Below, piece after piece: positions 1 to 64,000 of a DNA stretch of 64,000 nucleotides. How positions within the stretch are numbered: position 1 is the first letter of the stretch; every line of letters begins with the position of its first letter. A program made the translations under genes and the position numbers. This DNA comes from Roseomonas rosulenta (lineage in GTDB: Bacteria > Pseudomonadota > Alphaproteobacteria > Acetobacterales > Acetobacteraceae), in contig NZ_JACADR010000001.1 in the NCBI RefSeq assembly GCF_016106005.1, forward strand, positions 1 to 64,000, in the 5' to 3' direction. The notes beneath the pieces were generated by a model. It did no database searches. It worked only from the letters and a program-made list of their open reading frames with translations, and was not told where the DNA came from.

Positions 1-340
1 CGGCCGGCATCGCGCGCGGTGCGCCGCCCTGCGGCAGCGGCGTGGCGGCGCGGGCGGGCGCAGCCTCGGGCAGGGTGCCGACCACGGCGCCGACGTCGGG
101 CGATCCCGCATCGGCGAAGGCGACGAGCGCCTCACCCACCCGGACGCGGGACCCTTGTGCGGCGAGCAGGCGGGCGATGCGGCCCGACTGCGGGGAGGGC
201 ACCTCCACCACCGCCTTCTCCGTCTCCACCGAGACCAGCGGCTGGTCGGCGACGACGTGGTCGCCCTCCGCCACGTGCCAGGCGACGATCTCGGCCTCCT
301 GCAGGCCTTCGCCGAGATCGGGCAGGCTGAAGACGCTCAT
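1..340 (-). CDS. Dihydrolipoyl acyltransferase (E2), N-terminal part
   Basis: The gene is cut by the left window edge, and only the first ~113 residues are visible. They form a lipoyl domain: the start reads MSVFSLPDLGEGLQEAE, and the lipoylated lysine is at about residue 42 in VSVETEKAVVEVPS. An Ala/Pro-rich linker begins afterwards. In 2-oxoacid dehydrogenase complexes E2 carries the acyl group on its swinging lipoyl arm from E1 to CoA. The ATG overlaps the E1 beta stop codon as ATGA, so E2 is the third gene of a leftward operon E1 alpha-E1 beta-E2. Whether the substrate is pyruvate, a branched-chain keto acid or acetoin cannot be settled from this fragment. Confidence 0.9.
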   Translation of the reverse strand, partial: MSVFSLPDLGEGLQEAEIVAWHVAEGDHVVADQPLVSVETEKAVVEVPSPQSGRIARLLAAQGSRVRVGEALVAFADAGSPDVGAVVGTLPEAAPARAATPLPQGGAPRAMPA

Positions 341-1323
341 GTCCAGGCCATGGCGCGGCGCGCCGCGGCGGCGATCCGCGCCGCGCCGGGAAGATAGGCC
401 TGCTCGAGCCGCGGCAGGGGCATCACCGTGTCCCAGCCCGACACGCGCTGCACCGGCGCGCGCAGCGCGGTGAGGCCGCGTTCCGCGACACGGGCCGCGA
501 CCTCCGCCGCGACGCCGCAGGTCAGCGGCGCCTCCTGCGCGATCACCAGCCGGCCCGTACGGCCGACCGAGGCCAGGATCGCCGCCTCGTCCAGCGGCTT
601 GAGCGTGGCGAGGTCGAGCACCTCGCAGCCGATGCCCTCGGCCGCCAGCGTCTCCGCCGCCGCCAGCGCCTCCGGAACCAGGCCGCCCCAGGCGACCAGC
701 GTGACGTCGGCGCCCTCGCGCAGCCTCCGGCAGCGATCGAGCGGCAACGCCGTGCCGTCGTCCGTCACCGCCTCGCGCGTCGCGCGGTAGAGCCGCGTGG
801 GCTCGAGGAAGATCACCGGATCCGGGTCGCGGATCGCGGCGAGCAGCAGGCCGTAGGCCTGGGACGGCGAGGACGGCGCGACGACGCGAAGGCCTGGCAC
901 ATGCGCGAAGATCGCCTCGGGGCTTTCCGAATGATGCTCGATGGCGCGGATGCCGCCTCCGCTCGGCGTGCGGATCACGAGCGGGCAGGAGAGCCGCCCG
1001 CGCGTACGGTTGCGCAGCCGCGCCGCATGGTTCAGCACCTGGTCGAGCGTGGCATAGAGGAAGCCGCTGAACTGGATCTCCAGCACCGGCCGCAGCCCCT
1101 GCGCCGCGAGGCCGATGGCGAGCCCCGCGAGCCCCGCCTCGGCCAGCGGCGTGTCGAGCACGCGGCGGTCGCCGAAGCGCGCCAGCAGCCCCTCGGTGGC
1201 GCGGAACACGCCGCCATCGGCGCCGACATCCTCGCCGAGGACGATGACGGCGGGATCCTCCGTCATCGCCCGCGCCAGCGCGGCGTTGACCGCCTGCACC
1301 AGGGTGAGCTCGGTCGCGGTCAT
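337..1323 (-). CDS. 2-oxoacid dehydrogenase E1 beta subunit
   Basis: This is a 328-residue protein with the transketolase-like pyrimidine-binding fold of E1 beta. The N-terminus LVQAVNAALARAMTEDPAVIVLGEDVG and the segment DTPLAEAGLAGLAIGLAAQG are family hallmarks. They are followed by the QVLNHAARLRNRTRGR region and a C-terminal transketolase domain. With E1 alpha it forms the thiamine diphosphate-dependent decarboxylase in the cytosol. The length is normal. The ATG at 1323 overlaps the E1 alpha stop (ATGA), and its own stop overlaps the E2 start, which indicates tight translational coupling. Confidence 0.93.
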   Translation of the reverse strand: MTATELTLVQAVNAALARAMTEDPAVIVLGEDVGADGGVFRATEGLLARFGDRRVLDTPLAEAGLAGLAIGLAAQGLRPVLEIQFSGFLYATLDQVLNHAARLRNRTRGRLSCPLVIRTPSGGGIRAIEHHSESPEAIFAHVPGLRVVAPSSPSQAYGLLLAAIRDPDPVIFLEPTRLYRATREAVTDDGTALPLDRCRRLREGADVTLVAWGGLVPEALAAAETLAAEGIGCEVLDLATLKPLDEAAILASVGRTGRLVIAQEAPLTCGVAAEVAARVAERGLTALRAPVQRVSGWDTVMPLPRLEQAYLPGAARIAAAARRAMAWT

Positions 1324-2384
1324 GGCGCAGCCGCCTCCGACGCCTGGCGGCGCAGCTCCTCCGGCATCGCCGCGTAGGTGTGGGCGAAGATCGCGGATTC
1401 GGGCTGGGGCGGCGTGGCGAGCCAAGCGGCGGCCTCGCGCTCGACTTCCTCGCGGCAGGCGTCCAGCAGCGCTTCCTCGGCCTCCTTCGACCAGGCGCCC
1501 GCGGCGTGCAGATGGGTCCGCAGGCGCAGCAGCGGCTCCTCGGGCCAATGGGCGGAGACCTCCGCATCGTCGCGGTAGCGGCTGGCGTCGTCGGCGGTGG
1601 TGTGGTCGCAGAGCCGGTAGGTCACCGCCTCGATCATCCGCGGTCCGTGGCCGGCGCGTGCGCTCTCCAGCGCCTCTGCGACGGCGGTGCGGACGGCGAT
1701 GACGTCGTTGCCGTCCACCTGCTCGCCCTCGATGCCGGCGGCGATCGCCTTCTGCGCCAGGGTCGCCGCGGCGGTCTGGCGCGCGCGCGGGACCGAGATC
1801 GCCCACTGGTTGTTGCTGACGACGACCACCAGCGGCAGGCGCCAGACGCCGGCGAAGACCAGTGCCTCGGCCAGGTCGCCCTTCGATGTCGCGCCGTCGC
1901 CCAGCACGCAGACGGCGCAGCGCGGCTCATCCCGCAGGCGGAATGCGAGCGCCACGCCGGCGGCGTGCGGCGCCTGGCTGCCGACCGGGACGTTGACGGG
2001 GAAGTCCTGGCGCGGCCCGGCGAAGTCGCTGCCGCGCTCGTCGCCGCCCCAGTAGAGGAAGAGTTCGTGCATCGTCACGCCGCGCCAGAGTTGGGCGCCA
2101 TGCTCGCGGAAGCTCGGGACCAGCACGTCCTCCTCGCGCATCGCCGCGGCGAGGCCCACGCCCACCGCCTCCTGCCCGAGCGAGGAGGCATAGGTGCCGA
2201 GCCGCCCGGTGCGCTGCAGCGCGACCGCCTTCTGGTCGAAGGCACGCGTGCGCGCCATCGCGCGGTACAGCGGCACGAGCGCGGCGGGCGCGGCCCAGTC
2301 GGGCAGGGGCCCGAGGGCGCCGCCATCCCTGTCGAGGTGACGGCGCAATGCCACCGAGAACTGCGCGGCGGTGGTGGTCACCAC
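1320..2384 (-). CDS. pdhA: 2-oxoacid (pyruvate-type) dehydrogenase E1 alpha subunit
   Basis: A 354-residue thiamine diphosphate-binding E1 alpha subunit. The ThDP/Mg motif is GDGATSKGDLAEAL followed by VVVSNNQWAISVPR, and the phosphorylation-loop-like YRLCDHTTADDASRYR lies further on. The start is GTG at 2384, preceded at a good distance by AGGAGG on the minus strand (2393-2398). It heads the operon E1 alpha-E1 beta-E2. The GDGATSKGD..EAL..A.VWRLP pattern resembles PdhA of the separate-alpha/beta type more than BkdA, but substrate choice is inference. A TTGAC-N4-GTCAA palindrome lies 78 bp upstream. Confidence 0.9.
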   Translation of the reverse strand: MVTTTAAQFSVALRRHLDRDGGALGPLPDWAAPAALVPLYRAMARTRAFDQKAVALQRTGRLGTYASSLGQEAVGVGLAAAMREEDVLVPSFREHGAQLWRGVTMHELFLYWGGDERGSDFAGPRQDFPVNVPVGSQAPHAAGVALAFRLRDEPRCAVCVLGDGATSKGDLAEALVFAGVWRLPLVVVVSNNQWAISVPRARQTAAATLAQKAIAAGIEGEQVDGNDVIAVRTAVAEALESARAGHGPRMIEAVTYRLCDHTTADDASRYRDDAEVSAHWPEEPLLRLRTHLHAAGAWSKEAEEALLDACREEVEREAAAWLATPPQPESAIFAHTYAAMPEELRRQASEAAAP

Positions 2385-2461
2385 GGGCGCTTCCTCCTGC
2401 GCGGTGCCGGAAACGCATCGGCTGCGGCAGGGATTGAACGCAGATCCGGCGCTATCCCGCT

Positions 2462-2475
2462 TTGACCTCCGTCAA
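2462..2475. promoter_or_regulatory. FNR/FixK-like palindrome upstream of E1 alpha
   Basis: The sequence is TTGAC-CTCC-GTCAA, a perfect 5-4-5 palindrome of the FNR/FixK/Anr type (family consensus TTGA[T/C]-N4-[G/A]TCAA). It lies in the short gap between the hydrolase stop and the E1 alpha GTG, 78 bp before the latter. Control of the operon by oxygen or redox state is inferred. Confidence 0.4.
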
Positions 2476-2492
2476 GTACCGCCCGCTGCTCG

Positions 2493-3320
2493 TCAGGGCG
2501 CGTCGCCTTCCGCCGGAGCCCGCGGCACCGGCGCCTGGAGCAGTTCGAGCGCGCTGACCAGCAGCGAGACGGGTTCGCGCCCGCCGCCGGCGCTGATGCT
2601 CTCGATGTGGCAGCCTTCGGCGATCAGGTGCCGCGCCCCGGGCAGCAAGGCGCTGCTCACCGGCACCAGCCCGTCATTGGGGCCGTAGCCGCGCCGCTCC
2701 ATCCAGCGTGCGGCGGGCAGGTAGAGCCTGGCCCGCCCGCGCGCGTTCTGCGGCGTGAGCTGGGTGGCCAGGCAGACTGTCGGCACCTGCGCCAGGACCT
2801 GGGCGACCTCGGCCGCGTGACGCGTCATCCAGCGTCGGCGCGCGCGCCGCGTCAGGTCGCGCAGCCCCTCGCCCGATCCGATGCCAAGCCCGCGCACCAT
2901 CGTCATGGACGCCGCGGAGAGCGGACCGGGGCGTAGCACGACATCGGCGACCGGACTGCCCAGGAAGGGCGACTGCAGCGCGATGAAGCCGAGGCACTTC
3001 GCCCTGGCGCTCGGTTGCGTGAGCGCCGTCAGTGCCTCGACACCCCCCTTGCTGTAGCCGATGACCAGGGCCGGCTCCGGGCTGGCGGCGATCGCGTCCG
3101 CGAAGCGTGCGCCGTTCGCCTCGATCGGTTCGAGCGTATCGAGGCGCACCAGGCAAGGATCGGCCCGTTGCGCCTCCAGCCAGGCCTGCAGGCTGTGCAT
3201 GTAGTCAAAGCCGATCGCATGCAGCCGTGCGGTGACCTCGCCGAAAATGCCATAGGCCAGGAACACCTTCCGGCCCTCCAGGCGGAGTGTCGTCTCGTTG
3301 GTCGTCCCGGCAGGATCCAT
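2493..3320 (-). CDS. Alpha/beta hydrolase-like protein (lipase/esterase fold)
   Basis: A 275-residue cytosolic protein (no signal peptide visible) with features of the alpha/beta hydrolase fold. The nucleophile elbow is GYSKGG, a GxSxG-type motif with Ser as likely nucleophile. It is followed by FIALQSPFLGSP, and the C-terminal segment NDGLVPVSSALLPGARHLIAEGCHIES offers a candidate catalytic Asp and His. The N-terminus VFLAYGIFGE is where an oxyanion loop would lie. It is translationally coupled to nikR (TGATG, sharing one base), so it is probably co-transcribed and nickel-regulated. That is an odd partner for a hydrolase. The substrate is unknown. Confidence 0.75.
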   Translation of the reverse strand: MDPAGTTNETTLRLEGRKVFLAYGIFGEVTARLHAIGFDYMHSLQAWLEAQRADPCLVRLDTLEPIEANGARFADAIAASPEPALVIGYSKGGVEALTALTQPSARAKCLGFIALQSPFLGSPVADVVLRPGPLSAASMTMVRGLGIGSGEGLRDLTRRARRRWMTRHAAEVAQVLAQVPTVCLATQLTPQNARGRARLYLPAARWMERRGYGPNDGLVPVSSALLPGARHLIAEGCHIESISAGGGREPVSLLVSALELLQAPVPRAPAEGDAP

Positions 3321-3733
3321 CACGCCCCGTCCGCCGGCAGCGGCAGCAGGTTCATCCCGCCAAGCCGCACGCCGCGCTCGCTGACCAGCGCCTGCGCGAA
3401 GCCGCGCACGGCGTCCGTCGTGCCGCGCAGGACCACCACCTCCAGGCAGTTGTCGTGGTCGAGATGCGTGTGCAGCGTCGCGACGCCGAGCGCGTGATGG
3501 TCGTGCTGCACGCGCATGAGGCGCCGCCCGAGGTCGCGCTCGTGATGGTCGTAGATGTAGGACACCACCGCCATGCAGGGGCGCGAGGGTGTCTCCGCTG
3601 CGCCGGCATCGCGCAGCGCGCCGCGCAGCAGGTCGCGCATCGCCTCGGAGCGGTTGGCGTAGCCGCGCGCCGCCATGAAGGCATCGAGGCCCTCCGCCGT
3701 CTCGTCGTCGAGGGTGATGGTCAGTCGTTGCAT
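3320..3733 (-). CDS. nikR: Nickel-responsive regulator NikR
   Basis: A 137-residue ribbon-helix-helix repressor of normal NikR length. The N-terminal RHH reads MQRLTITLDDETAEGLDAFMAARGYANRSEAMRDLLR. The C-terminal ACT-like metal domain has HTHLDHDNC at residues 88-96, with the His-x-His-x5-Cys spacing of the E. coli square-planar nickel ligands H87, H89 and C95. QHDHH just before it can supply the fourth His. It is divergent from a NikABC-like importer, and a near-consensus NikR operator lies between them. This strongly supports Ni-dependent repression of the importer and of nikR itself. Confidence 0.93.
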   Translation of the reverse strand: MQRLTITLDDETAEGLDAFMAARGYANRSEAMRDLLRGALRDAGAAETPSRPCMAVVSYIYDHHERDLGRRLMRVQHDHHALGVATLHTHLDHDNCLEVVVLRGTTDAVRGFAQALVSERGVRLGGMNLLPLPADGA

Positions 3734-3785
3734 GGCGCCCTCCGTGCCGGGCGAGGCTAGGCGAGGCCGCGACGCCTGGCACGTG

Positions 3786-3813
3786 GTATGCTGATCATTG
3801 GCATTCGTCATAC
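3786..3813. promoter_or_regulatory. NikR operator
   Basis: GTATGC-N16-TCATAC matches the established E. coli NikR operator GTATGA-N16-TCATAC in 11 of 12 half-site bases with the exact 16-bp spacer. It lies between divergent nikR (ATG at 3733) and the importer (ATG at 3853), about 40-53 bp from each, where it could control both directions. Confidence 0.88.
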
Positions 3814-3852
3814 GCGACGATACCCTCGCCGCCATCCGCCGGAGCCCTCCGC

Positions 3853-5406
3853 ATGCCGTCTCGCCGCCTGGCCTGCCTGCTGGCTGCCACCCTGCTGGCC
3901 GCGCCCGCCGCCGCTCAGCCGCGCGGCGGGACGGCGGTGATCGCGGTTGCGGGCGATCCGGGGCACCTCAACCCGGCCATATCCACCGCCGGGCCGCTGC
4001 ATGCCGTGGCGGGGTCGCTGTTCAACGGCCTCGTCGCGCTCGACGAGGCCGGCACGCCGCAGCCCGACCTCGCGGAGGGGTGGATCGTCGCACCCGATGG
4101 GCTTGCCGTCACCTTCCGCCTGCGCCCCGGCGTGCGCTGGCATGACGGGCGCCCCTTCACGGCCGAGGATGTGCAGGTCGGCTTCGACCGGCTGCTGCTG
4201 CGCCACCATGCCCGCGCCCGCGCCGGGCTTGCCCCGGCCATCGCGGCGATCGAGACGGAGGGGCCGCTCGCGGTCACGTTTCGCCTGCGCCGCCCGCATC
4301 CCGCGCTGCTGCGCCAGCTCGATGTGAGCGAGGCGCCGATCCTGCCCGCGCACCTGTTTGCCGGCACCGATCCCGTCACCAACCCGGCCAATCTGCGCCC
4401 CGTGGGCACCGGCCCCTTCCGCTTCGACAGCCATCGCCGCGACGACCAGGTCGTGCTGCTGCGCAACGCCGACTACTTCCGGCCCGGACTGCCGCGGCTC
4501 GACCGCCTGGTGTTCCGCATCATCCCTGATGCGAACACGCAGGTGAACGCGCTGCTGGCCGGCGAGGTCGACATGCTGGCCCGCGTGGCACCCCCCGATG
4601 CGGCCCGGCTGCGCGGCCGCGGCGTGACGCTGACCGAGACCCGATCGGCGGCGGGCGGGTCCAATTGCGTGATGACGCTGGGCTTCAACCTCGATCGCGC
4701 GGTGCCGGGCAACGCCGGGCTGCGCGAGGCCCTCGCGCGGGGGCTCGACCGGCAGCGCATGCTCGACCAGGTCGCCTTCGGTCAGGGGCGGGTGGCGGAG
4801 GCCCCGATCGCCTCGGGCATCGCCTGGGCGCATCAGCCCGGCGCGCTTGCGACGTGGTCACCGGATGTGGCGGACGCGAACCGCCGCCTGGACGCGGCCG
4901 AGCTACCGCGCGGCGGCGACGGGCTGCGCGCCAGCCTCGACATCGTTCATTTCCCCGCCTTCGCGCGGTGGTCGGAGATCCTGCGGCAGCAGCTCGCACC
5001 GCTCGGCATCGCGCTGCGCGCGCGTATGATGGACCCTGCGGCGCTGGCGCAGACCGTCTTCGCGCGGCGCGACTTCGACCTCACGCTCGTCTCCTACTGC
5101 AACGGCACCGATCCTGAGATCGGCGTGCGGCGCATGGTGCATTCGGCGGCGATCGGCAACGTCCCCTTCTCGAACGCCGCCGGGTATCGCAATGCCGAGG
5201 TGGATGCGATGTTCGACCGGGCCGCGTCCCTGCAGGAGGATGCCGCGCGCGGTGCGGCGTATCGCGCGGCGCAGGCGATCCTGGCGCGCGACCTGCCCTA
5301 TCTCTGGCTGGTCGAGACCGACTTCACCGCCGCCTGGCGCGACAGCTTCGCCGATTTCGCGCCCTGGACGGGGCAGGTGGCGGAACGCGCCTGGCGCAGT
5401 CGCTAG
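3853..5406 (+). CDS. NikA-like periplasmic substrate-binding protein
   Basis: A 517-residue SBP_bac_5 family protein. The Sec signal peptide is about residues 1-23 (MPSRRLACLLAATLLAAPAAAQ). Family landmarks follow: LFNGLVALDEAGTPQPDLAEGW, FRLRPGVRWHDGRPFTAEDV, and GTGPFRFDSHRRDDQVVLLRNADYF. It delivers ligand to the two downstream permeases. The family binds peptides, nickel or nickel chelates. The divergent nikR and operator make nickel (probably as a chelate) the likely ligand here, but that rests on context. The permease gene starts 9 bp after the stop. Confidence 0.85.
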   Translation: MPSRRLACLLAATLLAAPAAAQPRGGTAVIAVAGDPGHLNPAISTAGPLHAVAGSLFNGLVALDEAGTPQPDLAEGWIVAPDGLAVTFRLRPGVRWHDGRPFTAEDVQVGFDRLLLRHHARARAGLAPAIAAIETEGPLAVTFRLRRPHPALLRQLDVSEAPILPAHLFAGTDPVTNPANLRPVGTGPFRFDSHRRDDQVVLLRNADYFRPGLPRLDRLVFRIIPDANTQVNALLAGEVDMLARVAPPDAARLRGRGVTLTETRSAAGGSNCVMTLGFNLDRAVPGNAGLREALARGLDRQRMLDQVAFGQGRVAEAPIASGIAWAHQPGALATWSPDVADANRRLDAAELPRGGDGLRASLDIVHFPAFARWSEILRQQLAPLGIALRARMMDPAALAQTVFARRDFDLTLVSYCNGTDPEIGVRRMVHSAAIGNVPFSNAAGYRNAEVDAMFDRAASLQEDAARGAAYRAAQAILARDLPYLWLVETDFTAAWRDSFADFAPWTGQVAERAWRSR

Positions 5407-5415
5407 CCGGGCCGC

Positions 5416-6375
5416 GTGATCGGCCTGCTGGTCCGGCGCGCGGCTTTCGGCGTCGTCGCCGTGCTCGCCGCGGCGAGCCTCGCCTTCCTGCTCGCCTGGC
5501 ACGCGCCGGGCGGGCCGGTGGTCGGGCTGGCGGGCGAGAGCGGCGCGCCGGGATACCTCGAGGAGGTCGCGGCGCGCTATGGGCTGGATCGCCCGGGGAC
5601 CGAGGTCTGGCTCGGCTGGATGGGGCACCTGTTGCGCGGCGACTTCGGCACCTCCTGGCGCGAGCAACGGCCGGTCGTTGCGTTGATCCTGGAACGTCTG
5701 CCGCTGACGCTCGGGCTGACGATCTCGGCCGCGGTGCTGGCAGCGCTGGCCGGCACCGTGCTGGGGACGATGGCGGCGGCGGGCACGGCGCGCTGGCCGG
5801 TCGCACTGTTCTCGGCACTGCATGCGCTGCCGGGCTACATCGTGGCGCAGGGGCTGGTGCTGGTCTTCGCGCTGTGGCTCGGGGTGCTGCCGGTGCAGGG
5901 GATCGCCGATGCGCGGGACCCGGCGGCCGGCGGCGTGGCGCTGCTGCTGGAACGCGTCCGTCATCTCGTGCTGCCGGTGCTCGCGCTGGCGCTGCACCAG
6001 CTCTGCTTCGTCGCGCTGCTGGTGCGCGCCGGCGTGTTGGCGCAGATGCGCCTGCCCTACGTGACCGCCGCCATGGCGCGTGGCCGGTCGCGCCGCGCCG
6101 CGCGCTGGCGCCACGCGCTGCCGCATGCGCTGCTGCCAGTCGCCAGCCTGACCGCGGCGCGTATCGGCGCGTTGCTCGGCGGGGCGCTGGTGATCGAGGT
6201 CGCCTTCGCGCTGCCAGGGCTCGGGCGGCTGGCGGTGACCGCGGCGCTCGCCCGCGACCATCCCGTGGTGATCGGCACCGTGGTGGTGGCCTGCGCCATC
6301 GCCTGGGCGGCGAACCTGCTGGCCGACCTGGCGGCGCCGCTGGCCGATCCCCGGCTGCGCAGGGACGCGCCATGA
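5416..6375 (+). CDS. NikB/DppB-type ABC permease
   Basis: A 319-residue inner-membrane permease that starts with GTG. An N-terminal membrane helix (RRAAFGVVAVLAAASLAFLLAWHAPGG) is followed by the BPD_transp_1 domain with several hydrophobic segments. The EAA-type coupling region reads AQMRLPYVTAAMARGRSRRAARWRHALPHALLP. The C-terminal EVAFALPGLGRLAVTAALARDHPVV is typical of NikB/DppB. It is the second gene of the NikR-linked importer, and its stop overlaps the next permease start (ATGA). Confidence 0.88.
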   Translation: MIGLLVRRAAFGVVAVLAAASLAFLLAWHAPGGPVVGLAGESGAPGYLEEVAARYGLDRPGTEVWLGWMGHLLRGDFGTSWREQRPVVALILERLPLTLGLTISAAVLAALAGTVLGTMAAAGTARWPVALFSALHALPGYIVAQGLVLVFALWLGVLPVQGIADARDPAAGGVALLLERVRHLVLPVLALALHQLCFVALLVRAGVLAQMRLPYVTAAMARGRSRRAARWRHALPHALLPVASLTAARIGALLGGALVIEVAFALPGLGRLAVTAALARDHPVVIGTVVVACAIAWAANLLADLAAPLADPRLRRDAP

Positions 6376-7148
6376 CCGCGCGGCGCCTCGCCGTGCTGCT
6401 GCTGCTCGCTTTCTACGCGGCCTGCCTCGTGTTCGCGCCGGCTGGTGCGCTGCCGGCACATGCGGCGCTGTTGCCGCCTTCGCTCGCGCATCCGCTCGGC
6501 ACGGACGAGCTTGGGCGCGACATGCTGCTGGCGCTGCTGCAGGCGGGGCGCAGCTCGCTGCTGGTGGCGGGCGTCACGACCGCGGTGGCGCTGGTCCTGG
6601 GTCTGGGTGCCGGCGTCGGCGCCGCCATCGGCCCGCCCCTGCTGGACGAGGTGCTGATGCGCCTCGCGGAGATCGTGGCGAGCCTGCCGGTGCTGCTTCT
6701 CGCCGTGCTGGTCGCGGCCCTGTTCGGCGGATCGGCGTGGAACCTGGCGCTGTTGCTTGGCCTGACACGCTGGCCCTTGCTGGCGCGGATCCTGCGCGCC
6801 GAGACGCAGGCGCTGCTGGCCCGCGAATACCTGCGCGCCGCCTGGGCACTGGGCGCGACACCCGGGCATGTGGCACTGCGCCACCTGGTGCCGAACCTGG
6901 CGGCGCCGCTGCTCGCGGGGGCGGGCATCGTCTTCGGCGGTGCGGTGCTGGCGGAGGCGGCGCTCGCCTTCGTCGGCCTCGGCGACCCTGATGCCGGCAG
7001 CTGGGGCCGCATGGTCGCGCAGGGCTTCGCCGTGATGGGCCTGGGCTGGTGGGTTTGGCTGTGGCCGGCGGCGATGCTGGTACTGGTCAGCGGATTGGTG
7101 GCGGTGGCCGCAGCGCCGCCCGAACAGCCCGCGTCGACGCCACGGTGA
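6372..7148 (+). CDS. NikC/DppC-type ABC permease
   Basis: A 258-residue permease of the NikC/DppC family. LAHPLGTDELGRDMLLALLQAGRSSLLVA is the usual N-terminal periplasmic motif. The coupling loop is REYLRAAWALGATPGHVALRHLVPNLAAPLL, and EAALAFVGLGDPDAGSWGRM lies near the end. It is shorter at the N-terminus than many NikC proteins. No NikD/NikE ATPase genes follow: the next gene is a convergent ABC-F gene 8 bp away. The importer must therefore borrow ATPases from elsewhere or be incomplete. Confidence 0.87.
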   Translation: MTARRLAVLLLLAFYAACLVFAPAGALPAHAALLPPSLAHPLGTDELGRDMLLALLQAGRSSLLVAGVTTAVALVLGLGAGVGAAIGPPLLDEVLMRLAEIVASLPVLLLAVLVAALFGGSAWNLALLLGLTRWPLLARILRAETQALLAREYLRAAWALGATPGHVALRHLVPNLAAPLLAGAGIVFGGAVLAEAALAFVGLGDPDAGSWGRMVAQGFAVMGLGWWVWLWPAAMLVLVSGLVAVAAAPPEQPASTPR

Positions 7149-7155
7149 TCCGCCG

Positions 7156-8778
7156 TCAGCTCCGCAGGCCTGGCGCCTCCTGCCCGGTGCGCGCGACGTA
7201 CTCGCTGTAGCCGCCATCATACTGGTGCACGCCCTCGGGTGTGAGTTCGATCACCCGGTTTGACAGCGCGGCGAGGAAATGCCGGTCGTGCGAGACGAAC
7301 AGCATGGTGCCCTCGTATTGTGCCAGCGCGGCGATCAGCATCTCCTTGGTGGCCATGTCGAGGTGGTTGGTCGGTTCGTCCAGCACCAGGAAGTTCGGCG
7401 GGTCGTAGAGCATCTGGGCCATCACCAGGCGCGCCTTCTCGCCGCCCGAGAGCACGCGGCAGCGCTTCTCCACGTCGTCGCCCGGGAAGCCGAAGCAGCC
7501 GGCCAGCGCGCGCAGGGAGCCCTGGCCGGCGCGCGGGAAGGCGTGTTCCAGTGCCTCGAACACCGTGTGGTCGCCATCGATTAGCTCCATGGCGTGCTGC
7601 GCGAAATAGCCCATCTTCACGCTGGCGCCGAGCGAGACCGTTCCGTCATCCGGCTCGGTCGTGCCGGCCACCAGCTTCAGCAGGGTGGACTTGCCGGCGC
7701 CGTTGGTGCCGAGCACGCAGCAGCGTTCGCGCCGGCGCACCAGCAGGTCGAAGCCATCGTAGATCACGCGGCTTCCGTAGCGCTTGTGCACCTTGCGCAG
7801 GTTGACCACGTCGTCGCCCGACCGCGGCGCTGGCAGGAAATCGAAGGCCACGGTCTGGCGGCGGCGCGGGGGTTCGACGCGGTCGATCTTCTCGAGCTTC
7901 TTCACGCGCGACTGCACCTGCGCGGCGTGCGAGGCGCGCGCCTTGAAGCGCTCGATGAACTTGATCTCCTTAGCCAGCATCGCCTGCTGGCGTTCGAACT
8001 GCGCCTGCTGCTGCTTTTCCATCAGGGCGCGCTGCTGCTCGTAGAAGGCGTAGTCGCCGGCATAGGTGGTCAGGCTGCCGCCATCGATCTCGATGATGCG
8101 GTTGACGACGCGGTTCATGAACTCCCGGTCATGCGAGGTCATTAGCAGCGCGCCCTCGTAGCCCGCCAGGAACTGCTCGAGCCAGATCAGGCTCTCGAGG
8201 TCGAGGTGGTTGCTCGGTTCGTCCAGCAGCATGACGTCGGGGCGCATCAGCAGGATGCGGGCGAGGGCGACGCGCATCTTCCACCCGCCGGAGAGCTTCC
8301 CGACATCGCCGTCCATCATCTCCTGGCTGAAGCCGAGGCCGTCCAGCACCTCGCGCGCGCGGCCCTCCAGAGCATAGCCGCCGAGGTCGTCGAAGCGGGC
8401 CTGGACCTCGCCGAAGCGCTCGATGATGGCGTCGAGCTCATCGGCCTTGTCGGGATCGGCCATGTCGGCTTCCAGGGCGCGGAGCTCGGCGGCGATGGTG
8501 CTGACATCGCCGGCACCGTCCATCACCTCGGCCACGGCGCTGCGCCCGGCCATCTCGCCGACATCCTGGCTGAAGAAGCCGATGGTCACGCCGCGCTCCG
8601 TGATGACCTGGCCCTCGTCCGGGGGTTCCTCGCCGGTGATCATGCGGAACAGCGTGGTCTTGCCAGCCCCGTTGGGGCCGACCAGGCCTGTCTTCTCGCC
8701 CTTCTGGAGCGCGGCCGAGGCCTCGATGAACAGCAAGTGCTGGCCGTTCTGCTTGCTGATGGAGTCGAGGCGGATCAT
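7156..8778 (-). CDS. ABC-F family ATPase (Uup/EttA/YbiT type)
   Basis: A 540-residue cytosolic protein with two ABC ATPase domains and no membrane segment. Walker A motifs are GPNGAGKTT near residue 36 and GTNGAGKSTL in the second half. ABC signatures are LSGGWKMRVALA and LSGGEKARLVMA, and Walker B segments are MLLDEPSNHLD and LVLDEPTNHLD. Between the domains is the charged interdomain linker typical of ABC-F (EQQRALMEKQQQAQFERQQ and on). ABC-F proteins act at the ribosome E site and modulate translation or antibiotic sensitivity. It is convergent with the NikC-like gene and apparently monocistronic. The exact subfamily is uncertain. Confidence 0.92.
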   Translation of the reverse strand: MIRLDSISKQNGQHLLFIEASAALQKGEKTGLVGPNGAGKTTLFRMITGEEPPDEGQVITERGVTIGFFSQDVGEMAGRSAVAEVMDGAGDVSTIAAELRALEADMADPDKADELDAIIERFGEVQARFDDLGGYALEGRAREVLDGLGFSQEMMDGDVGKLSGGWKMRVALARILLMRPDVMLLDEPSNHLDLESLIWLEQFLAGYEGALLMTSHDREFMNRVVNRIIEIDGGSLTTYAGDYAFYEQQRALMEKQQQAQFERQQAMLAKEIKFIERFKARASHAAQVQSRVKKLEKIDRVEPPRRRQTVAFDFLPAPRSGDDVVNLRKVHKRYGSRVIYDGFDLLVRRRERCCVLGTNGAGKSTLLKLVAGTTEPDDGTVSLGASVKMGYFAQHAMELIDGDHTVFEALEHAFPRAGQGSLRALAGCFGFPGDDVEKRCRVLSGGEKARLVMAQMLYDPPNFLVLDEPTNHLDMATKEMLIAALAQYEGTMLFVSHDRHFLAALSNRVIELTPEGVHQYDGGYSEYVARTGQEAPGLRS

Positions 8779-8899
8779 GAGCGGGGCGGGCGTCCTGACA
8801 TGGCGGGGCGCTTAGCCCCTGCCGCGCGCGCGGTCGAGGGGCCGGCTTGCCGGCGGGCGGCAACGCGCGCCACTGTGCCGGCGGAAACGGAGGAAGCGC

Positions 8900-9652
8900 A
8901 TGGATCTCAACGGTGCGGTCGCGCTGGTGACGGGTGGCAATGGTGGTCTGGGCCAGCAGATCTGCCACGCCCTGGCGCGCGAGGGCGTGCATGTCGCGGT
9001 GATGTATGCGCAGAGCCGCGACCAGGCCGAGGGCGTCGCGCGCGACATCGCAGCGCGCCACCAGGTGCAGGCGGCGGCCTTCGGCTGCGACATCACGGAT
9101 GGCGCGGCGGTGGCGCGGCTGGTGGCGGATGTGACCGCGCGCTTCGGGCGCCTGGACATCCTGGTGAACGACGCCGCCTACAACAAGGCGATCCCCTTCC
9201 CCGACCTCGACAGCCTGACCGAGGAGGTGTGGGAGAAGATCATGGCCGTCAACCTGACCGGCCCGATGCGCCTGACCAAGGCTGTGGCACCGGTGATGAA
9301 GGCGCAGGGGCGCGGGCGGATCGTCAACATAGCCTCGGTCGCCGGACTCGGGCCGACCGGGTCGTCGATCGCCTATGCAGTGTCCAAGGCGGGTCTGATC
9401 CACCTGACGAAGTGCATGGCGGTGGCGCTGGCGCCCGAGACGCTGGTGAACTGCGTCGCCCCCGGCCTGCTGGAAGGCACCCGCGCGACCGCCAACCTGC
9501 GCCCCGAGCAGGTGGAGCGGTCGGCGGCCACATCGCTGCTGAAGAAGGCGGCGGACAAGGATGACTGCGCCGAGATGGTGGTCACCATGTGCAGGACCGA
9601 GACGATGACCGGACAGACCGTGGTGATCGACGCGGGCCGCGTGTTCCACTGA
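8900..9652 (+). CDS. Short-chain dehydrogenase/reductase (FabG-like)
   Basis: A 250-residue classical SDR. The NAD(P)-binding motif is TGGNGGLG near residue 11, the NAG-like motif is NDAAYN, and the catalytic Ser and Tyr-x3-Lys are in SVAGLGPTGSSIAYAVSKAG. The C-terminal QTVVIDAGRVF resembles FabG-like reductases. It reduces or oxidises a carbonyl/hydroxyl substrate that I cannot name. The next gene is a second SDR 68 bp downstream in the same direction, possibly co-transcribed. Confidence 0.88.
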   Translation: MDLNGAVALVTGGNGGLGQQICHALAREGVHVAVMYAQSRDQAEGVARDIAARHQVQAAAFGCDITDGAAVARLVADVTARFGRLDILVNDAAYNKAIPFPDLDSLTEEVWEKIMAVNLTGPMRLTKAVAPVMKAQGRGRIVNIASVAGLGPTGSSIAYAVSKAGLIHLTKCMAVALAPETLVNCVAPGLLEGTRATANLRPEQVERSAATSLLKKAADKDDCAEMVVTMCRTETMTGQTVVIDAGRVFH

Positions 9653-9720
9653 CTCCACCCCCTGGGGATGTGCCGCGTCGCATGCTATCGCGGCGCCATC
9701 ATCAGCCGAAGGGATAGGAC

Positions 9721-10464
9721 ATGGGCGCTGCGCTCGCGGGCAAGGTCGCGCTGGTCACCGGTGCGGGAAAGAACATCGGGCGGGCGATCGCGCTCGGCCT
9801 CGCGCGGGATGGCGCGAAGGTGGTGGTGAACGGCCGCTCCGACGCCGCCGCGATCGAGGCGGTGGCCGCCGAGATCCGCGCGCTGGGCGGCAGCGCCGAG
9901 GCGATGCTGGCCGATGTCTCCGAGCCGGATGCGGTGGCGCGCCTGGTGGCGCAGGCCGGGCCGGTCGACATCCTGGTCTGCAATGCGGGGCTGCGGCGCC
10001 AGACGCCCTTCCTCGAGATGTCGCTGGCCGAATGGCGGGAGATCCTGTCGGTCGCGCTGGATGGCGCCTTCATCCTCTCGCGCGCCGTGCTGCCCGCCAT
10101 GGTGGCGCGTGGCGGCGGGTCGATCGTGGCGCTCTCTGGCATCTCGACGCATGTCGGCACGCCGAACCGGGCGCATGTCTCGGCCTCGAAGGCCGGGCTC
10201 GAGGGGCTGATGCGCGCCATCGCGGTGGAGTTCGCGCCGCAGGGCATCCGTGCGAATTGCGTGGCACCCGGCGCGGTGGATACCGCGCGCGGCGCGAGTG
10301 CCGGCGCGATGCCGCAGGGCCTGGGGCGCGAGGCGGGCATCCCGATGCGCCGCAAGGCCACCATCGAGGAGATCGCCGCCGTCGTCCGGATGCTGGCGGG
10401 GCCGGAGGGCGGGTATGTGACCGGCCAGACCATCCATGTGAATGGCGGCGCCTTCCTGGCATAG
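9721..10464 (+). CDS. SDR family protein with His in place of catalytic Tyr
   Basis: A 247-residue SDR fold protein: TGAGKNIG cofactor motif, VCNAGLRR (NAG motif), and the catalytic Ser region VALSGISTHVG. The C-terminal end is the family's GYVTGQTIHVNGGAF. The usual Tyr-x3-Lys reads His-Val-Ser-Ala-Ser-Lys (codon CAT), so the general acid Tyr is missing. The reading frame around it is otherwise intact. It may be inactive, have a shifted mechanism, or serve as a binding protein. It follows the first SDR by 68 bp. Confidence 0.85.
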   Translation: MGAALAGKVALVTGAGKNIGRAIALGLARDGAKVVVNGRSDAAAIEAVAAEIRALGGSAEAMLADVSEPDAVARLVAQAGPVDILVCNAGLRRQTPFLEMSLAEWREILSVALDGAFILSRAVLPAMVARGGGSIVALSGISTHVGTPNRAHVSASKAGLEGLMRAIAVEFAPQGIRANCVAPGAVDTARGASAGAMPQGLGREAGIPMRRKATIEEIAAVVRMLAGPEGGYVTGQTIHVNGGAFLA

Positions 10465-10527
10465 CGCCTGCATGGCCAGCATCGTGCCTGCGCGGCCGCT
10501 TGTGACCGAACAGGCGCCCGGCCATGC
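10464..10527. other. Interleaved inverted repeats upstream of NDH-2
   Basis: Two inverted repeats cross each other: GCGCCTG (10464-10470) with CAGGCGC (10511-10517), and GCATGGCC (10470-10477) with GGCCATGC (10520-10527). Their A-B-A'-B' order allows two alternative hairpins or a pseudoknot in the RNA just before the NDH-2 gene. Function is unknown, and chance is possible in GC-rich DNA. Confidence 0.3.
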
Positions 10528-10551
10528 TCGACGCATCAGGAGTTCCTCGTC

Positions 10552-11883
10552 ATGCCCGATGCCGCCCCCCGGCCAGTGCCCCATCGGATTGTCGTCGTCG
10601 GCGGCGGCGCCGCGGGGCTCGAACTCGCCACGCGGCTCGGTGACCGTTTCGGCAAGCGCGGCGAGGCGAGCGTCACCCTGGTCGATCGCAACCGCGGTCA
10701 CCTGTGGAAGCCCCTGCTGCACGAGGTCGCGGCCGGCAGCATGGACGTGGACGAGCACGAGCTCGACTACCTCGCGCAGGCGCATTGGCACAATTTCCGC
10801 TACCGCTACGGCGAGATGGTCGGGCTCGACCGCACTGCGAAGACGGTCATGCTGGGCCCGACGCAGGATGATGAAGGCCGCGTCATCACCCAGGGCAGCG
10901 CGCTGCCCTACGACACGCTCGTCATCGCCATCGGCAGCACGACGAACGACTTCGGCACCCCTGGCGTGCGCGACCACGCGATCGCGCTGGAGACGCCGCA
11001 GCAGGCCGTACGCTTCAACCGTCGCCTGGTGAATGCCTGTATCCGCGCCCATGCGCAGGAAGGGCCGGTGCAGCCGGGGCAGCTGCACGTCGTCATCATA
11101 GGCGCGGGCGCGACCGGGACCGAGTTGGCCGCGGAGCTGCACCACACTGCGCGTGCGGTGGTCGCCTACGGGCTCGATCGCATCGACCCGGAGAAGGACA
11201 TCCGAATCTCGCTGGTCGAAGCCGCGCCGCGCATCCTGCCGGGCCTGCCGGAACGCATCTCCGAAGCCGCGAAGGGATTGCTGGAGGGGCTTGGCGTCAG
11301 GGTCAGCACCGGCGTGCCCGTGACCCGCGTCACCGCCGAGGGCGTGGAGCTGAAGGACGGGAGCGTGATCGAGAGCCAGCTCGTGGTCTGGGCCGCGGGC
11401 GTGAAGGGGCCGGAGGTGCTGCGCGACCTGGCGGGCCTCGAGACCACCCGTACCAACCAGCTGGTGGTGCTGCCCACCCTGCAAACGACGCAGGACCCCG
11501 ACATCTTCGCGATGGGTGACTGCGCCTGGTGCGTCATGCCGGGCAGCGACCGCCCGGTGCCGCCGCGCGCTCAGGCGGCGCACCAGCAGGCATCGCACAT
11601 GCTGGCGCAGATCCGCCTGCGGCTGGCCGGCGAGCCGCTGAAGCCCTTCGTCTATCGCGACTTCGGATCGCTGGTCTCGCTCGGCGAGTACTCCACCGTG
11701 GGCAGCCTGATGGGCTTCCTCGCCGGCCGGAGCATGTGGGTGGAGGGGCTGTTCGCGCGGCTGATGTATCGCTCGCTGTACAAGATGCACGAGCGAGCGC
11801 TGCACGGCACGGTCAAGACCGCGCTGTCGAGCCTGGCGCGCACCCTGACACGGCGCACGGAACCGCGCGTCAAGCTGCATTGA
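10552..11883 (+). CDS. ndh: Type II NADH:quinone oxidoreductase (NDH-2)
   Basis: A 443-residue flavoprotein. The N-terminal FAD-binding motif is VVVGGGAAGLELA, and the second Rossmann motif, for NADH, is VVIIGAGATGTELAAEL near residue 185. The segment QTTQDPDIFAMGDCAW is the typical FAD-binding C-terminal motif, with PPRAQAAHQQASHM after it. The C-terminal ~45 residues (LFARLMYRSLYKMHERAL) form the amphipathic membrane anchor of NDH-2. It oxidises NADH and reduces quinone at the inner membrane without pumping protons. The length is usual, and it is likely transcribed alone. Confidence 0.93.
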   Translation: MPDAAPRPVPHRIVVVGGGAAGLELATRLGDRFGKRGEASVTLVDRNRGHLWKPLLHEVAAGSMDVDEHELDYLAQAHWHNFRYRYGEMVGLDRTAKTVMLGPTQDDEGRVITQGSALPYDTLVIAIGSTTNDFGTPGVRDHAIALETPQQAVRFNRRLVNACIRAHAQEGPVQPGQLHVVIIGAGATGTELAAELHHTARAVVAYGLDRIDPEKDIRISLVEAAPRILPGLPERISEAAKGLLEGLGVRVSTGVPVTRVTAEGVELKDGSVIESQLVVWAAGVKGPEVLRDLAGLETTRTNQLVVLPTLQTTQDPDIFAMGDCAWCVMPGSDRPVPPRAQAAHQQASHMLAQIRLRLAGEPLKPFVYRDFGSLVSLGEYSTVGSLMGFLAGRSMWVEGLFARLMYRSLYKMHERALHGTVKTALSSLARTLTRRTEPRVKLH

Positions 11884-11946
11884 ACCGGCCGTGTTGCGGT
11901 GCGTCACGGGGAATGCCTAGTATCCCGGCAACACTGGGAGACAGGC

Positions 11947-12735
11947 ATGCTGCCGACGCTTTCCGGGCTCGATCACCTTGTCGTCGCCGTGCGCGACCTC
12001 GATGCCGCGGCGGCGGAATGGGCGGCGCTGGGCTTCACGCTCTCACCGCGCGGGCTGCACAGCGCGCATATCGGCAGCGCCAACTACACCATGATGTTCG
12101 GGGAGGATTACCTCGAACTGCTCGGCGCGGTGACGCCGACGCCGCACAACCAGGCACTGCGCGATTTCGTGGCGGCGCGGGAAGGTCTGGACCGCGCGGC
12201 CTTAACTACGACGGATGCGGCGGCGGGCGCGGATGCGCTGCGCGCGCGCGGCGTGGAGGCGGTCGGCCCGGTGCATTTCAGCCGCCCGGTGCCGCTGCCC
12301 GATGGCAGCGAGACGGAGGCGCGCTTCAGTGTCTTCCGTTGGCCTGTCAGCCAGCGTGTGGGTGGGCTCGGCATCTTCGCCTGCCAGCACCATACGCGCG
12401 ATGCGGTCTGGGTGCCGTCCTTGCAGACGCACGCGAATGGCGCGACGCGCATCCTGCGCGTGCTGGTCGCGACCGATGATCCAGCGGGCGGCGCGGCTGC
12501 GCTGGCCTCGGCAATCGACGGCGCGGCACACCAGAATGGCGATCTTCATGTCGTGGCCACCGCGCCCGGCCGCGGCGAGATCGCCTTCGCCCCGCGCGAC
12601 GTGATCGCGCGACTGGCGCGGTGCGACGCGGCCGCGCTGCCGCGCGAAGGCGGCGCCGCCATGGTGCTCGGCACCACATCGCCCCGTCCGCCCGGCTTCG
12701 CCAGCGGCGTTGCCGTGATCTTCGACCCCGCCTGA
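11947..12735 (+). CDS. VOC/glyoxalase-like domain protein
   Basis: A 262-residue cytosolic protein that begins GLDHLVVAVRDLDAAAAEWAALGF, the classic first strand and helix of a vicinal-oxygen-chelate (Glyoxalase_3-like) domain. HIGSANYTMMFGEDYLELLG follows. The His in GLDH and the Glu in YLELLG are candidate metal ligands. The second half appears to be a degenerate VOC repeat. The substrate is unknown. It ends 24 bp before an importer's binding-protein gene on the same strand and may belong to that catabolic operon. Confidence 0.8.
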   Translation: MLPTLSGLDHLVVAVRDLDAAAAEWAALGFTLSPRGLHSAHIGSANYTMMFGEDYLELLGAVTPTPHNQALRDFVAAREGLDRAALTTTDAAAGADALRARGVEAVGPVHFSRPVPLPDGSETEARFSVFRWPVSQRVGGLGIFACQHHTRDAVWVPSLQTHANGATRILRVLVATDDPAGGAAALASAIDGAAHQNGDLHVVATAPGRGEIAFAPRDVIARLARCDAAALPREGGAAMVLGTTSPRPPGFASGVAVIFDPA

Positions 12736-12759
12736 TCCCGCGCTGAGGAGAGCCAGACC

Positions 12760-14352
12760 ATGACCGGACCGACCCGCCGCGAGACCTTCCTGCTCGGCGC
12801 CGCCGCGATGATCCCCGCCACCGCCATGGCGCAGGAGACGCCGCGCCGCGGCGGCGTGCTGACTGTCCACTTCGCCACCGAGCAGCGCATCCTCAACCCG
12901 TCACTGCAGGCCTCGACCGGCGTCTACATCGTCGGCGGCAAGATCCAGGAGGCGCTGCTTGACCTCGACGCGCAGGGCAATCCGGTCGGTGTGCTGGCGG
13001 AATCCTGGGAGAGCGCGCCGGACGGGCTGACCCACACCTTCCGCCTGCGCCGCGGCGTGACCTGGCATGACGGCAAGCCCTTCACCTCCGCCGACGTGCA
13101 GTTCACCGCGATGGAGATGTGGAAGAAGATCCTGAACTACGGGACGACGCTGCAGCAGTTCCTGGAGGCAGTGGACACGCCAGACCCGCATACCGCGGTC
13201 TTCCGCTATTCAAGGCCGATGCCGCAGGGGCTGCTGCTGCGTGCCCTGCCGGATCTCGGCTATGTCTCGCCGAAGCATGTGTTCGAGACGGGGGATATCC
13301 GGCAGAACCCGGCGAATACCGCGCCAATCGGCACCGGGCCGTTCAAGTTCGTGCAGTACGAACGCGGCCAGTTCATCATCGCCGAGCGCAATCCCAACTA
13401 CTGGCGCGACAACATGCCCTACCTGGATCGCGTGGTGTGGCGCGTGGTCGGCGACCGTGCGGCGGCGGCGGCGCAGATGGAATCAGGACAGCTGCTGTTC
13501 AGCCCGTACTCCGCGCTGTCGATTGCGGACATGCAGCGGCTCGGCCGCGACCCGCGCTTCGAATCCACCACGCGCGGCAACGAGGGCAACGTCCGCACCA
13601 ACACGCTGGAATTCAACTTCCGCAACCCGATCCTGACCGATATCCGCGTGCGAAAGGCGATCGCGCATTCGCTCAACGTGCCCTTCTTCATCGAGAACTT
13701 CCTCGGCCCCTTCGCGAAGCCGGGCACCGGGCCGATCCCCTCGGTCTCGACCGACTACTATCCGACGGCGGCGATGCCGCAGTACGGCTACGACGTGGCG
13801 GCAGCCAACCGCCTGCTGGACGAGGCCGGGCATCGCCGCGGGGCGGGCGGCGTGCGCTTCAACCTGCGCCTGACGCCGGCGCCCTGGGGCGAGGACATCG
13901 CCCTCTGGGCCACCTTCATTCAGCAGTCATTGAGCCAGGTCGGCATCCGGGTCGAGATCGTGCGTCTCGACGCTGCAGGCTTCCTGCGCAGCGTCTACAA
14001 TGACTGGAACTTCGACCTGGCTTCGGGCTGGCACCAGTACCGCTCCGACCCGGCCGTCAGCACGACGGTATGGTACCGGTCGGGCAGCCCGCGCGGCGCA
14101 CCCTGGACGAACCAGTGGGGCTGGACCGACCCCGCCATCGACGGGATCATCGACAACGCCGCGACCGAGGTCGATCCGGTGAAGCGCAAGGCGCTCTACG
14201 CCGACTTCGTGCGGGCCGTGCAGACCGAACTGCCGCTGTGGATGCCGATCGAGCAGATCTTCGTCTCGGTCTTCAACCGGCGCATCCGCAATGCCGGGAA
14301 CAATCCGCGCTGGGCGTCCTCGACCTGGCACGACACCTGGCTGGCCAGTTGA
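12760..14352 (+). CDS. ABC importer substrate-binding protein (SBP_bac_5), Tat-exported
   Basis: A 530-residue binding protein with a twin-arginine signal (TRRETFLLGAAAMIPATAMAQ, RR at residues 6-7). The mature part shows family landmarks: RGGVLTVHFATEQRILNPS, FRLRRGVTWHDGKPFTSADVQ, GTGPFKFVQYERGQFIIAERNPNYW. It is the periplasmic receptor of a peptide-type importer whose remaining parts follow without gaps. The ligand cannot be read from sequence. Tat export suggests folding before secretion. Confidence 0.9.
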   Translation: MTGPTRRETFLLGAAAMIPATAMAQETPRRGGVLTVHFATEQRILNPSLQASTGVYIVGGKIQEALLDLDAQGNPVGVLAESWESAPDGLTHTFRLRRGVTWHDGKPFTSADVQFTAMEMWKKILNYGTTLQQFLEAVDTPDPHTAVFRYSRPMPQGLLLRALPDLGYVSPKHVFETGDIRQNPANTAPIGTGPFKFVQYERGQFIIAERNPNYWRDNMPYLDRVVWRVVGDRAAAAAQMESGQLLFSPYSALSIADMQRLGRDPRFESTTRGNEGNVRTNTLEFNFRNPILTDIRVRKAIAHSLNVPFFIENFLGPFAKPGTGPIPSVSTDYYPTAAMPQYGYDVAAANRLLDEAGHRRGAGGVRFNLRLTPAPWGEDIALWATFIQQSLSQVGIRVEIVRLDAAGFLRSVYNDWNFDLASGWHQYRSDPAVSTTVWYRSGSPRGAPWTNQWGWTDPAIDGIIDNAATEVDPVKRKALYADFVRAVQTELPLWMPIEQIFVSVFNRRIRNAGNNPRWASSTWHDTWLAS

Positions 14353-15326
14353 GGGTCCTGCGCCTCGCGCTGCGCCGGCTGGCGGCGTCGCTGCCGACGC
14401 TGCTGCTGATCCTGGCGGGGATGTTCCTGCTGCTGCAGCTCGCCCCCGGCGATACGGTCGATGCGCTGATGGCGCAGATGGGCGGCGGCGACGCCGCGCT
14501 GGCCGAGGAGCTGCGCCGCTTCTACGGCCTGGACGTGGGCATCGCCGCGCAGCTCGGGCGCTACATCGTCAGGCTGCTGACGCTCGACCTCGGCTTCTCG
14601 GCCATCTACGGAAAGCCGGTCGCCACCGTGATCCTGGAACGCCTGCCGCCGACCATCCTGCTGATGATCTCGGCGCTGTCCTTCGCCTTCTTCTTCGGCC
14701 TGGTGCTGGGCGTGGTGGCGGCACGACGGGTGAACCGCTGGCCGGACACGCTGATCTCGACGCTGGGGCTGGTGTTCTACGCCACGCCCTCCTTCTGGTT
14801 CGGTCTGATGGCGATCGTGCTGTTCAGCGTCTACCTGCAATGGCTGCCGGCGGGCGGGTTCGGGGACATCACGCAATCCTACACCGGCTTTGCGGCCGTG
14901 CTGGATATCGCGCAGCACCTGGTGCTGCCGACACTGACGCTCGGGCTGATCTTCCTCGCCATCTACCTGCGCATCATGCGCGCATCGATGCTCGAGGTGC
15001 TGAGCCTCGACTTCGTGCGCACCGCGCGCGCCAAGGGGCTGAACGAGACCCGCGTGGTGGTGCGCCACGTGCTGCGCAATGCCATGCTGCCAATGGTCAC
15101 GCTGATCGGGCTGCAGGCCGGTACCATGCTGGGCGGGTCGGTGGTGGTGGAGAGCGTCTTCGCGCTGCCCGGCCTCGGGCGCCTCGCCTATGAGAGCGTG
15201 GTACAGCGGGACCTCAATACGCTGCTCGGCATCGTCTTCGTCTCGGCGCTGCTGGTCATCAGCATCAACTTCATCGTGGACATCCTCTATGCGCGGCTCG
15301 ATCCGCGCATCTCGGCGGAGTCCTGA
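14349..15326 (+). CDS. DppB-type ABC permease
   Basis: A 325-residue inner-membrane permease. I choose TTG at 14349 because it overlaps the previous stop (TTGA) and gives a full N-terminal helix (LRRLAASLPTLLLILAGMFLLLQLAPGD). Further marks are the FYGLD segment, several hydrophobic helices, the EAA loop DFVRTARAKGLNETRVVVRHVLRNAMLP, and ESVFALPGLGRLAYESVVQRD. It pairs with the next gene to form the channel. Confidence 0.88.
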   Translation: MRVLRLALRRLAASLPTLLLILAGMFLLLQLAPGDTVDALMAQMGGGDAALAEELRRFYGLDVGIAAQLGRYIVRLLTLDLGFSAIYGKPVATVILERLPPTILLMISALSFAFFFGLVLGVVAARRVNRWPDTLISTLGLVFYATPSFWFGLMAIVLFSVYLQWLPAGGFGDITQSYTGFAAVLDIAQHLVLPTLTLGLIFLAIYLRIMRASMLEVLSLDFVRTARAKGLNETRVVVRHVLRNAMLPMVTLIGLQAGTMLGGSVVVESVFALPGLGRLAYESVVQRDLNTLLGIVFVSALLVISINFIVDILYARLDPRISAES

Positions 15327-16159
15327 TGCGCGCGCTGAGGGCCTATCTGCGCAGCCCGGCGGCGCTGATCGGCACGGCCATCCTGCTGGCCGTTCTGGTG
15401 ATGGGGCTTGGCGCGAACTGGTTCTATCCGGCCGATCCGCTGGGCCTGGCCGGTCGGCCGCTGCAATGGCCGGGCGCCAATCCGCGCTTCCCGTTGGGCA
15501 CCGATCCTTCCGGCCGCGACATCGCGGCGCAGCTGTTTCACGGCGCGCGCATCTCGCTGTTGATCGGGGTCGTGGCGACGTCCATCGCGGTGGTGATCGG
15601 CATCGCGATCGGCGCGCTGGCCGGCTTCTACGGCGGCCTCGTCGACACGCTGCTGATGCGCGTGACCGAGGCCTTCCAGACCCTGCCGAACTTCCTGCTG
15701 CTGCTGGTGCTGGTCGCGGTCTTTGGCAGCACCATGCAGACGGTGACGGTCGCGATCGGACTGGTGTCCTGGCCGCCGGTGGCGCGCCTGACGCGTGCCG
15801 AATTCCTCACGCTGCGCACGCGGGATTTCGTGCAGGCCTGCCGGGTGCAGGGGTTGGGCGATGCGCACCTGATCCTGCGGGAGGTGCTACCCAACGCGCT
15901 GCCGCCGGTGATCGTCTATGCCTCCGTGGTCATGGCGGTGGCGATCCTGCTGGAATCCGCGCTGGCCTTCCTGCAGCTGTCGGACCCCAACGTGCCCTCC
16001 TGGGGTAACCTGATCGGGCTCGGGCGCAGCGTGCTGCGCACCGAATGGTATGTATCGGCCATCCCCGGCGTTGCGATCCTCCTGACGATCCTCGGCGTTT
16101 CGCTGGTGGGGCAGGGGCTGAACGATGCGCTGAACCCGCGCCTCGCGAGCGGGCGATGA
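15326..16159 (+). CDS. DppC-type ABC permease
   Basis: A 277-residue permease with the OppC_N-like first helix (LIGTAILLAVLVMGLGANWF), then PRFPLGTDPSGRDIAAQLFHGARISL. The coupling loop is RDFVQACRVQGLGDAHLILREVLPNALPPV, and ESALAFLQLSDPNVPSWGNLIG is near the C-terminus. It is directly coupled to the previous permease (TGATG) and to the ATPase gene after it (ATGA). Confidence 0.9.
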   Translation: MRALRAYLRSPAALIGTAILLAVLVMGLGANWFYPADPLGLAGRPLQWPGANPRFPLGTDPSGRDIAAQLFHGARISLLIGVVATSIAVVIGIAIGALAGFYGGLVDTLLMRVTEAFQTLPNFLLLLVLVAVFGSTMQTVTVAIGLVSWPPVARLTRAEFLTLRTRDFVQACRVQGLGDAHLILREVLPNALPPVIVYASVVMAVAILLESALAFLQLSDPNVPSWGNLIGLGRSVLRTEWYVSAIPGVAILLTILGVSLVGQGLNDALNPRLASGR

Positions 16160-17742
16160 GCCGCCTCATTGTCGAAGGCCTGACCATCCGCCTGCCGCGC
16201 GGCGCGGATCGCGAGAACGCCATCGAGGATGTGTCGCTGTCCGTCGCGGCCGGCGAGATCCTCTGTGTCGTCGGCGAAAGTGGATCGGGAAAGTCGGTCA
16301 CCGCCTCGGCCGTGATGGGGTTGCTGGCGCCGGGGCTGTCCATCGCCGCGGGTCGCATGGCGCTGTCCGGCGAGGACCTGCGCGCGAAATCCCCACAGGC
16401 CTGGCGCGCGATCCGCGGTCGGCGCATCGCGATGGTGTTCCAGGAACCGATGACGGCGCTGAACCCGCTCATGGGCGTGGGCGCGCAGATCGGCGAGATG
16501 TGGCGCGTCCACATGAACCTGGACGCGCGCGAGGCCGAACGCCGCGCGCTGGCCGCGCTGCGCGAGGTCAACCTGCCCGACCCCGAGGGTGCGCTCCGCA
16601 CCTTCCCGCACGAGCTCTCCGGCGGCCAGCGCCAGCGCGTGATGATCGCCATGGCGCTGGCGCTCGAGCCCGAAGTACTGGTCTGTGACGAACCCACCAC
16701 GGCGCTGGACGTCACGACGCAGGCGCAGGTGCTGGCGCTGATCAAGGACCTGCAGAGGCGCCACGGCACGGCGGTGATGTTCATCACCCATGATTTCGGC
16801 GTGGTGGCGGAAATCGCCGATCGCGTCGCCGTCATGCGGCTGGGCCGCGTGGTCGAGGAAGGCACGGCGCGCGAGGTCCTGACGAACCCGCAGCACGACT
16901 ACACCAAGGCGCTGCTTGCGGCGGTGCCGGGGCTGCACGCGCCGCAGCCGCGCGCACTCTCGCCGGACGAGGTGCTGCAGGTGCGCGGCCTGACCAAGAC
17001 CTACGTCTCGCGGGGCCTGTTCCGCCGACGCAAGCCGGTGCGCGCGCTCGACGCCGTCTCGGTCACGCTGAAGCGCGGCAGCACGCTTGCGGTGGTGGGC
17101 GAGAGCGGTTCGGGCAAGTCCACGCTGGCGCGCTGCGTGGTCGGGCTGCTGGGCGCCGATGGCGGGCAGGTCGTTATCGGCGGCGCAGCGCTCCCCAAGC
17201 GCCGGCGCGATGCGGCGCGCCTGGTCCAGATGGTATTCCAGGACCCCTATGCCTCGCTGAACCCGCGGCGCCGCGCCGGCGCGCAGGTTGCGCAGGGGCC
17301 GATCGCCGCGGGCACGGCGGCCGCGCGCGCCATGCAGGAGGCGCGCGACCTCTTTGCGCTGGTGGGGCTCGACCCCGATGCGGTGGACCGCTTCCCGCAT
17401 GAATTCTCGGGCGGGCAGCGACAGCGCATCGGCATCGCCCGTGCCCTGGCCATGAAACCTGAGGTGCTGGTCGCGGACGAACCGGTCAGCGCGCTCGATG
17501 TCAGCGTGCAGGCGCAGGTGCTGGCCTTGCTGCGGGACCTCCAGGCGCGTCTCGGCCTGTCGATCCTGTTCATCACCCACGACCTGCGCGTGGCCGCGCA
17601 GCTCTGCGACGAGGTGGCGGTGATGCGCAACGGCGTGGTCGAGGAAGCGGGTCCGATCGGCGCCGTCTTCGCCGATCCACAGAGCGCCTATACGCGCAGC
17701 CTGATCGAGGCCATTCCCGGCCGCGCGCTCTTCGGGCTGTAG
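16156..17742 (+). CDS. Fused dipeptide-type ABC importer ATPase (DppD-DppF)
   Basis: A 528-residue protein with two complete ATPase domains in one chain. Walker A motifs are [11 protein letters not shown] (N half) and [11 protein letters not shown] (C half). Signatures [12 protein letters not shown] and [12 protein letters not shown] and Walker B segments CDEPTTALD and ADEPVSALD are all intact. The usual Cys-rich C-terminal oligopeptide motifs are absent or shortened after each domain. It powers the importer made by the three genes before it and ends that operon, with an aldolase gene convergent 3 bp away. Confidence 0.92.
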   Translation: MSRLIVEGLTIRLPRGADRENAIEDVSLSVAAGEILCVVGESGSGKSVTASAVMGLLAPGLSIAAGRMALSGEDLRAKSPQAWRAIRGRRIAMVFQEPMTALNPLMGVGAQIGEMWRVHMNLDAREAERRALAALREVNLPDPEGALRTFPHELSGGQRQRVMIAMALALEPEVLVCDEPTTALDVTTQAQVLALIKDLQRRHGTAVMFITHDFGVVAEIADRVAVMRLGRVVEEGTAREVLTNPQHDYTKALLAAVPGLHAPQPRALSPDEVLQVRGLTKTYVSRGLFRRRKPVRALDAVSVTLKRGSTLAVVGESGSGKSTLARCVVGLLGADGGQVVIGGAALPKRRRDAARLVQMVFQDPYASLNPRRRAGAQVAQGPIAAGTAAARAMQEARDLFALVGLDPDAVDRFPHEFSGGQRQRIGIARALAMKPEVLVADEPVSALDVSVQAQVLALLRDLQARLGLSILFITHDLRVAAQLCDEVAVMRNGVVEEAGPIGAVFADPQSAYTRSLIEAIPGRALFGL

Positions 17743-17745
17743 CCG

Positions 17746-18510
17746 CTACGTCGCGTAGTCGGGCTCCTCGCGGTCCAGCACGCGCCGCCACGCGTCGAGG
17801 TGCAGCCGCGCATCAAGCTTCTCCCCCCACGCCCCTGCATGGTGGCGGCGCAGGCCCTCGGGCAGCCTATGCAGCGGCAGGCCGGTCTGCATGGCGGTCA
17901 TCTGGTACATGGTCGTGCGCTCGGCCATGTAGGTCTCGTCGAAGGCGTCGTGCACGGTGGGTCCCACCACCGTCACGCCGTGGCCGCGCATCACCATGAT
18001 GGTCTTGTCGCCCATCAGGCGCGCGATGCGGTCGCCTTCCTCGTTGCTGTGCACCGGCTGGTCGCCTTCGCCGTCATAGACCGCGCGGTCGTTGAGCAGC
18101 AGGTTGTTGTGATGCGACAGCGCGAATTCCGCGCCCTCGATCATGGACAACGCCGTCAGCCAGCGCGGATGGACATGCACCACGCAGGCGGCCTTTGGGT
18201 TCGCCAGGTGGATGCGGCAATGGATGTGGAAGGCGACCTTGCGAAGCTCGCCCTTGCCCTTCAGCACGCGGCCTTCGAGGTCGCAGACGATCAGGTCGCT
18301 CGCGCGCAGTTCCTGGAAGAGGTAGCCGCGCGGGTTGATCAGGAAGCGCGGCTCCGCCTCGTCCGGCAGCATCAGCGAATTGTGGTTGCCGATGTGCTCG
18401 TTCCATCCGAGCCGGGCGCCGATGCGGAACACCGCCGCCATGTCGCAGCGCAGCGCCCATTCGCGCTCCTCGGCCTTGCTGTCCATCAGGCTGCGCACGA
18501 TCGTCGCCAT
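17746..18510 (-). CDS. Class II aldolase/adducin family protein
   Basis: A 254-residue protein of the class II aldolase/adducin fold (fuculose-phosphate aldolase-like). Visible motifs are GWNEHIGNHNSLML (substrate-binding loop), NPRGYLFQEL, the metal-binding HVHPRWLTAL (two His) and VMRGHGVTVVG (third His). The start at 18508-18510 is chosen because MATIVRSLMDSKAEER gives the family's usual length; the frame stays open upstream. Some members are decarboxylases or hydratases instead of aldolases, and the substrate is unknown. It is convergent with the importer operon. Confidence 0.85.
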   Translation of the reverse strand: MATIVRSLMDSKAEEREWALRCDMAAVFRIGARLGWNEHIGNHNSLMLPDEAEPRFLINPRGYLFQELRASDLIVCDLEGRVLKGKGELRKVAFHIHCRIHLANPKAACVVHVHPRWLTALSMIEGAEFALSHHNNLLLNDRAVYDGEGDQPVHSNEEGDRIARLMGDKTIMVMRGHGVTVVGPTVHDAFDETYMAERTTMYQMTAMQTGLPLHRLPEGLRRHHAGAWGEKLDARLHLDAWRRVLDREEPDYAT

Positions 18511-18625
18511 GGGTGCCCCTCCTGTCGCGTCCGTGTCACGCTGCCACGAAGCGGCGCGCGCCGCCACTGGCGCTGCGATTGACGGGCGCGCGTCGCGGGC
18601 GGAGGCTCCGCACCGGAGGTGCCGC

Positions 18626-20818
18626 ATGCCGTCCCCGATCGCCGAACTGCCGGTCACCGGCTATCTCGACCGCTTCTCGCACCGGCCCGGCGAGCGCTTC
18701 CACGCCAAGGTCAGCGTGCGTGGGGGTGGCAAGGTGCGCGCGCGCCTGGTCCGCGTGATCAGCGGTGATCCGAACCCCGAGGGCCCGGGGCTCCGCTTCG
18801 AGGACATGTCGCACCGCTTCGACGTAAGCTTCCAGGGCGAACGCCAGCCGATCCATTCCGGGTCCTGCGCCGTGGTGCCGCGCGCGCCGCGACGCCCTTC
18901 CGGTCCATGCAGCTGGACGGCGCTGGTGTGGTTCACCCTGCCGCGGCAGGACGCGACGATCATCGCGGAATGCGAGGAAAGCGCCGACGTCAGCCTTGCC
19001 CTCGGCGCCGAGGGTGTCGTCGCGACCGTCAGCGGTGCCGCCGGCCCTGTACGGGTCGCGACCGGACGCACACCCGCGCCACGGCACTGGCATAGGCTTT
19101 GGCTGAGCGCCGACCCGGCCACTGGCCGCGTCGTCGTCGGGATGCAGCCGCTCGATGGCGGCGCCGCGTCGACCGCCTCGTGCACCGTGGCGGGACTTCG
19201 CCTGCCCGCGGGCGGCGGCCGCCTGACCATCGCCGCCGATGGCGAGGTGCCGGCCGGCGCGCACTTCACAGGCAAGATCGAGGCGCCGTCGCTGCACGCC
19301 GCCTTCCACGAGGCTTGGCCTCAGCCCGATGCGCCGCTCTCCCCCGCCGAGCCGACTCTCATCGCCGGATGGGATTTCTCGCGCGATGTCCCGACCCAGC
19401 GTATCCTCGACATCGGCCCGCAGGCCTGCGACGGGCACCTCGTGAACGTTCCCACGCGCGCCGTTGTGGGCGCGCGCTGGTCGGGGCTCGAGATGTGCTG
19501 GCGCCACGCGCCCGAGGATTACGGCGCCATCCATTTCCACGCGGACGACCTGGCCGATTGCGGGTGGCGCACGAGCTTCACCTTCGATGTGCCGGCGGAC
19601 CTGCGGAGCGGTGCCTATGCGCTGCACCTGACCTGCGACGCCGGCGAGGACTGGCTGCCGCTCTACGTGCTGCCGCCGCGCGGCACCGCGACGGCGCCGG
19701 GCGCCTTCCTCGCCTCCACCTTCACCTACCAGGCCTATGCGAACCATGCGCGCGGCAATGCCGATGCGGCGTATCGCGCGCGCGTCGCGGCCTGGGGCGC
19801 CTATCCCCACAATGCGGACGACTATCCGGCCTATGGCAGGTCCACCTACAACCGGCATCCCGACAACAGTGGCATCGCCTTCTCCTCGCGGCTGCGGCCG
19901 ATCCTGACCATGCGGCCGGGCTACCTGACCTTCAACGACGCGCGCGGGTCGGGGCTGCGGCATTACCCGGCGGATACGCATCTGCTCGCCTGGCTCGAGG
20001 CGAAGGGCATCGCCTTCGACGTCATCACCGACGAGGACCTGCACGAGGAAGGCGTCGCGCTGCTCGAACCCTATCGCGTCGTGATGACGGGGTCGCATCC
20101 GGAGTACCATACGCTCGGGACGCTGGACGCCCTGGCGGCCTATACGCGCGGCCGCGGGCGGCTCATGTATCTGGGCGGCAATGGCTTCTACTGGCGCATC
20201 GCGGTGACGCAGACGCTTCCGGGCATGCTGGAACTGCGCCGCGCCGAGGGAGGCATCCGCGCCTGGGCCGCCGAGCCCGGCGAATACTGGCACCAGACGG
20301 ATGGCGCCTATGGCGGGCTGTGGCGGCGCAACCGGCGCCCACCGCAGATGCTGGCCGGCGTCGGCTTCTCGGGCCAGGGCCTGTTCGAGGGCACGCATTA
20401 CCGCCTGCTGCCGGCCGCGCGCGACCCGAAGCACGCCTGGATCTTCGAGGGCGTGGAGGGTGAGACCTTCGGCGGCTATGGGCTGTCGGGCGGCGGTGCG
20501 GCGGGGTTCGAGCTGGACCGCGCCGACGTCGCGCTCGGCACGCCCGGGGGCACCGCGATCCTGGCGCGCTCGGAGGACCCGCCGGCCTCCTTCGTGACGG
20601 TGCCGGAGGAACTGCTCTCGCACGTCAACACCGTTACCGGGGAGCCCGCGGCCGCGCTCAAACGCGCCGAGATCGTCGTCTTCGATACGCCGGGCGGCGG
20701 CAGCGTCTTCGCCACCGGGTCGATCACCTGGTGCGGCAGCCTCTGGCAGGACGGCGCCTTCCAGGGGCCGGTCAGCCGCATCATGGAGAACGTGCTGCGC
20801 CGCTTCGCCGCGCCGTGA
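18626..20818 (+). CDS. N,N-dimethylformamidase-like large (beta) subunit
   Basis: A 730-residue protein that by overall layout matches the large-subunit family of N,N-dimethylformamidase. An N-terminal half rich in beta-structure includes a lectin-like segment with GWDFSRDVPTQRILDIGP. The catalytic half contains TFTYQAYANHARGN, YGRSTYNRHPDNSGIAFSSRLRPILTMRPGY, GSHPEYHTLGTLDAL and GRLMYLGGNGFYWRIA. The known enzyme uses a mononuclear iron with Tyr/Glu ligands to hydrolyse small amides. No small-subunit gene lies beside it, so the true substrate is open. GGAGGT (18615-18620 area) supports the start. An ABC importer follows 77 bp downstream. Confidence 0.75.
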   Translation: MPSPIAELPVTGYLDRFSHRPGERFHAKVSVRGGGKVRARLVRVISGDPNPEGPGLRFEDMSHRFDVSFQGERQPIHSGSCAVVPRAPRRPSGPCSWTALVWFTLPRQDATIIAECEESADVSLALGAEGVVATVSGAAGPVRVATGRTPAPRHWHRLWLSADPATGRVVVGMQPLDGGAASTASCTVAGLRLPAGGGRLTIAADGEVPAGAHFTGKIEAPSLHAAFHEAWPQPDAPLSPAEPTLIAGWDFSRDVPTQRILDIGPQACDGHLVNVPTRAVVGARWSGLEMCWRHAPEDYGAIHFHADDLADCGWRTSFTFDVPADLRSGAYALHLTCDAGEDWLPLYVLPPRGTATAPGAFLASTFTYQAYANHARGNADAAYRARVAAWGAYPHNADDYPAYGRSTYNRHPDNSGIAFSSRLRPILTMRPGYLTFNDARGSGLRHYPADTHLLAWLEAKGIAFDVITDEDLHEEGVALLEPYRVVMTGSHPEYHTLGTLDALAAYTRGRGRLMYLGGNGFYWRIAVTQTLPGMLELRRAEGGIRAWAAEPGEYWHQTDGAYGGLWRRNRRPPQMLAGVGFSGQGLFEGTHYRLLPAARDPKHAWIFEGVEGETFGGYGLSGGGAAGFELDRADVALGTPGGTAILARSEDPPASFVTVPEELLSHVNTVTGEPAAALKRAEIVVFDTPGGGSVFATGSITWCGSLWQDGAFQGPVSRIMENVLRRFAAP

Positions 20819-20895
20819 AGGAGTGTTGACGCGCCGTGGGCCGCGCGCGACGCTTTGACCCGGACTGACGCCACGCTGTTCCGGGAGACCCGCCC

Positions 20896-22458
20896 ATGAA
20901 GCGCCTGCTGCTTGCGTCCGCCTTCCTCGCCTCCGCCGCGCTGCCGGCCTTCGCCGCGCCCTTCGCATGTCCCTCCCGCGGCGGCGACATCGTCTTCGGG
21001 CAGGAAGCCAACGTGAACTCGCTGGACCAGCACACCTCCAGCACCATCTCGACCCGCAACATCGCGATGAACATGTACGAATCGCTGATGACGCGGGATG
21101 AGAACAACCGCCCTATCCTCGAGCTTGCCGAAGGCATGGAGGAAGCACCGGACGGGCTGACCTACACCTTCCGCCTGCGGCAGGGCGTGACCTTCCACAA
21201 CGGAAAGCCGATGACCTCGGCGGATGTCGCGGCCTCCTTCAACCGCTACAACCGCGTGGGGCTGCAGCGCAGCACGCTGGACAACGTGGCCGGCTGGGAC
21301 ACGCCGGATCCGCGCACCTTCGTCATCCGCATGAAGCAGGTGCAGCCGACCTTCATCGAGGCGCTGTCCTCCTTCTCCGTGCCGATCGTGGTGATCCCGT
21401 CCGAGCACGAGAACGACGAACGACAGCAGCTGCGCGCCGTCGGCACCGGCCCGTTCCGCCTGCTGGAGTTCGTGCCCGGCAGCCATGCGCGGCTCGGCCG
21501 CTTCGACGCCTACAGCCCGAACACGGCGTTTGAGCAGCGCACCGGCTTCGGTGGCTATCGCGTCGCCTGTGTGGACACCGTGACCTTCCGAATCGTGACC
21601 GAGGCCAGCGCCCGCGTGGCGGGCCTAGAGACCGGCGCGCTGCAGGCGGTCGAGGACGTGCCGACGCGCTCGCTGGAAACCCTGCGCCGCAACAGCGCCA
21701 TCACCATCCTGCCGTTGCAGAACTGGTGGATCCAGATCGCGCTGCCCAACACCTCCATCCCGCCGACCAACAACCTGGCCTTCCGCCGCGCGGTGCAGGC
21801 CGCGCTCGGCATGGAGGACATCATGGACGCGGCGACCGACGGCAACTACCGCCTGAACATCGGCTTCCAGTATCCGAACCAGCCCAGCTACACCGATGCG
21901 GGGCGCGAGACCTACAACATCAATGACCAGGCGCGCGCCCGCGCGCTGCTGCGCGAATCCGGCTACCGCAACGAGCCCATCATCATCCTGACCAACCGCG
22001 ACTATCCGCCGATGTACAATTCGGCGCTGGTCATGCAGCAGCAGCTGCGCGCTGTCGGCATCAACGCCAATCTTCGCGTGGTGGACTGGCCGACCTCGGT
22101 GCAGATGTCGCAGCGCCTGAACAGCGACGAATGGCACTTCTTCCATTCCGGCTGGGGCACGCAGCCGGCGCTGGGGGCGCTCGCGACCATGCAGTTCCTG
22201 GTCAGCCCGAACGCCGCCTATCGCCCGCGCGACGACCGCGATGATCCAGAGGTGCTCGCCGCCTGGAATGCCATGAACAACGAGCGCGCGGCCGAGGCGC
22301 GCCAGGCTGCCTACGCCACGATGCAGCGCCTGGTGCTGGAACGCGCCTATGCCTATCCCTTCGGGTCGCTGACCAAGGTGCAGGCGGTGCGGTCCAACGT
22401 GCAGGGCTTCGTGCCGTTCCGCATCCCGCGCTTCTCGAACGTGTGGGTGCAGCGCTAG
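20896..22458 (+). CDS. ABC importer substrate-binding protein (SBP_bac_5)
   Basis: A 520-residue periplasmic receptor with a Sec signal (MKRLLLASAFLASAALPAFA). The mature protein has SRGGDIVFGQEANVNSLDQHT, FRLRQGVTFHNGKPMTSADVAASF and GTGPFRLLEFVPGSHARLGRF. It heads a complete five-gene importer (receptor, two permeases, two ATPases) with a deacylase gene at the end. Given the neighbours, an amide or N-acylated compound is a reasonable ligand guess, but nothing in the protein proves it. Confidence 0.9.
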   Translation: MKRLLLASAFLASAALPAFAAPFACPSRGGDIVFGQEANVNSLDQHTSSTISTRNIAMNMYESLMTRDENNRPILELAEGMEEAPDGLTYTFRLRQGVTFHNGKPMTSADVAASFNRYNRVGLQRSTLDNVAGWDTPDPRTFVIRMKQVQPTFIEALSSFSVPIVVIPSEHENDERQQLRAVGTGPFRLLEFVPGSHARLGRFDAYSPNTAFEQRTGFGGYRVACVDTVTFRIVTEASARVAGLETGALQAVEDVPTRSLETLRRNSAITILPLQNWWIQIALPNTSIPPTNNLAFRRAVQAALGMEDIMDAATDGNYRLNIGFQYPNQPSYTDAGRETYNINDQARARALLRESGYRNEPIIILTNRDYPPMYNSALVMQQQLRAVGINANLRVVDWPTSVQMSQRLNSDEWHFFHSGWGTQPALGALATMQFLVSPNAAYRPRDDRDDPEVLAAWNAMNNERAAEARQAAYATMQRLVLERAYAYPFGSLTKVQAVRSNVQGFVPFRIPRFSNVWVQR

Positions 22459-22461
22459 CCC

Positions 22462-23406
22462 GTGCTGGGCGTCCTTGCCCGGCGGCTGTTCTCCGCGCTG
22501 CCGGTCCTGCTGATCGTCAGCCTGATCTCCTTCGGGCTGATGCGGCTGATCCCCGGCGATCCGGCCGCCGCCATCGCCGGCATCGCAGCCACGCCGGCGC
22601 AGATCGAACAGCTGCGCCGCGACCTTGGCCTCGACGAGCCGGTGTGGATGCAGTTGCTGCACTACTACGAAGGGCTCGCGCGCGGCGACCTCGGGCGGTC
22701 GCTGCTGCTCGGCAAGGGCGTCTTCGCCGCCACCATGGAACGCCTGCCGGTCACCATCGGACTTTCGCTCTACGCCCTGGTCTTCACGCTGCTGATCGGC
22801 ATCGCCAGCGGCATCATCGCGGCGCTGCGGCAGAATTCCTGGGTGGATCAGGCGGCGATGATGTTCGCCATGATCGGCATTTCCGTGCCGAACTTCTTCC
22901 TCGGCCTGCTGATGATCATCCTGTTCGCCGTTCACCTCGGCTGGTTGCCTTCGGGCGGCTACGTGCGGTTCAGCGAAAGCCCGGTCGGCTGGCTGCGCAG
23001 CATGACCATGCCGGCCTTCTCCCTGGCGTCGCTGCAGGCGGGGCTGCTCGCACGCATCACGCGGTCATCCATGCTGGAGGTACTGCGCCAGGACTACATC
23101 CGAACCGCCAAGGCCAAGGGCCTGCCGCAGCGGCGCGTGATCCTGAAACATGCGTTGGCGAATGCGCTGATCCCGATCGTGACCGTGGTCGGCATCATCG
23201 TCTCGCTGCTGCTCTCGGGCGCGGTGGTGACCGAGGCGCTGTTCTCCATCCCCGGCATGGGCCAGCTGCTCACCCAGGCGGTGCTGAACCGCGACTACCC
23301 GATGGTGCAGGGCGGTCTGCTGCTGGTGACGACCTTCCTGGTGCTGGTGAACATCACGGTCGATACGCTCTATGCCGTGCTCGACCCGCGGGTGCGCCAT
23401 GAGTGA
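22462..23406 (+). CDS. DppB-type ABC permease
   Basis: A 314-residue inner-membrane permease that starts with GTG 3 bp after the receptor stop. The N-terminal helix is RRLFSALPVLLIVSLISFGLMRLIPGDP. The coupling loop is QDYIRTAKAKGLPQRRVILKHALANALIPI, and TEALFSIPGMGQLLTQAVLNRDYPMVQG is near the end. All are standard for DppB/OppB, and the length is normal. Confidence 0.9.
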   Translation: MLGVLARRLFSALPVLLIVSLISFGLMRLIPGDPAAAIAGIAATPAQIEQLRRDLGLDEPVWMQLLHYYEGLARGDLGRSLLLGKGVFAATMERLPVTIGLSLYALVFTLLIGIASGIIAALRQNSWVDQAAMMFAMIGISVPNFFLGLLMIILFAVHLGWLPSGGYVRFSESPVGWLRSMTMPAFSLASLQAGLLARITRSSMLEVLRQDYIRTAKAKGLPQRRVILKHALANALIPIVTVVGIIVSLLLSGAVVTEALFSIPGMGQLLTQAVLNRDYPMVQGGLLLVTTFLVLVNITVDTLYAVLDPRVRHE

Positions 23407-24274
23407 TGCGGAAGCTATCGCCGAGACCCGCGAACATCCCGCGCGCGCCACGCTGCGACGGCTGTTCCGGCACCGGCTGTTCGTCACGGGGCTCGTATTG
23501 TTCGGCATCATCGCCGTGATTGCCGCCGCCGCGCCCTGGATCACGACGGTCGATCCGCAGCGGCTGTCCATGCGCAACAAGTTCCTGCCGCCCGATGCGA
23601 ACTGGATCTTCGGGACCGATAATTTCGGTCGGTCGCTGTGGTCGCGGGTGGTCTGGGGCGCACAGCTGTCGATGATCATCGGCGCCTCGGTGGTAGCGTT
23701 GAATGCGGTGTTCGGCACGCTGATCGGCGCGCTCGCCGGCTACTTCAGGCGCATCGACAACGCGCTGATGCGGGTGAACGACGCGCTGATGGCCTTCCCG
23801 GCCATCCTGCTCGCCATCGCCGTGACCTCCGTGCTGGGGCCGTCCACGCTCAACGTCATCCTGGCGCTGTCCATCGTCTACATCCCGCGCACGGCGCGCA
23901 TCGTGCGATCCAGCGTCATCGTGCTGCGCGAGATGGAATACGTGCAGGCGGCCGTCGCCGCCGGGGCCGGGCACTGGCGCATCCTGCGCCACCATATCCT
24001 GCCCAACGCCATGGCGCCGATGATCGTGCAGCTCTCCTTCCTGTTTGCCTATGCCGTGCTGTCCGAGGCGACGCTCTCCTTCCTCGGCGTGGGCGCCGTG
24101 CCGCCCACACCCACATGGGGGAACATCATGGCGGAAGGTCGTGACTTCATGCGGGAGGCGCCCTGGATCATCACCATCCCGGGCGTCGCCCTGATGATCA
24201 CGGTGATGGGGCTGAACCTCCTCGGCGACGGGCTGCGCGACGTGCTCGACCCGCGGCTCAGGATCCAGCAGTGA
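23399..24274 (+). CDS. DppC-type ABC permease
   Basis: A 291-residue permease starting at the ATG that overlaps the previous gene by 8 bp. An earlier in-frame start would reach further into that gene and is less likely. Marks: [25 protein letters not shown] (first helix), [20 protein letters not shown], the EAA loop [30 protein letters not shown], and [22 protein letters not shown]. The ATPase gene follows with an ATGA-sized overlap. Confidence 0.9.
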
Positions 24275-25248
24275 ACCTGCTCGAGGTCCGCGGGCTCACC
24301 ACCGCCTTCATGACCGGCCGCGGCGAGGTGAACGCCGTCGAGGACGTGTCCTTCTCGCTGAAGGAGGGCGAGATCCTCGGCATCGTTGGCGAATCCGGCT
24401 CGGGCAAGTCGGTCACGGCCCTCACCATCATGGACCTGCTGCCGCGCCCGCCGGCACGCATCGCCGCCGGCGAGGTCACCTTCAACGGGCAACGCCTGAC
24501 CGGCATGTCCGATCGGCAGATGCAGTCCATCCGGGGCCCGGGGATCTCGATGATCTTCCAGGAGCCGATGACCTCGCTGAACCCGGTCTTCTCGATCGGC
24601 GACCAGATCATGGAGACCATCGCCGCGCATGAACGCCTGTCGCAGGCGGACCTGCGCCGCCGCGCCATCACCATGCTCGACAAGGTCGGCATCCCCTCGG
24701 CGGAGCGGCGCCTCGACGACTATCCCCACCAGATGTCGGGCGGCCAGCGCCAGCGCGTGATGATCGCCATGGCCTTGGCCTGCAATCCGAAGCTACTGAT
24801 CGCGGACGAACCGACCACCGCGCTCGATGTCACCATCCAGGCGCAGATCCTCGACCTGCTGATGGACCTGCGCGACGAGTTCGGCATGGGCGTCGTCATC
24901 ATCACGCACAACATGGGTGTGATCGCCGAGACCGCCGACCGCGTGCTGGTGATGTATGCCGGGCGCGTCATCGAGGAAGCACCGGTCGCGACCATCTTCG
25001 ACCGGCCGCTGCATCCCTACACGCGCGGTCTGCTCGAATGCGTGCCGTCGCTGACCGAAGATCGCGCACGGCTGGTCGCCATTCCCGGCACGCTGCCCGA
25101 ACCCGCACGCCGCCCGCCAGGCTGCGCCTTCGCGCCGCGTTGCCTGCATGCGCAGGCGTCCTGCGCCGCGGCGATCCCGCCGATCGAGATGCTGGAACCC
25201 GCCCACCAGGCGGCTTGCTTCCGTGCGAAGGAACTGGCGCCGCCATGA
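24271..25248 (+). CDS. DppD/OppD-type ABC importer ATPase
   Basis: A 325-residue ATPase beginning with GTG in GTGAACCTG, overlapping the permease stop. Walker A is [11 protein letters not shown], the signature is [15 protein letters not shown], and Walker B is [12 protein letters not shown]. The C-terminal oligopeptide domain has the family Cys pattern [17 protein letters not shown], linked to an iron-sulfur cluster in some DppD/OppD proteins. It pairs with the next gene as a heterodimeric motor. Confidence 0.93.
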
Positions 25249-26228
25249 CCGCGCCGCTTGTCACCGCGAGCGGGCTGTCCAAGACCTTCGAGGTCGGCGG
25301 CGGCGGCTTGTTCGGCATGCGCAGGCGGCTGCTTCTGCGCGCGGTGGATGACGTGGCGCTGAGCATCAGTTCGGGCGAGACGCTCGGCCTGGTTGGCGAA
25401 TCCGGCTGCGGGAAGTCCACGCTCGGGCGGCTCTTGATCCGCCTGATCGAACCCACGGCCGGCCGCATCACCTTCGATGGCACCGACATCACCGCGCTGA
25501 AGCGGATGGAGATGCGGCCCCATCGCCGCTCCATGCAGATCATCTTCCAGGACCCCTACGGCGCGCTGAACCCGCGCATGTCGGTCGAGGATATCATCGC
25601 CGAGCCCCTCATCATCCACGGCGCGAAGCCGGGCGCCGAGACGCGCCGCCAGGCGACGCAGATGCTCGAGAAGGTCGGGCTGCCGGCGCGCGCGCTCGAC
25701 CGCTTCCCGCATGAATTCTCCGGCGGCCAGCGCCAGCGCATCGGCATCGCCCGCGCGCTGATCCTGCATCCGCGCCTGATCGTCTGCGACGAGGCGGTCT
25801 CTGCCCTCGACGTCTCGGTGCAGGCGCAGATCGTCAACCTGCTGCAGGACCTGCAGCGGGAGATGGGCCTCACCTACCTGTTCATCGCGCACGACCTGTC
25901 GGTGGTGCGGCACATCTCCGACCGCGTCGCGGTGATGTATCTCGGCAAGGTGGTCGAGGTCGCGGACAAGCGCAGCATCTATGCTGCGCCGCTGCATCCC
26001 TATACGCAGGCGCTGATCGCGGCGGTTCCGGCGCAGCATCCCTCGCTGCGCAGCCGCGGCAAGCGCCAACGCATTGCCGGCGACATTCCCTCCGCGCTCA
26101 ACCCGCCCTCGGGGTGCCGCTTCCACACGCGCTGCCCGCACGTCATGCCCATCTGCCGCGAGCGCGCGCCGCCGCTGACCGAGCCCGCGCCCGGCCACGA
26201 GGTCGCCTGCCACCTGATCGCTTCCTGA
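25245..26228 (+). CDS. DppF/OppF-type ABC importer ATPase
   Basis: A 327-residue ATPase with Walker [12 protein letters not shown], signature [15 protein letters not shown], Walker [13 protein letters not shown] and the Cys-containing C-terminal [25 protein letters not shown] replaces the more common EPVSALD; the catalytic Glu is kept. Its ATG overlaps the DppD stop (ATGA). The deacylase gene follows 8 bp downstream. Confidence 0.92.
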
Positions 26229-26236
26229 GGAACGCC

Positions 26237-27259
26237 ATGCCAGAACCCCGCAAATCCCGCCTGGTGCCGGAAGTGGACTATGCGAAGGACGGCAAGCAGA
26301 CGGGCTTTATCCGCCTGTTCCACTCGACGCATGACAGTGCCTACGGCTTCCTGCCCATCCCGATCGTGGTGGTGAAGAACGGTGAGGGGCCGACCGCGCT
26401 GTTCACGTCCGGCAATCATGGGGACGAGTACGAGGGTCAGGTTGCGCTCACCAACCTGGTCAAGTGGCTGACGCCAGACATGATTCGCGGCCGCGTCATC
26501 ATGCTGCCGATGGCGAACTACCCGGCCGCACTCGCGGGCCGCCGGGTCTCGCCGATCGACGACCTCAACATGAACCGCATCTTTCCCGGCGATCCGGACG
26601 GCACGGTCACGCGGCAGATCGCGCACTACATCGACAGCGAGCTGATCCCTTTGGCCGATCTGGTGATCGACCTTCATTCCGGCGGCTCCTCGCTGAACTA
26701 CATCCCGACGGCGCTGGCGAAGCAATCCGCCGACCCGGTGCTGTACCAGAAGCAGCTGGCGGCGCTGCGGGCCTTCGGCGCGCCCTACACCTATATCCAG
26801 GGCGGCGCGCAGGGGCAGGGCGGGGACCAGACGCTGGGCAGCGGGGCGGACCGGCGCGGACGCATCTCGCTGGGCACGGAACTCGGCGGTGCGGGCGCGG
26901 TGAATGCGTCAGGCCTTGCCATCGCGGAGCGCGGGCTGCGCAACCTGCTTGTGCACCTCGGCATCCTGGGCGCCGAGCACTTCGTCGAACCGCCCGTGCC
27001 AACCCGCTTCCTCGATGTGCGCGGCCCCGAGATGTACGTCTATGCGCCGGACAACGGCGTCTTCGAGCCGCTGGTCGAACTGGGCGACATGGTCACGCCC
27101 GGTACGCCCGCCGCGTGCATCCACATCCCCGAGACACCCTGGCTGCCGCCCATCGAGATCGCCTTCAAGGCCGCCGGCATCGTGATGTGCAAGCGAATCC
27201 CCGCGCGCACGAAGCGCGGGGATTGCCTGTTCCACCTGGCGAGTGACCTCGCCGTATAG
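26237..27259 (+). CDS. Succinylglutamate desuccinylase/aspartoacylase family deacylase
   Basis: A 340-residue zinc-dependent deacylase. Zinc ligands are visible in SGNHGDEYEGQ (His and Glu of the HxxE-type motif) and in the later VIDLHSGG (His). DDLNMNRIFPGDPDG carries the substrate-binding Asn/Arg pair of the family. It resembles DoeB-like proteins that deacetylate N-acetyl-2,4-diaminobutyrate, but the substrate is not proven. It is co-directional and 8 bp from the importer, so it probably deacylates what the importer brings in. A perfect 11-bp hairpin lies in its last codons. Confidence 0.85.
   Translation: MPEPRKSRLVPEVDYAKDGKQTGFIRLFHSTHDSAYGFLPIPIVVVKNGEGPTALFTSGNHGDEYEGQVALTNLVKWLTPDMIRGRVIMLPMANYPAALAGRRVSPIDDLNMNRIFPGDPDGTVTRQIAHYIDSELIPLADLVIDLHSGGSSLNYIPTALAKQSADPVLYQKQLAALRAFGAPYTYIQGGAQGQGGDQTLGSGADRRGRISLGTELGGAGAVNASGLAIAERGLRNLLVHLGILGAEHFVEPPVPTRFLDVRGPEMYVYAPDNGVFEPLVELGDMVTPGTPAACIHIPETPWLPPIEIAFKAAGIVMCKRIPARTKRGDCLFHLASDLAV
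27196..27224. other. Perfect 11-bp hairpin at the 3' end of the deacylase gene
   Basis: AATCCCCGCGC (27196-27206) pairs fully with GCGCGGGGATT (27214-27224) across a 7-base loop. It lies inside the coding sequence, 35 bp before the stop, between two convergent genes. No T-run follows. It could act as a bidirectional transcription barrier or 3' RNA stabiliser, but function is inferred. Confidence 0.45.
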
Positions 27260-28003
27260 TCACTGCGGCTCGATCCCGGCGGCGCGCACCACCGTCGCCC
27301 AGCTGTCCACCTCGCTGCGCACCAGGCGCGCCAGCGCATCGGGGCCCTGTGCCTCCGGCGCGGCGGGGATCGAGCCCAGCGCCTCGATCCGCTGGAGGAT
27401 GGCTGGGTCCGCCAAGGCTGCGCGCAGTGCCTGGTCCAGCCACGCGACCACCGGCGCGGGCGTGCCGCGCCGAGCGAAGATCGCGTTCCAACCGTGGAAG
27501 ATGTAGTCCGGCCGCCCGGCCTCCGGCGCCGAGGGCACGCCCGGCGCATTCGGGTTGCGCGCGGTCGCGCCGGTCAGCAGGCCGCGCATCGTGCCGGCCG
27601 CGATCTGCGGCACCGCTGCGGGGGCGAGCAGGCAGGCGCTGTCCACGGTCTGCGCCACCACGTCGTTCAACGCCGGCCCTTCGCCGCGATACGGGATGTT
27701 GTTGAAGGTCACGCCGGCCAGGTGCTGCAACAGCGCGCAGGCCCAGTGGTTAGTCGACCCGATTCCCGCATGCGCATTCGTGATCGATCCCGGATTGGCC
27801 CGCGCCATTGCCAGGAACTCCTGCAGCGTGCGCGCCGGATGCCCGTTGCGCACCACGAAGACCAGCGGCGTGCCGGCGATCAGCCCGATCGGCTGCCGGT
27901 CCCGCGGATCATAGGCGATGGCGCGGTAGATCGAGGGGGCGGCCGAATGGCTGCCCAGGCTGCCGACCGTCAGCGTGTCGCCGGCCGGCGCGGCCTGCGC
28001 GCC
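27260..28003 (-). pseudogene. Truncated Bug/TctC-family solute receptor
   Basis: About 245 residues match the C-terminal three quarters of the Bug (tripartite tricarboxylate receptor-like) family: AAPAGDTLTVGSLGSHSAAPSIY, GSITNAHAGIGSTNHWACALLQHLAGV, VPYRGEGPALND-like IPYRGEGPALNDVVAQ, and a GTPAPVVAWLDQALRAAL C-terminus. The signal peptide and first ~90 residues (the VxPFPPGG region) are missing. Upstream of about 28003 the homology stops, and the promoter region of the divergent repeat-protein gene begins. It is therefore probably a decayed fragment, left by a deletion. Confidence 0.7.
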
Positions 28004-28124
28004 GCGCGACAGATGTGACAAAGCAGGCCGCGGCGCGCGATCACGGTGCGACAGAGGGTCGATAGCGTTCCTCCCGTCACGATGGCGGGGCTGGTCCTGC
28101 CGCGACAGCAAGAGGAAACGACCC

Positions 28125-28487
28125 ATGCGCAAGACCCTTAGCCTCGCCGTTGCGCTGATCGCCCTCGGTACCGCCGGCCCGGCCATGGCAGACATCTATG
28201 GCGGCACGAACGGCCTCGACATCGCCAATGGCATGCCTGCGGCCAACGGCCTTCAGTCCCCGAACGGTATGCCCGAGATGAACGGCATCCCCGCCTGGAA
28301 CGGCCTTGCCCAGCAAAACGGCTTGCTGAACCCCAACGGCATGCCCGCGGCGAACGGCCTGCCTGCGTGGAACGGCATCGGCCAGTTGAACGGCCTGATG
28401 CCGGCCAACGGTCGGGCCCGCGCCATGGGCCTCGAGGTACGGGAGATCATGATGCCGGGCTACGCGCCGGTCGCCCTGTCCCGCTGA
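28125..28487 (+). CDS. Secreted Asn-Gly repeat protein
   Basis: A 120-residue protein with a Sec signal peptide (residues 1-22, ending AMA-D). The mature part holds about eleven NG dipeptides in residues 29-95, spaced mostly 6-8 residues apart. The unit is close to NG-[M/L/I]-P-x-x, as in NGMPAANGL and NGIPAWNGL. A non-repeat tail ends the chain. There is no Cys, so it is not a lipoprotein. AGAGGA lies 8-10 bp before the ATG. It stands 57 bp upstream of an ADYC-like gene on the same strand. I know no function; the repeats suggest a beta-roll, adhesive or matrix-type structure. Confidence 0.75.
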   Translation: MRKTLSLAVALIALGTAGPAMADIYGGTNGLDIANGMPAANGLQSPNGMPEMNGIPAWNGLAQQNGLLNPNGMPAANGLPAWNGIGQLNGLMPANGRARAMGLEVREIMMPGYAPVALSR

Positions 28488-28544
28488 TCCCGTCACAGCC
28501 CCGGCGGCAGGCCCGGCCTGCCGCCAATGCCGGAGGCCCCGCCG

Positions 28545-29297
28545 ATGTTCCGCCGCAGCCTAGCGATCCTCCTCCTCGCCGCCACCGCTGCCTCGGCCGA
28601 GGCCGTGGCGCCGCAGCCGGTCGCACTGTCTGCCGAGCGTGGCGACTTCCGCCTCGAATGGTCAGACGGAACGGTCACGCGCGGCGCCTCACTCGTCGGC
28701 GCGCGGCTGATGCTCGCCGGCGAGCCGGTTACGATCACGGCCGCTCGGCCGAGTCCGCATGACCGACTGGGCGAGATCTGGCAATTCGATCTGCGCCGCG
28801 CTGATGGCAGCCGCTATTGCACCCCCGACCCGCATGGCGAGCAGTGGGCGATGACGCTGCCCGACCCCGAGGCACCCGGCGGCTTCAGCATCACCTGCAC
28901 CTCCGGCGGGCTCGGCAAATGCCTCAACAACGGCTACGCGCCGTGGCGCCAGACCGCGGACGGGCAGTCGCTGGCGGCGTATCACCGCGCCTGCCTGCAC
29001 ATGCTGCGCGCGGCCTATGGCGGCGGTGAGCATGGCTGGACGCGCAACGGCACCCGCATCGACATGTTCGACGATGCCGGCATCGTGCCCGACGACGAAC
29101 CCTCGGACACGCCCTTCGAGGCCGGCTGGAACGAGCATGGCGCGGTCTGCGTCGCGCATCCGCGCATCCCTGAGAACGGCTCGCTGGACGATATCCTGGC
29201 GGAGACGCCGCACCTCGCCGGACGGCTCGGGCCGGCAGCCTGCACCGAAGAACGTGCGCGCGCCCTGGGCGCACTGGTCTTTAATCGATCGCGATAG
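28545..29297 (+). CDS. Secreted ADYC-domain-like protein
   Basis: A 250-residue exported protein (signal peptide residues 1-19, MFRRSLAILLLAATAASAEA). The C-terminal half resembles the ADYC domain. CTSGGLGKCLNNGYAPW at residues 118-134 has two Cys and the KC..NGY.PW pattern. Then comes CLHMLRAAYGGGEHGWTRNGTRIDMFD, where the name-giving ADYC motif has become AAYG. The function of this family is unknown. The start at 28545 has GGAG 9 bp before it; an ATG six codons earlier would spoil the signal peptide. It probably forms an operon with the repeat gene upstream. Confidence 0.7.
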   Translation: MFRRSLAILLLAATAASAEAVAPQPVALSAERGDFRLEWSDGTVTRGASLVGARLMLAGEPVTITAARPSPHDRLGEIWQFDLRRADGSRYCTPDPHGEQWAMTLPDPEAPGGFSITCTSGGLGKCLNNGYAPWRQTADGQSLAAYHRACLHMLRAAYGGGEHGWTRNGTRIDMFDDAGIVPDDEPSDTPFEAGWNEHGAVCVAHPRIPENGSLDDILAETPHLAGRLGPAACTEERARALGALVFNRSR

Positions 29298-29340
29298 TCC
29301 CGGCCCCGCGGGCAGGCAGCGCACAGCTCAACCGCCGCCC

Positions 29341-29360
29341 CGCCGGCTGCGTAGCCGGCG
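29341..29360. terminator. Candidate hairpin terminator after the ADYC-like gene
   Basis: CGCCGGCT (29341-29348) pairs with AGCCGGCG (29353-29360) across a 4-base loop, with further CCC/GGG pairing outside. It lies 43 bp after the ADYC-like stop. No T-run follows, so intrinsic termination is uncertain. Confidence 0.4.
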
Positions 29361-29811
29361 TGGCGGGCTCGCGGCGCACGGAGCCGCAGTTGCCCAAAGC
29401 GGAGCGTTCACTTCGAAAGGGCCACCGGCGAGGTCGGTCGCCCAGCCGACCAACTCTCCGCGGACGATCGTTGCGCGCCTCGCGCGGGCCGAGGCCCTTT
29501 CACGGACCGCTGCTTACGTCCGGCCCGAGCCTGCGCGCGCCGCCACGAGCGCGACGGCCAAGGCCTATGCCGCCAGAACGTCCAGATACTCGGCGAGCAG
29601 CGTCGCGAAGCGGATTGGATCGGCCTCAGGCAGTCGTATCCAGCAGACGGCACATGCATCGACCTTGCAGTGAGAATCGTCCAAGCCTCAGCCTGCGGGA
29701 CGTGACGATAGGAGGCAGTGGTACCAGCACCCCACGCCACGGTCGCCGACGCCATGAGCCTCGCGAGATTCTCGACGCGATCGCAATCGCCGACGCCTGG
29801 CTGAACAACAC

Positions 29812-29943
29812 CTGGATGGTATCGGAATTGTCGACTGGTTCGAGGACTACAACACCATCCACCCTCACAGCGGCTTGCGCATGCGTTCGCCACGTGAGTT
29901 CATCGCTGCGCAGTCAGCAACCCACGCCGCTTGTCCGGTTTGA
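29812..29943 (+). mobile_element. IS3-family transposase (OrfB) C-terminal remnant
   Basis: The frame ending at the TGA 29941-29943 translates to GIVDWFEDYNTIHPHSGLRM, followed directly by RSPREFIAAQ and a short tail. This is the typical C-terminal end of IS3-group OrfB integrases (W-x-E-D-Y-N...HPHSGL.MRSPREF). The rest of the integrase, including the DDE core, is missing, and the upstream sequence looks frameshifted (DAIAIADAWL in another frame). It is a dead fragment next to the defence-like operon. Confidence 0.8.
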
Positions 29944-30404
29944 GGGGGGCAACTCCAATGAGCGGGCAGGCACTGAATTCGGAGGCGACGTTGGCGGGCC
30001 TGCTTGCAGTTCTGGTTGGTCCCGGGGCGCTGTGGCAGGGGTCGCGGAAGGGCGATGAGCAGGACGCTGGTCCGCCACGATGGCGGATCTGTTGCTGGCC
30101 GTGCCCCGGCGGCGTCAGAGTCCTCAAATCACGACATGGGGTGACCAGGCAGCCTGTCGAAGTTTTGGAAGTTTCGACTGGTGGCGTAATCGAGGGTGTC
30201 GCGAGGTCCGGAGAACTTCGGTCCACAGGAGAGCAGGTCGGTGTGAGTTCGACGACCGCACTGCGCGAGGCCCACGCACGAAAACCAAGGAAAACATGCG
30301 CCACACGGCGCAGACGCATGGCGGGCAGACTTGTCGAGCAGGGTGGAAGTGGTGTAGGAAAGGGAACCAGCAGCGAACTGTCTCTTGGGGCGCAGGCGTT
30401 GGAT

Positions 30405-33400
30405 CTACGGTTCCAGACGGATTTGTAACTCGGAGAGATCCTCCGCAGGCATTTCTGAACCGATCAAGCTGTGCAGGTACTCCAGCAGGTCCTCCTGGCG
30501 GGGTTGCCCGAAGGCAAGGCGATAGACGGTCAGGCTGCGCTTGAGCCATTCGAGCCTGCGAACCTCCCGGCTGAACGGTAGCATCGGTACGCGACGTTCG
30601 ACTTTGACCGCGCCTTCATAGATCCAATAGGGGATGAGGTCGGTATCGACCTCAGCGTCGGCGCGGGCAGCGTCGAACATCGCCTTCCACGGGTCATTCT
30701 GGTTCGAGCCGCCACCCCGAACCCTGTCGATCTGTCGATCCGCCAGATTGAGGCGGATGGCGTGGCCTTTGAAGCGATGAACGCGCCCTTCGCGCTGCTC
30801 GAGATCGACTGGATTACCAGGCAGGTTCCAGTGATAGACGCGATAGCAATAGGGATGGAAATCGAGCCCCTCCTGTCCGACCGAGGTCGTGGCCAGCACA
30901 AAGGGCCGAAACGGCGAGTTGAAGGCGTCGCGGACACTGCCGAGACGCGCGGCGCTGCCTTCCTCATCCTTGTAGTCAGCCAGGCGCATGGCGAAACGTC
31001 CGCGCATCTGGAACTTCTTGATGACCACCTTCTTACCGGCGACGACCGGATCTTCGACGTCGATCTGCGAGGGCCTGACGGAGAGCGCGTCGGAGATCGC
31101 TTTGCCGACACCGGCAACCCGCTCGACGGAAGGTTGTGCCCCCAAGCCTTCGGCATCGACCAGATAGTGAACATACTCGTCGAGAACCGCCTGGAGATTA
31201 TGGTCGACGCCATAGGTCAGCACGCGCCGCCAATATCGATCGTCATCATCCTTCCGCAGGAGGGCGACCGCATCATGCTGATTAAAGAGCGTTCGAAAGC
31301 CCCAGGAGACCTGGTTGGCGGCGGCGAGGAGTCGGTGATCATCCCATTCGAGATCGGGTGCGATCCGATGCAGGGCGCGCAGCGCGCACACCGCTGGACT
31401 GCCCAAGGCGACATCGACCAGGAGCTCGAGCACCGTGTCCGGAACCGGCCCAAAGGTGCGCCCCGTCGCCACTGTGCGGAGCTCAGCGACGTGCTCCTTG
31501 AACCCCTCCTCGTTGCCCAGCGCTGCGAAACCGGAAGGGGCAGCGACCCACGCCATGGATTTTGCTCCCGCCATCGCGTCGATCACCGCCGGCGCGGCCC
31601 ATTCCCAATCGCGACCGTCGGATGCATCGCCCGATCGTTGGACCAGCGCCGTCACGCTTTCGCGTAGGCGTTCGGCAACGGCCTGCCGCATGGCTTCGAC
31701 CGACAGGGTTTCGCTATGGGCACCGAAGATCGTCAGCGGATCGGCGAGCTTGGCCAGGGTTGGCGACGGATAAACCAGGTGCATGGCGCGCATGGCGACG
31801 AGCCGTCCCTGGTCCTGCCGAAACTGGATGGGGCGAGGCCGTACGTGGCCGAAGTACCGCTGGCCTGCCAAGCCTACGCCCATGCGACGTTCGGCTTCGT
31901 AGGAAAGGATTGCGGCGATCGCATCGGGCACCATCGACCAGGATGAGAAGATCAACGCCTTGGTGAGGGGCCGGCCGACGCGCTCTGCGCCGTAATAGGC
32001 CAGTGAGGGCGGGATCCAGAGATGCTGATCGAGGCCTTCCCCGAACACGTCATCCATCACGCCGCGCATCCGGCCATTGGCCGGTTCGAGATGCTCGTAG
32101 GAATCGAGGTGATCGTGGTCGAGCATGGCCGGCCTCGCGCGCTCAAGCGCATCGCGGAGGTTCACCGCGGGCTTGTCCAGCTTGTCCTTGAGGAGCCTCT
32201 TCAGCGCGTAGTCCCGCATGAAGTTGAGCAGATACGGTGCGGACTTCCAGTATTCGATGACCTCAGGCGCATCGAGCGCGCGGGCAACATCCGAGATGAC
32301 CGCTGCTTGGCGAAGGTCGATGGGCTGAATGGTGACGGTCATTGGCCGCTCACTGACCATCGAATCGCGCTCAATGGTGCTCGCGACGCGTTCGGTCCGC
32401 GCCATCACCTTGCGCAGTCGCTGCTCGACCTTCTGGCGGGCGGCGATGGCCTTGGGCCTCGCCTCGGGGAGCGCGTGAAGAAACCCACGGAATTCCCGCA
32501 TCTCTCGCTCAAGGGTCTTGGCAATCTCGGGACCGTTCGCGCTGCCGTACAAGAACGACAGGGTCTCCAGAAAGTCACGGTAGTGCTCGCCCTCGTCGGG
32601 CTCGTCGCCCGATAGGGTGAGCATCCGGTACGGCGTTGCTGACAGCAACAGCGTACGCGCGGCATGCCCATTGCCATCGGAGTAGTTGAACAGTTCGCGC
32701 GCCAGAACTGCGGCGGGTGTCTCACCGTGGAGCAGATCGCGGAAGCGCTGAAACTCATCCATGATGATCAGGTCTGGCTTCAGGGCATCGATGCAGGCGT
32801 GCGACAGCTTGCTCCGTAAACGGCCAACCAGCGCATTGCGACGCTGGCTCAGCTCGAGGGGATAGGTCTCCCGACGGCGAGGGAACAGGTCGCAGACGGC
32901 CTCGAGCTCCCCGAACAGATCGACGTCAGATTCCACATCGCGGCGGAAGCGGTCGACGATACGCTGGTCAACACCGTCAAGGGTGACGTTGTTCACCGCA
33001 CCGTTCCATCCGTCCACGCCGGCGGTCACTTGAAGCAGATTGTGCAGCCCGCGTGGCAGGGAAACACTGCCTTCCAGCATTCGCAGCAGAAGCGCGCGTT
33101 CTTGGGTAACTCCAGTCGTGGACCGAAGATCGAAAGTGGTGCCCGGCGTCAGGCTTATGAAGTTCACCTTGTTGGCGTCTAGGCCCTGGTCACCGCGCAC
33201 CTGGAGTGGGATCAGCGTCATGCGGGTCGGCAAAGCTAGTTCACGGCGGTTGAGGACGTTCAGACGGTTGATGTTCTGAGCTGCGATCGCCTGGTTCGAG
33301 CAGATGTAGAGGATGTCGATGCGATCGGTCGTATCCCACAGGGCCTCTATGGTTCGGGCGATTACCCCACGCGCAACCATGGTCTTGCCTAGGCCGACCT

Positions 33401-33533
33401 CATCAGCGACGAGGAATTGCCGGACGGAATCTCGGTCGCCGTAAAGCCGGTCAAACACATAGTCGACTGTACGACGCTGGAATGCCTTCAGCGGAGCGAG
33501 CGCGACCTCGGCATTGAAACGCTCATCCGGCAT
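30405..33533 (-). CDS. Large SNF2/DEAD-like helicase of the island operon
   Basis: A 1042-residue superfamily 2 ATPase. Motif I is DEVGLGKT (residues 44-51), motif II is DEFQ (259-262), motif III is SATPYRM (298-304). The C-terminal RecA-like domain has ATTSVGQEGLDFHPYCYRV and then QREGRVHRFKGHA (motifs V and VI). LKAFQRRTVDYVFDRL at the start is the Q-motif-like lead. An insert of ~550 residues separates the two RecA halves. SNF2-like helicases of this kind translocate on DNA in restriction and DISARM-like systems. Its start overlaps the nuclease gene by 11 bp, and it is the last gene of the operon. Base composition is clearly less GC-rich than the operon's first half. Confidence 0.9.
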   Translation of the reverse strand: MPDERFNAEVALAPLKAFQRRTVDYVFDRLYGDRDSVRQFLVADEVGLGKTMVARGVIARTIEALWDTTDRIDILYICSNQAIAAQNINRLNVLNRRELALPTRMTLIPLQVRGDQGLDANKVNFISLTPGTTFDLRSTTGVTQERALLLRMLEGSVSLPRGLHNLLQVTAGVDGWNGAVNNVTLDGVDQRIVDRFRRDVESDVDLFGELEAVCDLFPRRRETYPLELSQRRNALVGRLRSKLSHACIDALKPDLIIMDEFQRFRDLLHGETPAAVLARELFNYSDGNGHAARTLLLSATPYRMLTLSGDEPDEGEHYRDFLETLSFLYGSANGPEIAKTLEREMREFRGFLHALPEARPKAIAARQKVEQRLRKVMARTERVASTIERDSMVSERPMTVTIQPIDLRQAAVISDVARALDAPEVIEYWKSAPYLLNFMRDYALKRLLKDKLDKPAVNLRDALERARPAMLDHDHLDSYEHLEPANGRMRGVMDDVFGEGLDQHLWIPPSLAYYGAERVGRPLTKALIFSSWSMVPDAIAAILSYEAERRMGVGLAGQRYFGHVRPRPIQFRQDQGRLVAMRAMHLVYPSPTLAKLADPLTIFGAHSETLSVEAMRQAVAERLRESVTALVQRSGDASDGRDWEWAAPAVIDAMAGAKSMAWVAAPSGFAALGNEEGFKEHVAELRTVATGRTFGPVPDTVLELLVDVALGSPAVCALRALHRIAPDLEWDDHRLLAAANQVSWGFRTLFNQHDAVALLRKDDDDRYWRRVLTYGVDHNLQAVLDEYVHYLVDAEGLGAQPSVERVAGVGKAISDALSVRPSQIDVEDPVVAGKKVVIKKFQMRGRFAMRLADYKDEEGSAARLGSVRDAFNSPFRPFVLATTSVGQEGLDFHPYCYRVYHWNLPGNPVDLEQREGRVHRFKGHAIRLNLADRQIDRVRGGGSNQNDPWKAMFDAARADAEVDTDLIPYWIYEGAVKVERRVPMLPFSREVRRLEWLKRSLTVYRLAFGQPRQEDLLEYLHSLIGSEMPAEDLSELQIRLEP

Positions 33534-35379
33534 AGGCGGGGCCCTGATGCTGAAGTGCGATCCGGAAAGCGTCCCACAGAGTACGGAAATCGGCCGGAAT
33601 AGGGTCGGCGCCGGTGTCGTTTCCGGCTTCCAACCGCGTCATGAGGCGCTCGATCGCATGGAGCCGCTCGCCGCCGCGGCATAGGGCGCGAACCATGTCT
33701 TCCAGAAGTGGCGCATCGTCGGCGGCCGTGGCCCACGACATGCTGCCTGCGCCCTCTTGCGCGGCGAGAGCCGCGCTGAAAGGGTCTCCGAGTTCGGAGA
33801 GTAGGAGCCGCAGGTAGCGGAAGAATGCATCCCGACTGTCGATGACCCACCGAAGAATGGCGGCATGGCGGTCTGGTGGAAGCCCTTCCATGACCAGGCT
33901 GGTGCTGAAGAGTGCCGACGCCTTGTCGTTGTCGGCGTTCACGCGAAACGCCAGAAAGCGGGTCAGATCAACGAGTGGCATGGTGCCGAGATCAACGGCT
34001 GTACCCGCTCGGAGAGCTGCCAGAACATCGCTGGCGTGCCCGTCGCCTCGTGTGATCGGCCAGACACTCACGGATGCGATCCCGCTGAGCGGAATTGATT
34101 CGGCTGGGATCAGCCACACGCGCCACGGATGCGCGTCGCCGTCCTGGCTCTCGATCCGCTCGCAGCGCAGACGCAGTCCACCTCGGCATAGGGCGCGGCG
34201 CGCGTCGTCAATGTTGGCCTCGGCCGTCGCGATCGCTGGATCGAGCGGTTCCAACTCGCTGGGGACAAACCCGCGGGTTAGGCGCCCGAAGCCCTTGTCC
34301 CCCATAATCTGTTCAACGCTGCCAACCTTGGAGCGCTTGCCTCGGAGCGAGGCGAAGAGTTCGACATTATTGCCGGAGATCAGCGCTGGGCGGGTGGCAT
34401 TGCCGGAGCCAATCGTCAGAATGGTGTCCCAGCCACTTTCGGCGATGAAGGCCTTGGCGTGAAGACCTTGCAGTGCGTTGGTCGAGACCTCTTCGCCGTC
34501 TTCACTGGTAGCCATCTCGTCGAGAACTGAAACGCGCCCAAAGGCTTGCAGGGTCACGGCGTCCACGCAGGCCAATTGATCGGGCCTGCTGATGATGACT
34601 GGCTTCTCCGCCGTTGGCAGGCGACTGAGCAGATCAAGCGCGCTGGTATCGCAGAACGGCGAGATTACGCCCAAGCGCGCGCACGATGCGGGCTGCCAGA
34701 CCCTGCCGCCAAAGCCGTTGACGGCGAAGGTGACGTCATCAAAGCGGTCGGGCGTCGTCCATCTAACGCGTCGGATGTCTTCAGCGACCTGGGCGGTCAG
34801 CGCGCGCGCTTCATTCGACAAGCCGGCGACAGCAAGGTCTGGCAGGCGACTGATGAGATCGAACAATGGCCGGTTGGTGGCGTCCGGCCGGCCGGTCAGC
34901 TCACCGTCGAGGCGGAGCGAGATATCCCATGAACGGTCGCGCGTCAGGTTGCGAGACAGCACGAGGAGCCGCAACAGGATTGGATCCTCAGCGCGCGTGG
35001 GTCGATAGCGCAAGGCCCAGAGCTTGGGATGGAAAGCGCCTCCGCGCGGTGCTGCCACCTCCACGATTATGCGTTCCAGGAGGGAGCATAGGCGCGAATG
35101 CGGGCGGCTCTGTGCGTGGAGATGCCCAGCGTCGACGAAGACCACTAGCCGCCCAGCGATGCGTTCCGCTCCTTCAAGGAGCGCGAGCGGATGGCTCAGG
35201 ATGTCGTCTCGATTCTCGGCGGCGAACAGCGCGAGGCTGACCGGCGCGGCCAGCGCAGTCTCGAAATCGAGCGAGAAGGTCGTGGCGATCGCCGCGTCGA
35301 AGACATAGCCCGGCGGCGGCTGGAGGCTATCGCCATAGAGGACGCGGGTTTCGGGATCGAGCGTCGTCCTATTCAGCAT
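33523..35379 (-). CDS. Phospholipase D-family nuclease-like protein
   Basis: A 618-residue protein with two HKD-type half sites. The first is GAFHPKLWAL (His117, Lys119) followed by LVLSRNLTRDRSWD. The second is GLHAKAFIAESGWDTILTIGSGNATR (His307, Lys309, then GSGN). This H-x-K...(G)S-x-N pattern is the active site of PLD-superfamily nucleases. The remaining ~290 residues are not recognised. The gene overlaps its upstream and downstream partners by 11 bp each, so it is made together with the helicase, and a nuclease-helicase pair acting on foreign DNA is the natural reading (inference). Confidence 0.85.
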   Translation of the reverse strand: MLNRTTLDPETRVLYGDSLQPPPGYVFDAAIATTFSLDFETALAAPVSLALFAAENRDDILSHPLALLEGAERIAGRLVVFVDAGHLHAQSRPHSRLCSLLERIIVEVAAPRGGAFHPKLWALRYRPTRAEDPILLRLLVLSRNLTRDRSWDISLRLDGELTGRPDATNRPLFDLISRLPDLAVAGLSNEARALTAQVAEDIRRVRWTTPDRFDDVTFAVNGFGGRVWQPASCARLGVISPFCDTSALDLLSRLPTAEKPVIISRPDQLACVDAVTLQAFGRVSVLDEMATSEDGEEVSTNALQGLHAKAFIAESGWDTILTIGSGNATRPALISGNNVELFASLRGKRSKVGSVEQIMGDKGFGRLTRGFVPSELEPLDPAIATAEANIDDARRALCRGGLRLRCERIESQDGDAHPWRVWLIPAESIPLSGIASVSVWPITRGDGHASDVLAALRAGTAVDLGTMPLVDLTRFLAFRVNADNDKASALFSTSLVMEGLPPDRHAAILRWVIDSRDAFFRYLRLLLSELGDPFSAALAAQEGAGSMSWATAADDAPLLEDMVRALCRGGERLHAIERLMTRLEAGNDTGADPIPADFRTLWDAFRIALQHQGPAYAG

Positions 35380-36553
35380 TTACGATATCCCGCAGGTGCG
35401 ATCTGGCCTGCGCCCATCGGAAGCTGAGCGGTTCTGCGCCCGACGCGCCGGTCCAGCGGTCGCGTACAGCCCGGTTCGCGAACCTCGACTGGCTGGTTTT
35501 CAATCGTCGCTCGCGGTCTTGCACCATTCGCGCAGCATCCGTGCGGTTGCCGACACTGACGCCTCCGGACTTGAGCAGTGCCAGCCAGTCGGTAACGAAG
35601 CGCTTTGCTGCCGACCGAATCCTGTGCGCGGGATGGTCGATCGCTTGCCAGAAGGCGTCGAGTGACCAAGCGCGGATGGCGGGCATATCCAAGCCGGCGC
35701 GCCAATCAGCGAGGCGTGCTTCATACTTTTCGATCCAATCGGATCTTTCGCGCATCTGGCTCAGCAGCAGATTGTAGAGAAGGGAGGCGCCGTGCATCAC
35801 GCTGGAAAACATTGCACCGTGCTCCACCAAAGTGCGTGCGTCTTTGGGGAAGTCGGCTAGGTGCGGATGCTCCCAGATGTTCTGGCAATCTGCCTCCCCG
35901 CCTGAGGTGCGCGCCAGAAATGCCAATAGGCTGTGCGGCTGGCTTGCCACCAACCGATCGATAATGAACTGGGCCTCGTCGAGCGAGAGTTTGAACCGCG
36001 TGGCCTCTAGCAGATCCCTGGGCCGAGACGGCAAGGCAGGCGTCCAGATCAGCAGGGCCTGGGCTTCGACTGCTGGGTCTTCGCTCTCGCGAATTCGCGG
36101 GCGGTTGCGCTGAAGATGGCGCATGGATGAGAAGAGGCTATCGGCTGAGCCGGGGAAGAGTCGGATGCCCCATGTTCCGAGACCCGCCCAATAGACGGAA
36201 CTCGGCAGTCGCTGGAGGTCGGCGCCTGCATCCCGGCCAATGATCCCGTTGGTTTCGCCACCAGCCTTCAGAGCGTTGGCAAGCCTAGTTTCGAACGCCC
36301 GTGCCTCTCTCGCGAGCTCGTCTGGCCCGACCGATGAGTCCTCAAGCATCTGGAAGAGCCAGGGGATAAACAGCATGTAGCGCAGTCGAGTCTGGATCGT
36401 GCTGGTTCCCGGGAAAAGATGGTCGGCAATCGAATCGCGAATGCTGCCAAGACCAAGTTCGTCGCGGGTCTCGCGCTCCTGGAACAGAGCCATGATCCGC
36501 TGCGCGCGCTGACGCTCGGCTTCGTCGAAGTCAATCCAGGCAAGTGACGACAT
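35369..36553 (-). CDS. DUF6361-like protein
   Basis: A 394-residue protein starting MSSLAWIDFDEAERQRAQRI. The N-terminal DELGLGSIRDSIADHLFPGTSTIQTRLRYMLFIPWL is the characteristic stretch that I associate with the DUF6361 family. SSVYWAGLGTWGIRLFPGS lies further on. No catalytic motif is evident. The first ATG in frame with good family fit is at 36551-36553, which overlaps the fusion gene by 23 bp. Its stop overlaps the PLD gene by 11 bp. The family is usually seen beside PLD and helicase genes (recalled, not checked), suggesting it is a structural or adaptor subunit of that complex. Confidence 0.75.
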   Translation of the reverse strand: MSSLAWIDFDEAERQRAQRIMALFQERETRDELGLGSIRDSIADHLFPGTSTIQTRLRYMLFIPWLFQMLEDSSVGPDELAREARAFETRLANALKAGGETNGIIGRDAGADLQRLPSSVYWAGLGTWGIRLFPGSADSLFSSMRHLQRNRPRIRESEDPAVEAQALLIWTPALPSRPRDLLEATRFKLSLDEAQFIIDRLVASQPHSLLAFLARTSGGEADCQNIWEHPHLADFPKDARTLVEHGAMFSSVMHGASLLYNLLLSQMRERSDWIEKYEARLADWRAGLDMPAIRAWSLDAFWQAIDHPAHRIRSAAKRFVTDWLALLKSGGVSVGNRTDAARMVQDRERRLKTSQSRFANRAVRDRWTGASGAEPLSFRWAQARSHLRDIVNAE

Positions 36554-38420
36554 TTTCCCCCCGCCGCTGCTTGTGCACTGATTGGCCATGCAGCGCCTCC
36601 GCCAGTAGCAGCAAATCGTCTGGCCAATAACGGTGAGGTCGGGGCTGACCCACTCCGGTTTCAGCCAGAGGGCGGCATGCCAGCACTGCCATGCGCCAGC
36701 GCGTCGGGATCGCCGTGCGCCCTTGCGCTGCGCCCAGGAGCGCACCGCAGATCGCTCCATTGGTGTCGGTATCGCCGCCGGCGCCGACAGTCTCCATGAG
36801 GGCGTCCGCGATGGACGTCCCGGCGGCCAGGTGACGAAACGCGTTCTGGAATGCGATCAGGACCCAGCCCTGCTGGCTTATGAAGTCACCGGGACCTTCG
36901 CCAGCCCGCGCGCTCGCAAGCGCTGCACGCAGTGGCGCCGCCTCCTGCTCCGGCATTACTGCCTCCGCCGATGTCAGCATCGCCTCCTTGTTGCCGCCGC
37001 CGATTCCGGTCGCGATCGCTGCGACGAAGGCGGCCGATGCTGCCTGGCAGATCGGATGCGGGTGGGTCAGTGCCGCATCCTGTCGTGCCGCAGCCGCAGC
37101 CTCGGCGGCGTCGCGGGCCCAGACGCCTATGGGCGCGCACCGCATGAGAGCGCCATTCGCCTGGCTCTCTCGGTTCGCTGCCTTCCGGGCTGCGCAGGCC
37201 TTGTCCTGTGCGGCTCCTGCGGCGGCGGACAGCGCCTGCCGCGTGGTGCCGCCGATGTCGAAGGGCCGCGAGGCGTACCAGCCAGCATAAGCGGCTGCGA
37301 CCGCCTCGGATGACCAGGACGTCTGGCCGACCAACGTACGCGCGAGGTCGAGCGCGAGTTCGCTGTCATCGGTCGGTTGCCCGGCGATGGTGTTCCATGT
37401 GCCGCCATCGGCGAGATCGCGGACGCCGTAGGGGTATTGCCGGGCGATGTCTTCGGCGGAGCGGAACTCGACCAGCGAGCCGAGCGAATCCCCAGCGATT
37501 TGCCCGAGGAGGCAGCCTAAGGCGCGATCGAGCGCTAGCCCCTCATCCAGACGCGGCCAGGCAAGCTTCAATCTCCGAGCCAGGGGCGGGCCACGCCGCA
37601 CAGCGCCCCAATTGCGCGCAGCGAGCGCCCGAACGGCAGCCTCCGCCCCCCCGAAGCACCACCGGGCGCTGCTGTGGCCGTCGATCGTGTAGCGGACCTC
37701 GGCGCCAGCTTCGTCGAGCAGCACGCCGCCGGCGCCGCGGACCAGCGCATGGCCGGCGGCGTAGTCCCAACCGCAGGGGCCGTTGAGCGAGACCGCCGCG
37801 AGGCCATCCCCGGCCGCCACCCTCGCCAGCCGATAGGCGATCGAGGGCAGGCCCACGAAGCGGGCCGGAGCCACGGCTTGCCCGTTGCCGATCGGCCATT
37901 CCGGCGCGGCGTGGCTCAGGAAGACAATGCTGCCGGGGTGGAGCGCGCCTTGCGCGAGTTGTGGCCGTACGGGCTGTCCGTTCCGCAGCAGGTGATCCAT
38001 GCCTTCGGCCCAGGCGATGGTATCCGCCCCACGATCGGGCGACAGCGGCGCATGCACCACACCGAGCACGGGCACGCCGCCCCGGAGAAGCGCGATGCAG
38101 ACCGCAGAGCCGCGATAACCGGCCAGGAAGGCGCTTGTCCCGTCATTCGGATCGACGAGCCAGCAATCGGCGCCGCCTGGCCCGGGATCCGCCCCGGTCT
38201 CCTCGCCCAGCCAGCGGGCCGGCAGGAGTTCGAGCAGGCGATCGCGCAGCCCTACCTCGATCTCCCGGTCGATCTCAGCATGGCTACCCGAGCCGCGCGG
38301 CCCGCCAGGTCGCGCGAACTCGGCGGCCAGCAGACGACCGGCCGCCTCGGCCGCAGTGACCACGGCGGGCAGGAGGGCGCGGAGCTCTTTAGTCTCGGCG
38401 ATGGCGTTCGGCACGGTCAT
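36531..38420 (-). CDS. Inositol-monophosphatase-like / ADP-ribosylglycohydrolase fusion
   Basis: A 629-residue two-domain protein. Residues 1-~270 are an IMPase/CysQ-type phosphatase: EE at 73-74, VDPNDGTSAF at 89-98 and GWDYAAG at 217-223 supply the metal ligands. Residues ~295-610 are an ADP-ribosylglycohydrolase: GDSLGS at 310-315, TDDSE at 350-354, NGALMR at 422-427 and GGDTDTN at 548-554 are the di-metal motifs. Both active sites look intact. The first enzyme class removes phosphate from sugar or nucleotide phosphates; the second removes ADP-ribose. Together they could process an ADP-ribose-derived product (inference). ATGA overlap with the VWA stop fixes the start. Confidence 0.9.
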   Translation of the reverse strand: MTVPNAIAETKELRALLPAVVTAAEAAGRLLAAEFARPGGPRGSGSHAEIDREIEVGLRDRLLELLPARWLGEETGADPGPGGADCWLVDPNDGTSAFLAGYRGSAVCIALLRGGVPVLGVVHAPLSPDRGADTIAWAEGMDHLLRNGQPVRPQLAQGALHPGSIVFLSHAAPEWPIGNGQAVAPARFVGLPSIAYRLARVAAGDGLAAVSLNGPCGWDYAAGHALVRGAGGVLLDEAGAEVRYTIDGHSSARWCFGGAEAAVRALAARNWGAVRRGPPLARRLKLAWPRLDEGLALDRALGCLLGQIAGDSLGSLVEFRSAEDIARQYPYGVRDLADGGTWNTIAGQPTDDSELALDLARTLVGQTSWSSEAVAAAYAGWYASRPFDIGGTTRQALSAAAGAAQDKACAARKAANRESQANGALMRCAPIGVWARDAAEAAAAARQDAALTHPHPICQAASAAFVAAIATGIGGGNKEAMLTSAEAVMPEQEAAPLRAALASARAGEGPGDFISQQGWVLIAFQNAFRHLAAGTSIADALMETVGAGGDTDTNGAICGALLGAAQGRTAIPTRWRMAVLACRPLAETGVGQPRPHRYWPDDLLLLAEALHGQSVHKQRRGENVVTCLD

Positions 38421-39742
38421 CGCCCGGGCGGTCGGCTGAAGCGCTCGGCGATCGAGGCACGCGGTGCTGCGCGGAGGTCTTCCTCGTAGCGCGCGCGCTT
38501 CATGGAGGCCGAATAGACCTCCTTGCGGGTCCGCTCGTCCCATTCCTCGCCGATCCGGCGCTGCACCAGCACCAGCTCCGCCACCAACGTCTCGGTGCCC
38601 GGCACGCCGCGGGCATAGGGTTCCACCCAACGCAATTGCCGCTCCAGAAAGTGCGTCGCGGCCCGGCGATCGCCTTCGCGATTCATCCTGACCGCGCTGC
38701 GCAACACGTCGGCCGTCCACGCCTGGACCACCGCGAGCGTGCGGTCCGGGTCGCGCGGCTGGGCGTTGTTGTCCGTGCCTCGGGCAAGGCGCAGCTCGGC
38801 CTCCACGGCGCGCGCCTCGACCGCTTCGCCGCCGGCCGGCAGCGCGCCGCCCGCCGAAACGCCCAGAAGCAGCACCATCCCGGGCGCACCGGCGGGGCAA
38901 TGCAGACGGACGACCAGCCGCTTGGTCTGGCCCGGGAGGAGCTTCCCAACCATCACCTCCAGAACCCCAGGCAACGCGGCATGCGCCCAGCTGCCGACCA
39001 GCTCGGCCCGCAGGTTCGCCGGCACGCTGACGCGCAGCGTGACACGCTCCAGCAGGGCGGCGCGGCCTTCCTGCAATTCGCCCAGCACCACCTCGGCCAC
39101 TTCGGTGCCGCCGGCGGCGTCGTGCAGGCTGCCACCGCCCGCCTCGGCGATGGCGCCGAGCAGTTGCTCGTCATAGCCGTCCCCGATCCCAAGCGCGGAA
39201 GTCAGCACGCCGCGCTCCAGCAGCGCGCCGACGTGCCCCGCGATCTCGCCGCGGTCGGTGAGACCGTCATTGGCGTGACCGTCCGAGAGCAGCAGCACGC
39301 GATGCGAGGCTGTCGGGTCGACGGCCATGGCGGTCGCGATGCGCTCGGCCGCCAGCAGCCAGCCGTCGAAAAGGTTTGTGCCACCGCGGTCTGTCAGGCC
39401 CCGGATGGCGCTTGCTGCGGCAGCGCGCCCCGCCACGTCCATCGGGCGGGCATCCAACAGCAGCTCGGCCTTGTTGTCGAAGGCAACGAGGCTGAGGCGG
39501 TCCTGCGCGGTCAAGGCCTCGACCACGGCCAGGGCTGCACGTCGCGCGGCGTCAATCTTGTCGCCGGCCATGCTACCGGAGATGTCGATCGCCAGCGCGA
39601 GGTTCAGCGCCGGCACCTCCCGCTGGGCGGTCTCGCCCGCAGCCGAGAGATCGGCGACCAGGTAGCGGACGGAGCCTCCCTCATGCCAAGCCAGGGTGCG
39701 ATCCAGACCGGCGGTGAGGTTCAGGGTGGTGGTGTCGGTCAT
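38417..39742 (-). CDS. VWA-domain protein with intact MIDAS
   Basis: A 441-residue cytosolic protein. The von Willebrand A domain spans about residues 45-220 and has a full metal-ion-dependent adhesion site: DISGS at 53-57, GGTN at 120-123 and SDG at 153-155. The C-terminal ~200 residues form a beta-rich part and a helical end (RRIGEEWDERTRKEVYSASMKRARYEEDL). No signal peptide or membrane helix is seen, unlike most Ca-channel-like VWA proteins. VWA proteins often hold multi-protein complexes together or work with AAA/MoxR ATPases; none is encoded nearby. It overlaps the regulator and the fusion gene by 4 bp each. Confidence 0.88.
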   Translation of the reverse strand: MTDTTTLNLTAGLDRTLAWHEGGSVRYLVADLSAAGETAQREVPALNLALAIDISGSMAGDKIDAARRAALAVVEALTAQDRLSLVAFDNKAELLLDARPMDVAGRAAAASAIRGLTDRGGTNLFDGWLLAAERIATAMAVDPTASHRVLLLSDGHANDGLTDRGEIAGHVGALLERGVLTSALGIGDGYDEQLLGAIAEAGGGSLHDAAGGTEVAEVVLGELQEGRAALLERVTLRVSVPANLRAELVGSWAHAALPGVLEVMVGKLLPGQTKRLVVRLHCPAGAPGMVLLLGVSAGGALPAGGEAVEARAVEAELRLARGTDNNAQPRDPDRTLAVVQAWTADVLRSAVRMNREGDRRAATHFLERQLRWVEPYARGVPGTETLVAELVLVQRRIGEEWDERTRKEVYSASMKRARYEEDLRAAPRASIAERFSRPPGR

Positions 39743-40344
39743 CGGTCCCTCCCGAGCAGGATGTCGCGGATCAGATCGGCGCACCGCTCAAGGCGGGTGC
39801 GCTGTTCGGCGTCGAGCGGGCCGCGGACGGTCAGTTCAACGTCGGGGGTGACTGGAATGCGGAGCCATTCCTCCGCGCGGGCCTTGCGGGCCGGCTCCGG
39901 GCGTCCCTGCCCGAGCCGATGTTCCAGCGCCTCGAGCCCGGTCGCCGCGCGTGGCCCCGGCGGGGTCGCTGCCGCCGCCACGGCGGAGGCGGGCTTCGGC
40001 ACGCGGGCACGCAGGTTCGCGATGTAGTCGAGCGCGCTGGATGCCGGATTACCCGCCGGCGGCGACGGCTTTGCGAGGGTCTCGGCGCGCGACGCGTAGG
40101 CCGCGATCTGCTCGGGGTTGGCGACGAGCAACTCCTTCCGGATGTCGGTGAGCGACATGCCGAGCGCGTCCCGCATGGTCCGGATGGCGAGCAGGCGCGA
40201 GAGGGTGTCAGCCGGGTAGCGGGCGGCCGGCCCGCGGGTCAGGGGCGGCGGCAGAAGGCCCTGGGCAACCCAGGACCGGATCGTACGAGGCTCGAGGCCC
40301 GACGAGGCGGCAAGGTCGGCGAGGGATGGCTCGGTGGTGAGCAT
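39739..40344 (-). CDS. MerR-like transcription regulator, first gene of the island operon
   Basis: A 201-residue protein with an N-terminal winged HTH of MerR type (LADLAASSGLEPRTIRSWVAQGLLPPP, then YPADTLSRLLAIRTMRDALGMSLTDIRKEL). The middle is Ala/Pro-rich and probably flexible. The C-terminal WLRIPVTPDVELTVRGPLDAEQRTRLERCADLIRDILL is a small ligand or partner domain that I do not recognise. It lacks the coiled-coil plus Cys ligands of metal sensors. Since it leads an operon whose promoter carries repeated half-sites, autoregulation is likely. Confidence 0.82.
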   Translation of the reverse strand: MLTTEPSLADLAASSGLEPRTIRSWVAQGLLPPPLTRGPAARYPADTLSRLLAIRTMRDALGMSLTDIRKELLVANPEQIAAYASRAETLAKPSPPAGNPASSALDYIANLRARVPKPASAVAAAATPPGPRAATGLEALEHRLGQGRPEPARKARAEEWLRIPVTPDVELTVRGPLDAEQRTRLERCADLIRDILLGRDR

Positions 40345-40392
40345 GGCGCATGTCTATTTCAGACAATGCGACATGTCAATATAAACGACATG
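40345..40392 (-). promoter_or_regulatory. Predicted promoter and operator of the six-gene operon
   Basis: On the minus strand TTGACA (40379-40374) and TAGACA (40356-40351) are separated by 17 bp. The expected start site, about 7 bases downstream, falls on or next to the A of the regulator's ATG (40344), so the message may be leaderless. Three half-sites surround it: CATGTC (40349-40354), GACATGTC (40370-40377) and GACATG (40387-40392). They make two inverted repeats with 15- and 9-bp spacers, suitable for binding by the operon's own MerR-like protein. Confidence 0.5.
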
Positions 40393-40677
40393 ACGAGATG
40401 CGAAGCGGCGCTCGCGTCGCCGTGCTTGCGGTGCGAGACGAAGTGCCGGCCGCTTGATCGTACGTGGGCTAGCTGTGGCCAGTAGGTTTCATGATCTGCG
40501 GAGCCCCTCTGGTGCAATTGAGAGCAGATGATTGCCGGGCGTTGAACCTCGCGTCCGGCGATCGATCCGAGGCGAAAAGATTAAAGGGCCAATCGGGTGA
40601 AAAATACTCCCGAAAGGGCTTGTGTTGGATCGAGCGGTTGGTTATGAAAGGGCCATCAAGGAGCACGAAACACCCCG
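40393..40677. other. Intergenic region between divergent operons
   Basis: About 285 bp upstream of the rightward cluster, AT-richer than its surroundings, especially 40560-40620. It should hold the rightward promoter, but I see no convincing -35/-10 pair. AAGGAG at 40658-40663 is a possible ribosome binding site for the gene at 40678, somewhat far (14 bp). Short open frames (for example 40491-40694) show no recognisable features. Confidence 0.5.
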
Positions 40678-41754
40678 ATGACCCTTCTTCCTAATCAAGC
40701 AGCCGCCGATCGTGAGGCCTTCCTCGAGTCACTCGGTTGGTCCGATCGCCACAACGAAGAGGTCTTCGCCATCGCGGAGATCCAGGAGCTCGTCCGGAAC
40801 ACCGGCGAATGGATCGAAGCCCTACTCGGGCCTTACCGCGGCGCCGCAGCGATGAAGGCGGTGCTGCTCGCACTCGAGCCGATGGAGGCGAAGGGCAGCG
40901 CGAAGCAGCAACAGCGGGTTGCTGCAACCGCGGCCCGGATTGACGCCGTAGGTTGGCGCGAAGTTCTTGAACATGAAGCTGATGGGCTCGCCGACTGGCC
41001 CTCTCTCGCGAGCGACTTCGAGTGGCTCTACGCCTATGCCATCGACGGCATCGTCTATGAGGGGCGAGAAACGCGCACGATTGAGCAGCGCCGTGCTCAA
41101 CTCGTTGAACTCTTGTCCCGGACGGATCACTTCATCTCCCTGTTGCCCCCGGCGTGGGAGCCTTCGAAGGACTACCGGTGGTGTCTCCGCCGTATCCACG
41201 CGTCCGCAAAGGCGCGCTGGAAGCTCGACACCGGCGAACGGCTGACCGTCGCGGACGTCGCGCTCCTGGGTCGCCTCGATGAGAAGACCGTCCTCAACGC
41301 GTTCAGCGATCGCCGTTTACCGAGCTCGGCAGATGGAACATGCGCGGCCGAAGACGCGCGTGATTGGCTAATTAGTCGTCGCCCCAAGAAGTTCCGCCCG
41401 TCGCGGTGGATGGACCCAGGTGATGACCAGGACAGCCGCTCGCCGGATGAAAGCGCGGACCCTCGTCAAGGCGACACGGTATGGGTGCCGGTAGACGCTC
41501 GCGGTGACGCCTTCCTGCCAACCCTTGCGCGTCCGACGCGTCAGGGCGCCCTCGGCTTCCGAATCGGCCCGAAAGGGAACGAGCAGACGGTGGGGGACTT
41601 CTTCGACGCCCTCAGCGCGCTGAAGGGAATGCACCCTCCTCGCTGGCGACGCCCGAACGCCGAAGGCAACTGGGGAATTGTGCGGGCCGAGCCAAGCTGG
41701 CGCGCGATGCCCCGCGCCGAGATTGACCGACTACTTCGTGAAGCCGGCTTTTAG
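40678..41754 (+). CDS. Unknown protein, divergent from the island operon
   Basis: A 358-residue soluble protein I do not recognise. The N-terminal half is helical and acidic (SDRHNEEVFAIAEIQELVRNTGEWIEALLGPYRG). A possible helix-turn-helix-like segment, LTVADVALLGRLDEKTVLNAFSDRRLP, lies near residues 195-222. The C-terminus contains VWVPVDARGDAFLPTLARPTRQGALGFRIG, a beta-rich part. No membrane helix, signal or metal motif is visible. It leads a rightward cluster of four genes. Its base composition is intermediate and unlike the chromosome to the left. Confidence 0.7.
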   Translation: MTLLPNQAAADREAFLESLGWSDRHNEEVFAIAEIQELVRNTGEWIEALLGPYRGAAAMKAVLLALEPMEAKGSAKQQQRVAATAARIDAVGWREVLEHEADGLADWPSLASDFEWLYAYAIDGIVYEGRETRTIEQRRAQLVELLSRTDHFISLLPPAWEPSKDYRWCLRRIHASAKARWKLDTGERLTVADVALLGRLDEKTVLNAFSDRRLPSSADGTCAAEDARDWLISRRPKKFRPSRWMDPGDDQDSRSPDESADPRQGDTVWVPVDARGDAFLPTLARPTRQGALGFRIGPKGNEQTVGDFFDALSALKGMHPPRWRRPNAEGNWGIVRAEPSWRAMPRAEIDRLLREAGF

Positions 41755-41780
41755 CCAAGCGCAGCAATGGGAGATGAGAG

Positions 41781-42059
41781 ATGGAACTCGCCATGACACG
41801 CCATGCGACTGCGCGCTCTCAGGGGCGTGCGATCCCGCCCTTCGTGGTCTCGCTCCTCCTCGACCACGGTTCAGATCTTCGCCACGACGGAGCCGAAGTA
41901 CGGTTCGTCGACAAAGCAGCCCGGCGCCGTATCCGGCGCGAACTCGGCGACCGCATTCATGCAGCCATCGAACCGTATCTCGATGCCTACGTCGTCTGCT
42001 CCGATGACGGGAGGATCATCACCACTGGCTGGCGCGTCCAGCGCCTGAAGCGGCCCTGA
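41781..42059 (+). CDS. Small conserved hypothetical protein
   Basis: A 92-residue protein (MELAMTRHATARSQGRAIPPFVVSLLLDHG...). It has an R-S-x-x-R-x-I-P-P start, a central DHGSDLRHDGAEVRFVDKAARRRIRREL and a beta-hairpin end (AYVVCSDDGRIITTGWRVQRLKR), resembling the small DUF4258-like or toxin-like fold, though I cannot confirm this. GGGAGA 6-12 bp before 41781 supports that ATG; an ATG four codons later is possible. Its TGA overlaps the next ATG (TGATG). Confidence 0.6.
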   Translation: MELAMTRHATARSQGRAIPPFVVSLLLDHGSDLRHDGAEVRFVDKAARRRIRRELGDRIHAAIEPYLDAYVVCSDDGRIITTGWRVQRLKRP

Positions 42060-42922
42060 TGGGTTCGCGCCTTTCGACTACCAGCCCCATCTGCCCGTCA
42101 GGAGTTCCGATCATCACAATGGATACCGTCGCTATCGATGCCGACCTCATGCGCCGCTTCGCTCCGGTCGTCAGTTCAACTTCCGCGGATGCCTTCCTAA
42201 GTGGCGAAACACTCGCCAGCCTGACCCTCGCGGAGGCGCCACCCCTTTCGGTCGTGTGGGCGCCATTCGACCATATGCCGTCCACCGCACGGCTGGTGAT
42301 CGTTGGAATCACGCCTGGTAGGCAGCAGGCTGAGAATGCGCTCCGCGCCTTCCGAGACGCCTTGCGCAGCGGAGCGGTCCTCAGTGAGGCCGGGCGCCGG
42401 GCGAAACTGACTGGGTCCTTTAGTGGACCGCTGCGAGCGAATCTGGTGTCGATGCTCGATCACATCGGAGCGCACCGTGCCCTCGGCGTGCGCGGATGCC
42501 TTGAGCTGTTCGACCCTGCACGTGAAATCGTGCATTTCACCTCTGCGCTTCGATACCCTGTCTTTGTCGCAGGCCAGAACTACAACGGCGCGCCGGACAT
42601 GCTGACTAACCCGACGCTTCGACGGATGGTCGAGACCCTTCTGGCCGCAGAGGCGCAAGCGCTGCCGAACGCTCTCTGGCTTCCGCTCGGGCCCAAGCCC
42701 GCCGCGGCACTGAGGCACCTCGTCCGACTTGGCATTCTTGATGCCGCGCGCGTCCTCGATGGCTTGCCTCACCCTAGCGGCGCGAACGCCGAGCGGATCG
42801 CCTACTTCCTCGGCAGAAAGGCGCCCGAAGCCCTGTCGTCCAAGACCAATCCGCAATCGATCGACGCTGCCCGTGATGCGCTTCGCGCGCAGATCACGCG
42901 GCTGACGGGTGAGGAGTCCTAA
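42059..42922 (+). CDS. Uracil-DNA-glycosylase-like fold protein
   Basis: A 287-residue protein with UDG-superfamily-like signatures. LVIVGITPGRQQA at residues 79-91 matches the motif A G-x-x-P-G loop. LPHPSGANAERIAYFLG at 236-252 matches the motif B H-P-S-x-x-N loop that recognises the flipped base. The segment VHFTSALRYPVFVAGQNYNG lies between. Length exceeds typical family 4/5 UDGs. It may excise or recognise modified bases in foreign DNA (inference). The start couples to the upstream gene (TGATG); an internal ATG at 42119 is an alternative. Confidence 0.6.
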   Translation: MGSRLSTTSPICPSGVPIITMDTVAIDADLMRRFAPVVSSTSADAFLSGETLASLTLAEAPPLSVVWAPFDHMPSTARLVIVGITPGRQQAENALRAFRDALRSGAVLSEAGRRAKLTGSFSGPLRANLVSMLDHIGAHRALGVRGCLELFDPAREIVHFTSALRYPVFVAGQNYNGAPDMLTNPTLRRMVETLLAAEAQALPNALWLPLGPKPAAALRHLVRLGILDAARVLDGLPHPSGANAERIAYFLGRKAPEALSSKTNPQSIDAARDALRAQITRLTGEES

Positions 42923-42925
42923 CCG

Positions 42926-43279
42926 ATGGCACGGCAGATACTCCTCCCTATCGATTCTCGCGGTACAACTGGCCAATATCAGACCTCCGGCCAGTGGCTT
43001 ACGGCAGAGATGGCTCGGCGAGGAATTCCGAACGGCGAGTTATACTCGCGGCTATGCCGCCTCGGGTTCGCCTCGGCGTCCGGGAATATCGTGTCCATGT
43101 GGCGGACTGACCGATGCGCCATCTCGCTGGAAGTTTTGCCGCTCGTCCTGGAGGCACTCGGCATCGCGCCCGACGAGAGGCCGCTCTGGGCCTTACATTT
43201 TCTCCGTGCAATCCACCCGAGGCTTGTGAACTGCCTGGGTGGGCTATCGAGCGGCACAACGGCGGGGCGCGCAGGATAG
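42926..43279 (+). CDS. Putative HTH protein
   Basis: A 117-residue protein that starts 3 bp after the UDG-like gene. LTAEMARRGIPNGELYSRLCRLGFASASGNIVSMWRTDRCAISLEVLPLVLEALGI resembles an XRE-like helix-turn-helix (wing and turn around SASGNIVSMWRTDR). It may regulate the rightward cluster. The family match is weak. Confidence 0.5.
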   Translation: MARQILLPIDSRGTTGQYQTSGQWLTAEMARRGIPNGELYSRLCRLGFASASGNIVSMWRTDRCAISLEVLPLVLEALGIAPDERPLWALHFLRAIHPRLVNCLGGLSSGTTAGRAG

Positions 43280-43424
43280 TCTGCATGGCTTTTCAGCGCG
43301 GACAGCCACTACGTAAGGCGCCAATCTTCGATTCTCGGGGCGAGGCGCAGGACATTGGCCTCAGAAGAGACCGGTGATCGTGTGGGGTCATTTGTACTAG
43401 CCGGTCAGGGCATCCGCGCGATGA

Positions 43425-43634
43425 TCATCGCTGACAGATCGCTCGATTAAACGCCCGATCCGCCGCCATCGCGTCCATCATGCGCGCGAGCGCTGGCGCG
43501 CTGGCGAGTTCGACGACGGCCTGCCGCTGAAGCTCGGCGGGGAACTCCGTCACCCGGGGACACGGCCGATCAGAAATCGCCGCGCCGCAGCCGCTCAGCA
43601 GAACCAGTGCGCTCAGCATCACGTGCTGCCGCAT
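43425..43634 (-). CDS. Rz1-like outer-membrane spanin lipoprotein
   Basis: A 69-residue lipoprotein. The lipobox LLSGC follows a short hydrophobic signal (MRQHVMLSALVLLSGC). The mature part is short and Pro/Ala-containing. Its first 65 bp overlap the 3' end of the Rz-like gene in another frame, the classic Rz/Rz1 arrangement. It would span the periplasm with the Rz-like partner to fuse inner and outer membranes at lysis. Confidence 0.65.
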   Translation of the reverse strand: MRQHVMLSALVLLSGCGAAISDRPCPRVTEFPAELQRQAVVELASAPALARMMDAMAADRAFNRAICQR

Positions 43635-43794
43635 CTCCAGCCCTCCTCGTCACTTGCTCCTGGCGTGCGGCGTCGGCACTGCGACCATCGCTGCCGTCGC
43701 GCCGCCCGGCCAGGTACGCGGCACCGAGCGCGGCCATCGCCGCGCCGACGAGCGCGAACCACCCCTGCACGCGCGCCCAAGCCGCCGCGATCAC
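43570..43794 (-). CDS. Rz-like inner-membrane spanin
   Basis: A 74-residue protein with one N-terminal membrane helix (WFALVGAAMAALGAAYLAG), then a charged helical region rich in Ala, Arg, Asp. It starts inside the endolysin stop (ATGA, 43791-43794) and contains the start of the Rz1-like gene in a different frame. Its periplasmic part is shorter than in lambda Rz. Confidence 0.6.
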   Translation of the reverse strand: MIAAAWARVQGWFALVGAAMAALGAAYLAGRRDGSDGRSADAARQEQVTRRAGDAAARDAERTGSAERLRRGDF

Positions 43795-44504
43795 GCCGCG
43801 CGCTCCCGGCGCAGCAGGAGGGTCACAACCACCGCCGCGACGGCCACCACCAGCGCCACGCCGATCCAGACCGGCACGCCTGCCAGCGCTTGCAGGGCCG
43901 GTGCGGCGGTCGCCGCCGCGGTGGCATAGGCGCCCAGCTTCGCCGCCACGGCCCCTTCGGTGGGCGGCGCGGCCGGCGCGACATGCCGGCTGGCGACGAA
44001 CTCCCCCCGCGCCCAGAGCCCGGCCTCGGCGGCACGACGGTTCACCAGCCCCGGCACGGTGACCAGCCGCCCGCTGCGCCGCTGCTTCACGTAGAGCCCC
44101 ATGCGCCGGAGCGCGCCGTCGTAGTCGCCGCGGTTGAGCGTCGCCGCGATATTGGCCAGCGGCTTCCCCGGCGCCGTGCTGTGCCCCAGATTGAAGGCAA
44201 ACGACACCAGCGCGCCGTACTGGCCGTCGGTCAGCGGCACGGTGACGCTGCGCGCAATTGTCGCCTCGACTGGCGCCAGGTCCTCCAGCAGAAGCCGCTC
44301 GGCCTCGACCTGCGTGATCCGCTGCCCAGACCGAGCGGTTCGGGTGTGGCCGTAGCCGATGGTCAGCGTCCCGCGGATGGTATCACCGGGCTGGATAAAT
44401 CGCGGCGGCCGCGCCGGATCGGCGTCGTCATAGGTATGGAGGACGCAGCCCTCCCACCGCTTGAGCAGATCGAGCGCCTCGGCGCTGATGCGGCGGGCGT
44501 TCAT
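43791..44504 (-). CDS. Endolysin (GH24 lysozyme) with C-terminal membrane helix
   Basis: A 237-residue T4-type lysozyme. The catalytic Glu18 in KRWEG, Asp27 and the TIGYGHT motif (residues 48-54) match the E-x8-D...T pattern of GH24. An insertion (ARPPRFIQPGDTIRG) sits between Asp and Thr. LTDGQYGALVSFAFNLG and NRRAAEAGLW are further family marks. Residues ~205-230 (VPVWIGVALVVAVAAVVVTLLL) form a transmembrane helix followed by RRERAA, which is unusual for an endolysin. It overlaps both neighbours by 4 bp in the lysis cassette. Confidence 0.88.
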   Translation of the reverse strand: MNARRISAEALDLLKRWEGCVLHTYDDADPARPPRFIQPGDTIRGTLTIGYGHTRTARSGQRITQVEAERLLLEDLAPVEATIARSVTVPLTDGQYGALVSFAFNLGHSTAPGKPLANIAATLNRGDYDGALRRMGLYVKQRRSGRLVTVPGLVNRRAAEAGLWARGEFVASRHVAPAAPPTEGAVAAKLGAYATAAATAAPALQALAGVPVWIGVALVVAVAAVVVTLLLRRERAA

Positions 44505-44758
44505 TCCCCACCTCCGAACCGCGCAGTGAGCAGACGGTCGAGCTTGCCGTCCAGCTTGTCGAGGCGGGCGAGGACGCGGCCGACATCGGCGTGCAGGTCG
44601 GCCTTGGTGGCGTATTCGCGCGCCAGCTGCTCGCGCGTGCGCGACAGGCAGAGCTCCATCTGCCGCAGGCGATCGAGCGAGGCTTTGAGGAAATAGGCCA
44701 GCGGCGCGATGGCGAGCGTCGTCACCACCTGCCAGAGCAGGGTCGGGGTGAGGTCCAT
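44501..44758 (-). CDS. Small membrane/coiled-coil protein of the lysis cassette
   Basis: An 85-residue protein with one N-terminal helix (LLWQVVTTLAIAPLAYFLKASL) and a charged coiled-coil remainder (RLRQMELCLSRTREQL...ADLHADVGRVLARLDKLDGKLDRL). Its size, position and topology suggest a holin-like or lysis-control protein, but a single helix plus coiled coil is also seen in other small phage proteins. It overlaps the endolysin start by 4 bp. Confidence 0.55.
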   Translation of the reverse strand: MDLTPTLLWQVVTTLAIAPLAYFLKASLDRLRQMELCLSRTREQLAREYATKADLHADVGRVLARLDKLDGKLDRLLTARFGGGE

Positions 44759-44834
44759 GATGTTCTCCGAGGAGTGTGAGGCAGGCCGGGCGGGGCTTGG
44801 TGCTGCGGGGGACCGCCGGGCGCGGTCAGGCCGA

Positions 44835-46016
44835 TCAGGCGATGGTCACGCCTTTCCACACGGCGGCGCCGGGGGTGGCATCGGTGCAGAACCAGATCTT
44901 GGCGCCTGCGGTGTCGAGCCAATGCGAGCCGACGCCGTAGCCGGCGGCGCTGTCATCGGTCGCGGTGGGCGCTGTGGTGGCGCTGAGATTGTGCCGCAGC
45001 CCAAACTCGACGCCCGTGCCGGCGCCATTCACCTGCAGCAGCTTCCCCGCCGCGCCGGCGTAGGACGAGGGGGTGTCGGTCAGCGCCAGCAGGGTTGGGT
45101 TGGCCGCGTCGGCGGTCTCGACCGCCTCGATGGCGAATTGCAGGTCATTGGCGCCGCCGGTCCGCGTCGCCGAGGCGTAGGGCTGCAGCTCGAAGTAGTC
45201 GCCCGCGGTGACGGCAACGACCGCGGACCCAAAGCTGTAGTCGGCATCAGTGTAGCCAGAGGCGGCCTTGAAATCGCCCTGGCCGACGAAGGCGGCGCCG
45301 TTCTTGTAGATCCTCGCCCCATGGTTGGCGCTGCCCCCGGTCCAGCGCAGCCGCGCCCAGAGCCGCACCTTGGTGACCCCGGCCGGTACCGTGAGGCGCG
45401 TCGGGGCCGCCCCGCTCCAGAACCCATCGGTGTCATAGGTCGCGTCGGTGAAGGGGACGGCGGTCGGCGTGGTGGCGATGGAGAGGGTGGTGGCCCGCCG
45501 CACCAGCGCCCCTTTGAACGGCAGCATCACCCGCGACAGGATGCCGGTGCCGAGCGGGCGCCAGGCGGCGCCGTCGAACTGCAGCAGGTCGCCGTTGAGG
45601 AACGGCCCGACCACATCGGCGAGATCGCCGAGCGCGGCAGCGCCACCCACCCCGTAGCAGTTGGTGCCATTGCCCTGGATCAGCACGATGGCGCCATTGC
45701 CGACCGTCACCGTGGCGCCCGTCGCATAGCCCACCGTGATGTCGAGCGCGCCGCCGATGCTGTTCTGGATGGCGAGGCGCCGGGCCTTGCTCGGCAGCGT
45801 CACCTTGCGCACGGCGGTGTTGCTGCCGGTCAGGGTGACGAGGCCGGCGCGCAGTGCCTGGGCGTCGGTCAGGGTGATGTTGGCATCGCCCATGGCGATG
45901 GAGATCGCCGCATTGGCGCTGGCGTCGAGCGCCTCGAGCGCGGTGTTGGCGGTGACCTCTTTCTGGTTCTGCGCCGCCTGGATGAAGGGAATGCCGAGGT
46001 TGGTGGTGCCACTCAT
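44835..46016 (-). CDS. Tail fibre-type protein (DUF2793-like N-terminus)
   Basis: A 393-residue protein. The N-terminus NLGIPFIQAAQNQKEVTANTALEALDA is typical of DUF2793 proteins found next to GTA/phage tail tips. The rest is beta-rich and Gly/Ala/Thr-rich with segments such as FLNGDLLQFDGAAWRPLGTG, and ends with GVGSHWLDTAGAKIWFCTDATPGAAVWKGVTIA, typical of fibre tips. It is encoded 10 bp after the tail-tip gene and likely binds the host surface. Confidence 0.75.
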   Translation of the reverse strand: MSGTTNLGIPFIQAAQNQKEVTANTALEALDASANAAISIAMGDANITLTDAQALRAGLVTLTGSNTAVRKVTLPSKARRLAIQNSIGGALDITVGYATGATVTVGNGAIVLIQGNGTNCYGVGGAAALGDLADVVGPFLNGDLLQFDGAAWRPLGTGILSRVMLPFKGALVRRATTLSIATTPTAVPFTDATYDTDGFWSGAAPTRLTVPAGVTKVRLWARLRWTGGSANHGARIYKNGAAFVGQGDFKAASGYTDADYSFGSAVVAVTAGDYFELQPYASATRTGGANDLQFAIEAVETADAANPTLLALTDTPSSYAGAAGKLLQVNGAGTGVEFGLRHNLSATTAPTATDDSAAGYGVGSHWLDTAGAKIWFCTDATPGAAVWKGVTIA

Positions 46017-46026
46017 GGGCTGCTCC

Positions 46027-49000
46027 TCACAGGGTGGCCTCAGCGGGTAGGCCGCGGCCGACCAGGGCGCTGATCTGCTGGAGGCGGACAAACACCTCGG
46101 CCTGGGCGGCGCCGAAGTCGGTGGTCTGGTTCGCCGCCGCGTAGGTCGCGGTGGGCGCGGTGACGGCGATGGTCCGCACCACCGCCTGCGTGTAGGTGGC
46201 GGCGGCGATGTCCGGCCCGCCTACGGTGGCGTAGAAGGCGAGCTCGGGGATGTTCCACCAGGAACCGCCGTTCAGCGCGGTCACCGCGATGCGGAGACGG
46301 GCATAGGTCGCGGGTGCGGCGAGGCTGTATTTGCGCAGCTCGTTGACGGCCCAGCCGGTGATGCCGCTGCGGGTGTCGAGGAGCTCCCAGGCGGTGCCGT
46401 TCCACCCCTCGACAGTCCAGGCGTTGGGGCTTTCGGAGGTGGCGCCGGCGGCGCCGCGCAACCCGTACTGGCGGACGGTTTGCGGGGTGGCGAAGGTGAC
46501 CTCGGCGGTGCGTGGCGAAGGCGAGGCGCCGATAATGGTCCAGGTGGATGGATTGCCATCGAAGATCACCGAGGCCGTGCCGCCTGATGCAGCGTAGGTC
46601 CTGGTGACCGCCGGCGGCCCGTTCAGTACATCGACCTCGTAGGCCTCGGAGGCTTCCGCCAGCGGCACGGTGCCGGTGCCGTCGAGCCATTCCCCGCCCA
46701 GCCGCGTGCGGCGCAGCCAGGCGATCGTGAGGTTTTGACTGCCGTCGCGCGTACCGGTGACCTGGCAGGGGGCGAAGGGCCGTTCGGCGCGGCCGCGCGC
46801 TGCCTTGGTGACGGTGCTGGCCGCGGTCTCCACCGTCTCGAACACGGTCACGGCGCGGTGGTGCCGGGTGGCGCTGGCCTCGCTGGCCTGGGCCTGGAAC
46901 TGGAATCGCGCGGCATCGAGCAGCACGAAGCTGTCGCCGGCAGCCCGGGAGGCGATCATGTCCTCGGTCCCGCGCCGCCCACGCAACAGGCCGGTCAGGC
47001 GGTAGCGCGCGGCGCCGAGGTCGGTGGCGTCGCGGAACTGGATGATCTCGGCCCGCCCGTCCGGGCCGACCAGCGCCGCGCGGTTGGCGCCATTGAGCAC
47101 CTCGAGCTCGGTGGCGCTGTCGAGCTCGCCATCGGCCAGTTGCACCTCCACCGTACTGGTCTCGTCCCAAGTCCAAGGGGAAACAGACACGGCGGGACCG
47201 ACCTGGACGCTGCCCCAGGTCACTGGCGTGGTGACGGCGCCAAGGGCGTCCCAGCTGGCCTGGTCGGGGCTGCGGTTCAGCACCACGCCGCGGAACCGTT
47301 GGCCGTCATAAGCGCCGACCAGGGCGTATTCCCGCAGCCCGGCTTGGCCGAGGTCGTCGCCGTCATCGACCAGGGCGAGGTCGGGCAGCAGCAGCCGGGC
47401 GAAGTACGGTGCCGGCATGCCGGGCTCGGCCCAGCCGGCGCCGCCCTCGGCCGAGGCAGCCAGGGCGTAGCTGGCCGCGTCCTCGGTCACCGCCTCCAGC
47501 CGAGTGACCCAGTTCGCCCCGAGCTGCGTGGAGAGGACGCGGCAACGGATCGCCGCCCCGTCCCGGGTCGTCAGAGTGATGGGATCGGTCGGCACCAGCC
47601 GGGCATGTCGGGGACCAACGGCGCAGGTGAGCCTGGTGCGCTCACGCCAGCTGCCGGTGATCAGCCGCCGGGCGACTGCCTTGGCCTCGCCGGCGGTCAG
47701 CGGGGTGGGGAGATCGATGCCGGCGGACGCGTTGGCACCGACGGTGGCGGTCGGGCTCACTGGCCGCCGCCAGGACTGCGCGTTCTGCTCAAAGCCCCGC
47801 TCGACATCGAGAAAGCGCACGGTGAGCTCGCGCGGCAGGTCGGCATCCTGGGCGCGCTGCTCCTGCAGCACGGAGGCGTCCGGCTCCTCCCGCACCATCT
47901 CGCCATAGGGGATGGTGGCGACGACGGACCCGCCGCGCTTGCGGAACAGCAGCACGTCGTCCTGCTCGACCGCGTCGAACTGGAAGGCGCTGGCGAGCGG
48001 GGTGATGGCGTCCCGCGCCGAGGTGGGCCGGGGGAGGATGTAGCCGCGCAGGCTATCGGTCAGCGCGACGGTATTGATGTCCGTCCCCGTCAGGCCAGCG
48101 CGCTGGCACAGCGCGGCGACCACCTGCCCCACCGTCAGCGTGTTGGCCGCCGCGCGCGAGAGGTAGCGCTTGGCGATCTCGCGCACGCCGGCGCCGGCGC
48201 TGACCTGACCGAGCACCGCCTGCTGCTCGTCGAGCCAAAACAGCGTCTTGAAGTTGTCGCCCGCCTGGTTGACCAGCACGTCGCCCGAGCCGGTCTGGAT
48301 CAGGAAATTGCCGCCCAATCCCCAGGTGGCGCCGAGCACGCGGGAGATCTGGCCGCGGCCGTCATGGAAGGCCGGCAGCACATGGTCGACCACCTTCCAC
48401 ACCACGCCGCCACCGGGTGACCACTTGATGGTGGAGAAGCGTCCCCAGCCGCTGAGCGGCCCGCCGGTGACGGAGAGGGTGATCACCAGCGTGTCGTCGC
48501 TGGCGTCCCAGAAGGCCGCCTGAAGCAGCGGGCGAACGGCGAGCGGGTCGATCTCCGCCTGGACGTCGATCGAGGTGTAGTCGTCGCGAAAGATGCCCAT
48601 GGCAGCACCGCCGCCGAGGCTCGCGGCTCCCGAGTAGTAGCGGAAGCGCGCGACATCGATGCGGAACGGCGTCGCGAGTTCTGAGGCGCGCAGGTACCAG
48701 AGCTCGACGCCGCCATCGTCGCGGGTGCGGCCGGGCACCAGGATCACCGGGAAGGTCAGCGGGCCGATGCCGAGGCCGATCGGCACCGGCGGCGGCTCGA
48801 TCGCCACATCGCCGGCGCCCCAGACATATTCCATGCGGTCGGCATCGATGGTCAGGGTCGCCGAGTAGGATCCCTGCACGATGACGAAGGTGCGCGGGCG
48901 CGCGCCGAGGCGCGGCACCGACAGGCTGGTGATCGCCATCGGATTGACCAGGCGGGTGCCGTTGTCGCCGAAGCCGGTGCCGTCGCCGAGCGGGTTGCCA

Positions 49001-50043
49001 AACACGCCCACCCCGCGCATGGCGTCAGGGTCGATCTTGAACAGCGGGACGCGATTGGCGTTGCCGCCGGTGAGATACAGGAAGCCATCGACGCCCAGAT
49101 GCATCAGCCCGGTGCCGGTGCTGTCCGGGCCGGGGGTGGTGCCGAAGGGGAACAGCGGCCCCAACACGCGGTCGAGCGTGTGCTCGCCCAGCGTCTGCAT
49201 CGTCACCAGGTCGTAGACCCGGATCATCTCGTTGGCGCCGCCGCCCGAGGTGGACGTCCGGACGCGGCCCTCGTAGATGCGACCCCGCCGATAATCGACC
49301 GCGACGTTGCAGGCCCAGTTGCCGAGGTAGGTACGTCCCGACGGCGAGGACGGCCAGAGCGGCGTGGCGGGCGGGATGGTGGCGACCTGCGGGAAGCTGC
49401 GCGCCGCGTCGCCGGCGAGTTCCACGGTGACGTTCGGCATGCGGCTGCCGAAGCGCTCCAGCGGCACCTCCTCGAAGACGATGTACGCCAGGCCCCTGTG
49501 CGCCGGCGCCTCGGTCGCACCGAGGGTGGCTGCGAGCAGCGGGTCTGGGAGCTGGGTCTCGCTGCCGGGATGGAAGCGCCAGACCAGGCCGGGGATCTGC
49601 ACCACCTCGCTGGAGCCGGTGGTGTCGTAGACCAGCTGCGCGTCGAGCCAGATGCGCAGCACCTGCGGGTTGGAGGGCGGGATCAGCCATTCGCACAGCC
49701 CGACCGCCCAGGAGAGGTAGTAGCTGTAGGTCGTCGACTTCGCACCGCCACCACCCTTGCCCTGGCGGCGGGTGGTGGCGCGCTCGCGCAGGTCGGTTTT
49801 CCAGATGACGTTGCCGGCGAGTTTGATCCGGCCGACCGCTAGCGGGATGGGCAGGCCGTAGCCGGAGGTCTGGACGGTGAGGTCGTTGAGCCGCGGGCCC
49901 TGGGTGTCCTGGCCCTTGGGCGGGAACAGCAGCGCGCCGGCGGCGCCGCCGAGGGCCCAGCCGATCGAGGCCCCGAGCGGGTTGAAGCCCGAGACCACGA
50001 ATCCAATCGCAGCACCGGCGCCGGCGACGGCAAGCTGGGCCAT
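46027..50043 (-). CDS. Large tail-tip/baseplate protein with a discoidin-like domain
   Basis: A 1338-residue protein. The N-terminus holds a Gly/Ala-rich hydrophobic segment (AIGFVVSGFNPLGASIGWALGGAAGALLF), then GPRLNDLTVQTSGYGLPIPLAVGRIKLAGNVIW. The latter is a hallmark of the phage-tail tip protein family related to the RcGTA megatron/lambda gpJ. The central part has a Phage-tail_3-like region (LRGYILPRPTSARDAITPLASAFQFDAVEQ). About residues 1145-1268 look like an F5/8-type C (discoidin) carbohydrate-binding domain. No TIM-barrel hydrolase domain is evident, so it is shorter than the GTA version. Its gene follows NlpC/P60 in the usual order. Confidence 0.85.
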   Translation of the reverse strand: MAQLAVAGAGAAIGFVVSGFNPLGASIGWALGGAAGALLFPPKGQDTQGPRLNDLTVQTSGYGLPIPLAVGRIKLAGNVIWKTDLRERATTRRQGKGGGGAKSTTYSYYLSWAVGLCEWLIPPSNPQVLRIWLDAQLVYDTTGSSEVVQIPGLVWRFHPGSETQLPDPLLAATLGATEAPAHRGLAYIVFEEVPLERFGSRMPNVTVELAGDAARSFPQVATIPPATPLWPSSPSGRTYLGNWACNVAVDYRRGRIYEGRVRTSTSGGGANEMIRVYDLVTMQTLGEHTLDRVLGPLFPFGTTPGPDSTGTGLMHLGVDGFLYLTGGNANRVPLFKIDPDAMRGVGVFGNPLGDGTGFGDNGTRLVNPMAITSLSVPRLGARPRTFVIVQGSYSATLTIDADRMEYVWGAGDVAIEPPPVPIGLGIGPLTFPVILVPGRTRDDGGVELWYLRASELATPFRIDVARFRYYSGAASLGGGAAMGIFRDDYTSIDVQAEIDPLAVRPLLQAAFWDASDDTLVITLSVTGGPLSGWGRFSTIKWSPGGGVVWKVVDHVLPAFHDGRGQISRVLGATWGLGGNFLIQTGSGDVLVNQAGDNFKTLFWLDEQQAVLGQVSAGAGVREIAKRYLSRAAANTLTVGQVVAALCQRAGLTGTDINTVALTDSLRGYILPRPTSARDAITPLASAFQFDAVEQDDVLLFRKRGGSVVATIPYGEMVREEPDASVLQEQRAQDADLPRELTVRFLDVERGFEQNAQSWRRPVSPTATVGANASAGIDLPTPLTAGEAKAVARRLITGSWRERTRLTCAVGPRHARLVPTDPITLTTRDGAAIRCRVLSTQLGANWVTRLEAVTEDAASYALAASAEGGAGWAEPGMPAPYFARLLLPDLALVDDGDDLGQAGLREYALVGAYDGQRFRGVVLNRSPDQASWDALGAVTTPVTWGSVQVGPAVSVSPWTWDETSTVEVQLADGELDSATELEVLNGANRAALVGPDGRAEIIQFRDATDLGAARYRLTGLLRGRRGTEDMIASRAAGDSFVLLDAARFQFQAQASEASATRHHRAVTVFETVETAASTVTKAARGRAERPFAPCQVTGTRDGSQNLTIAWLRRTRLGGEWLDGTGTVPLAEASEAYEVDVLNGPPAVTRTYAASGGTASVIFDGNPSTWTIIGASPSPRTAEVTFATPQTVRQYGLRGAAGATSESPNAWTVEGWNGTAWELLDTRSGITGWAVNELRKYSLAAPATYARLRIAVTALNGGSWWNIPELAFYATVGGPDIAAATYTQAVVRTIAVTAPTATYAAANQTTDFGAAQAEVFVRLQQISALVGRGLPAEATL

Positions 50044-50046
50044 GGC

Positions 50047-50496
50047 TCAGGCCTCCGCGACTGCCGAGAGAACGGGCAGCCGGAAGGCGCCGAGCAGCGC
50101 AGCGCGGAGTTCAGCATCCATCGGCTGCTCGACCACCTGGCGGCGCGGCGCATAGGCGTGCAGGCAGGCCGGCACGCCCCAGGTGGGATGAACGGAGGCG
50201 ACGCCGACATGGCCGCCGTACAGCCCCATGCGGAACAGCAGCACGTCGCCGGGCGCGGCCTCCGCCACCCTGGTGGCATGCGCCAAGATGCCGTCCAGCA
50301 AGCGGGTGCCCTGTGGCGCGCGGGCGTAGGGGGCGGGATCCGGCAGTTCCACGCCCGCCTCGCGGGCGGCCAGCAGCACTAGGCCGATGCAGTCCACGCC
50401 CGTCTGCCCACGGCCGAGATGGCGCCAGGACACGCCGACATAGCTGCGCGCGGCGGCGACGAAGGCCTCCGCCGTCGCGGTGGCCTGCACGGTCAC
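50047..50496 (-). CDS. NlpC/P60 tail peptidase
   Basis: A 149-residue NlpC/P60 cysteine peptidase: Cys36 in GVDCIGLVL, His96 in YGGHVGVA. It matches the TIGR02219 type found in GTA and siphophage tail tips, where it cuts peptidoglycan peptides during DNA delivery. It starts with GTG overlapping the DUF2163 stop (GTGA). The tail-tip gene begins 3 bp after its stop. Confidence 0.87.
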   Translation of the reverse strand: MTVQATATAEAFVAAARSYVGVSWRHLGRGQTGVDCIGLVLLAAREAGVELPDPAPYARAPQGTRLLDGILAHATRVAEAAPGDVLLFRMGLYGGHVGVASVHPTWGVPACLHAYAPRRQVVEQPMDAELRAALLGAFRLPVLSAVAEA

Positions 50497-51353
50497 GCCG
50501 GTGTCTCCAGCACCGCCAGCGCGCCAGGGATGAAGGGCTCGCCGCGGAAGTTCAGGTAGTTGCCGAATACCGCCTGGCAGGTCGCCTTGCGCTTGTCGCA
50601 GCCAGGCTGGATGCGCAGCACGTCGCCCACCGTCGGCGCGAAGGGCGGCGGCGCGAACAGCGACAGCACGCGACCCGCCTGGTTCCAAGCCAGCACCTCG
50701 CGCGCGACGCCGGCGTTGGCGCCAGACTGCCAGATGGCGACGCCACCCTCGAAGTAGGCGTTGGCAAAGCCGGCGATGGCGGCCGACATCGCCAGCGTCA
50801 CGCTGTCGGTCACCGTCTCGACGATCGCCTGCTGCGTCCAGCCGGCGCCGAAGGTGAGGTCGACCTTGCAGCGGGCATCGCCGAGATCGGCACGACATTC
50901 CGGCTGGTAGATCGATCCGATGGTCTGCTGCAGCGGCTGGGCGAGGCCGCGCAACTCGGCGCGGAAGCCGCCGTCATCCTGCGCGATGACCTCGCCGAGG
51001 CGGCCGCGGCGGAGTTTCAGCTCCCCGTCCGCCAGGCTCGCCCAGTTCACCGCGAAGATCCGCACCTCGGCGTGATCCCACAGCCCGGCGCGCAGTTCCG
51101 CCGGGTCGATGGCGGTGCTGTCGAGCAGGCCAAGCAGCTCGGTCTCGTCCACCGCGAGCTCGGCGCCGGCCGAGATGGCGGCGCGCTGGTAGCCGAGGGC
51201 ACAGGCATAGGTCTCGCCGCCATAGACGAGGTCGCGGTCGTGATCGGTGAAGGTGAACACCGCGCCATCGCGGCGCACCACGCGCCAGAGGGTGGCGAGC
51301 GTGGTCGCCTCGCCAGCAAGATGCGCGGCGAGTGCGGGAGAGACAGATTTCAC
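50493..51353 (-). CDS. DUF2163-family tail-tip protein
   Basis: A 286-residue protein of the DUF2163/TIGR02218 family: TLWRVVRRDGAVFTFTDHDRDLVYGGETY at the N-terminus, YQPECRADLGDARCKVDL in the middle, and GCDKRKATCQAVFGNYLNFRGEPFIPG at the C-terminus. The four Cys in the last two segments may bind metal, as in the RcGTA gp13-like hub protein. The GTG start overlaps the DUF2460 stop (GTGA). Confidence 0.88.
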   Translation of the reverse strand: MKSVSPALAAHLAGEATTLATLWRVVRRDGAVFTFTDHDRDLVYGGETYACALGYQRAAISAGAELAVDETELLGLLDSTAIDPAELRAGLWDHAEVRIFAVNWASLADGELKLRRGRLGEVIAQDDGGFRAELRGLAQPLQQTIGSIYQPECRADLGDARCKVDLTFGAGWTQQAIVETVTDSVTLAMSAAIAGFANAYFEGGVAIWQSGANAGVAREVLAWNQAGRVLSLFAPPPFAPTVGDVLRIQPGCDKRKATCQAVFGNYLNFRGEPFIPGALAVLETPA

Positions 51354-51970
51354 TCGCGGATCTCCACCACGGGAATGTCCGACCACTCGCCGATCTGGAA
51401 GGCGGTCAGGCGCAGCGGCAGCGTGTCGGTGTCGAAGCGCGCCGGGACGTCGAACTCGCAGGCGGCCTCGATCGCCTGGCCGGTGGTGCCGGCGAGCGCG
51501 CTGCCGAGGGTGATGACGCCGGTGGCGAGGTTGACCTGGAACTGGCTGGACCCTGTCCCGAGGCTGCGCTCGGTGCCGTTGACCCAGCAGCGCACGGTGC
51601 CGGAGACGGGGCGGGTGATGCTGCGCGTCACCGAGGTCGGGCCCGAGGTGTAGGTGCGCAGGATCTGCCAGGTGGCATCGCCACCGCCGGTAGTGCCGAT
51701 GACCTGCCGGTCGAGCTGATAGTCGGACCAGTCCTTGAAGCGGAAGGCGTGCAGCCGTCCCGCCCGCGCCCGGAAAAATGCGATCAGGACGGCGAGGTCG
51801 TTGTCGTCCTGCAGCCCGGTGGCGACGTTCCACCGGCCGCGGCCGGCGGACCAATTGCCCTGGCGCTGCTCATACCCGCCGGAGGAGATGATCACAGAGG
51901 TGGAGAATTCCGGGCCGCCCTCCGCCCCCTCGGCGATGCGGTCGGGGAAGCGGACGTCGTGGAAGGCCAT
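51350..51970 (-). CDS. DUF2460-family distal tail protein
   Basis: A 206-residue protein of the DUF2460/TIGR02217 family: FHDVRFPDRIAEGAEGGPEFSTSVIISSGGYEQRQGNWSAGRGRW, then LIAFFRARAGRLHAFRFKDWSDYQ. These proteins form the distal tail ring in RcGTA and related siphophages. It is the first gene of a tip block (DUF2460, DUF2163, NlpC/P60, tip) in the conserved order. It is separated from the tape-measure gene by an oppositely oriented cargo gene. Confidence 0.88.
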   Translation of the reverse strand: MAFHDVRFPDRIAEGAEGGPEFSTSVIISSGGYEQRQGNWSAGRGRWNVATGLQDDNDLAVLIAFFRARAGRLHAFRFKDWSDYQLDRQVIGTTGGGDATWQILRTYTSGPTSVTRSITRPVSGTVRCWVNGTERSLGTGSSQFQVNLATGVITLGSALAGTTGQAIEAACEFDVPARFDTDTLPLRLTAFQIGEWSDIPVVEIRE

Positions 51971-52193
51971 GGGTCAGCGTCCGATGCAGAGCTGGGGAGG
52001 CGCCGCCCCGCCAAACCTCCCTGCCAGGTAGCAGTGCCACCTGGATCGCCGGCACTTGGTGCTGGGAAGGATGTGGGCGCCGTGGGCGAAGATCAGGAAC
52101 ACGGACGCGGCCGTTGCGCAGGGCGCGAAAGCGCCGATACGCTCACCGCGGCAGCAGGTTGCCCGATGATCGAGGAGCGGCGGTCCTCTGACG

Positions 52194-52835
52194 ATGCCCC
52201 GCGTGCGACATAACTACAGCCGATCCGCTGCCGAGAGGCGCTTCGCTCGCGTTTACGAAACAGTGGAGGGCGATCGCTGCATCTACTGCGGTATGCCCAG
52301 CGATGGCGCCTACGACCATCAGCCGCCGGTATACGTGCTCCACAGATTCGCCAGCGGTCGGCTCGTCACAAAGAGGGAAATCCGCGAACGTTTCGGGCGG
52401 TGCGAGCTGGTCCCGTGTTGCACCATCTGCAACATGGGACTCGGCGCCTACCATGGCGAAAGCAACAACGATCGAAGACGAGAGATCGTGAACTGGTTTC
52501 TCTGCGACAGCGAGTTTCCGGAGGACAAGCTGATTCTCAATGTCGGGTATGGGTTGATTCAGAAATATCTAAGCGGACATCGAGAAAAGAATATCTACGT
52601 CTTTCCCGGCGTCGGGCGCGCCATTTACATCGAAGCGTTGCATGGGTTTGTCGACGGGAAATTCAGCAGCCCTGATGATTTCCCGGACTGGCTAAAGCTG
52701 ACCCAATCCGAGCTCGCAGAGTGGCTTCGCGGCGCTCCCAAGCGAAAATCTCAGTACTTCCTGGATATGGCGAGCCTCCAAAGCTACGACCTCGTGCCTG
52801 ACGCCCGCAGTGATCCTCGCGGTCAGTTCGAGTAG
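52194..52835 (+). CDS. HNH-like endonuclease, cargo gene
   Basis: A 213-residue protein opposite in direction to the tail genes. CIYCGMPSDGAYDHQPPVYVL and LVPCCTICNMGLG give two CxxC pairs (C-x2-C and C-x2-C) around DH-x-P-P, the zinc-bound beta-beta-alpha HNH layout (D-H...N). The C-terminal ~100 residues are unrecognised (YVFPGVGRAIYIEALHGFVDG). Base composition is AT-richer than the tail genes. It looks like a moron/cargo gene acquired inside the tail module, possibly for exclusion of other phages. Confidence 0.65.
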   Translation: MPRVRHNYSRSAAERRFARVYETVEGDRCIYCGMPSDGAYDHQPPVYVLHRFASGRLVTKREIRERFGRCELVPCCTICNMGLGAYHGESNNDRRREIVNWFLCDSEFPEDKLILNVGYGLIQKYLSGHREKNIYVFPGVGRAIYIEALHGFVDGKFSSPDDFPDWLKLTQSELAEWLRGAPKRKSQYFLDMASLQSYDLVPDARSDPRGQFE

Positions 52836-52917
52836 GGCGCGTCACCGCCGAGATCTCGATTGTAGCTAATGATCGGTTGGCGTCCGAAGGTGCAGCAAGG
52901 GATTTGAGGCTGGAACC

Positions 52918-55900
52918 TCATGCGTTGCGCATCGCGCGGGCGAGGTCGCGTCGCATGGCGCCGGCCATCTGCAGCCGGGTGCGATGGAAGGCGGCCGGGT
53001 CCTCGGCGCGGACGATGATGGTCTGCGACACGCTGGGCGTGGCCGCGCGGGCGACGGCCTGCTGCTGGCGGCGGTTCAGCACCACCTCGCCGCGGCGGAG
53101 GATGGCGGGGACCTCGTCGCTGGCGAAGGGTGTCCCGCCCGCAAAGCCGCCGCTGTGCAGTCGCGGCGCCCCATGGAAGAAAATCTCCGGGACCAGGCGG
53201 CGCGGGGTGGGGTCGGCGCCGACGACGCCGCCCTCGTGAAACAGTGGGGCGGCGGCGGTGACCAGGCCGGCGGCGCCCTCGATACCCTTGGCAAGGCCGA
53301 CGCCGGCAATCTCTGGACCACTGCCGCCCAATCCGATCAGGCTCAGCAGGCCGCCGAGGCCGCCACCACCGCCTCCCGCACCTCCGCTGAACGCCGTCGA
53401 TGCCAGACGCCCCAACGCATCCTCCAGCGGCTTGAGCAGCAGGGCGCGGGTGCCGAGGTCCAGCAGCGCGCGTTCCATGTCGCGCAGCACGTCATTGGCG
53501 CGGCGGCCCTCGAAGGCAATGGCACGGAAGCCGCTGACCAGCACACCTGCGGTCTCACGGCCGTATCCCTCGATCTCCTTGAGCAAGCGGACATCGTCCT
53601 GCGCCCGAGCAATATCGACGGCGTTGGCAACATACTGGTGGCCGGTGTCTGTGTCGGAGGCCCCCGGCGAGCGGCGCTCCAACTCCGCGCGAGCGCGGAT
53701 GGCGGCGATCGCCTCCGCCCTGTCGCGTTCACCAAGGCCGATGGTGCCAGCCTCGGCGCGGATGAGATCGATCTGCCGGCGCTGCTCGTCCAGCGACGCG
53801 GCGGTGATGCGGTCGGCCTGCGCACGCGCGAGGCGTAGGTAGCGCTCGGTCAGCTCGGCGACCGCTGCCGCCTCCTGCTCCGTGCCGGCGAGGCCGGCGC
53901 GGCGGACGTCCTCCATCGCCTTGGCCCGCGCCTCGGCCTCCTGCATCGCCCCTGCGCCGCGACCCATCGCCTCATTGAGCCGCCCCTCCGCCTCGATCTG
54001 GCGGTCCACGTTGGCGGTCAGATTCCGGTACTGGCCAGCGGCGCGGGCGAGCACCGCCTCGCGCACCACGGCGCGTTCCTCCGCCGTGGGGTCGCGCCCC
54101 TGCGCCCGGGCGGCCTCCTCCAGGCCCTGCATGGCCTGGGCGAGCTCACGGGCAGCGCCCTCGCTGGTGGTGGCGATCCGCGCCGCCTCGCGCTGGCCGC
54201 GGATGAACTGCTCAATCGGCCGCTCGGTGCCCGTGATGCGGGCGCGGATCTGCTCGATGGCATCGCCGAATTCGCGGTACTCGACGCTGTCCGGTGCGGC
54301 CTGACGCTGCGCCCGCTGGAAGCGCTCCAGGTCGCGCGTGAGCTCGGCGACGTCGCCGGTCGGCGTGCCGCGGCGGCGGACCTCCGACAGCGCACTGTCG
54401 TAGAAGCGCTGCTCCGGCGTCGGCGTGGGCGGGCCGGCAACCGATGCAGGCTGGGGGTTGGCGGCAGCCCCGGCAGCAGGCGCCGACGGCGCTGCCGGCG
54501 TGACCGGCTGCACGGGCCCGGCGATGCCTGAACCAGAGTAACCAGACCGGATGCCGCGGACGTAGCGCGCGGTCTCGTTCGGCAGTTCCGCCTGGCCGCC
54601 GAGCACGCGGTCCACGCGTCCCGGGCCGGCGTTGTAGTCGGCCAGTGCCAGGGCGACGTCGCCGCGCGCCTGCAAGCGCTCGCGCAGATACAGCGCGCCG
54701 GCGATCGTATTGCTGCGCGGGTCGTCGATGCCGCCGGATAGGCTATACCGCCCAGCCAGTTCGGCAAAGGTGCCCGGCATGACCTGCATTGGACCACGCG
54801 CGCCCGCGCTGCTGGTGCGCCAGCTGCCATCCGGATTGCGGACGCCCTCGGCGCGCTGGACGCGTTCCAGCAGAGCGCGATCGACGCCGGAGACGCGCGC
54901 CGCTTCGTCCAGCAGGGTCGCGACATCGGCGGCGGGACCTGCGCGGGTGGTCTGCGCACCCGGCGCGGACGGCCCAAGCATCTGCTGCAAGCGCAGACCG
55001 AGGGCGATAGGCGCCCCACCGGGCAACGCCTGCAGGACCGCGAGGCCGCCCTGTTCTACCAGGAAGCGCGAGTGCCGCTCCGACCGCGCCAGCCAGTCGA
55101 TGAACGGACCGCCGGCCCGCGTCAGCCCGTCGGTGATCCGGTTCCACAGGCCCTCGAGCGATTTCTCGACGTTGTTGATCGCCCGCTCGAAGGCGGTGCC
55201 ACCATTGGTCGCGCCCTGCACCACGCTGGTCAGGCGTGCGGTCACCTGCGCCGCGGCGCCGCTGGCATCACCGGCGCGGACCATGAGCTCGATATGGCGG
55301 CGGAACTGCTCGTCGAAGCCGCGCACTCCCTGCTCGGCGAGCTCCCGCGCCACCTCCTCCGGCCGGCGCAGAGCGCGGGCCACCCGCTCGGCCGCGGCGG
55401 AGAGATCCTTGTCGAGCGTGCGCGAAAGGTCGAGCGCGAGGGCGACGTAGTGCTCCAGGTTCTCCCGATCCTCCGGCCGCACGACCTGGGCAATACGGGC
55501 CTGCGCGGTGCGCACCTCGCTACGGCCTGCCCCCGGGGTCAGCACGCTCTGCTCGCGGGCGCGGCGCTCCAGGTTGCGCGCGAGGCTCTCGTAGTCGGCG
55601 GCATAGCCGCGGAGCTCATTGCGCAGCCGGGCGACGCGACGCTCGGTGCCCTCATAGGCCGCGAAGGTGCCGATCAGCGCCCCGCCGACGGCAAGCACGC
55701 CGACGCGGACGGGGGAAAACAGACCGCCGATGGCGCGGAAGGTGTTGCCGACCCCGCCCATGGCCTGCGTGATCTGGCCACCCTGCTGGGTCAGCACCTG
55801 GAAGGCGCTAGCCCCGCCGAGCAGCGAGGTGATGACGTCGTTGACCTGCGGCGCCAGCTGCTGCGCCTGCCGCGCCGTCACCCCGAAGGCGTTGGCGGTC

Positions 55901-56259
55901 TGGTTCGCCGCGGCGGTGACCGCCTGGTGGCGCTGCTGCAGGGGCACCAGCAGCCGGGCATGGTCGTCAAGGCTGATCAGGCCGAGTTTCAGCGCACGAT
56001 CGAGCTTGGCCTCGGCATCGGCCAGCTCGACGGTCGCCTTGACCGCCGGATTGGTGCGCTGGGCGAGGGCGGCGACCTGCCGCGCGGTCTGGTCCATCCC
56101 ACGGGTGATGCGTTCCTGCGAGCCCGCGACCTTGTCGCCGGAAGCGCGCAGGCGCTCATTCGCCCCCTCGACCTGGCGCGCGCCGGCGACATAGCCGGAG
56201 GCGTCGAGCGAGGAGCGGATGATCGACAGCAGTTCGACGCCGCCCATGGTGCCGCTCAT
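52918..56259 (-). CDS. Tape measure protein with a lytic transglycosylase domain
   Basis: A 1113-residue tail length protein. The N-terminal ~430 residues are helical and repetitive (AQRTNPAVKATVELADAEAKLDRALKLG and on) with a hydrophobic stretch VRVGVLAVGGALIGTF. About residues 440-545 form an SLT-type lytic transglycosylase: LLERVQRAEGVR (catalytic Glu), SAGARGPMQVMP, and VALALADYNAGPGRV. A Pro/Ala linker and a long coiled coil follow. The C-terminal GGGGGLGGLLSLIGLGG is flexible. It determines tail length and helps open peptidoglycan. The start overlaps the frameshift gene stop (ATGA). Confidence 0.9.
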   Translation of the reverse strand: MSGTMGGVELLSIIRSSLDASGYVAGARQVEGANERLRASGDKVAGSQERITRGMDQTARQVAALAQRTNPAVKATVELADAEAKLDRALKLGLISLDDHARLLVPLQQRHQAVTAAANQTANAFGVTARQAQQLAPQVNDVITSLLGGASAFQVLTQQGGQITQAMGGVGNTFRAIGGLFSPVRVGVLAVGGALIGTFAAYEGTERRVARLRNELRGYAADYESLARNLERRAREQSVLTPGAGRSEVRTAQARIAQVVRPEDRENLEHYVALALDLSRTLDKDLSAAAERVARALRRPEEVARELAEQGVRGFDEQFRRHIELMVRAGDASGAAAQVTARLTSVVQGATNGGTAFERAINNVEKSLEGLWNRITDGLTRAGGPFIDWLARSERHSRFLVEQGGLAVLQALPGGAPIALGLRLQQMLGPSAPGAQTTRAGPAADVATLLDEAARVSGVDRALLERVQRAEGVRNPDGSWRTSSAGARGPMQVMPGTFAELAGRYSLSGGIDDPRSNTIAGALYLRERLQARGDVALALADYNAGPGRVDRVLGGQAELPNETARYVRGIRSGYSGSGIAGPVQPVTPAAPSAPAAGAAANPQPASVAGPPTPTPEQRFYDSALSEVRRRGTPTGDVAELTRDLERFQRAQRQAAPDSVEYREFGDAIEQIRARITGTERPIEQFIRGQREAARIATTSEGAARELAQAMQGLEEAARAQGRDPTAEERAVVREAVLARAAGQYRNLTANVDRQIEAEGRLNEAMGRGAGAMQEAEARAKAMEDVRRAGLAGTEQEAAAVAELTERYLRLARAQADRITAASLDEQRRQIDLIRAEAGTIGLGERDRAEAIAAIRARAELERRSPGASDTDTGHQYVANAVDIARAQDDVRLLKEIEGYGRETAGVLVSGFRAIAFEGRRANDVLRDMERALLDLGTRALLLKPLEDALGRLASTAFSGGAGGGGGGLGGLLSLIGLGGSGPEIAGVGLAKGIEGAAGLVTAAAPLFHEGGVVGADPTPRRLVPEIFFHGAPRLHSGGFAGGTPFASDEVPAILRRGEVVLNRRQQQAVARAATPSVSQTIIVRAEDPAAFHRTRLQMAGAMRRDLARAMRNA

Positions 56260-56660
56260 GGATCGTCGTCCTCCAGATCGACATCACGGGGGCGGCGCGC
56301 CGCCAGTCGCTCGGCCTCGACCGCGCGGCGCTCGCCGTCGAGCGCGAGCACGGCGACGATCTCGGCGGGGTGCAGCGACACCCGCATGGTGCGGCACCAG
56401 GCCTCGACGTCGCGGTGCTGGATCGGCTGCGGGATGCCGCTCTCCGAGAACTGGCGCTGCGCATCCAACTCACCGAAGGCGCGCCACACCGCGTCGGATC
56501 CTGGCGGCCGCGGGGGCCCCAGGAGGCCGGCTGGCGGGCGGCCGGTCTGCCGCTGCACGGACAGAAGATGCTGGCGGCGTGTGCCGCCGTCCTTGAGGCG
56601 GTGGCTCAGCCAGAATTGGTGGCGGCCATGGGCGCGGAGGGCGTCGAGCCAGCCAAAGGG
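56256..56660 (-). CDS. T-domain of the tail assembly chaperone, reached by -1 frameshift
   Basis: This open frame has no plausible start of its own. It continues the upstream chaperone frame after a -1 slip at CCCTTTG (56654-56660). The sequence after the slip is FGWLDALRAHGRHQFWLSHRL, and the C-terminal part is VSLHPAEIVAVLALDGERRAVEAERLAARRPRDVDLEDDD. It would yield a gpGT-like long product of about 267 residues. It ends at the tape-measure start (ATGA), as in lambda G/T. Confidence 0.7.
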   Translation of the reverse strand, partial: PFGWLDALRAHGRHQFWLSHRLKDGGTRRQHLLSVQRQTGRPPAGLLGPPRPPGSDAVWRAFGELDAQRQFSESGIPQPIQHRDVEAWCRTMRVSLHPAEIVAVLALDGERRAVEAERLAARRPRDVDLEDDDP

Positions 56661-57058
56661 AAGAAGTTGCCGCTGACGTTGAGGAAGGCGATCGCGGCGT
56701 TGCGCAGCCAGCGCAGCCCGGTGGCGTTGTAGGCGCCGGCGGCCACGTCGAAGGTGCAGGGCGCGGCGATAGCGCGGCCGTCGAGGCCGACCAGGTGCCA
56801 GGCCTTGGTCAGGCGGGCCAGCATCTGGCCCATATCCTCCCATTCCTCCTCGGCGGTGAACTCGCGGCCGAGCTTGCGCTGGGCGTTGTCGCGCGCCAGG
56901 CGATGCGCCTGCGCCTGCTCGCTCTCCCAGGAATAGAGCTCGATCCAGCCCTGCTCGCCGGACTCGTCGGTGAGGGGCGCGCGCGTCACGGGGTGGATGA
57001 GCAGCAGCTTGGCGCTGCGATCAGTCGGCAGCGCCAGGGTGTCGAAGATGGTGGGCAT
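56606..57058 (-). CDS. Tail assembly chaperone (gpG-like)
   Basis: A 150-residue protein: MPTIFDTLALPTDRSAKLLL, VTRAPLTDESGEQGWIELYSWESEQAQAHRLARDN, then WHLVGLDGRAIAAPCTFDVAAGAYNATGLRWLRNAAIAFLNVSGNFFPLAG. Its position between tail tube and tape measure and the overlapping reading frame at its 3' end indicate the G component of a G/GT chaperone pair, which covers the tape measure during tail assembly. The slip site lies 16-18 codons before its stop. Confidence 0.75.
   Translation of the reverse strand: MPTIFDTLALPTDRSAKLLLIHPVTRAPLTDESGEQGWIELYSWESEQAQAHRLARDNAQRKLGREFTAEEEWEDMGQMLARLTKAWHLVGLDGRAIAAPCTFDVAAGAYNATGLRWLRNAAIAFLNVSGNFFPLAGSTPSAPMAATNSG
56654..56660 (-). promoter_or_regulatory. 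Programmed -1 frameshift heptamer CCCTTTG
   Basis: In the 0 frame the codons read ..C CCT TTG, fitting the X-XXY-YYZ slip pattern (CCC, TTT, G). A -1 shift here joins the chaperone frame to the downstream open frame that ends exactly at the tape-measure start. Confidence 0.65.
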
Positions 57059-57238
57059 GAACGTCCTCTCTCTCGCGCCAAGAGCCGGCGCTGGCGTCGG
57101 GGCGACCCGGCCTCATCTCGATGAGGAGGGAGCGCCGGGTGATATCGCGAGCGCGCACGCACACATCGCGTCGAAGGTCGATTTGCCCTTGGCGGCGCGG
57201 AGCTACCGCCCCGGGGTGCCTTGTGGCATCCGATCGCG

Positions 57239-57943
57239 ATGTCGCGTCGTTTGAACCAGCCCATCGCCCTCAGCCTCATCGGCTTGCCGGGCGTGCTCTC
57301 GTTGCTCCTGGTCCTGCCCGAGCTGCCGGGGGTTCCCAAGTGGGCACTACTCATCAACCCAACGGTGCTTCTGGTCACCGCGGCCTGTGCGGGGACATGG
57401 GCTGCCAAGCGCTGCGGCCTGCGACTTTCGGCCGCACCTGTCATGGAGCCCAAACGCGCTGTTGATATCGGAGCGGGGGTTCTGATCGGGGTTGTTGTCG
57501 CCCTTGCCGACCACTCAGGTCGCGCGCTCTGGCAAGGCCCTCTGGGGATGCCGCCTTCCATCATCGAAGGTTGGAGCGCGACATCGCTACTCGTCGGCCT
57601 GCTCTATGGCGGCGTCGTCGAGGAGATCGTGTTCCGCTGGGGCCTCATGAGTCTCGTGGTGCTGGCGCTTTGGCGCATTCTCGCCCGTAGGGCTGTGACG
57701 CCCTCGACTGGGGTCCTTCTCACCGGCGTCAGCTTTGCCGCCCTAATCTTCGCCGCCAGCCATCTGCCCGCCGTCGCTGCGACAGGTGCGGAACTCCTTC
57801 CCAGCGTCGCCTTGCGCACCCTGTTGCTCAACACCCTGTTGGGTCTGCTGTACGGCTGGTTCTTTGCGCGATCGCCGCGGCAGGCGTCGGGCCAGTCGAT
57901 CACAATCGGCTGGTCCGGTTCACCGAGGACATTTCGTGGGTGA
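57239..57943 (+). pseudogene. CPBP-family intramembrane protease, C-terminus lost
   Basis: The frame encodes ~210 residues of a membrane protein with hydrophobic helices (ALSLIGLPGVLSLLLVLP and others). It has the CPBP/Abi motif 1 VEEIVFRWGL (EE and R) and the second motif HLPAV (His). After NTLLGLLYGWFFARSPR (about 57880) CPBP similarity ends, so the family's last conserved block (an A-x-x-A-H-F-type helix) is missing. The remaining ~20 residues are only the antisense of the neighbouring kinase fragment. It is opposite to the tail genes and is likely cargo now broken. Confidence 0.65.
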
Positions 57944-58497
57944 AAGTCGCCGTGGCAGAGGTCGTTGCCGTCAGGCATGCCACGGAGGCCGCGGAGCAAG
58001 ACGTCCCTCTGCTCTTGCGCAAGGCCAGCCACCCGCGTGAGCCGTGCAGTCAATCGATCCTTCAGCGCGCGAAACCCGTTGCCGGGCTGGGCATGAATTT
58101 GAGCCTGAATGCGGGCGAGCGCCTGCAGATGCCGATCCATCGCAGACGGCTCAGCCTGCATCCGGTCAGCAAATGTCCGCTCATCAAGCCGATCCAGAAT
58201 GAGGCCCCAGCGTGAGCCGACCTTCGCCACGCCCCAGATGGCGGGAACCGGCAGCCCGAGTTCCTCCACGCGCGCATGGCTCGCCGCCTCCCGGAACACC
58301 GACGCTTTTGCGGCATGACTTCGGTAGAGCTTGAGAAGCCTGCCATCCCATTCGATGAGGTCCGCAACGTTGCCGCTTGCGAGCACGCGGCCCACTGAAT
58401 TGGTCACCACTAGTCCCTGCCACCGCGTCTGCAATTTGGGAGAGACTATGCTCCTCGGCGTCGGAGGGCAGCAGTCCAAGGACCCAGCGTCCTTCAT
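57880..58497 (-). pseudogene. APH-type phosphotransferase, C-terminus lost
   Basis: About 205 residues of an aminoglycoside-phosphotransferase-like kinase. WDGRLLKLYR, VEELGLPVPAIWGVAKVGSRWGLILDRLDERTFADRM, then the catalytic and metal motifs LCHGDFHPRNVL and PIVIDWPDACRGD are all present. Past CRGD, where the family continues with P-x-A-D and a C-terminal helical lobe, the frame runs into the antisense of the CPBP gene and on to a stop at 57604. The C-lobe is therefore absent. The start at 58495-58497 is one of several possibilities. Confidence 0.6.
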
Positions 58498-58541
58498 CCT
58501 CGGATGTGCGACAGGAAAATGGGCTTCCCACGATCGCAGCA

Positions 58542-59795
58542 TCACACCGCCGCCGTATCGGTGCAGCGCAGGGTGGTGCCGGTCATCCCCGGCGCGCTGC
58601 CGAGGTATTCCAGCGCCTGGAACGGCACGTTCATGGTCTGCGAGCCCTCGCCCTGCACGTTCTCCTCGTCGCCGTTCAGCTTGAGCCGCGGCAGGTGGAA
58701 GGCCACCGCGTCCGCCGCGGCGCCGCCGGCGGTCAGCATGAACAGCAGCTCGACCTCGAGCTCCTCCTCGAAGGCGGCGCTGATCGCATCGGTGTCGTCC
58801 ACCAGCGCTGTGAAGTCGCCGGTGACGTCGGCAGTGCCGAGCAGCACGTCCGGCGGAAAGGCCTGACCGAGCACCGCCGGCGCGTCCGCCGCCATGGCGA
58901 GGTTCAGGTTCAGCCCGGTGACGGTACCGACCGTGCTGCCGGCGATGCGCAAAATGCCGTTGAGGCTGTTGCAAACCTCGGTGGTGGTCGCCGCCGCCGG
59001 CGAGGTGAAATAGGGCGCCGCCGCGCCGGTCAGCGTGCGGCGGTTCCGCCCCATGACATTGATGCCGAAGGTGCTGTTGCCCTCGGCCGGCACGGCGAGG
59101 CGATAGCCGGTGACGCGGAGCTCGGTGTAGAGCCGGGCGCGGTCGAGATCCTCGTGGTAGCGCTCGATCGCCAGCTTGCGGCGGACATGGCCCGAGGCCG
59201 GGATGATCGAGGACTTCCCCGGCGTAGTCAGCATGAAGCTGGTGTCCGCCGCCATGGTGGTCGGCGCCGGAAAGACACTGACCTCGCGGTTCGAGGTGCC
59301 GCCGAAGCCGGTGACCAGGAAGCGCACGCCGTTGTTGCCGGCGGCGGACAGGCTGGCGAACTGGATGATCGCCCCCTTGCGCAGGCCGAGCGCGACCGGG
59401 TCACCCCCGCCGAAGGTGAACTTCGAGGTGGTGCTGTCGGCGGCGGCGCTGGTCAGCTGCACCTCGGTCAGGCCGGAGGGCAGGATCGGCGCGGCGGCAT
59501 CGCGATGCGCGGCCTCGATGAAGTCGAAATAGCTGCCGGGGGAGAACTCGCCATCCAGCGGCCCCTCGACCCGGCGGGAGGTATGCCGGGAGCTCCGCAC
59601 CTGGCGCGAGGGGAGGATCTCGGCCGAGCGGGTGGCGTTCTTGCGCAGGTTCAGCCCGGCGCTGACGCGACGCAGGATGCGGCCACCGGTGGATCCCGGC
59701 GCGGTGGCGATATCCGCCTCCGCATTCGTGGTCATGGTGCCGTCCGCGTAGAACTTGTACGCGAAGCGGGCCGCGCTGCCTTCGGCGAGGGGCAT
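58542..59795 (-). CDS. Major tail tube protein
   Basis: A 417-residue beta-rich protein between the tail-completion genes and the chaperone. RFAYKFYADGTMTTNAEADIATAPGSTGGRILRRVSAGLNL, LDGEFSPGSYFDFIEAAHRDAA and many short strands match the phage tail tube (TTP) type found in alphaproteobacterial siphophages. It would polymerise into the tail tube around the tape measure. Confidence 0.75.
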   Translation of the reverse strand: MPLAEGSAARFAYKFYADGTMTTNAEADIATAPGSTGGRILRRVSAGLNLRKNATRSAEILPSRQVRSSRHTSRRVEGPLDGEFSPGSYFDFIEAAHRDAAAPILPSGLTEVQLTSAAADSTTSKFTFGGGDPVALGLRKGAIIQFASLSAAGNNGVRFLVTGFGGTSNREVSVFPAPTTMAADTSFMLTTPGKSSIIPASGHVRRKLAIERYHEDLDRARLYTELRVTGYRLAVPAEGNSTFGINVMGRNRRTLTGAAAPYFTSPAAATTTEVCNSLNGILRIAGSTVGTVTGLNLNLAMAADAPAVLGQAFPPDVLLGTADVTGDFTALVDDTDAISAAFEEELEVELLFMLTAGGAAADAVAFHLPRLKLNGDEENVQGEGSQTMNVPFQALEYLGSAPGMTGTTLRCTDTAAV

Positions 59796-59859
59796 GAGGA
59801 ATTCCTCGGATTTTCAGGACGCCTTGCCCAAGGGCGGCGAGGGCAGCTGTGCGGCCGGA

Positions 59860-60300
59860 TCAGCCGCGGAAGCGATAGACGAAGACGGCGATGCCGCTGC
59901 GCACCCACCAGGCGCCGTCGGCCGAGGCGCCGGGCATCTCAATCACCGAGGTGCCAAGGAAGGACAGCGGCCCGTCGCGGCGGCTGCGGAACACCCCGAG
60001 CGCCTGGTCCAGAAGGGCGAGCTGGGTGGCCTCGCCCAACCCGCGGGCGGCCATGACACGGACGACGACCGAGCCGTGCAGTTCCTTCTCGTGCACGCCG
60101 CGGCCAGCCCCGAAGGCGACCAGCCGCTCGCTGCTGTGCTCGACCGCCAGATGCAGCCAGTGCTGCGTGCTGGCGCGCGACGGCACGGCGTCGCTGCCGT
60201 TGTGATGCCACAGCACCGGAACGCCGGCGGGCGCCGGCCAGCCAGACGACCAAGCCGCGGCGATGGCGGCGACGCTGTCGGCGTAGGGCGCGGCAGTCAT
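59860..60300 (-). CDS. Tail-completion-type protein (DUF3168-like)
   Basis: A 146-residue protein with a terminator-like pattern (LHLAVEHSSERLVAFGAGRGVHEKELHGSVVVRVMAARGLGEATQLALLDQ). Position, just before the tail tube and overlapping the previous gene by 4 bp, fits a DUF3168/gpU-like tail terminator. The family call is by pattern and order only. Confidence 0.6.
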   Translation of the reverse strand: MTAAPYADSVAAIAAAWSSGWPAPAGVPVLWHHNGSDAVPSRASTQHWLHLAVEHSSERLVAFGAGRGVHEKELHGSVVVRVMAARGLGEATQLALLDQALGVFRSRRDGPLSFLGTSVIEMPGASADGAWWVRSGIAVFVYRFRG

Positions 60301-61034
60301 CGACCTAGATTCCGCAGCGGCCGTATCACGATCGCCGGGTAGCGGACCTGGCTCTCGATCTCCTGGCCGCCAGGCACGCGGCGCGGCGAGCGCTCCGTCA
60401 CAATGCCTCGCCGCCCGAAGCGCCGCCGCCGCGTCGCCTCGACGCTGAGAGCAAAGGCGTCCGGCACATCGACATAGGTGAAGCGCGGCTCCCAGCCGAG
60501 CGGGCGGAGCACAGGCCGCAGCGCGACCGCCGCCTGCTCGACGAAATGCATGGGCACCTGCAGCACGAAGGGGCCGCCACTGTCGCGCTTGCCCACCTCG
60601 AGCCGGCGGGCGTAGTCGCCGCGCACCACCACCACCGCCTCGGTGGCGCCGGCCGGCAGGCGAGCGGTGCGTGGCACGGCGGTGTCGTCGACAAAGGTGG
60701 TGATGCTGGCCTTCCAGCCGCCTTTGCGCTCCGGGCCATTCTCCTCGAGGTAGGTCACGGTGCGGATCACCGCCTCGGTGAGGTAGTGCCAGGCGATCAG
60801 GATGACGCCGTCCGGACGGACCTGCTCCGGCGCAGCGCCCGGACGGCCATCCACCGTCGTCGTGTGGTCCGGTACCACCCCGCCGGAGCGGGCCGCCTGC
60901 TGCCGCTCGACCTCGGCGATATGGGCGCGGGCCATGGCGGCGAGGCGGCGGCTGGCGGCCGGCCCAGTCAGCCCGCGCGTGCCAACCTCAAGCTCGCGGG
61001 TGAAGTTGCGGAACTGGCCGCGGGTGAAGGCCAT
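60297..61034 (-). CDS. Putative head-tail or tail-completion protein
   Basis: A 245-residue phage structural protein I cannot assign exactly. It starts MAFTRGQFRNFTRELEVGTRGL, has a helical N-terminus (AAMARAHIAEVERQQAA) and a beta-rich middle (DGVILIAWHYLTEAVIRTVTYLEENGPERKGG). Its slot between the small adaptor and the terminator corresponds to HK97 gp10-like proteins. It overlaps the downstream gene by 4 bp. Confidence 0.55.
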   Translation of the reverse strand: MAFTRGQFRNFTRELEVGTRGLTGPAASRRLAAMARAHIAEVERQQAARSGGVVPDHTTTVDGRPGAAPEQVRPDGVILIAWHYLTEAVIRTVTYLEENGPERKGGWKASITTFVDDTAVPRTARLPAGATEAVVVVRGDYARRLEVGKRDSGGPFVLQVPMHFVEQAAVALRPVLRPLGWEPRFTYVDVPDAFALSVEATRRRRFGRRGIVTERSPRRVPGGQEIESQVRYPAIVIRPLRNLGR

Positions 61035-61035
61035 G

Positions 61036-61374
61036 TCAGCCGCCGCGGACCGCCAGGGTCCAGCCGATGCGCTCCGTCCCCTCCCACACGGGGGCGGCGA
61101 AGATCACGGTGAAGCTCTCCGCGCCGTCCAGCACCTCGTCCGGCTCGCGCGGCGGCCACGGGAAGCCGGCGGCGACCAGGTCGGCATGCAGGATCTCGAG
61201 GCGGCGATCGCCCTGCACCAGCGGTGGGACAAGATCGTCCGGCGCGGAGTCGGCCGAGAAGCCGGTCACCGCCGCGGTGGCGTAGGTGGTCGGCGGGGTC
61301 ACGAGACGACGCAGCGTCATCGGCCGCCCGCGCCGCGCGAGGGCACGGCGGCGGGCCTCGCGCAACGCGCCCAT
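61036..61374 (-). CDS. Small head-tail adaptor-like protein
   Basis: A 112-residue protein starting MGALREARRRALARRGRPMTLRR and ending FTVIFAAPVWEGTERIGWTLAVRGG. The ATG at 61374 shares a base with the connector stop. Its size and position suggest a head-closure protein, but no motif proves it. Confidence 0.55.
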   Translation of the reverse strand: MGALREARRRALARRGRPMTLRRLVTPPTTYATAAVTGFSADSAPDDLVPPLVQGDRRLEILHADLVAAGFPWPPREPDEVLDGAESFTVIFAAPVWEGTERIGWTLAVRGG

Positions 61375-61970
61375 CAGAGGTGGAACCGCCGATAGCGTTC
61401 GAGGGCCGCCAGCCGATCGGGCGGCAGCGGCAGCGTGTCGCCGCGGTGCTCGAAATAGCCGACCGCGCCGACGCCCTCGGTGGTCTCGTTGCGCACCGCC
61501 GGATCGCGCCCCTGGCCGTGCCACAGCCCAGCGAGCAGATCGAGGCAGGCGCGTTCCAATGCGGGCGGTGCGTCGTCCGGCAACACGAAGCCGGCCTGGT
61601 ACTCCACGACCACCAACCGCGCCGTCCATGGCACGCGGGCGCCCTCGCGCAGCCGGTAGAGCAGCACGCCGCCCCGCTCGTAGTCGGCCGCGGCCAGCGC
61701 GACGCCGTCCTCCGTGACGGCGGTGATCGTCACGCCGAGGTCGCGGTGGAGCACGATGACATCGACCGGGGACACCAGGCGTGCGGTCTGTCGCAGCATC
61801 TCGCGGCCGAAGCCCGAGCGATTACACCACTGCGCGACCAGGTCGGACGCCTGGCGGATCAGATCGGCGATCCGGGCGTCCTGTGCCGTGTCCGTGACGC
61901 CGAGCTCGCGCTTGGCGGTCGCCAGCGTCGTGAGGTCGCTGGTGGCGGCCGGCGTGACGATCTCCAGCAT
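61374..61970 (-). CDS. Head-tail connector protein (gp6-like)
   Basis: A 198-residue protein of the gp6-type connector: LATAKRELGVTDTAQDARIADLIRQASDLVAQWCNRSGF at the N-terminus is the helical connector core, with ALERACLDLLAGLWHGQGRDPAVRNE and FEHRGDTLPLPPDRLAALERYRRFHL further on. It joins portal and tail. Normal length. Confidence 0.75.
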   Translation of the reverse strand: MLEIVTPAATSDLTTLATAKRELGVTDTAQDARIADLIRQASDLVAQWCNRSGFGREMLRQTARLVSPVDVIVLHRDLGVTITAVTEDGVALAAADYERGGVLLYRLREGARVPWTARLVVVEYQAGFVLPDDAPPALERACLDLLAGLWHGQGRDPAVRNETTEGVGAVGYFEHRGDTLPLPPDRLAALERYRRFHL

Positions 61971-61982
61971 CTGCCTTCCCCG

Positions 61983-62210
61983 TCAGGCTGGATCGCGAAC
62001 GGGCGGACGGCGCCGTGCGGGTTGCTGCCGAGGCGAAGGATCCGCAGCGACCGCCTCGGCATATCCCTCGGCGACCAGTCCTGCGGCGGCGCCCGCGCGC
62101 AGGCTGACCTCCTCGCCGGGGGCGACGGCGATCAGCCGCACACCGTCCAGCGAGTAGGCAAACGCCCGCAGCGCGCGGATCCGCCGCTGCCCCTCCGCCG
62201 GCATGCTCAC
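61983..62210 (-). CDS. Small hypothetical phage protein
   Basis: A 75-residue protein that starts with GTG overlapping the preceding stop (GTGA); an ATG two codons later is possible. RAFAYSLDGVRLIAVAPGEEVSLRAGAAAGLVAEGYAEAV resembles the short head proteins found beside decoration proteins. Its C-terminus is basic and disordered (PRQQPARRRPP). Confidence 0.55.
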   Translation of the reverse strand: MSMPAEGQRRIRALRAFAYSLDGVRLIAVAPGEEVSLRAGAAAGLVAEGYAEAVAADPSPRQQPARRRPPVRDPA

Positions 62211-62638
62211 ACCAGCGGATTGGGCGTCGGCGCGTTGCGCGGATGGCCGAGCAGCGCGATCGCCGCGAGGAAGATGTTCCCCGTGTTGTTCGCCGGCGTG
62301 ACGGTCAGCCGGACATAGCGCTTGCCGCCGACATAGCCGATCTTGCGGGTCTTGTTGTCGTCGGCGAAGGACAGCCCCGCCTGCGCCTCGGTGCCGATCA
62401 GTTCCTTGTCCGGCACCGCCTCGGCGCCGGCCATGTTGGCGGTATCGCTCGCCTCAACCAGCACGGTGAGCGTGGCGTCGGCATCGGCGATGTCGCCGGC
62501 GGCGAGCAGGAAGGTCAGGCTCTCATAGCCCTTGGTGTCGATGATCTCCGACACGAAGAGCGTGTTGTCGGTCTTGGCCGCTGCCGGGCTGATCGCCCGC
62601 ACGGGGTGGACGTTGTGGCACAGGTCACGAGTGGCCAT
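62207..62638 (-). CDS. Hypothetical head protein (decoration-type)
   Basis: A 143-residue beta-rich protein (FVSEIIDTKGYESLTFLLAAGDIADADATLTVLVEASDT, KIGYVGGKRYVRLTVTPANNTGN). Directly after the capsid gene in transcription order, it is likely a capsid decoration or stabilising protein. ATG at 62638 has GGCGAGG 8 bp before it; a GTG three codons earlier is less likely. Confidence 0.55.
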   Translation of the reverse strand: MATRDLCHNVHPVRAISPAAAKTDNTLFVSEIIDTKGYESLTFLLAAGDIADADATLTVLVEASDTANMAGAEAVPDKELIGTEAQAGLSFADDNKTRKIGYVGGKRYVRLTVTPANNTGNIFLAAIALLGHPRNAPTPNPLV

Positions 62639-62702
62639 GGCGGGCACCTCGCCTTTCAGTTGCGTTGATGGAACAGTGAATTGTGTGGATAACCGCAGCG
62701 GC

Positions 62703-62734
62703 GGCCCGCGCGGCCGGGACTGGCACCGCGGGCC
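62703..62734. other. GC-rich hairpin after the capsid gene
   Basis: GGCCCGCG (62703-62710) pairs with CGCGGGCC (62727-62734) over a 16-base loop, just after the capsid stop. There is no T-run on either side. It may protect the capsid message or weaken read-through into the tail genes. Confidence 0.3.
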
Positions 62735-62740
62735 CGGCGG

Positions 62741-64000
62741 TCAGGCCGCGGCGCACTTCAGCTTGCGCATGGTCTCCGCCAGCACGACCGCCCCACCCAT
62801 GCGCCGGCGGAACAGGAACCGCACATTGCCGCTGGTCGCCTGCGTGAAGGGATCGCGCAGCATCGTCATGGCGATGCGATCGACGATGACGTACCCCCGC
62901 CGGAAGTCCCCGAAGGCGATCGGGAAAGCATCCGCCCCCTCGTTCGGCATGTCCGGGCATTCCACATACTGCGCGCCGAGGATGGTGTTCGGTACGCCAT
63001 TCGCCAGCCCCGGCATCCAGACGTAGTTCTTGTCGGCGTCCTTCAGCTTGCGCACCGAGCCCAGCGTCACCCGGTTCAGCGTCCACACCGCATTCCGGGC
63101 ATAGGCGGTCCTGAGGGCATGGAAGAGCGTGATCAGCCCATTCCCCTGGCCCTCGGCATCGGCGATCGTGGCGGCCGAGCCCGACACGGTGAAAGCGATG
63201 TCGGCATTGGTGAGGATCCCCTCCGCCTCGCCGACGCCGGAGCCGCCGACGAATTCCTGCCCCTCCTTGACCGCGAACTGCTCGACCGCCTCGGCGCGGA
63301 TCTCGCTCTCGAGGTCGTAGGCGCTGTCTTCCAGGTTGTGCTGCGAGATGTCGACCAGCGCATAGACCTCCGGCGCGGTGATCTCGATCATCCCGTAGGC
63401 AAGGCCGGGGGTCTCCGTCCGGGTGCCCTGCTCGGAGACGCGCCGGGCGGCGAACTGGCCGGTGCGCTTCGGCAGCATGATCGACTTGGTGGAGGTGCCC
63501 CGCACGCGGGCGAGGGACCGGACGGGGCTCATCTCGGTCACACCCTTGATGATCTCGCGGACGTATTCCGAGGGGGCCAGGTAGCCGCCGGTGGTGTCGT
63601 CGGCGATCGACATGGCCTTGTGCTCGGCGGCGACGTCGGAGAGGGCCTTCTGCTGCTCGGCGGTGAGGTTCGGCACCCCGAGGGTGTGGGCGTTGATCAC
63701 CGCCCGCGCCCAGGTGTTCACCCGGGCCTTGAGCTCGGCCTGGCGATCGCCCGATCCCATACCGGGGCGGTTCAGCCGGGTCTCGATGCGCTCCAGCGCC
63801 TCCTTCGAGCCCTCCGCCGCGTCGCGGCCGGCCTTGGCCTCGAGCTCAGCCTTGGTCAGGCGCTGGTTCAGCGTCTCGAACTGGTCGAGCGCCGTGTTCA
63901 CCCGCTGGAGCTTCTCCTCCAGCAACACGTCGGCGCTGCCCTTGCGGGCGAGCTCATCCAGGCGGCTGTCGTTGGTCGCCTTGAATTCCTCGAAGGCGCG
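62741..64000 (-). CDS. HK97-family major capsid protein (5' end outside window)
   Basis: The visible ~419 residues belong to an HK97-fold capsid protein. An N-terminal coiled-coil delta domain (LEEKLQRVNTALDQFETLNQRLTKAELEAKAGRDA) is followed by GGYLAPSEYVREIIKGVTEMSPVRSLARVRGTSTKSIMLPKRTG. EFVGGSGVGEAEGILTN and PIAFGDFRRGYVIVDRIAMTMLRDPFTQATSGNVRFLFRRRMGG are the usual A- and P-domain marks. The gene continues past the right edge, so its start cannot be placed. The delta domain suggests that a protease is encoded upstream. Confidence 0.92.
   Translation of the reverse strand, partial: RAFEEFKATNDSRLDELARKGSADVLLEEKLQRVNTALDQFETLNQRLTKAELEAKAGRDAAEGSKEALERIETRLNRPGMGSGDRQAELKARVNTWARAVINAHTLGVPNLTAEQQKALSDVAAEHKAMSIADDTTGGYLAPSEYVREIIKGVTEMSPVRSLARVRGTSTKSIMLPKRTGQFAARRVSEQGTRTETPGLAYGMIEITAPEVYALVDISQHNLEDSAYDLESEIRAEAVEQFAVKEGQEFVGGSGVGEAEGILTNADIAFTVSGSAATIADAEGQGNGLITLFHALRTAYARNAVWTLNRVTLGSVRKLKDADKNYVWMPGLANGVPNTILGAQYVECPDMPNEGADAFPIAFGDFRRGYVIVDRIAMTMLRDPFTQATSGNVRFLFRRRMGGAVVLAETMRKLKCAAA

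Follow-up and report, generated by a model that had tools for sequence, protein, structure and literature searches.

The six minus-strand genes from position 40344 to 30405 of the window (the whole 64,000-nucleotide stretch of Roseomonas rosulenta DNA that was analysed) more probably form a composite operon, with a probability of about 0.55. In it, a portable, self-regulated head, coding for a MerR-type regulator, a VWA-domain protein, and a phosphatase/ADP-ribosyl hydrolase fusion, would stand directly before a separate known set, ZacABC, at the place where Zac often has a WYL-AddB-AddA front. The locus is very probably a defence locus.

Organization of the operon

Successive genes overlap by 4, 4, 23, 11, and 11 bp. 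Coordinates, strand, and overlaps were rechecked and agreed with the earlier note, which had described six consecutive minus-strand genes overlapping by 4–23 bp; its domain calls were upheld in Pfam (MerR_1, VWA, Inositol_P with ADP_ribosyl_GH, and DUF6361). The DUF6361 gene starts at 36553, and the start of the longer ORF, at 36760, is spurious. The G+C content is uneven, with about 68–72% in the front half and about 63% in the DUF6361-PLD-helicase half. Cassette and payload join in the 23-bp overlap of the fusion and DUF6361 genes (36531..36553, minus strand). The last residues of the fusion protein are unlike those of all relatives read, and this join of genes 3 and 4 was found at the R. 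rosulenta locus only, that is, in a single genome. About 80 nt past ZacC there is a terminator-like hairpin (30299..30323, minus strand), a kind of site that occurs in the region at chance level. An 18-bp direct repeat at 29973/98698 was considered as prophage ends; it does not enclose the integrase in a sensible way, and chance may account for it. The same contig carries a DarTG pair at a distance of about 50 kb.

Genes and promoter of the head cassette

The MerR-type regulator (39739..40344, minus strand; Pfam MerR_1, 4.9e-14) is the predicted autoregulator of the cassette. The VWA-domain protein (38417..39742, minus strand; Pfam VWA, 7.1e-15), coded with a 4-bp overlap with MerR, has intact MIDAS motifs DISGS, GGTN, and LSDG according to motif reading. 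The third gene (36531..38420, minus strand), overlapping the VWA gene by 4 bp, codes for a fusion of an inositol-monophosphatase-like domain (about 37698–38375; Pfam Inositol_P, 1.8e-27) and a DraG-type ADP-ribosylglycohydrolase domain (about 36699–37517; Pfam ADP_ribosyl_GH, 1.7e-56). The fusion aligns to Rhodospirillum rubrum DraG (PDB 2woc) at 2e-27 and shares with it the family and the catalytic and metal motifs: TDD, RPxDxG with its aspartate retained, NGAxMR, THxH, and GGDxDT are all present. The catalytic motifs are thus intact, and hydrolase activity is predicted. In contrast to DraG, the fusion carries an extra phosphatase domain, and neither DraT nor nitrogenase genes are found beside it.

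The region 40345..40395 (minus strand) upstream of MerR, a putative promoter/operator of the cassette, is conserved at loci of the same family and on a Haematobacter plasmid. It contains an operator TTGACATGTCG at 40369–40379 (minus strand), 35 nt before the MerR ATG, and a second site GTCATGTC at about 40387–40394 (minus strand). A TTGACA box was recognized 34–36 nt before the MerR start at 28 of 32 loci, against 0.07 expected, and in the home family it sits within the palindrome GACATGTC. From this placement and palindrome, the promoter is predicted to be leaderless, with the transcript starting at the ATG, and is probably autoregulated. The exact operator sequence has only four copies in the R. 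rosulenta genome, two of them at its two MerR genes. A wider MerR regulon was rejected, the other two exact TTGACATGTCG sites being intragenic in one case and near a contig end in the other, where no gene follows within the stretch read.

ZacABC payload

The earlier note could map the set to no named system. Its back half is present in the PADLOC catalogue (PADLOC-DB 2.0.0), as the three ZacABC models matched adjacent genes at full length and in order. ZacA (35369..36553, minus strand) was recognized at 1.2e-133, with Pfam DUF6361 at 8e-82. ZacB (33523..35379, minus strand; 4.5e-172), overlapping ZacA by 11 bp, is a candidate nuclease of the PLD superfamily; it had no Pfam match, and two HxK...S/GxN half-sites were located at residues 117 and 307. 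ZacC (30405..33533, minus strand; E=0, 1158 bits), with an 11-bp overlap with ZacB, is a helicase of SNF2/DEAD type with Pfam domains DEAD and Helicase_C and motifs Walker A, DEFQ, and QREGRVHR. ZacABC is a catalogued candidate anti-phage set and is uncharacterised; no paper was found in a literature search on Zac.

The predicted fold of ZacA is all-helical (model pLDDT 82). It gives no functional hint, because nothing above background was found in PDB (best Foldseek E 0.63; best VIA-align Z 3.6, with rmsd 3.7 over 82 residues), a result that does not make the predicted fold new.

Head and Zac sets in other genomes

MerR precedes VWA at all 19 loci of the same family and all 13 plasmid loci read, across three phyla, and the VWA gene adjoins MerR at every locus read. 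DNA homology to other genera starts at about 40395–40457, that is, 50–110 bp before MerR, and stops at the stop codon of the fusion gene. McrBC takes the place of Zac behind the same head in two other genera: in G044, McrBC overlaps the head by 4 bp and the VWA protein is 96% identical to that of R. rosulenta, and in G409, McrBC of another kind is behind the head. Related heads stand before PLD-SNF2 genes and, in the R. rosulenta genome itself, before SIR2. Others were found beside BREX, a type II restriction-modification system of Bse634I type, GmrSD, DruE-like/UvrD genes, and AddAB, and defence neighbours of MerR-VWA occur on cyanobacterial and Deinococcus plasmids as well. In a raw count, a defence gene is directly behind five of the eight heads with a next gene on the same strand. 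No defence gene was found behind MerR-VWA at loci L101, L102, L104, L106, and L151–L153.

The third gene of the head varies. DraG-type hydrolases of several lineages are attached to MerR-VWA, and a macro domain fused to VWA and a microbial PARG are further, unrelated ADP-ribose enzymes there. A pattern scan of IMG/VR for viral copies of VWA or ZacA revealed none, only relatives of the fusion's hydrolase. Nothing was found in a literature search on MerR-VWA pairs.

Relatives of ZacA were identified at 59 other loci, mostly with ZacBC present and with overlaps near-identical to those in R. rosulenta. MerR, VWA, or the fusion adjoined ZacA at none of these 59 loci. Zac usually has a WYL regulator and AddB/AddA-like genes next to it (about 24–30 of 59 loci), a front that is absent from the six-gene locus. 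Conversely, DUF6361 occurs in R. rosulenta only among 17 genomes with MerR-VWA. Looser pairings are a decayed second Zac set 2.3 kb from the second MerR-VWA pair of the R. rosulenta genome and one relative in which MerR-VWA is flanked by Zac-type AddAB genes on one side and a PLD-SNF2 set on the other.

Comparison with known systems

The back half has the same three full-length proteins, order, and short overlaps as ZacABC elsewhere, but the front half is MerR-VWA-IMP/ARH instead of WYL with AddB/AddA-like genes, the front of roughly half the Zac loci. Like DISARM, the locus combines a helicase and a PLD nuclease, with a distant similarity of the helicase (DrmD, 3e-10). The absence of DUF1998 and methylase genes claimed earlier was confirmed with Pfam and PADLOC models, as no DrmA/DrmB (DUF1998) or methylase is among the six; the Zac match is far better, and membership in DISARM was rejected.

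For the head, the nearest description is a comparative study (PMC9503650, Section 3.8) that predicts operons of ARG, phosphatase, vWA, and transcription factor against viral ADP-ribosylation. In these ARG-centric systems, proposed to act by themselves, a phosphatase is fused or adjacent in about 55%, a vWA or other peptide-binding chaperone is often present, and a transcription factor with Nudix or WYL domain occurs in about 42%, so it is not defining (PMC9503650). The R. rosulenta operon shares with them an ADP-ribosylglycohydrolase without a coupled ADP-ribosyltransferase or sirtuin (Pfam, six genes), a coupled phosphatase as a fused Inositol_P domain, a vWA gene, a transcription factor, and accompanying nuclease/helicase genes. 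Differences are the MerR_1-type regulator in place of Nudix or WYL, the inositol-monophosphatase-like type, which is not among the phosphatases listed in PMC9503650, and a nuclease/helicase part that amounts to a whole system with a name of its own, ZacABC here and McrBC in relatives.

CapW/BrxR, CapH with CapP, CapK with CapS, and RptR are controllers of adjacent immune operons (PMC9122588, PMC9122601, PMC13373217, PMC12255303). Similarly, the head is a compact regulator cassette whose own promoter carries a palindromic site (binding is predicted), and it stands upstream of unrelated immune operons, counted as Zac, McrBC (two kinds), SIR2, PLD-SNF2, GmrSD, and AddAB. Cap-type controllers are of WYL, protease, or kinase type, whereas in the head the regulator is partnered by a VWA protein and an ADP-ribose hydrolase. 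Repression of the neighbouring operon and a response to phage or damage signals mark Cap-type controllers; of this, the head shows a conserved palindrome over the -35 box. Since Pfam gives MerR and VWA only, with no homology to WYL, HTH plus peptidase, or kinase plus STAS proteins in the head, it is comparable to Cap-type controllers in role and is not a member of them.

Interpretation and alternative explanations

At the level of sequence, the boundaries of the cassette, the exchange of payloads between genera, the conserved promoter and palindrome, and the intact catalytic motifs are established. Because its relatives stand before quite different defence systems, the head seems to be a control unit that can be exchanged between bacterial immune systems. 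The gene overlaps are the one ground on which we infer that Zac may be transcribed from the MerR promoter, and neighbourhood alone is no proof of control, because defence genes cluster anyway. Most weight among the alternatives goes to MerR-VWA-ARH as a complete, independent ARG-centric system of defence islands with Zac downstream by chance and transcribed by mere read-through, with no functional control by the head, which we consider rather unlikely. It agrees with heads standing alone or before ordinary genes in several genomes, with the sharp G+C difference between the halves, and with the proposed self-sufficiency of ARG-centric systems; moreover, Zac does not need the head, because it occurs elsewhere with other fronts. 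It does not explain why payload starts overlap the head by 4–23 bp in two independent cases, why McrBC replaces Zac behind an almost unchanged VWA protein, and why the second Zac of the genome is also beside MerR-VWA.

It is improbable that the head serves general stress or metabolism, as ADP-ribose/phosphate housekeeping, and stands beside defence genes because of shared mobile islands. The third gene may be a GGCT/AIG2-like enzyme or be absent, and some neighbours are metabolic genes, but the count of five in eight and the defence neighbours on plasmids of distant bacteria speak against a non-immune role. One dedicated six-gene anti-phage system, as the earlier note proposed, is strongly disfavoured by the 59 ZacA loci without a head and by DUF6361 in one of 17 MerR-VWA genomes, and heads bear other payloads, despite the six overlapping genes and loosely similar combinations at L103 and L154. 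That note had counted it as refutation if the halves were never found together elsewhere or the set was already named, and since the exact head-Zac pairing was seen at this locus only, its single system is largely lost. Its anti-phage reading, with a PLD-nuclease/helicase module behind a regulatory and ADP-ribose module, stands as that of a very probable defence locus.

Putative mechanism and significance

The likeliest reading of the composite operon is a controller cassette akin to CapW/BrxR in role that has been merged with a predicted ARG-centric system and drives ZacABC. Phages such as T4 use ADP-ribosylation for the takeover of host proteins. By occupying GACATGTC across the -35 box, MerR would repress the leaderless promoter from which it is itself expressed, and the repression would cover the whole transcript, Zac included. 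The trigger could be a phage ADP-ribosylating host proteins or another stress altering ADP-ribose products. The DraG-like domain would free ADP-ribose, which the phosphatase domain may then process, and the VWA protein, as a peptide-binding or scaffold protein, would pass the signal on together with MerR, so that the operon is derepressed. While the hydrolase would reverse ADP-ribosylation, invading DNA would be attacked as a second line by ZacC as helicase and ZacB as nuclease, together with ZacA.

More tentatively, MerR-VWA could be a hitherto undescribed family of controllers for immune operons, shared across phyla. It would read ADP-ribosylation through the DraG-type, macro, or PARG hydrolases and the phosphatases attached to it, and would turn on exchangeable defence payloads from a promoter that is leaderless and autoregulated. 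If true, this would be a class of immune control cassettes sensing or reversing ADP-ribosylation, coupled to the destruction of the invader, and the predicted ARG-centric class would become directly testable. MerR-VWA with the leaderless TTGACA promoter would be a marker for new defence payloads, and known systems such as Zac and McrBC would gain new controllers through exchange of their front halves.

Organisation of the six-gene operon

All six genes lie on the minus strand and overlap successively by 4, 4, 23, 11 and 11 bp; the positions, strand and overlaps reported in the earlier note agreed with the coordinates, and its domain calls with Pfam, which recognises MerR, VWA, inositol phosphatase plus ADP-ribosylglycohydrolase (ARH), DUF6361 and a DEAD/Helicase_C protein. 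The start of the DUF6361 gene is most likely at 36553; a longer ORF was rejected as an artefact of the open frame. The front half (MerR, VWA and the phosphatase-ARH fusion, here called the head) has a G+C content of about 68-72%, against about 63% for the back half, which first hinted that the two differ in origin. In PADLOC, the last three proteins match ZacA (DUF6361), ZacB (PLD) and ZacC (helicase) over their full length. The defence reading of the earlier note is partly supported: the core is the known ZacABC, a named set; new are the head and the arrangement. By motif reading, ZacB carries two PLD-superfamily HxK half-sites and ZacC SNF2/DEAD motifs.

A prophage with endolysin, tail and other structural genes occupies 43791-64000 of the window and continues to about 83 kb of the contig (L162). 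It is separated by 3.4 kb from the operon, and the genes between them (40678-42922, plus strand) have no Pfam or PHROG match. A small predicted secreted protein with repeated N-G-centred units (NGLDIANGMPAANGLQSPNGMPEMNG...) is encoded at 28125-28487 on the plus strand. Beyond the window, at 88752-98811 of the contig (L163), a DarT/macro (DarTG) pair is embedded in type I RM genes, and a tyrosine integrase comes next at 99278-100507.

ZacABC and its variable fronts

Scanning the genome collection with ZacA gave 59 loci (L001-L059), with ZacB and ZacC nearly always behind it, in the same short overlaps, wherever the contig is long enough. The two halves, taken as one system in the earlier note, were not found side by side in other genomes: MerR, VWA or the fusion adjoins ZacA at 0 of the 59 loci; an unrelated ARH relative lies several kb from ZacA in three. 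The commonest genes before ZacA encode AddB-like (PD-(D/E)XK) and AddA-like (UvrD plus PD-(D/E)XK) proteins and a divergent WYL regulator, in some fronts with an HmaA-like helicase; other fronts carry AbiEi/AbiEii or an inserted extra helicase gene. PADLOC gave no match for the AddB-like protein, and the WYL, AddB-like and AddA-like genes, present in about half of the loci, seem to be a component of Zac that is not yet catalogued. This variety, read from the Zac loci and a Bradyrhizobium record, indicates that the position before ZacABC can be filled by different gene sets; in the window it holds MerR-VWA-fusion. DUF6361 is rare in Acetobacteraceae (2/110 genomes), and both copies of the source genome are located beside its two MerR-VWA pairs.

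The head as a cassette with exchanged payloads

A close VWA was found in 17 of 397 Acetobacteraceae genomes; at each of the 19 loci read, MerR directly precedes it. Five loci have the fusion as third gene (window, L099, L090, L091 and L127, with two of the contigs breaking off within it). In L128, L151 and L152 this gene is a separate ARH (in L128 also with a CDKN3-like phosphatase), in L154 a divergent ARH, and in L103, L104, L105 and L130 GGCT/AIG2-like; the remaining loci have nothing recognisable there. In L105/L130, MerR-VWA-GGCT directly adjoins phage tail genes. DNA homology of the window to L099, L127, L090 and L091 sets in 50-110 bp upstream of the MerR start and, in contigs that continue, ends together with the fusion gene; the DNA on both sides is unrelated. 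The alignment thus delimits the cassette at both ends.

The head is a module whose payload has been exchanged. Behind the fusion gene stand ZacABC in the window, McrB (4-bp overlap) and McrC in G044 (L099), and a different McrB and McrC in G409 (L127). The VWA proteins of the window and G044 share 96% identity across a genus boundary, which marks the exchange as recent. On the same strand behind other heads are SIR2 in L103, the second MerR-VWA locus of the source genome, and an unknown-PLD-SNF2 set in L154, where the 466-aa protein at ZacA's position (10080-11480) has no family match; L154 also has a Zac-type AddAB pair (about 50% identity). Defence genes follow five of the eight heads with a same-strand gene directly behind, a raw, uncontrolled count from a small set. 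BREX at L105 and Bse634I-type RM at L128 are nearby or on the other strand. Beside MerR-VWA-GGCT-SIR2 of L103, 2.3 kb from MerR-VWA, a decayed Zac (L103 12914-16935, contig C545) consists of a ZacA-like gene and a gene in which ZacB and ZacC are fused in frame and the helicase ATP-binding half is gone; two intervening genes (10867-12611) have no Pfam or PADLOC match.

In plasmid records of Haematobacter, Deinococcus, Meiothermus, Synechocystis, Picosynechococcus and Cyanobacterium, VWA directly follows MerR in 13/13 distant loci read. Attached to or behind the pair are microbial PARG (D. ficus), a dual-specificity-type phosphatase (D. deserti), and GmrSD and DUF3320 genes (Picosynechococcus 7003). 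Synechocystis has a macro domain fused to VWA and adjoining BREX, Haematobacter DruE-like and UvrD helicases, and Deinococcus NW-56 AddB/AddA-like genes, with WYL, McrBC and BREX genes further on. Unrelated families of hydrolases thus provide the connection to ADP-ribose.

Promoter and enzyme domains

The promoter is conserved. In Acetobacteraceae, the MerR gene has GACATGTC palindromes upstream, and one of them spans a TTGACA box that lies exactly 35 (or 36) nt ahead of the start codon; of the four copies of the exact 11-mer in the source genome, two are at its two MerR genes. TTGACA begins 34-36 nt before the MerR start in 28 of 32 loci from three phyla, against 0.07 expected when the rate is taken from the rest of these upstream regions, related loci among the 32 not being independent. 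Its position holds across phyla, although MerR itself has little similarity between them. With such spacing, transcription would begin at the ATG or right beside it, giving leaderless mRNA. The arrangement fits an autoregulated promoter to which MerR presumably binds.

The ARH domain can be aligned with DraG of Rhodospirillum (2woc, 2e-27); its metal and catalytic motifs are intact, among them the aspartate for which entry 2woe has Asn. Also preserved are GEE, DPxDGT and WDxA in the phosphatase domain and the MIDAS residues of VWA. A Nudix gene close to the fusion genes at L108 and L123 suggests stepwise ADP-ribose breakdown; other fusion genes adjoin WYL and RecB-like nuclease genes.

Comparison with known systems

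ARG-centric operons, predicted from comparative work as answers to viral ADP-ribosylation, combine ARG, phosphatase, vWA or another chaperone, a Nudix or WYL regulator and nuclease/helicase effectors, with no transferase (PMC9503650). The head fits this class, differing in its MerR and inositol-phosphatase-like domain. As portable controllers before diverse immune operons, CapW/BrxR, CapH+CapP, CapK+CapS and RptR are closest in kind (PMC9122588, PMC9122601, PMC13373217, PMC12255303), but their proteins are unrelated to those of the head. In the operon of the window, MerR would act as a repressor, ADP-ribose would be sensed, Zac would be placed under control, and phage DNA would be attacked.
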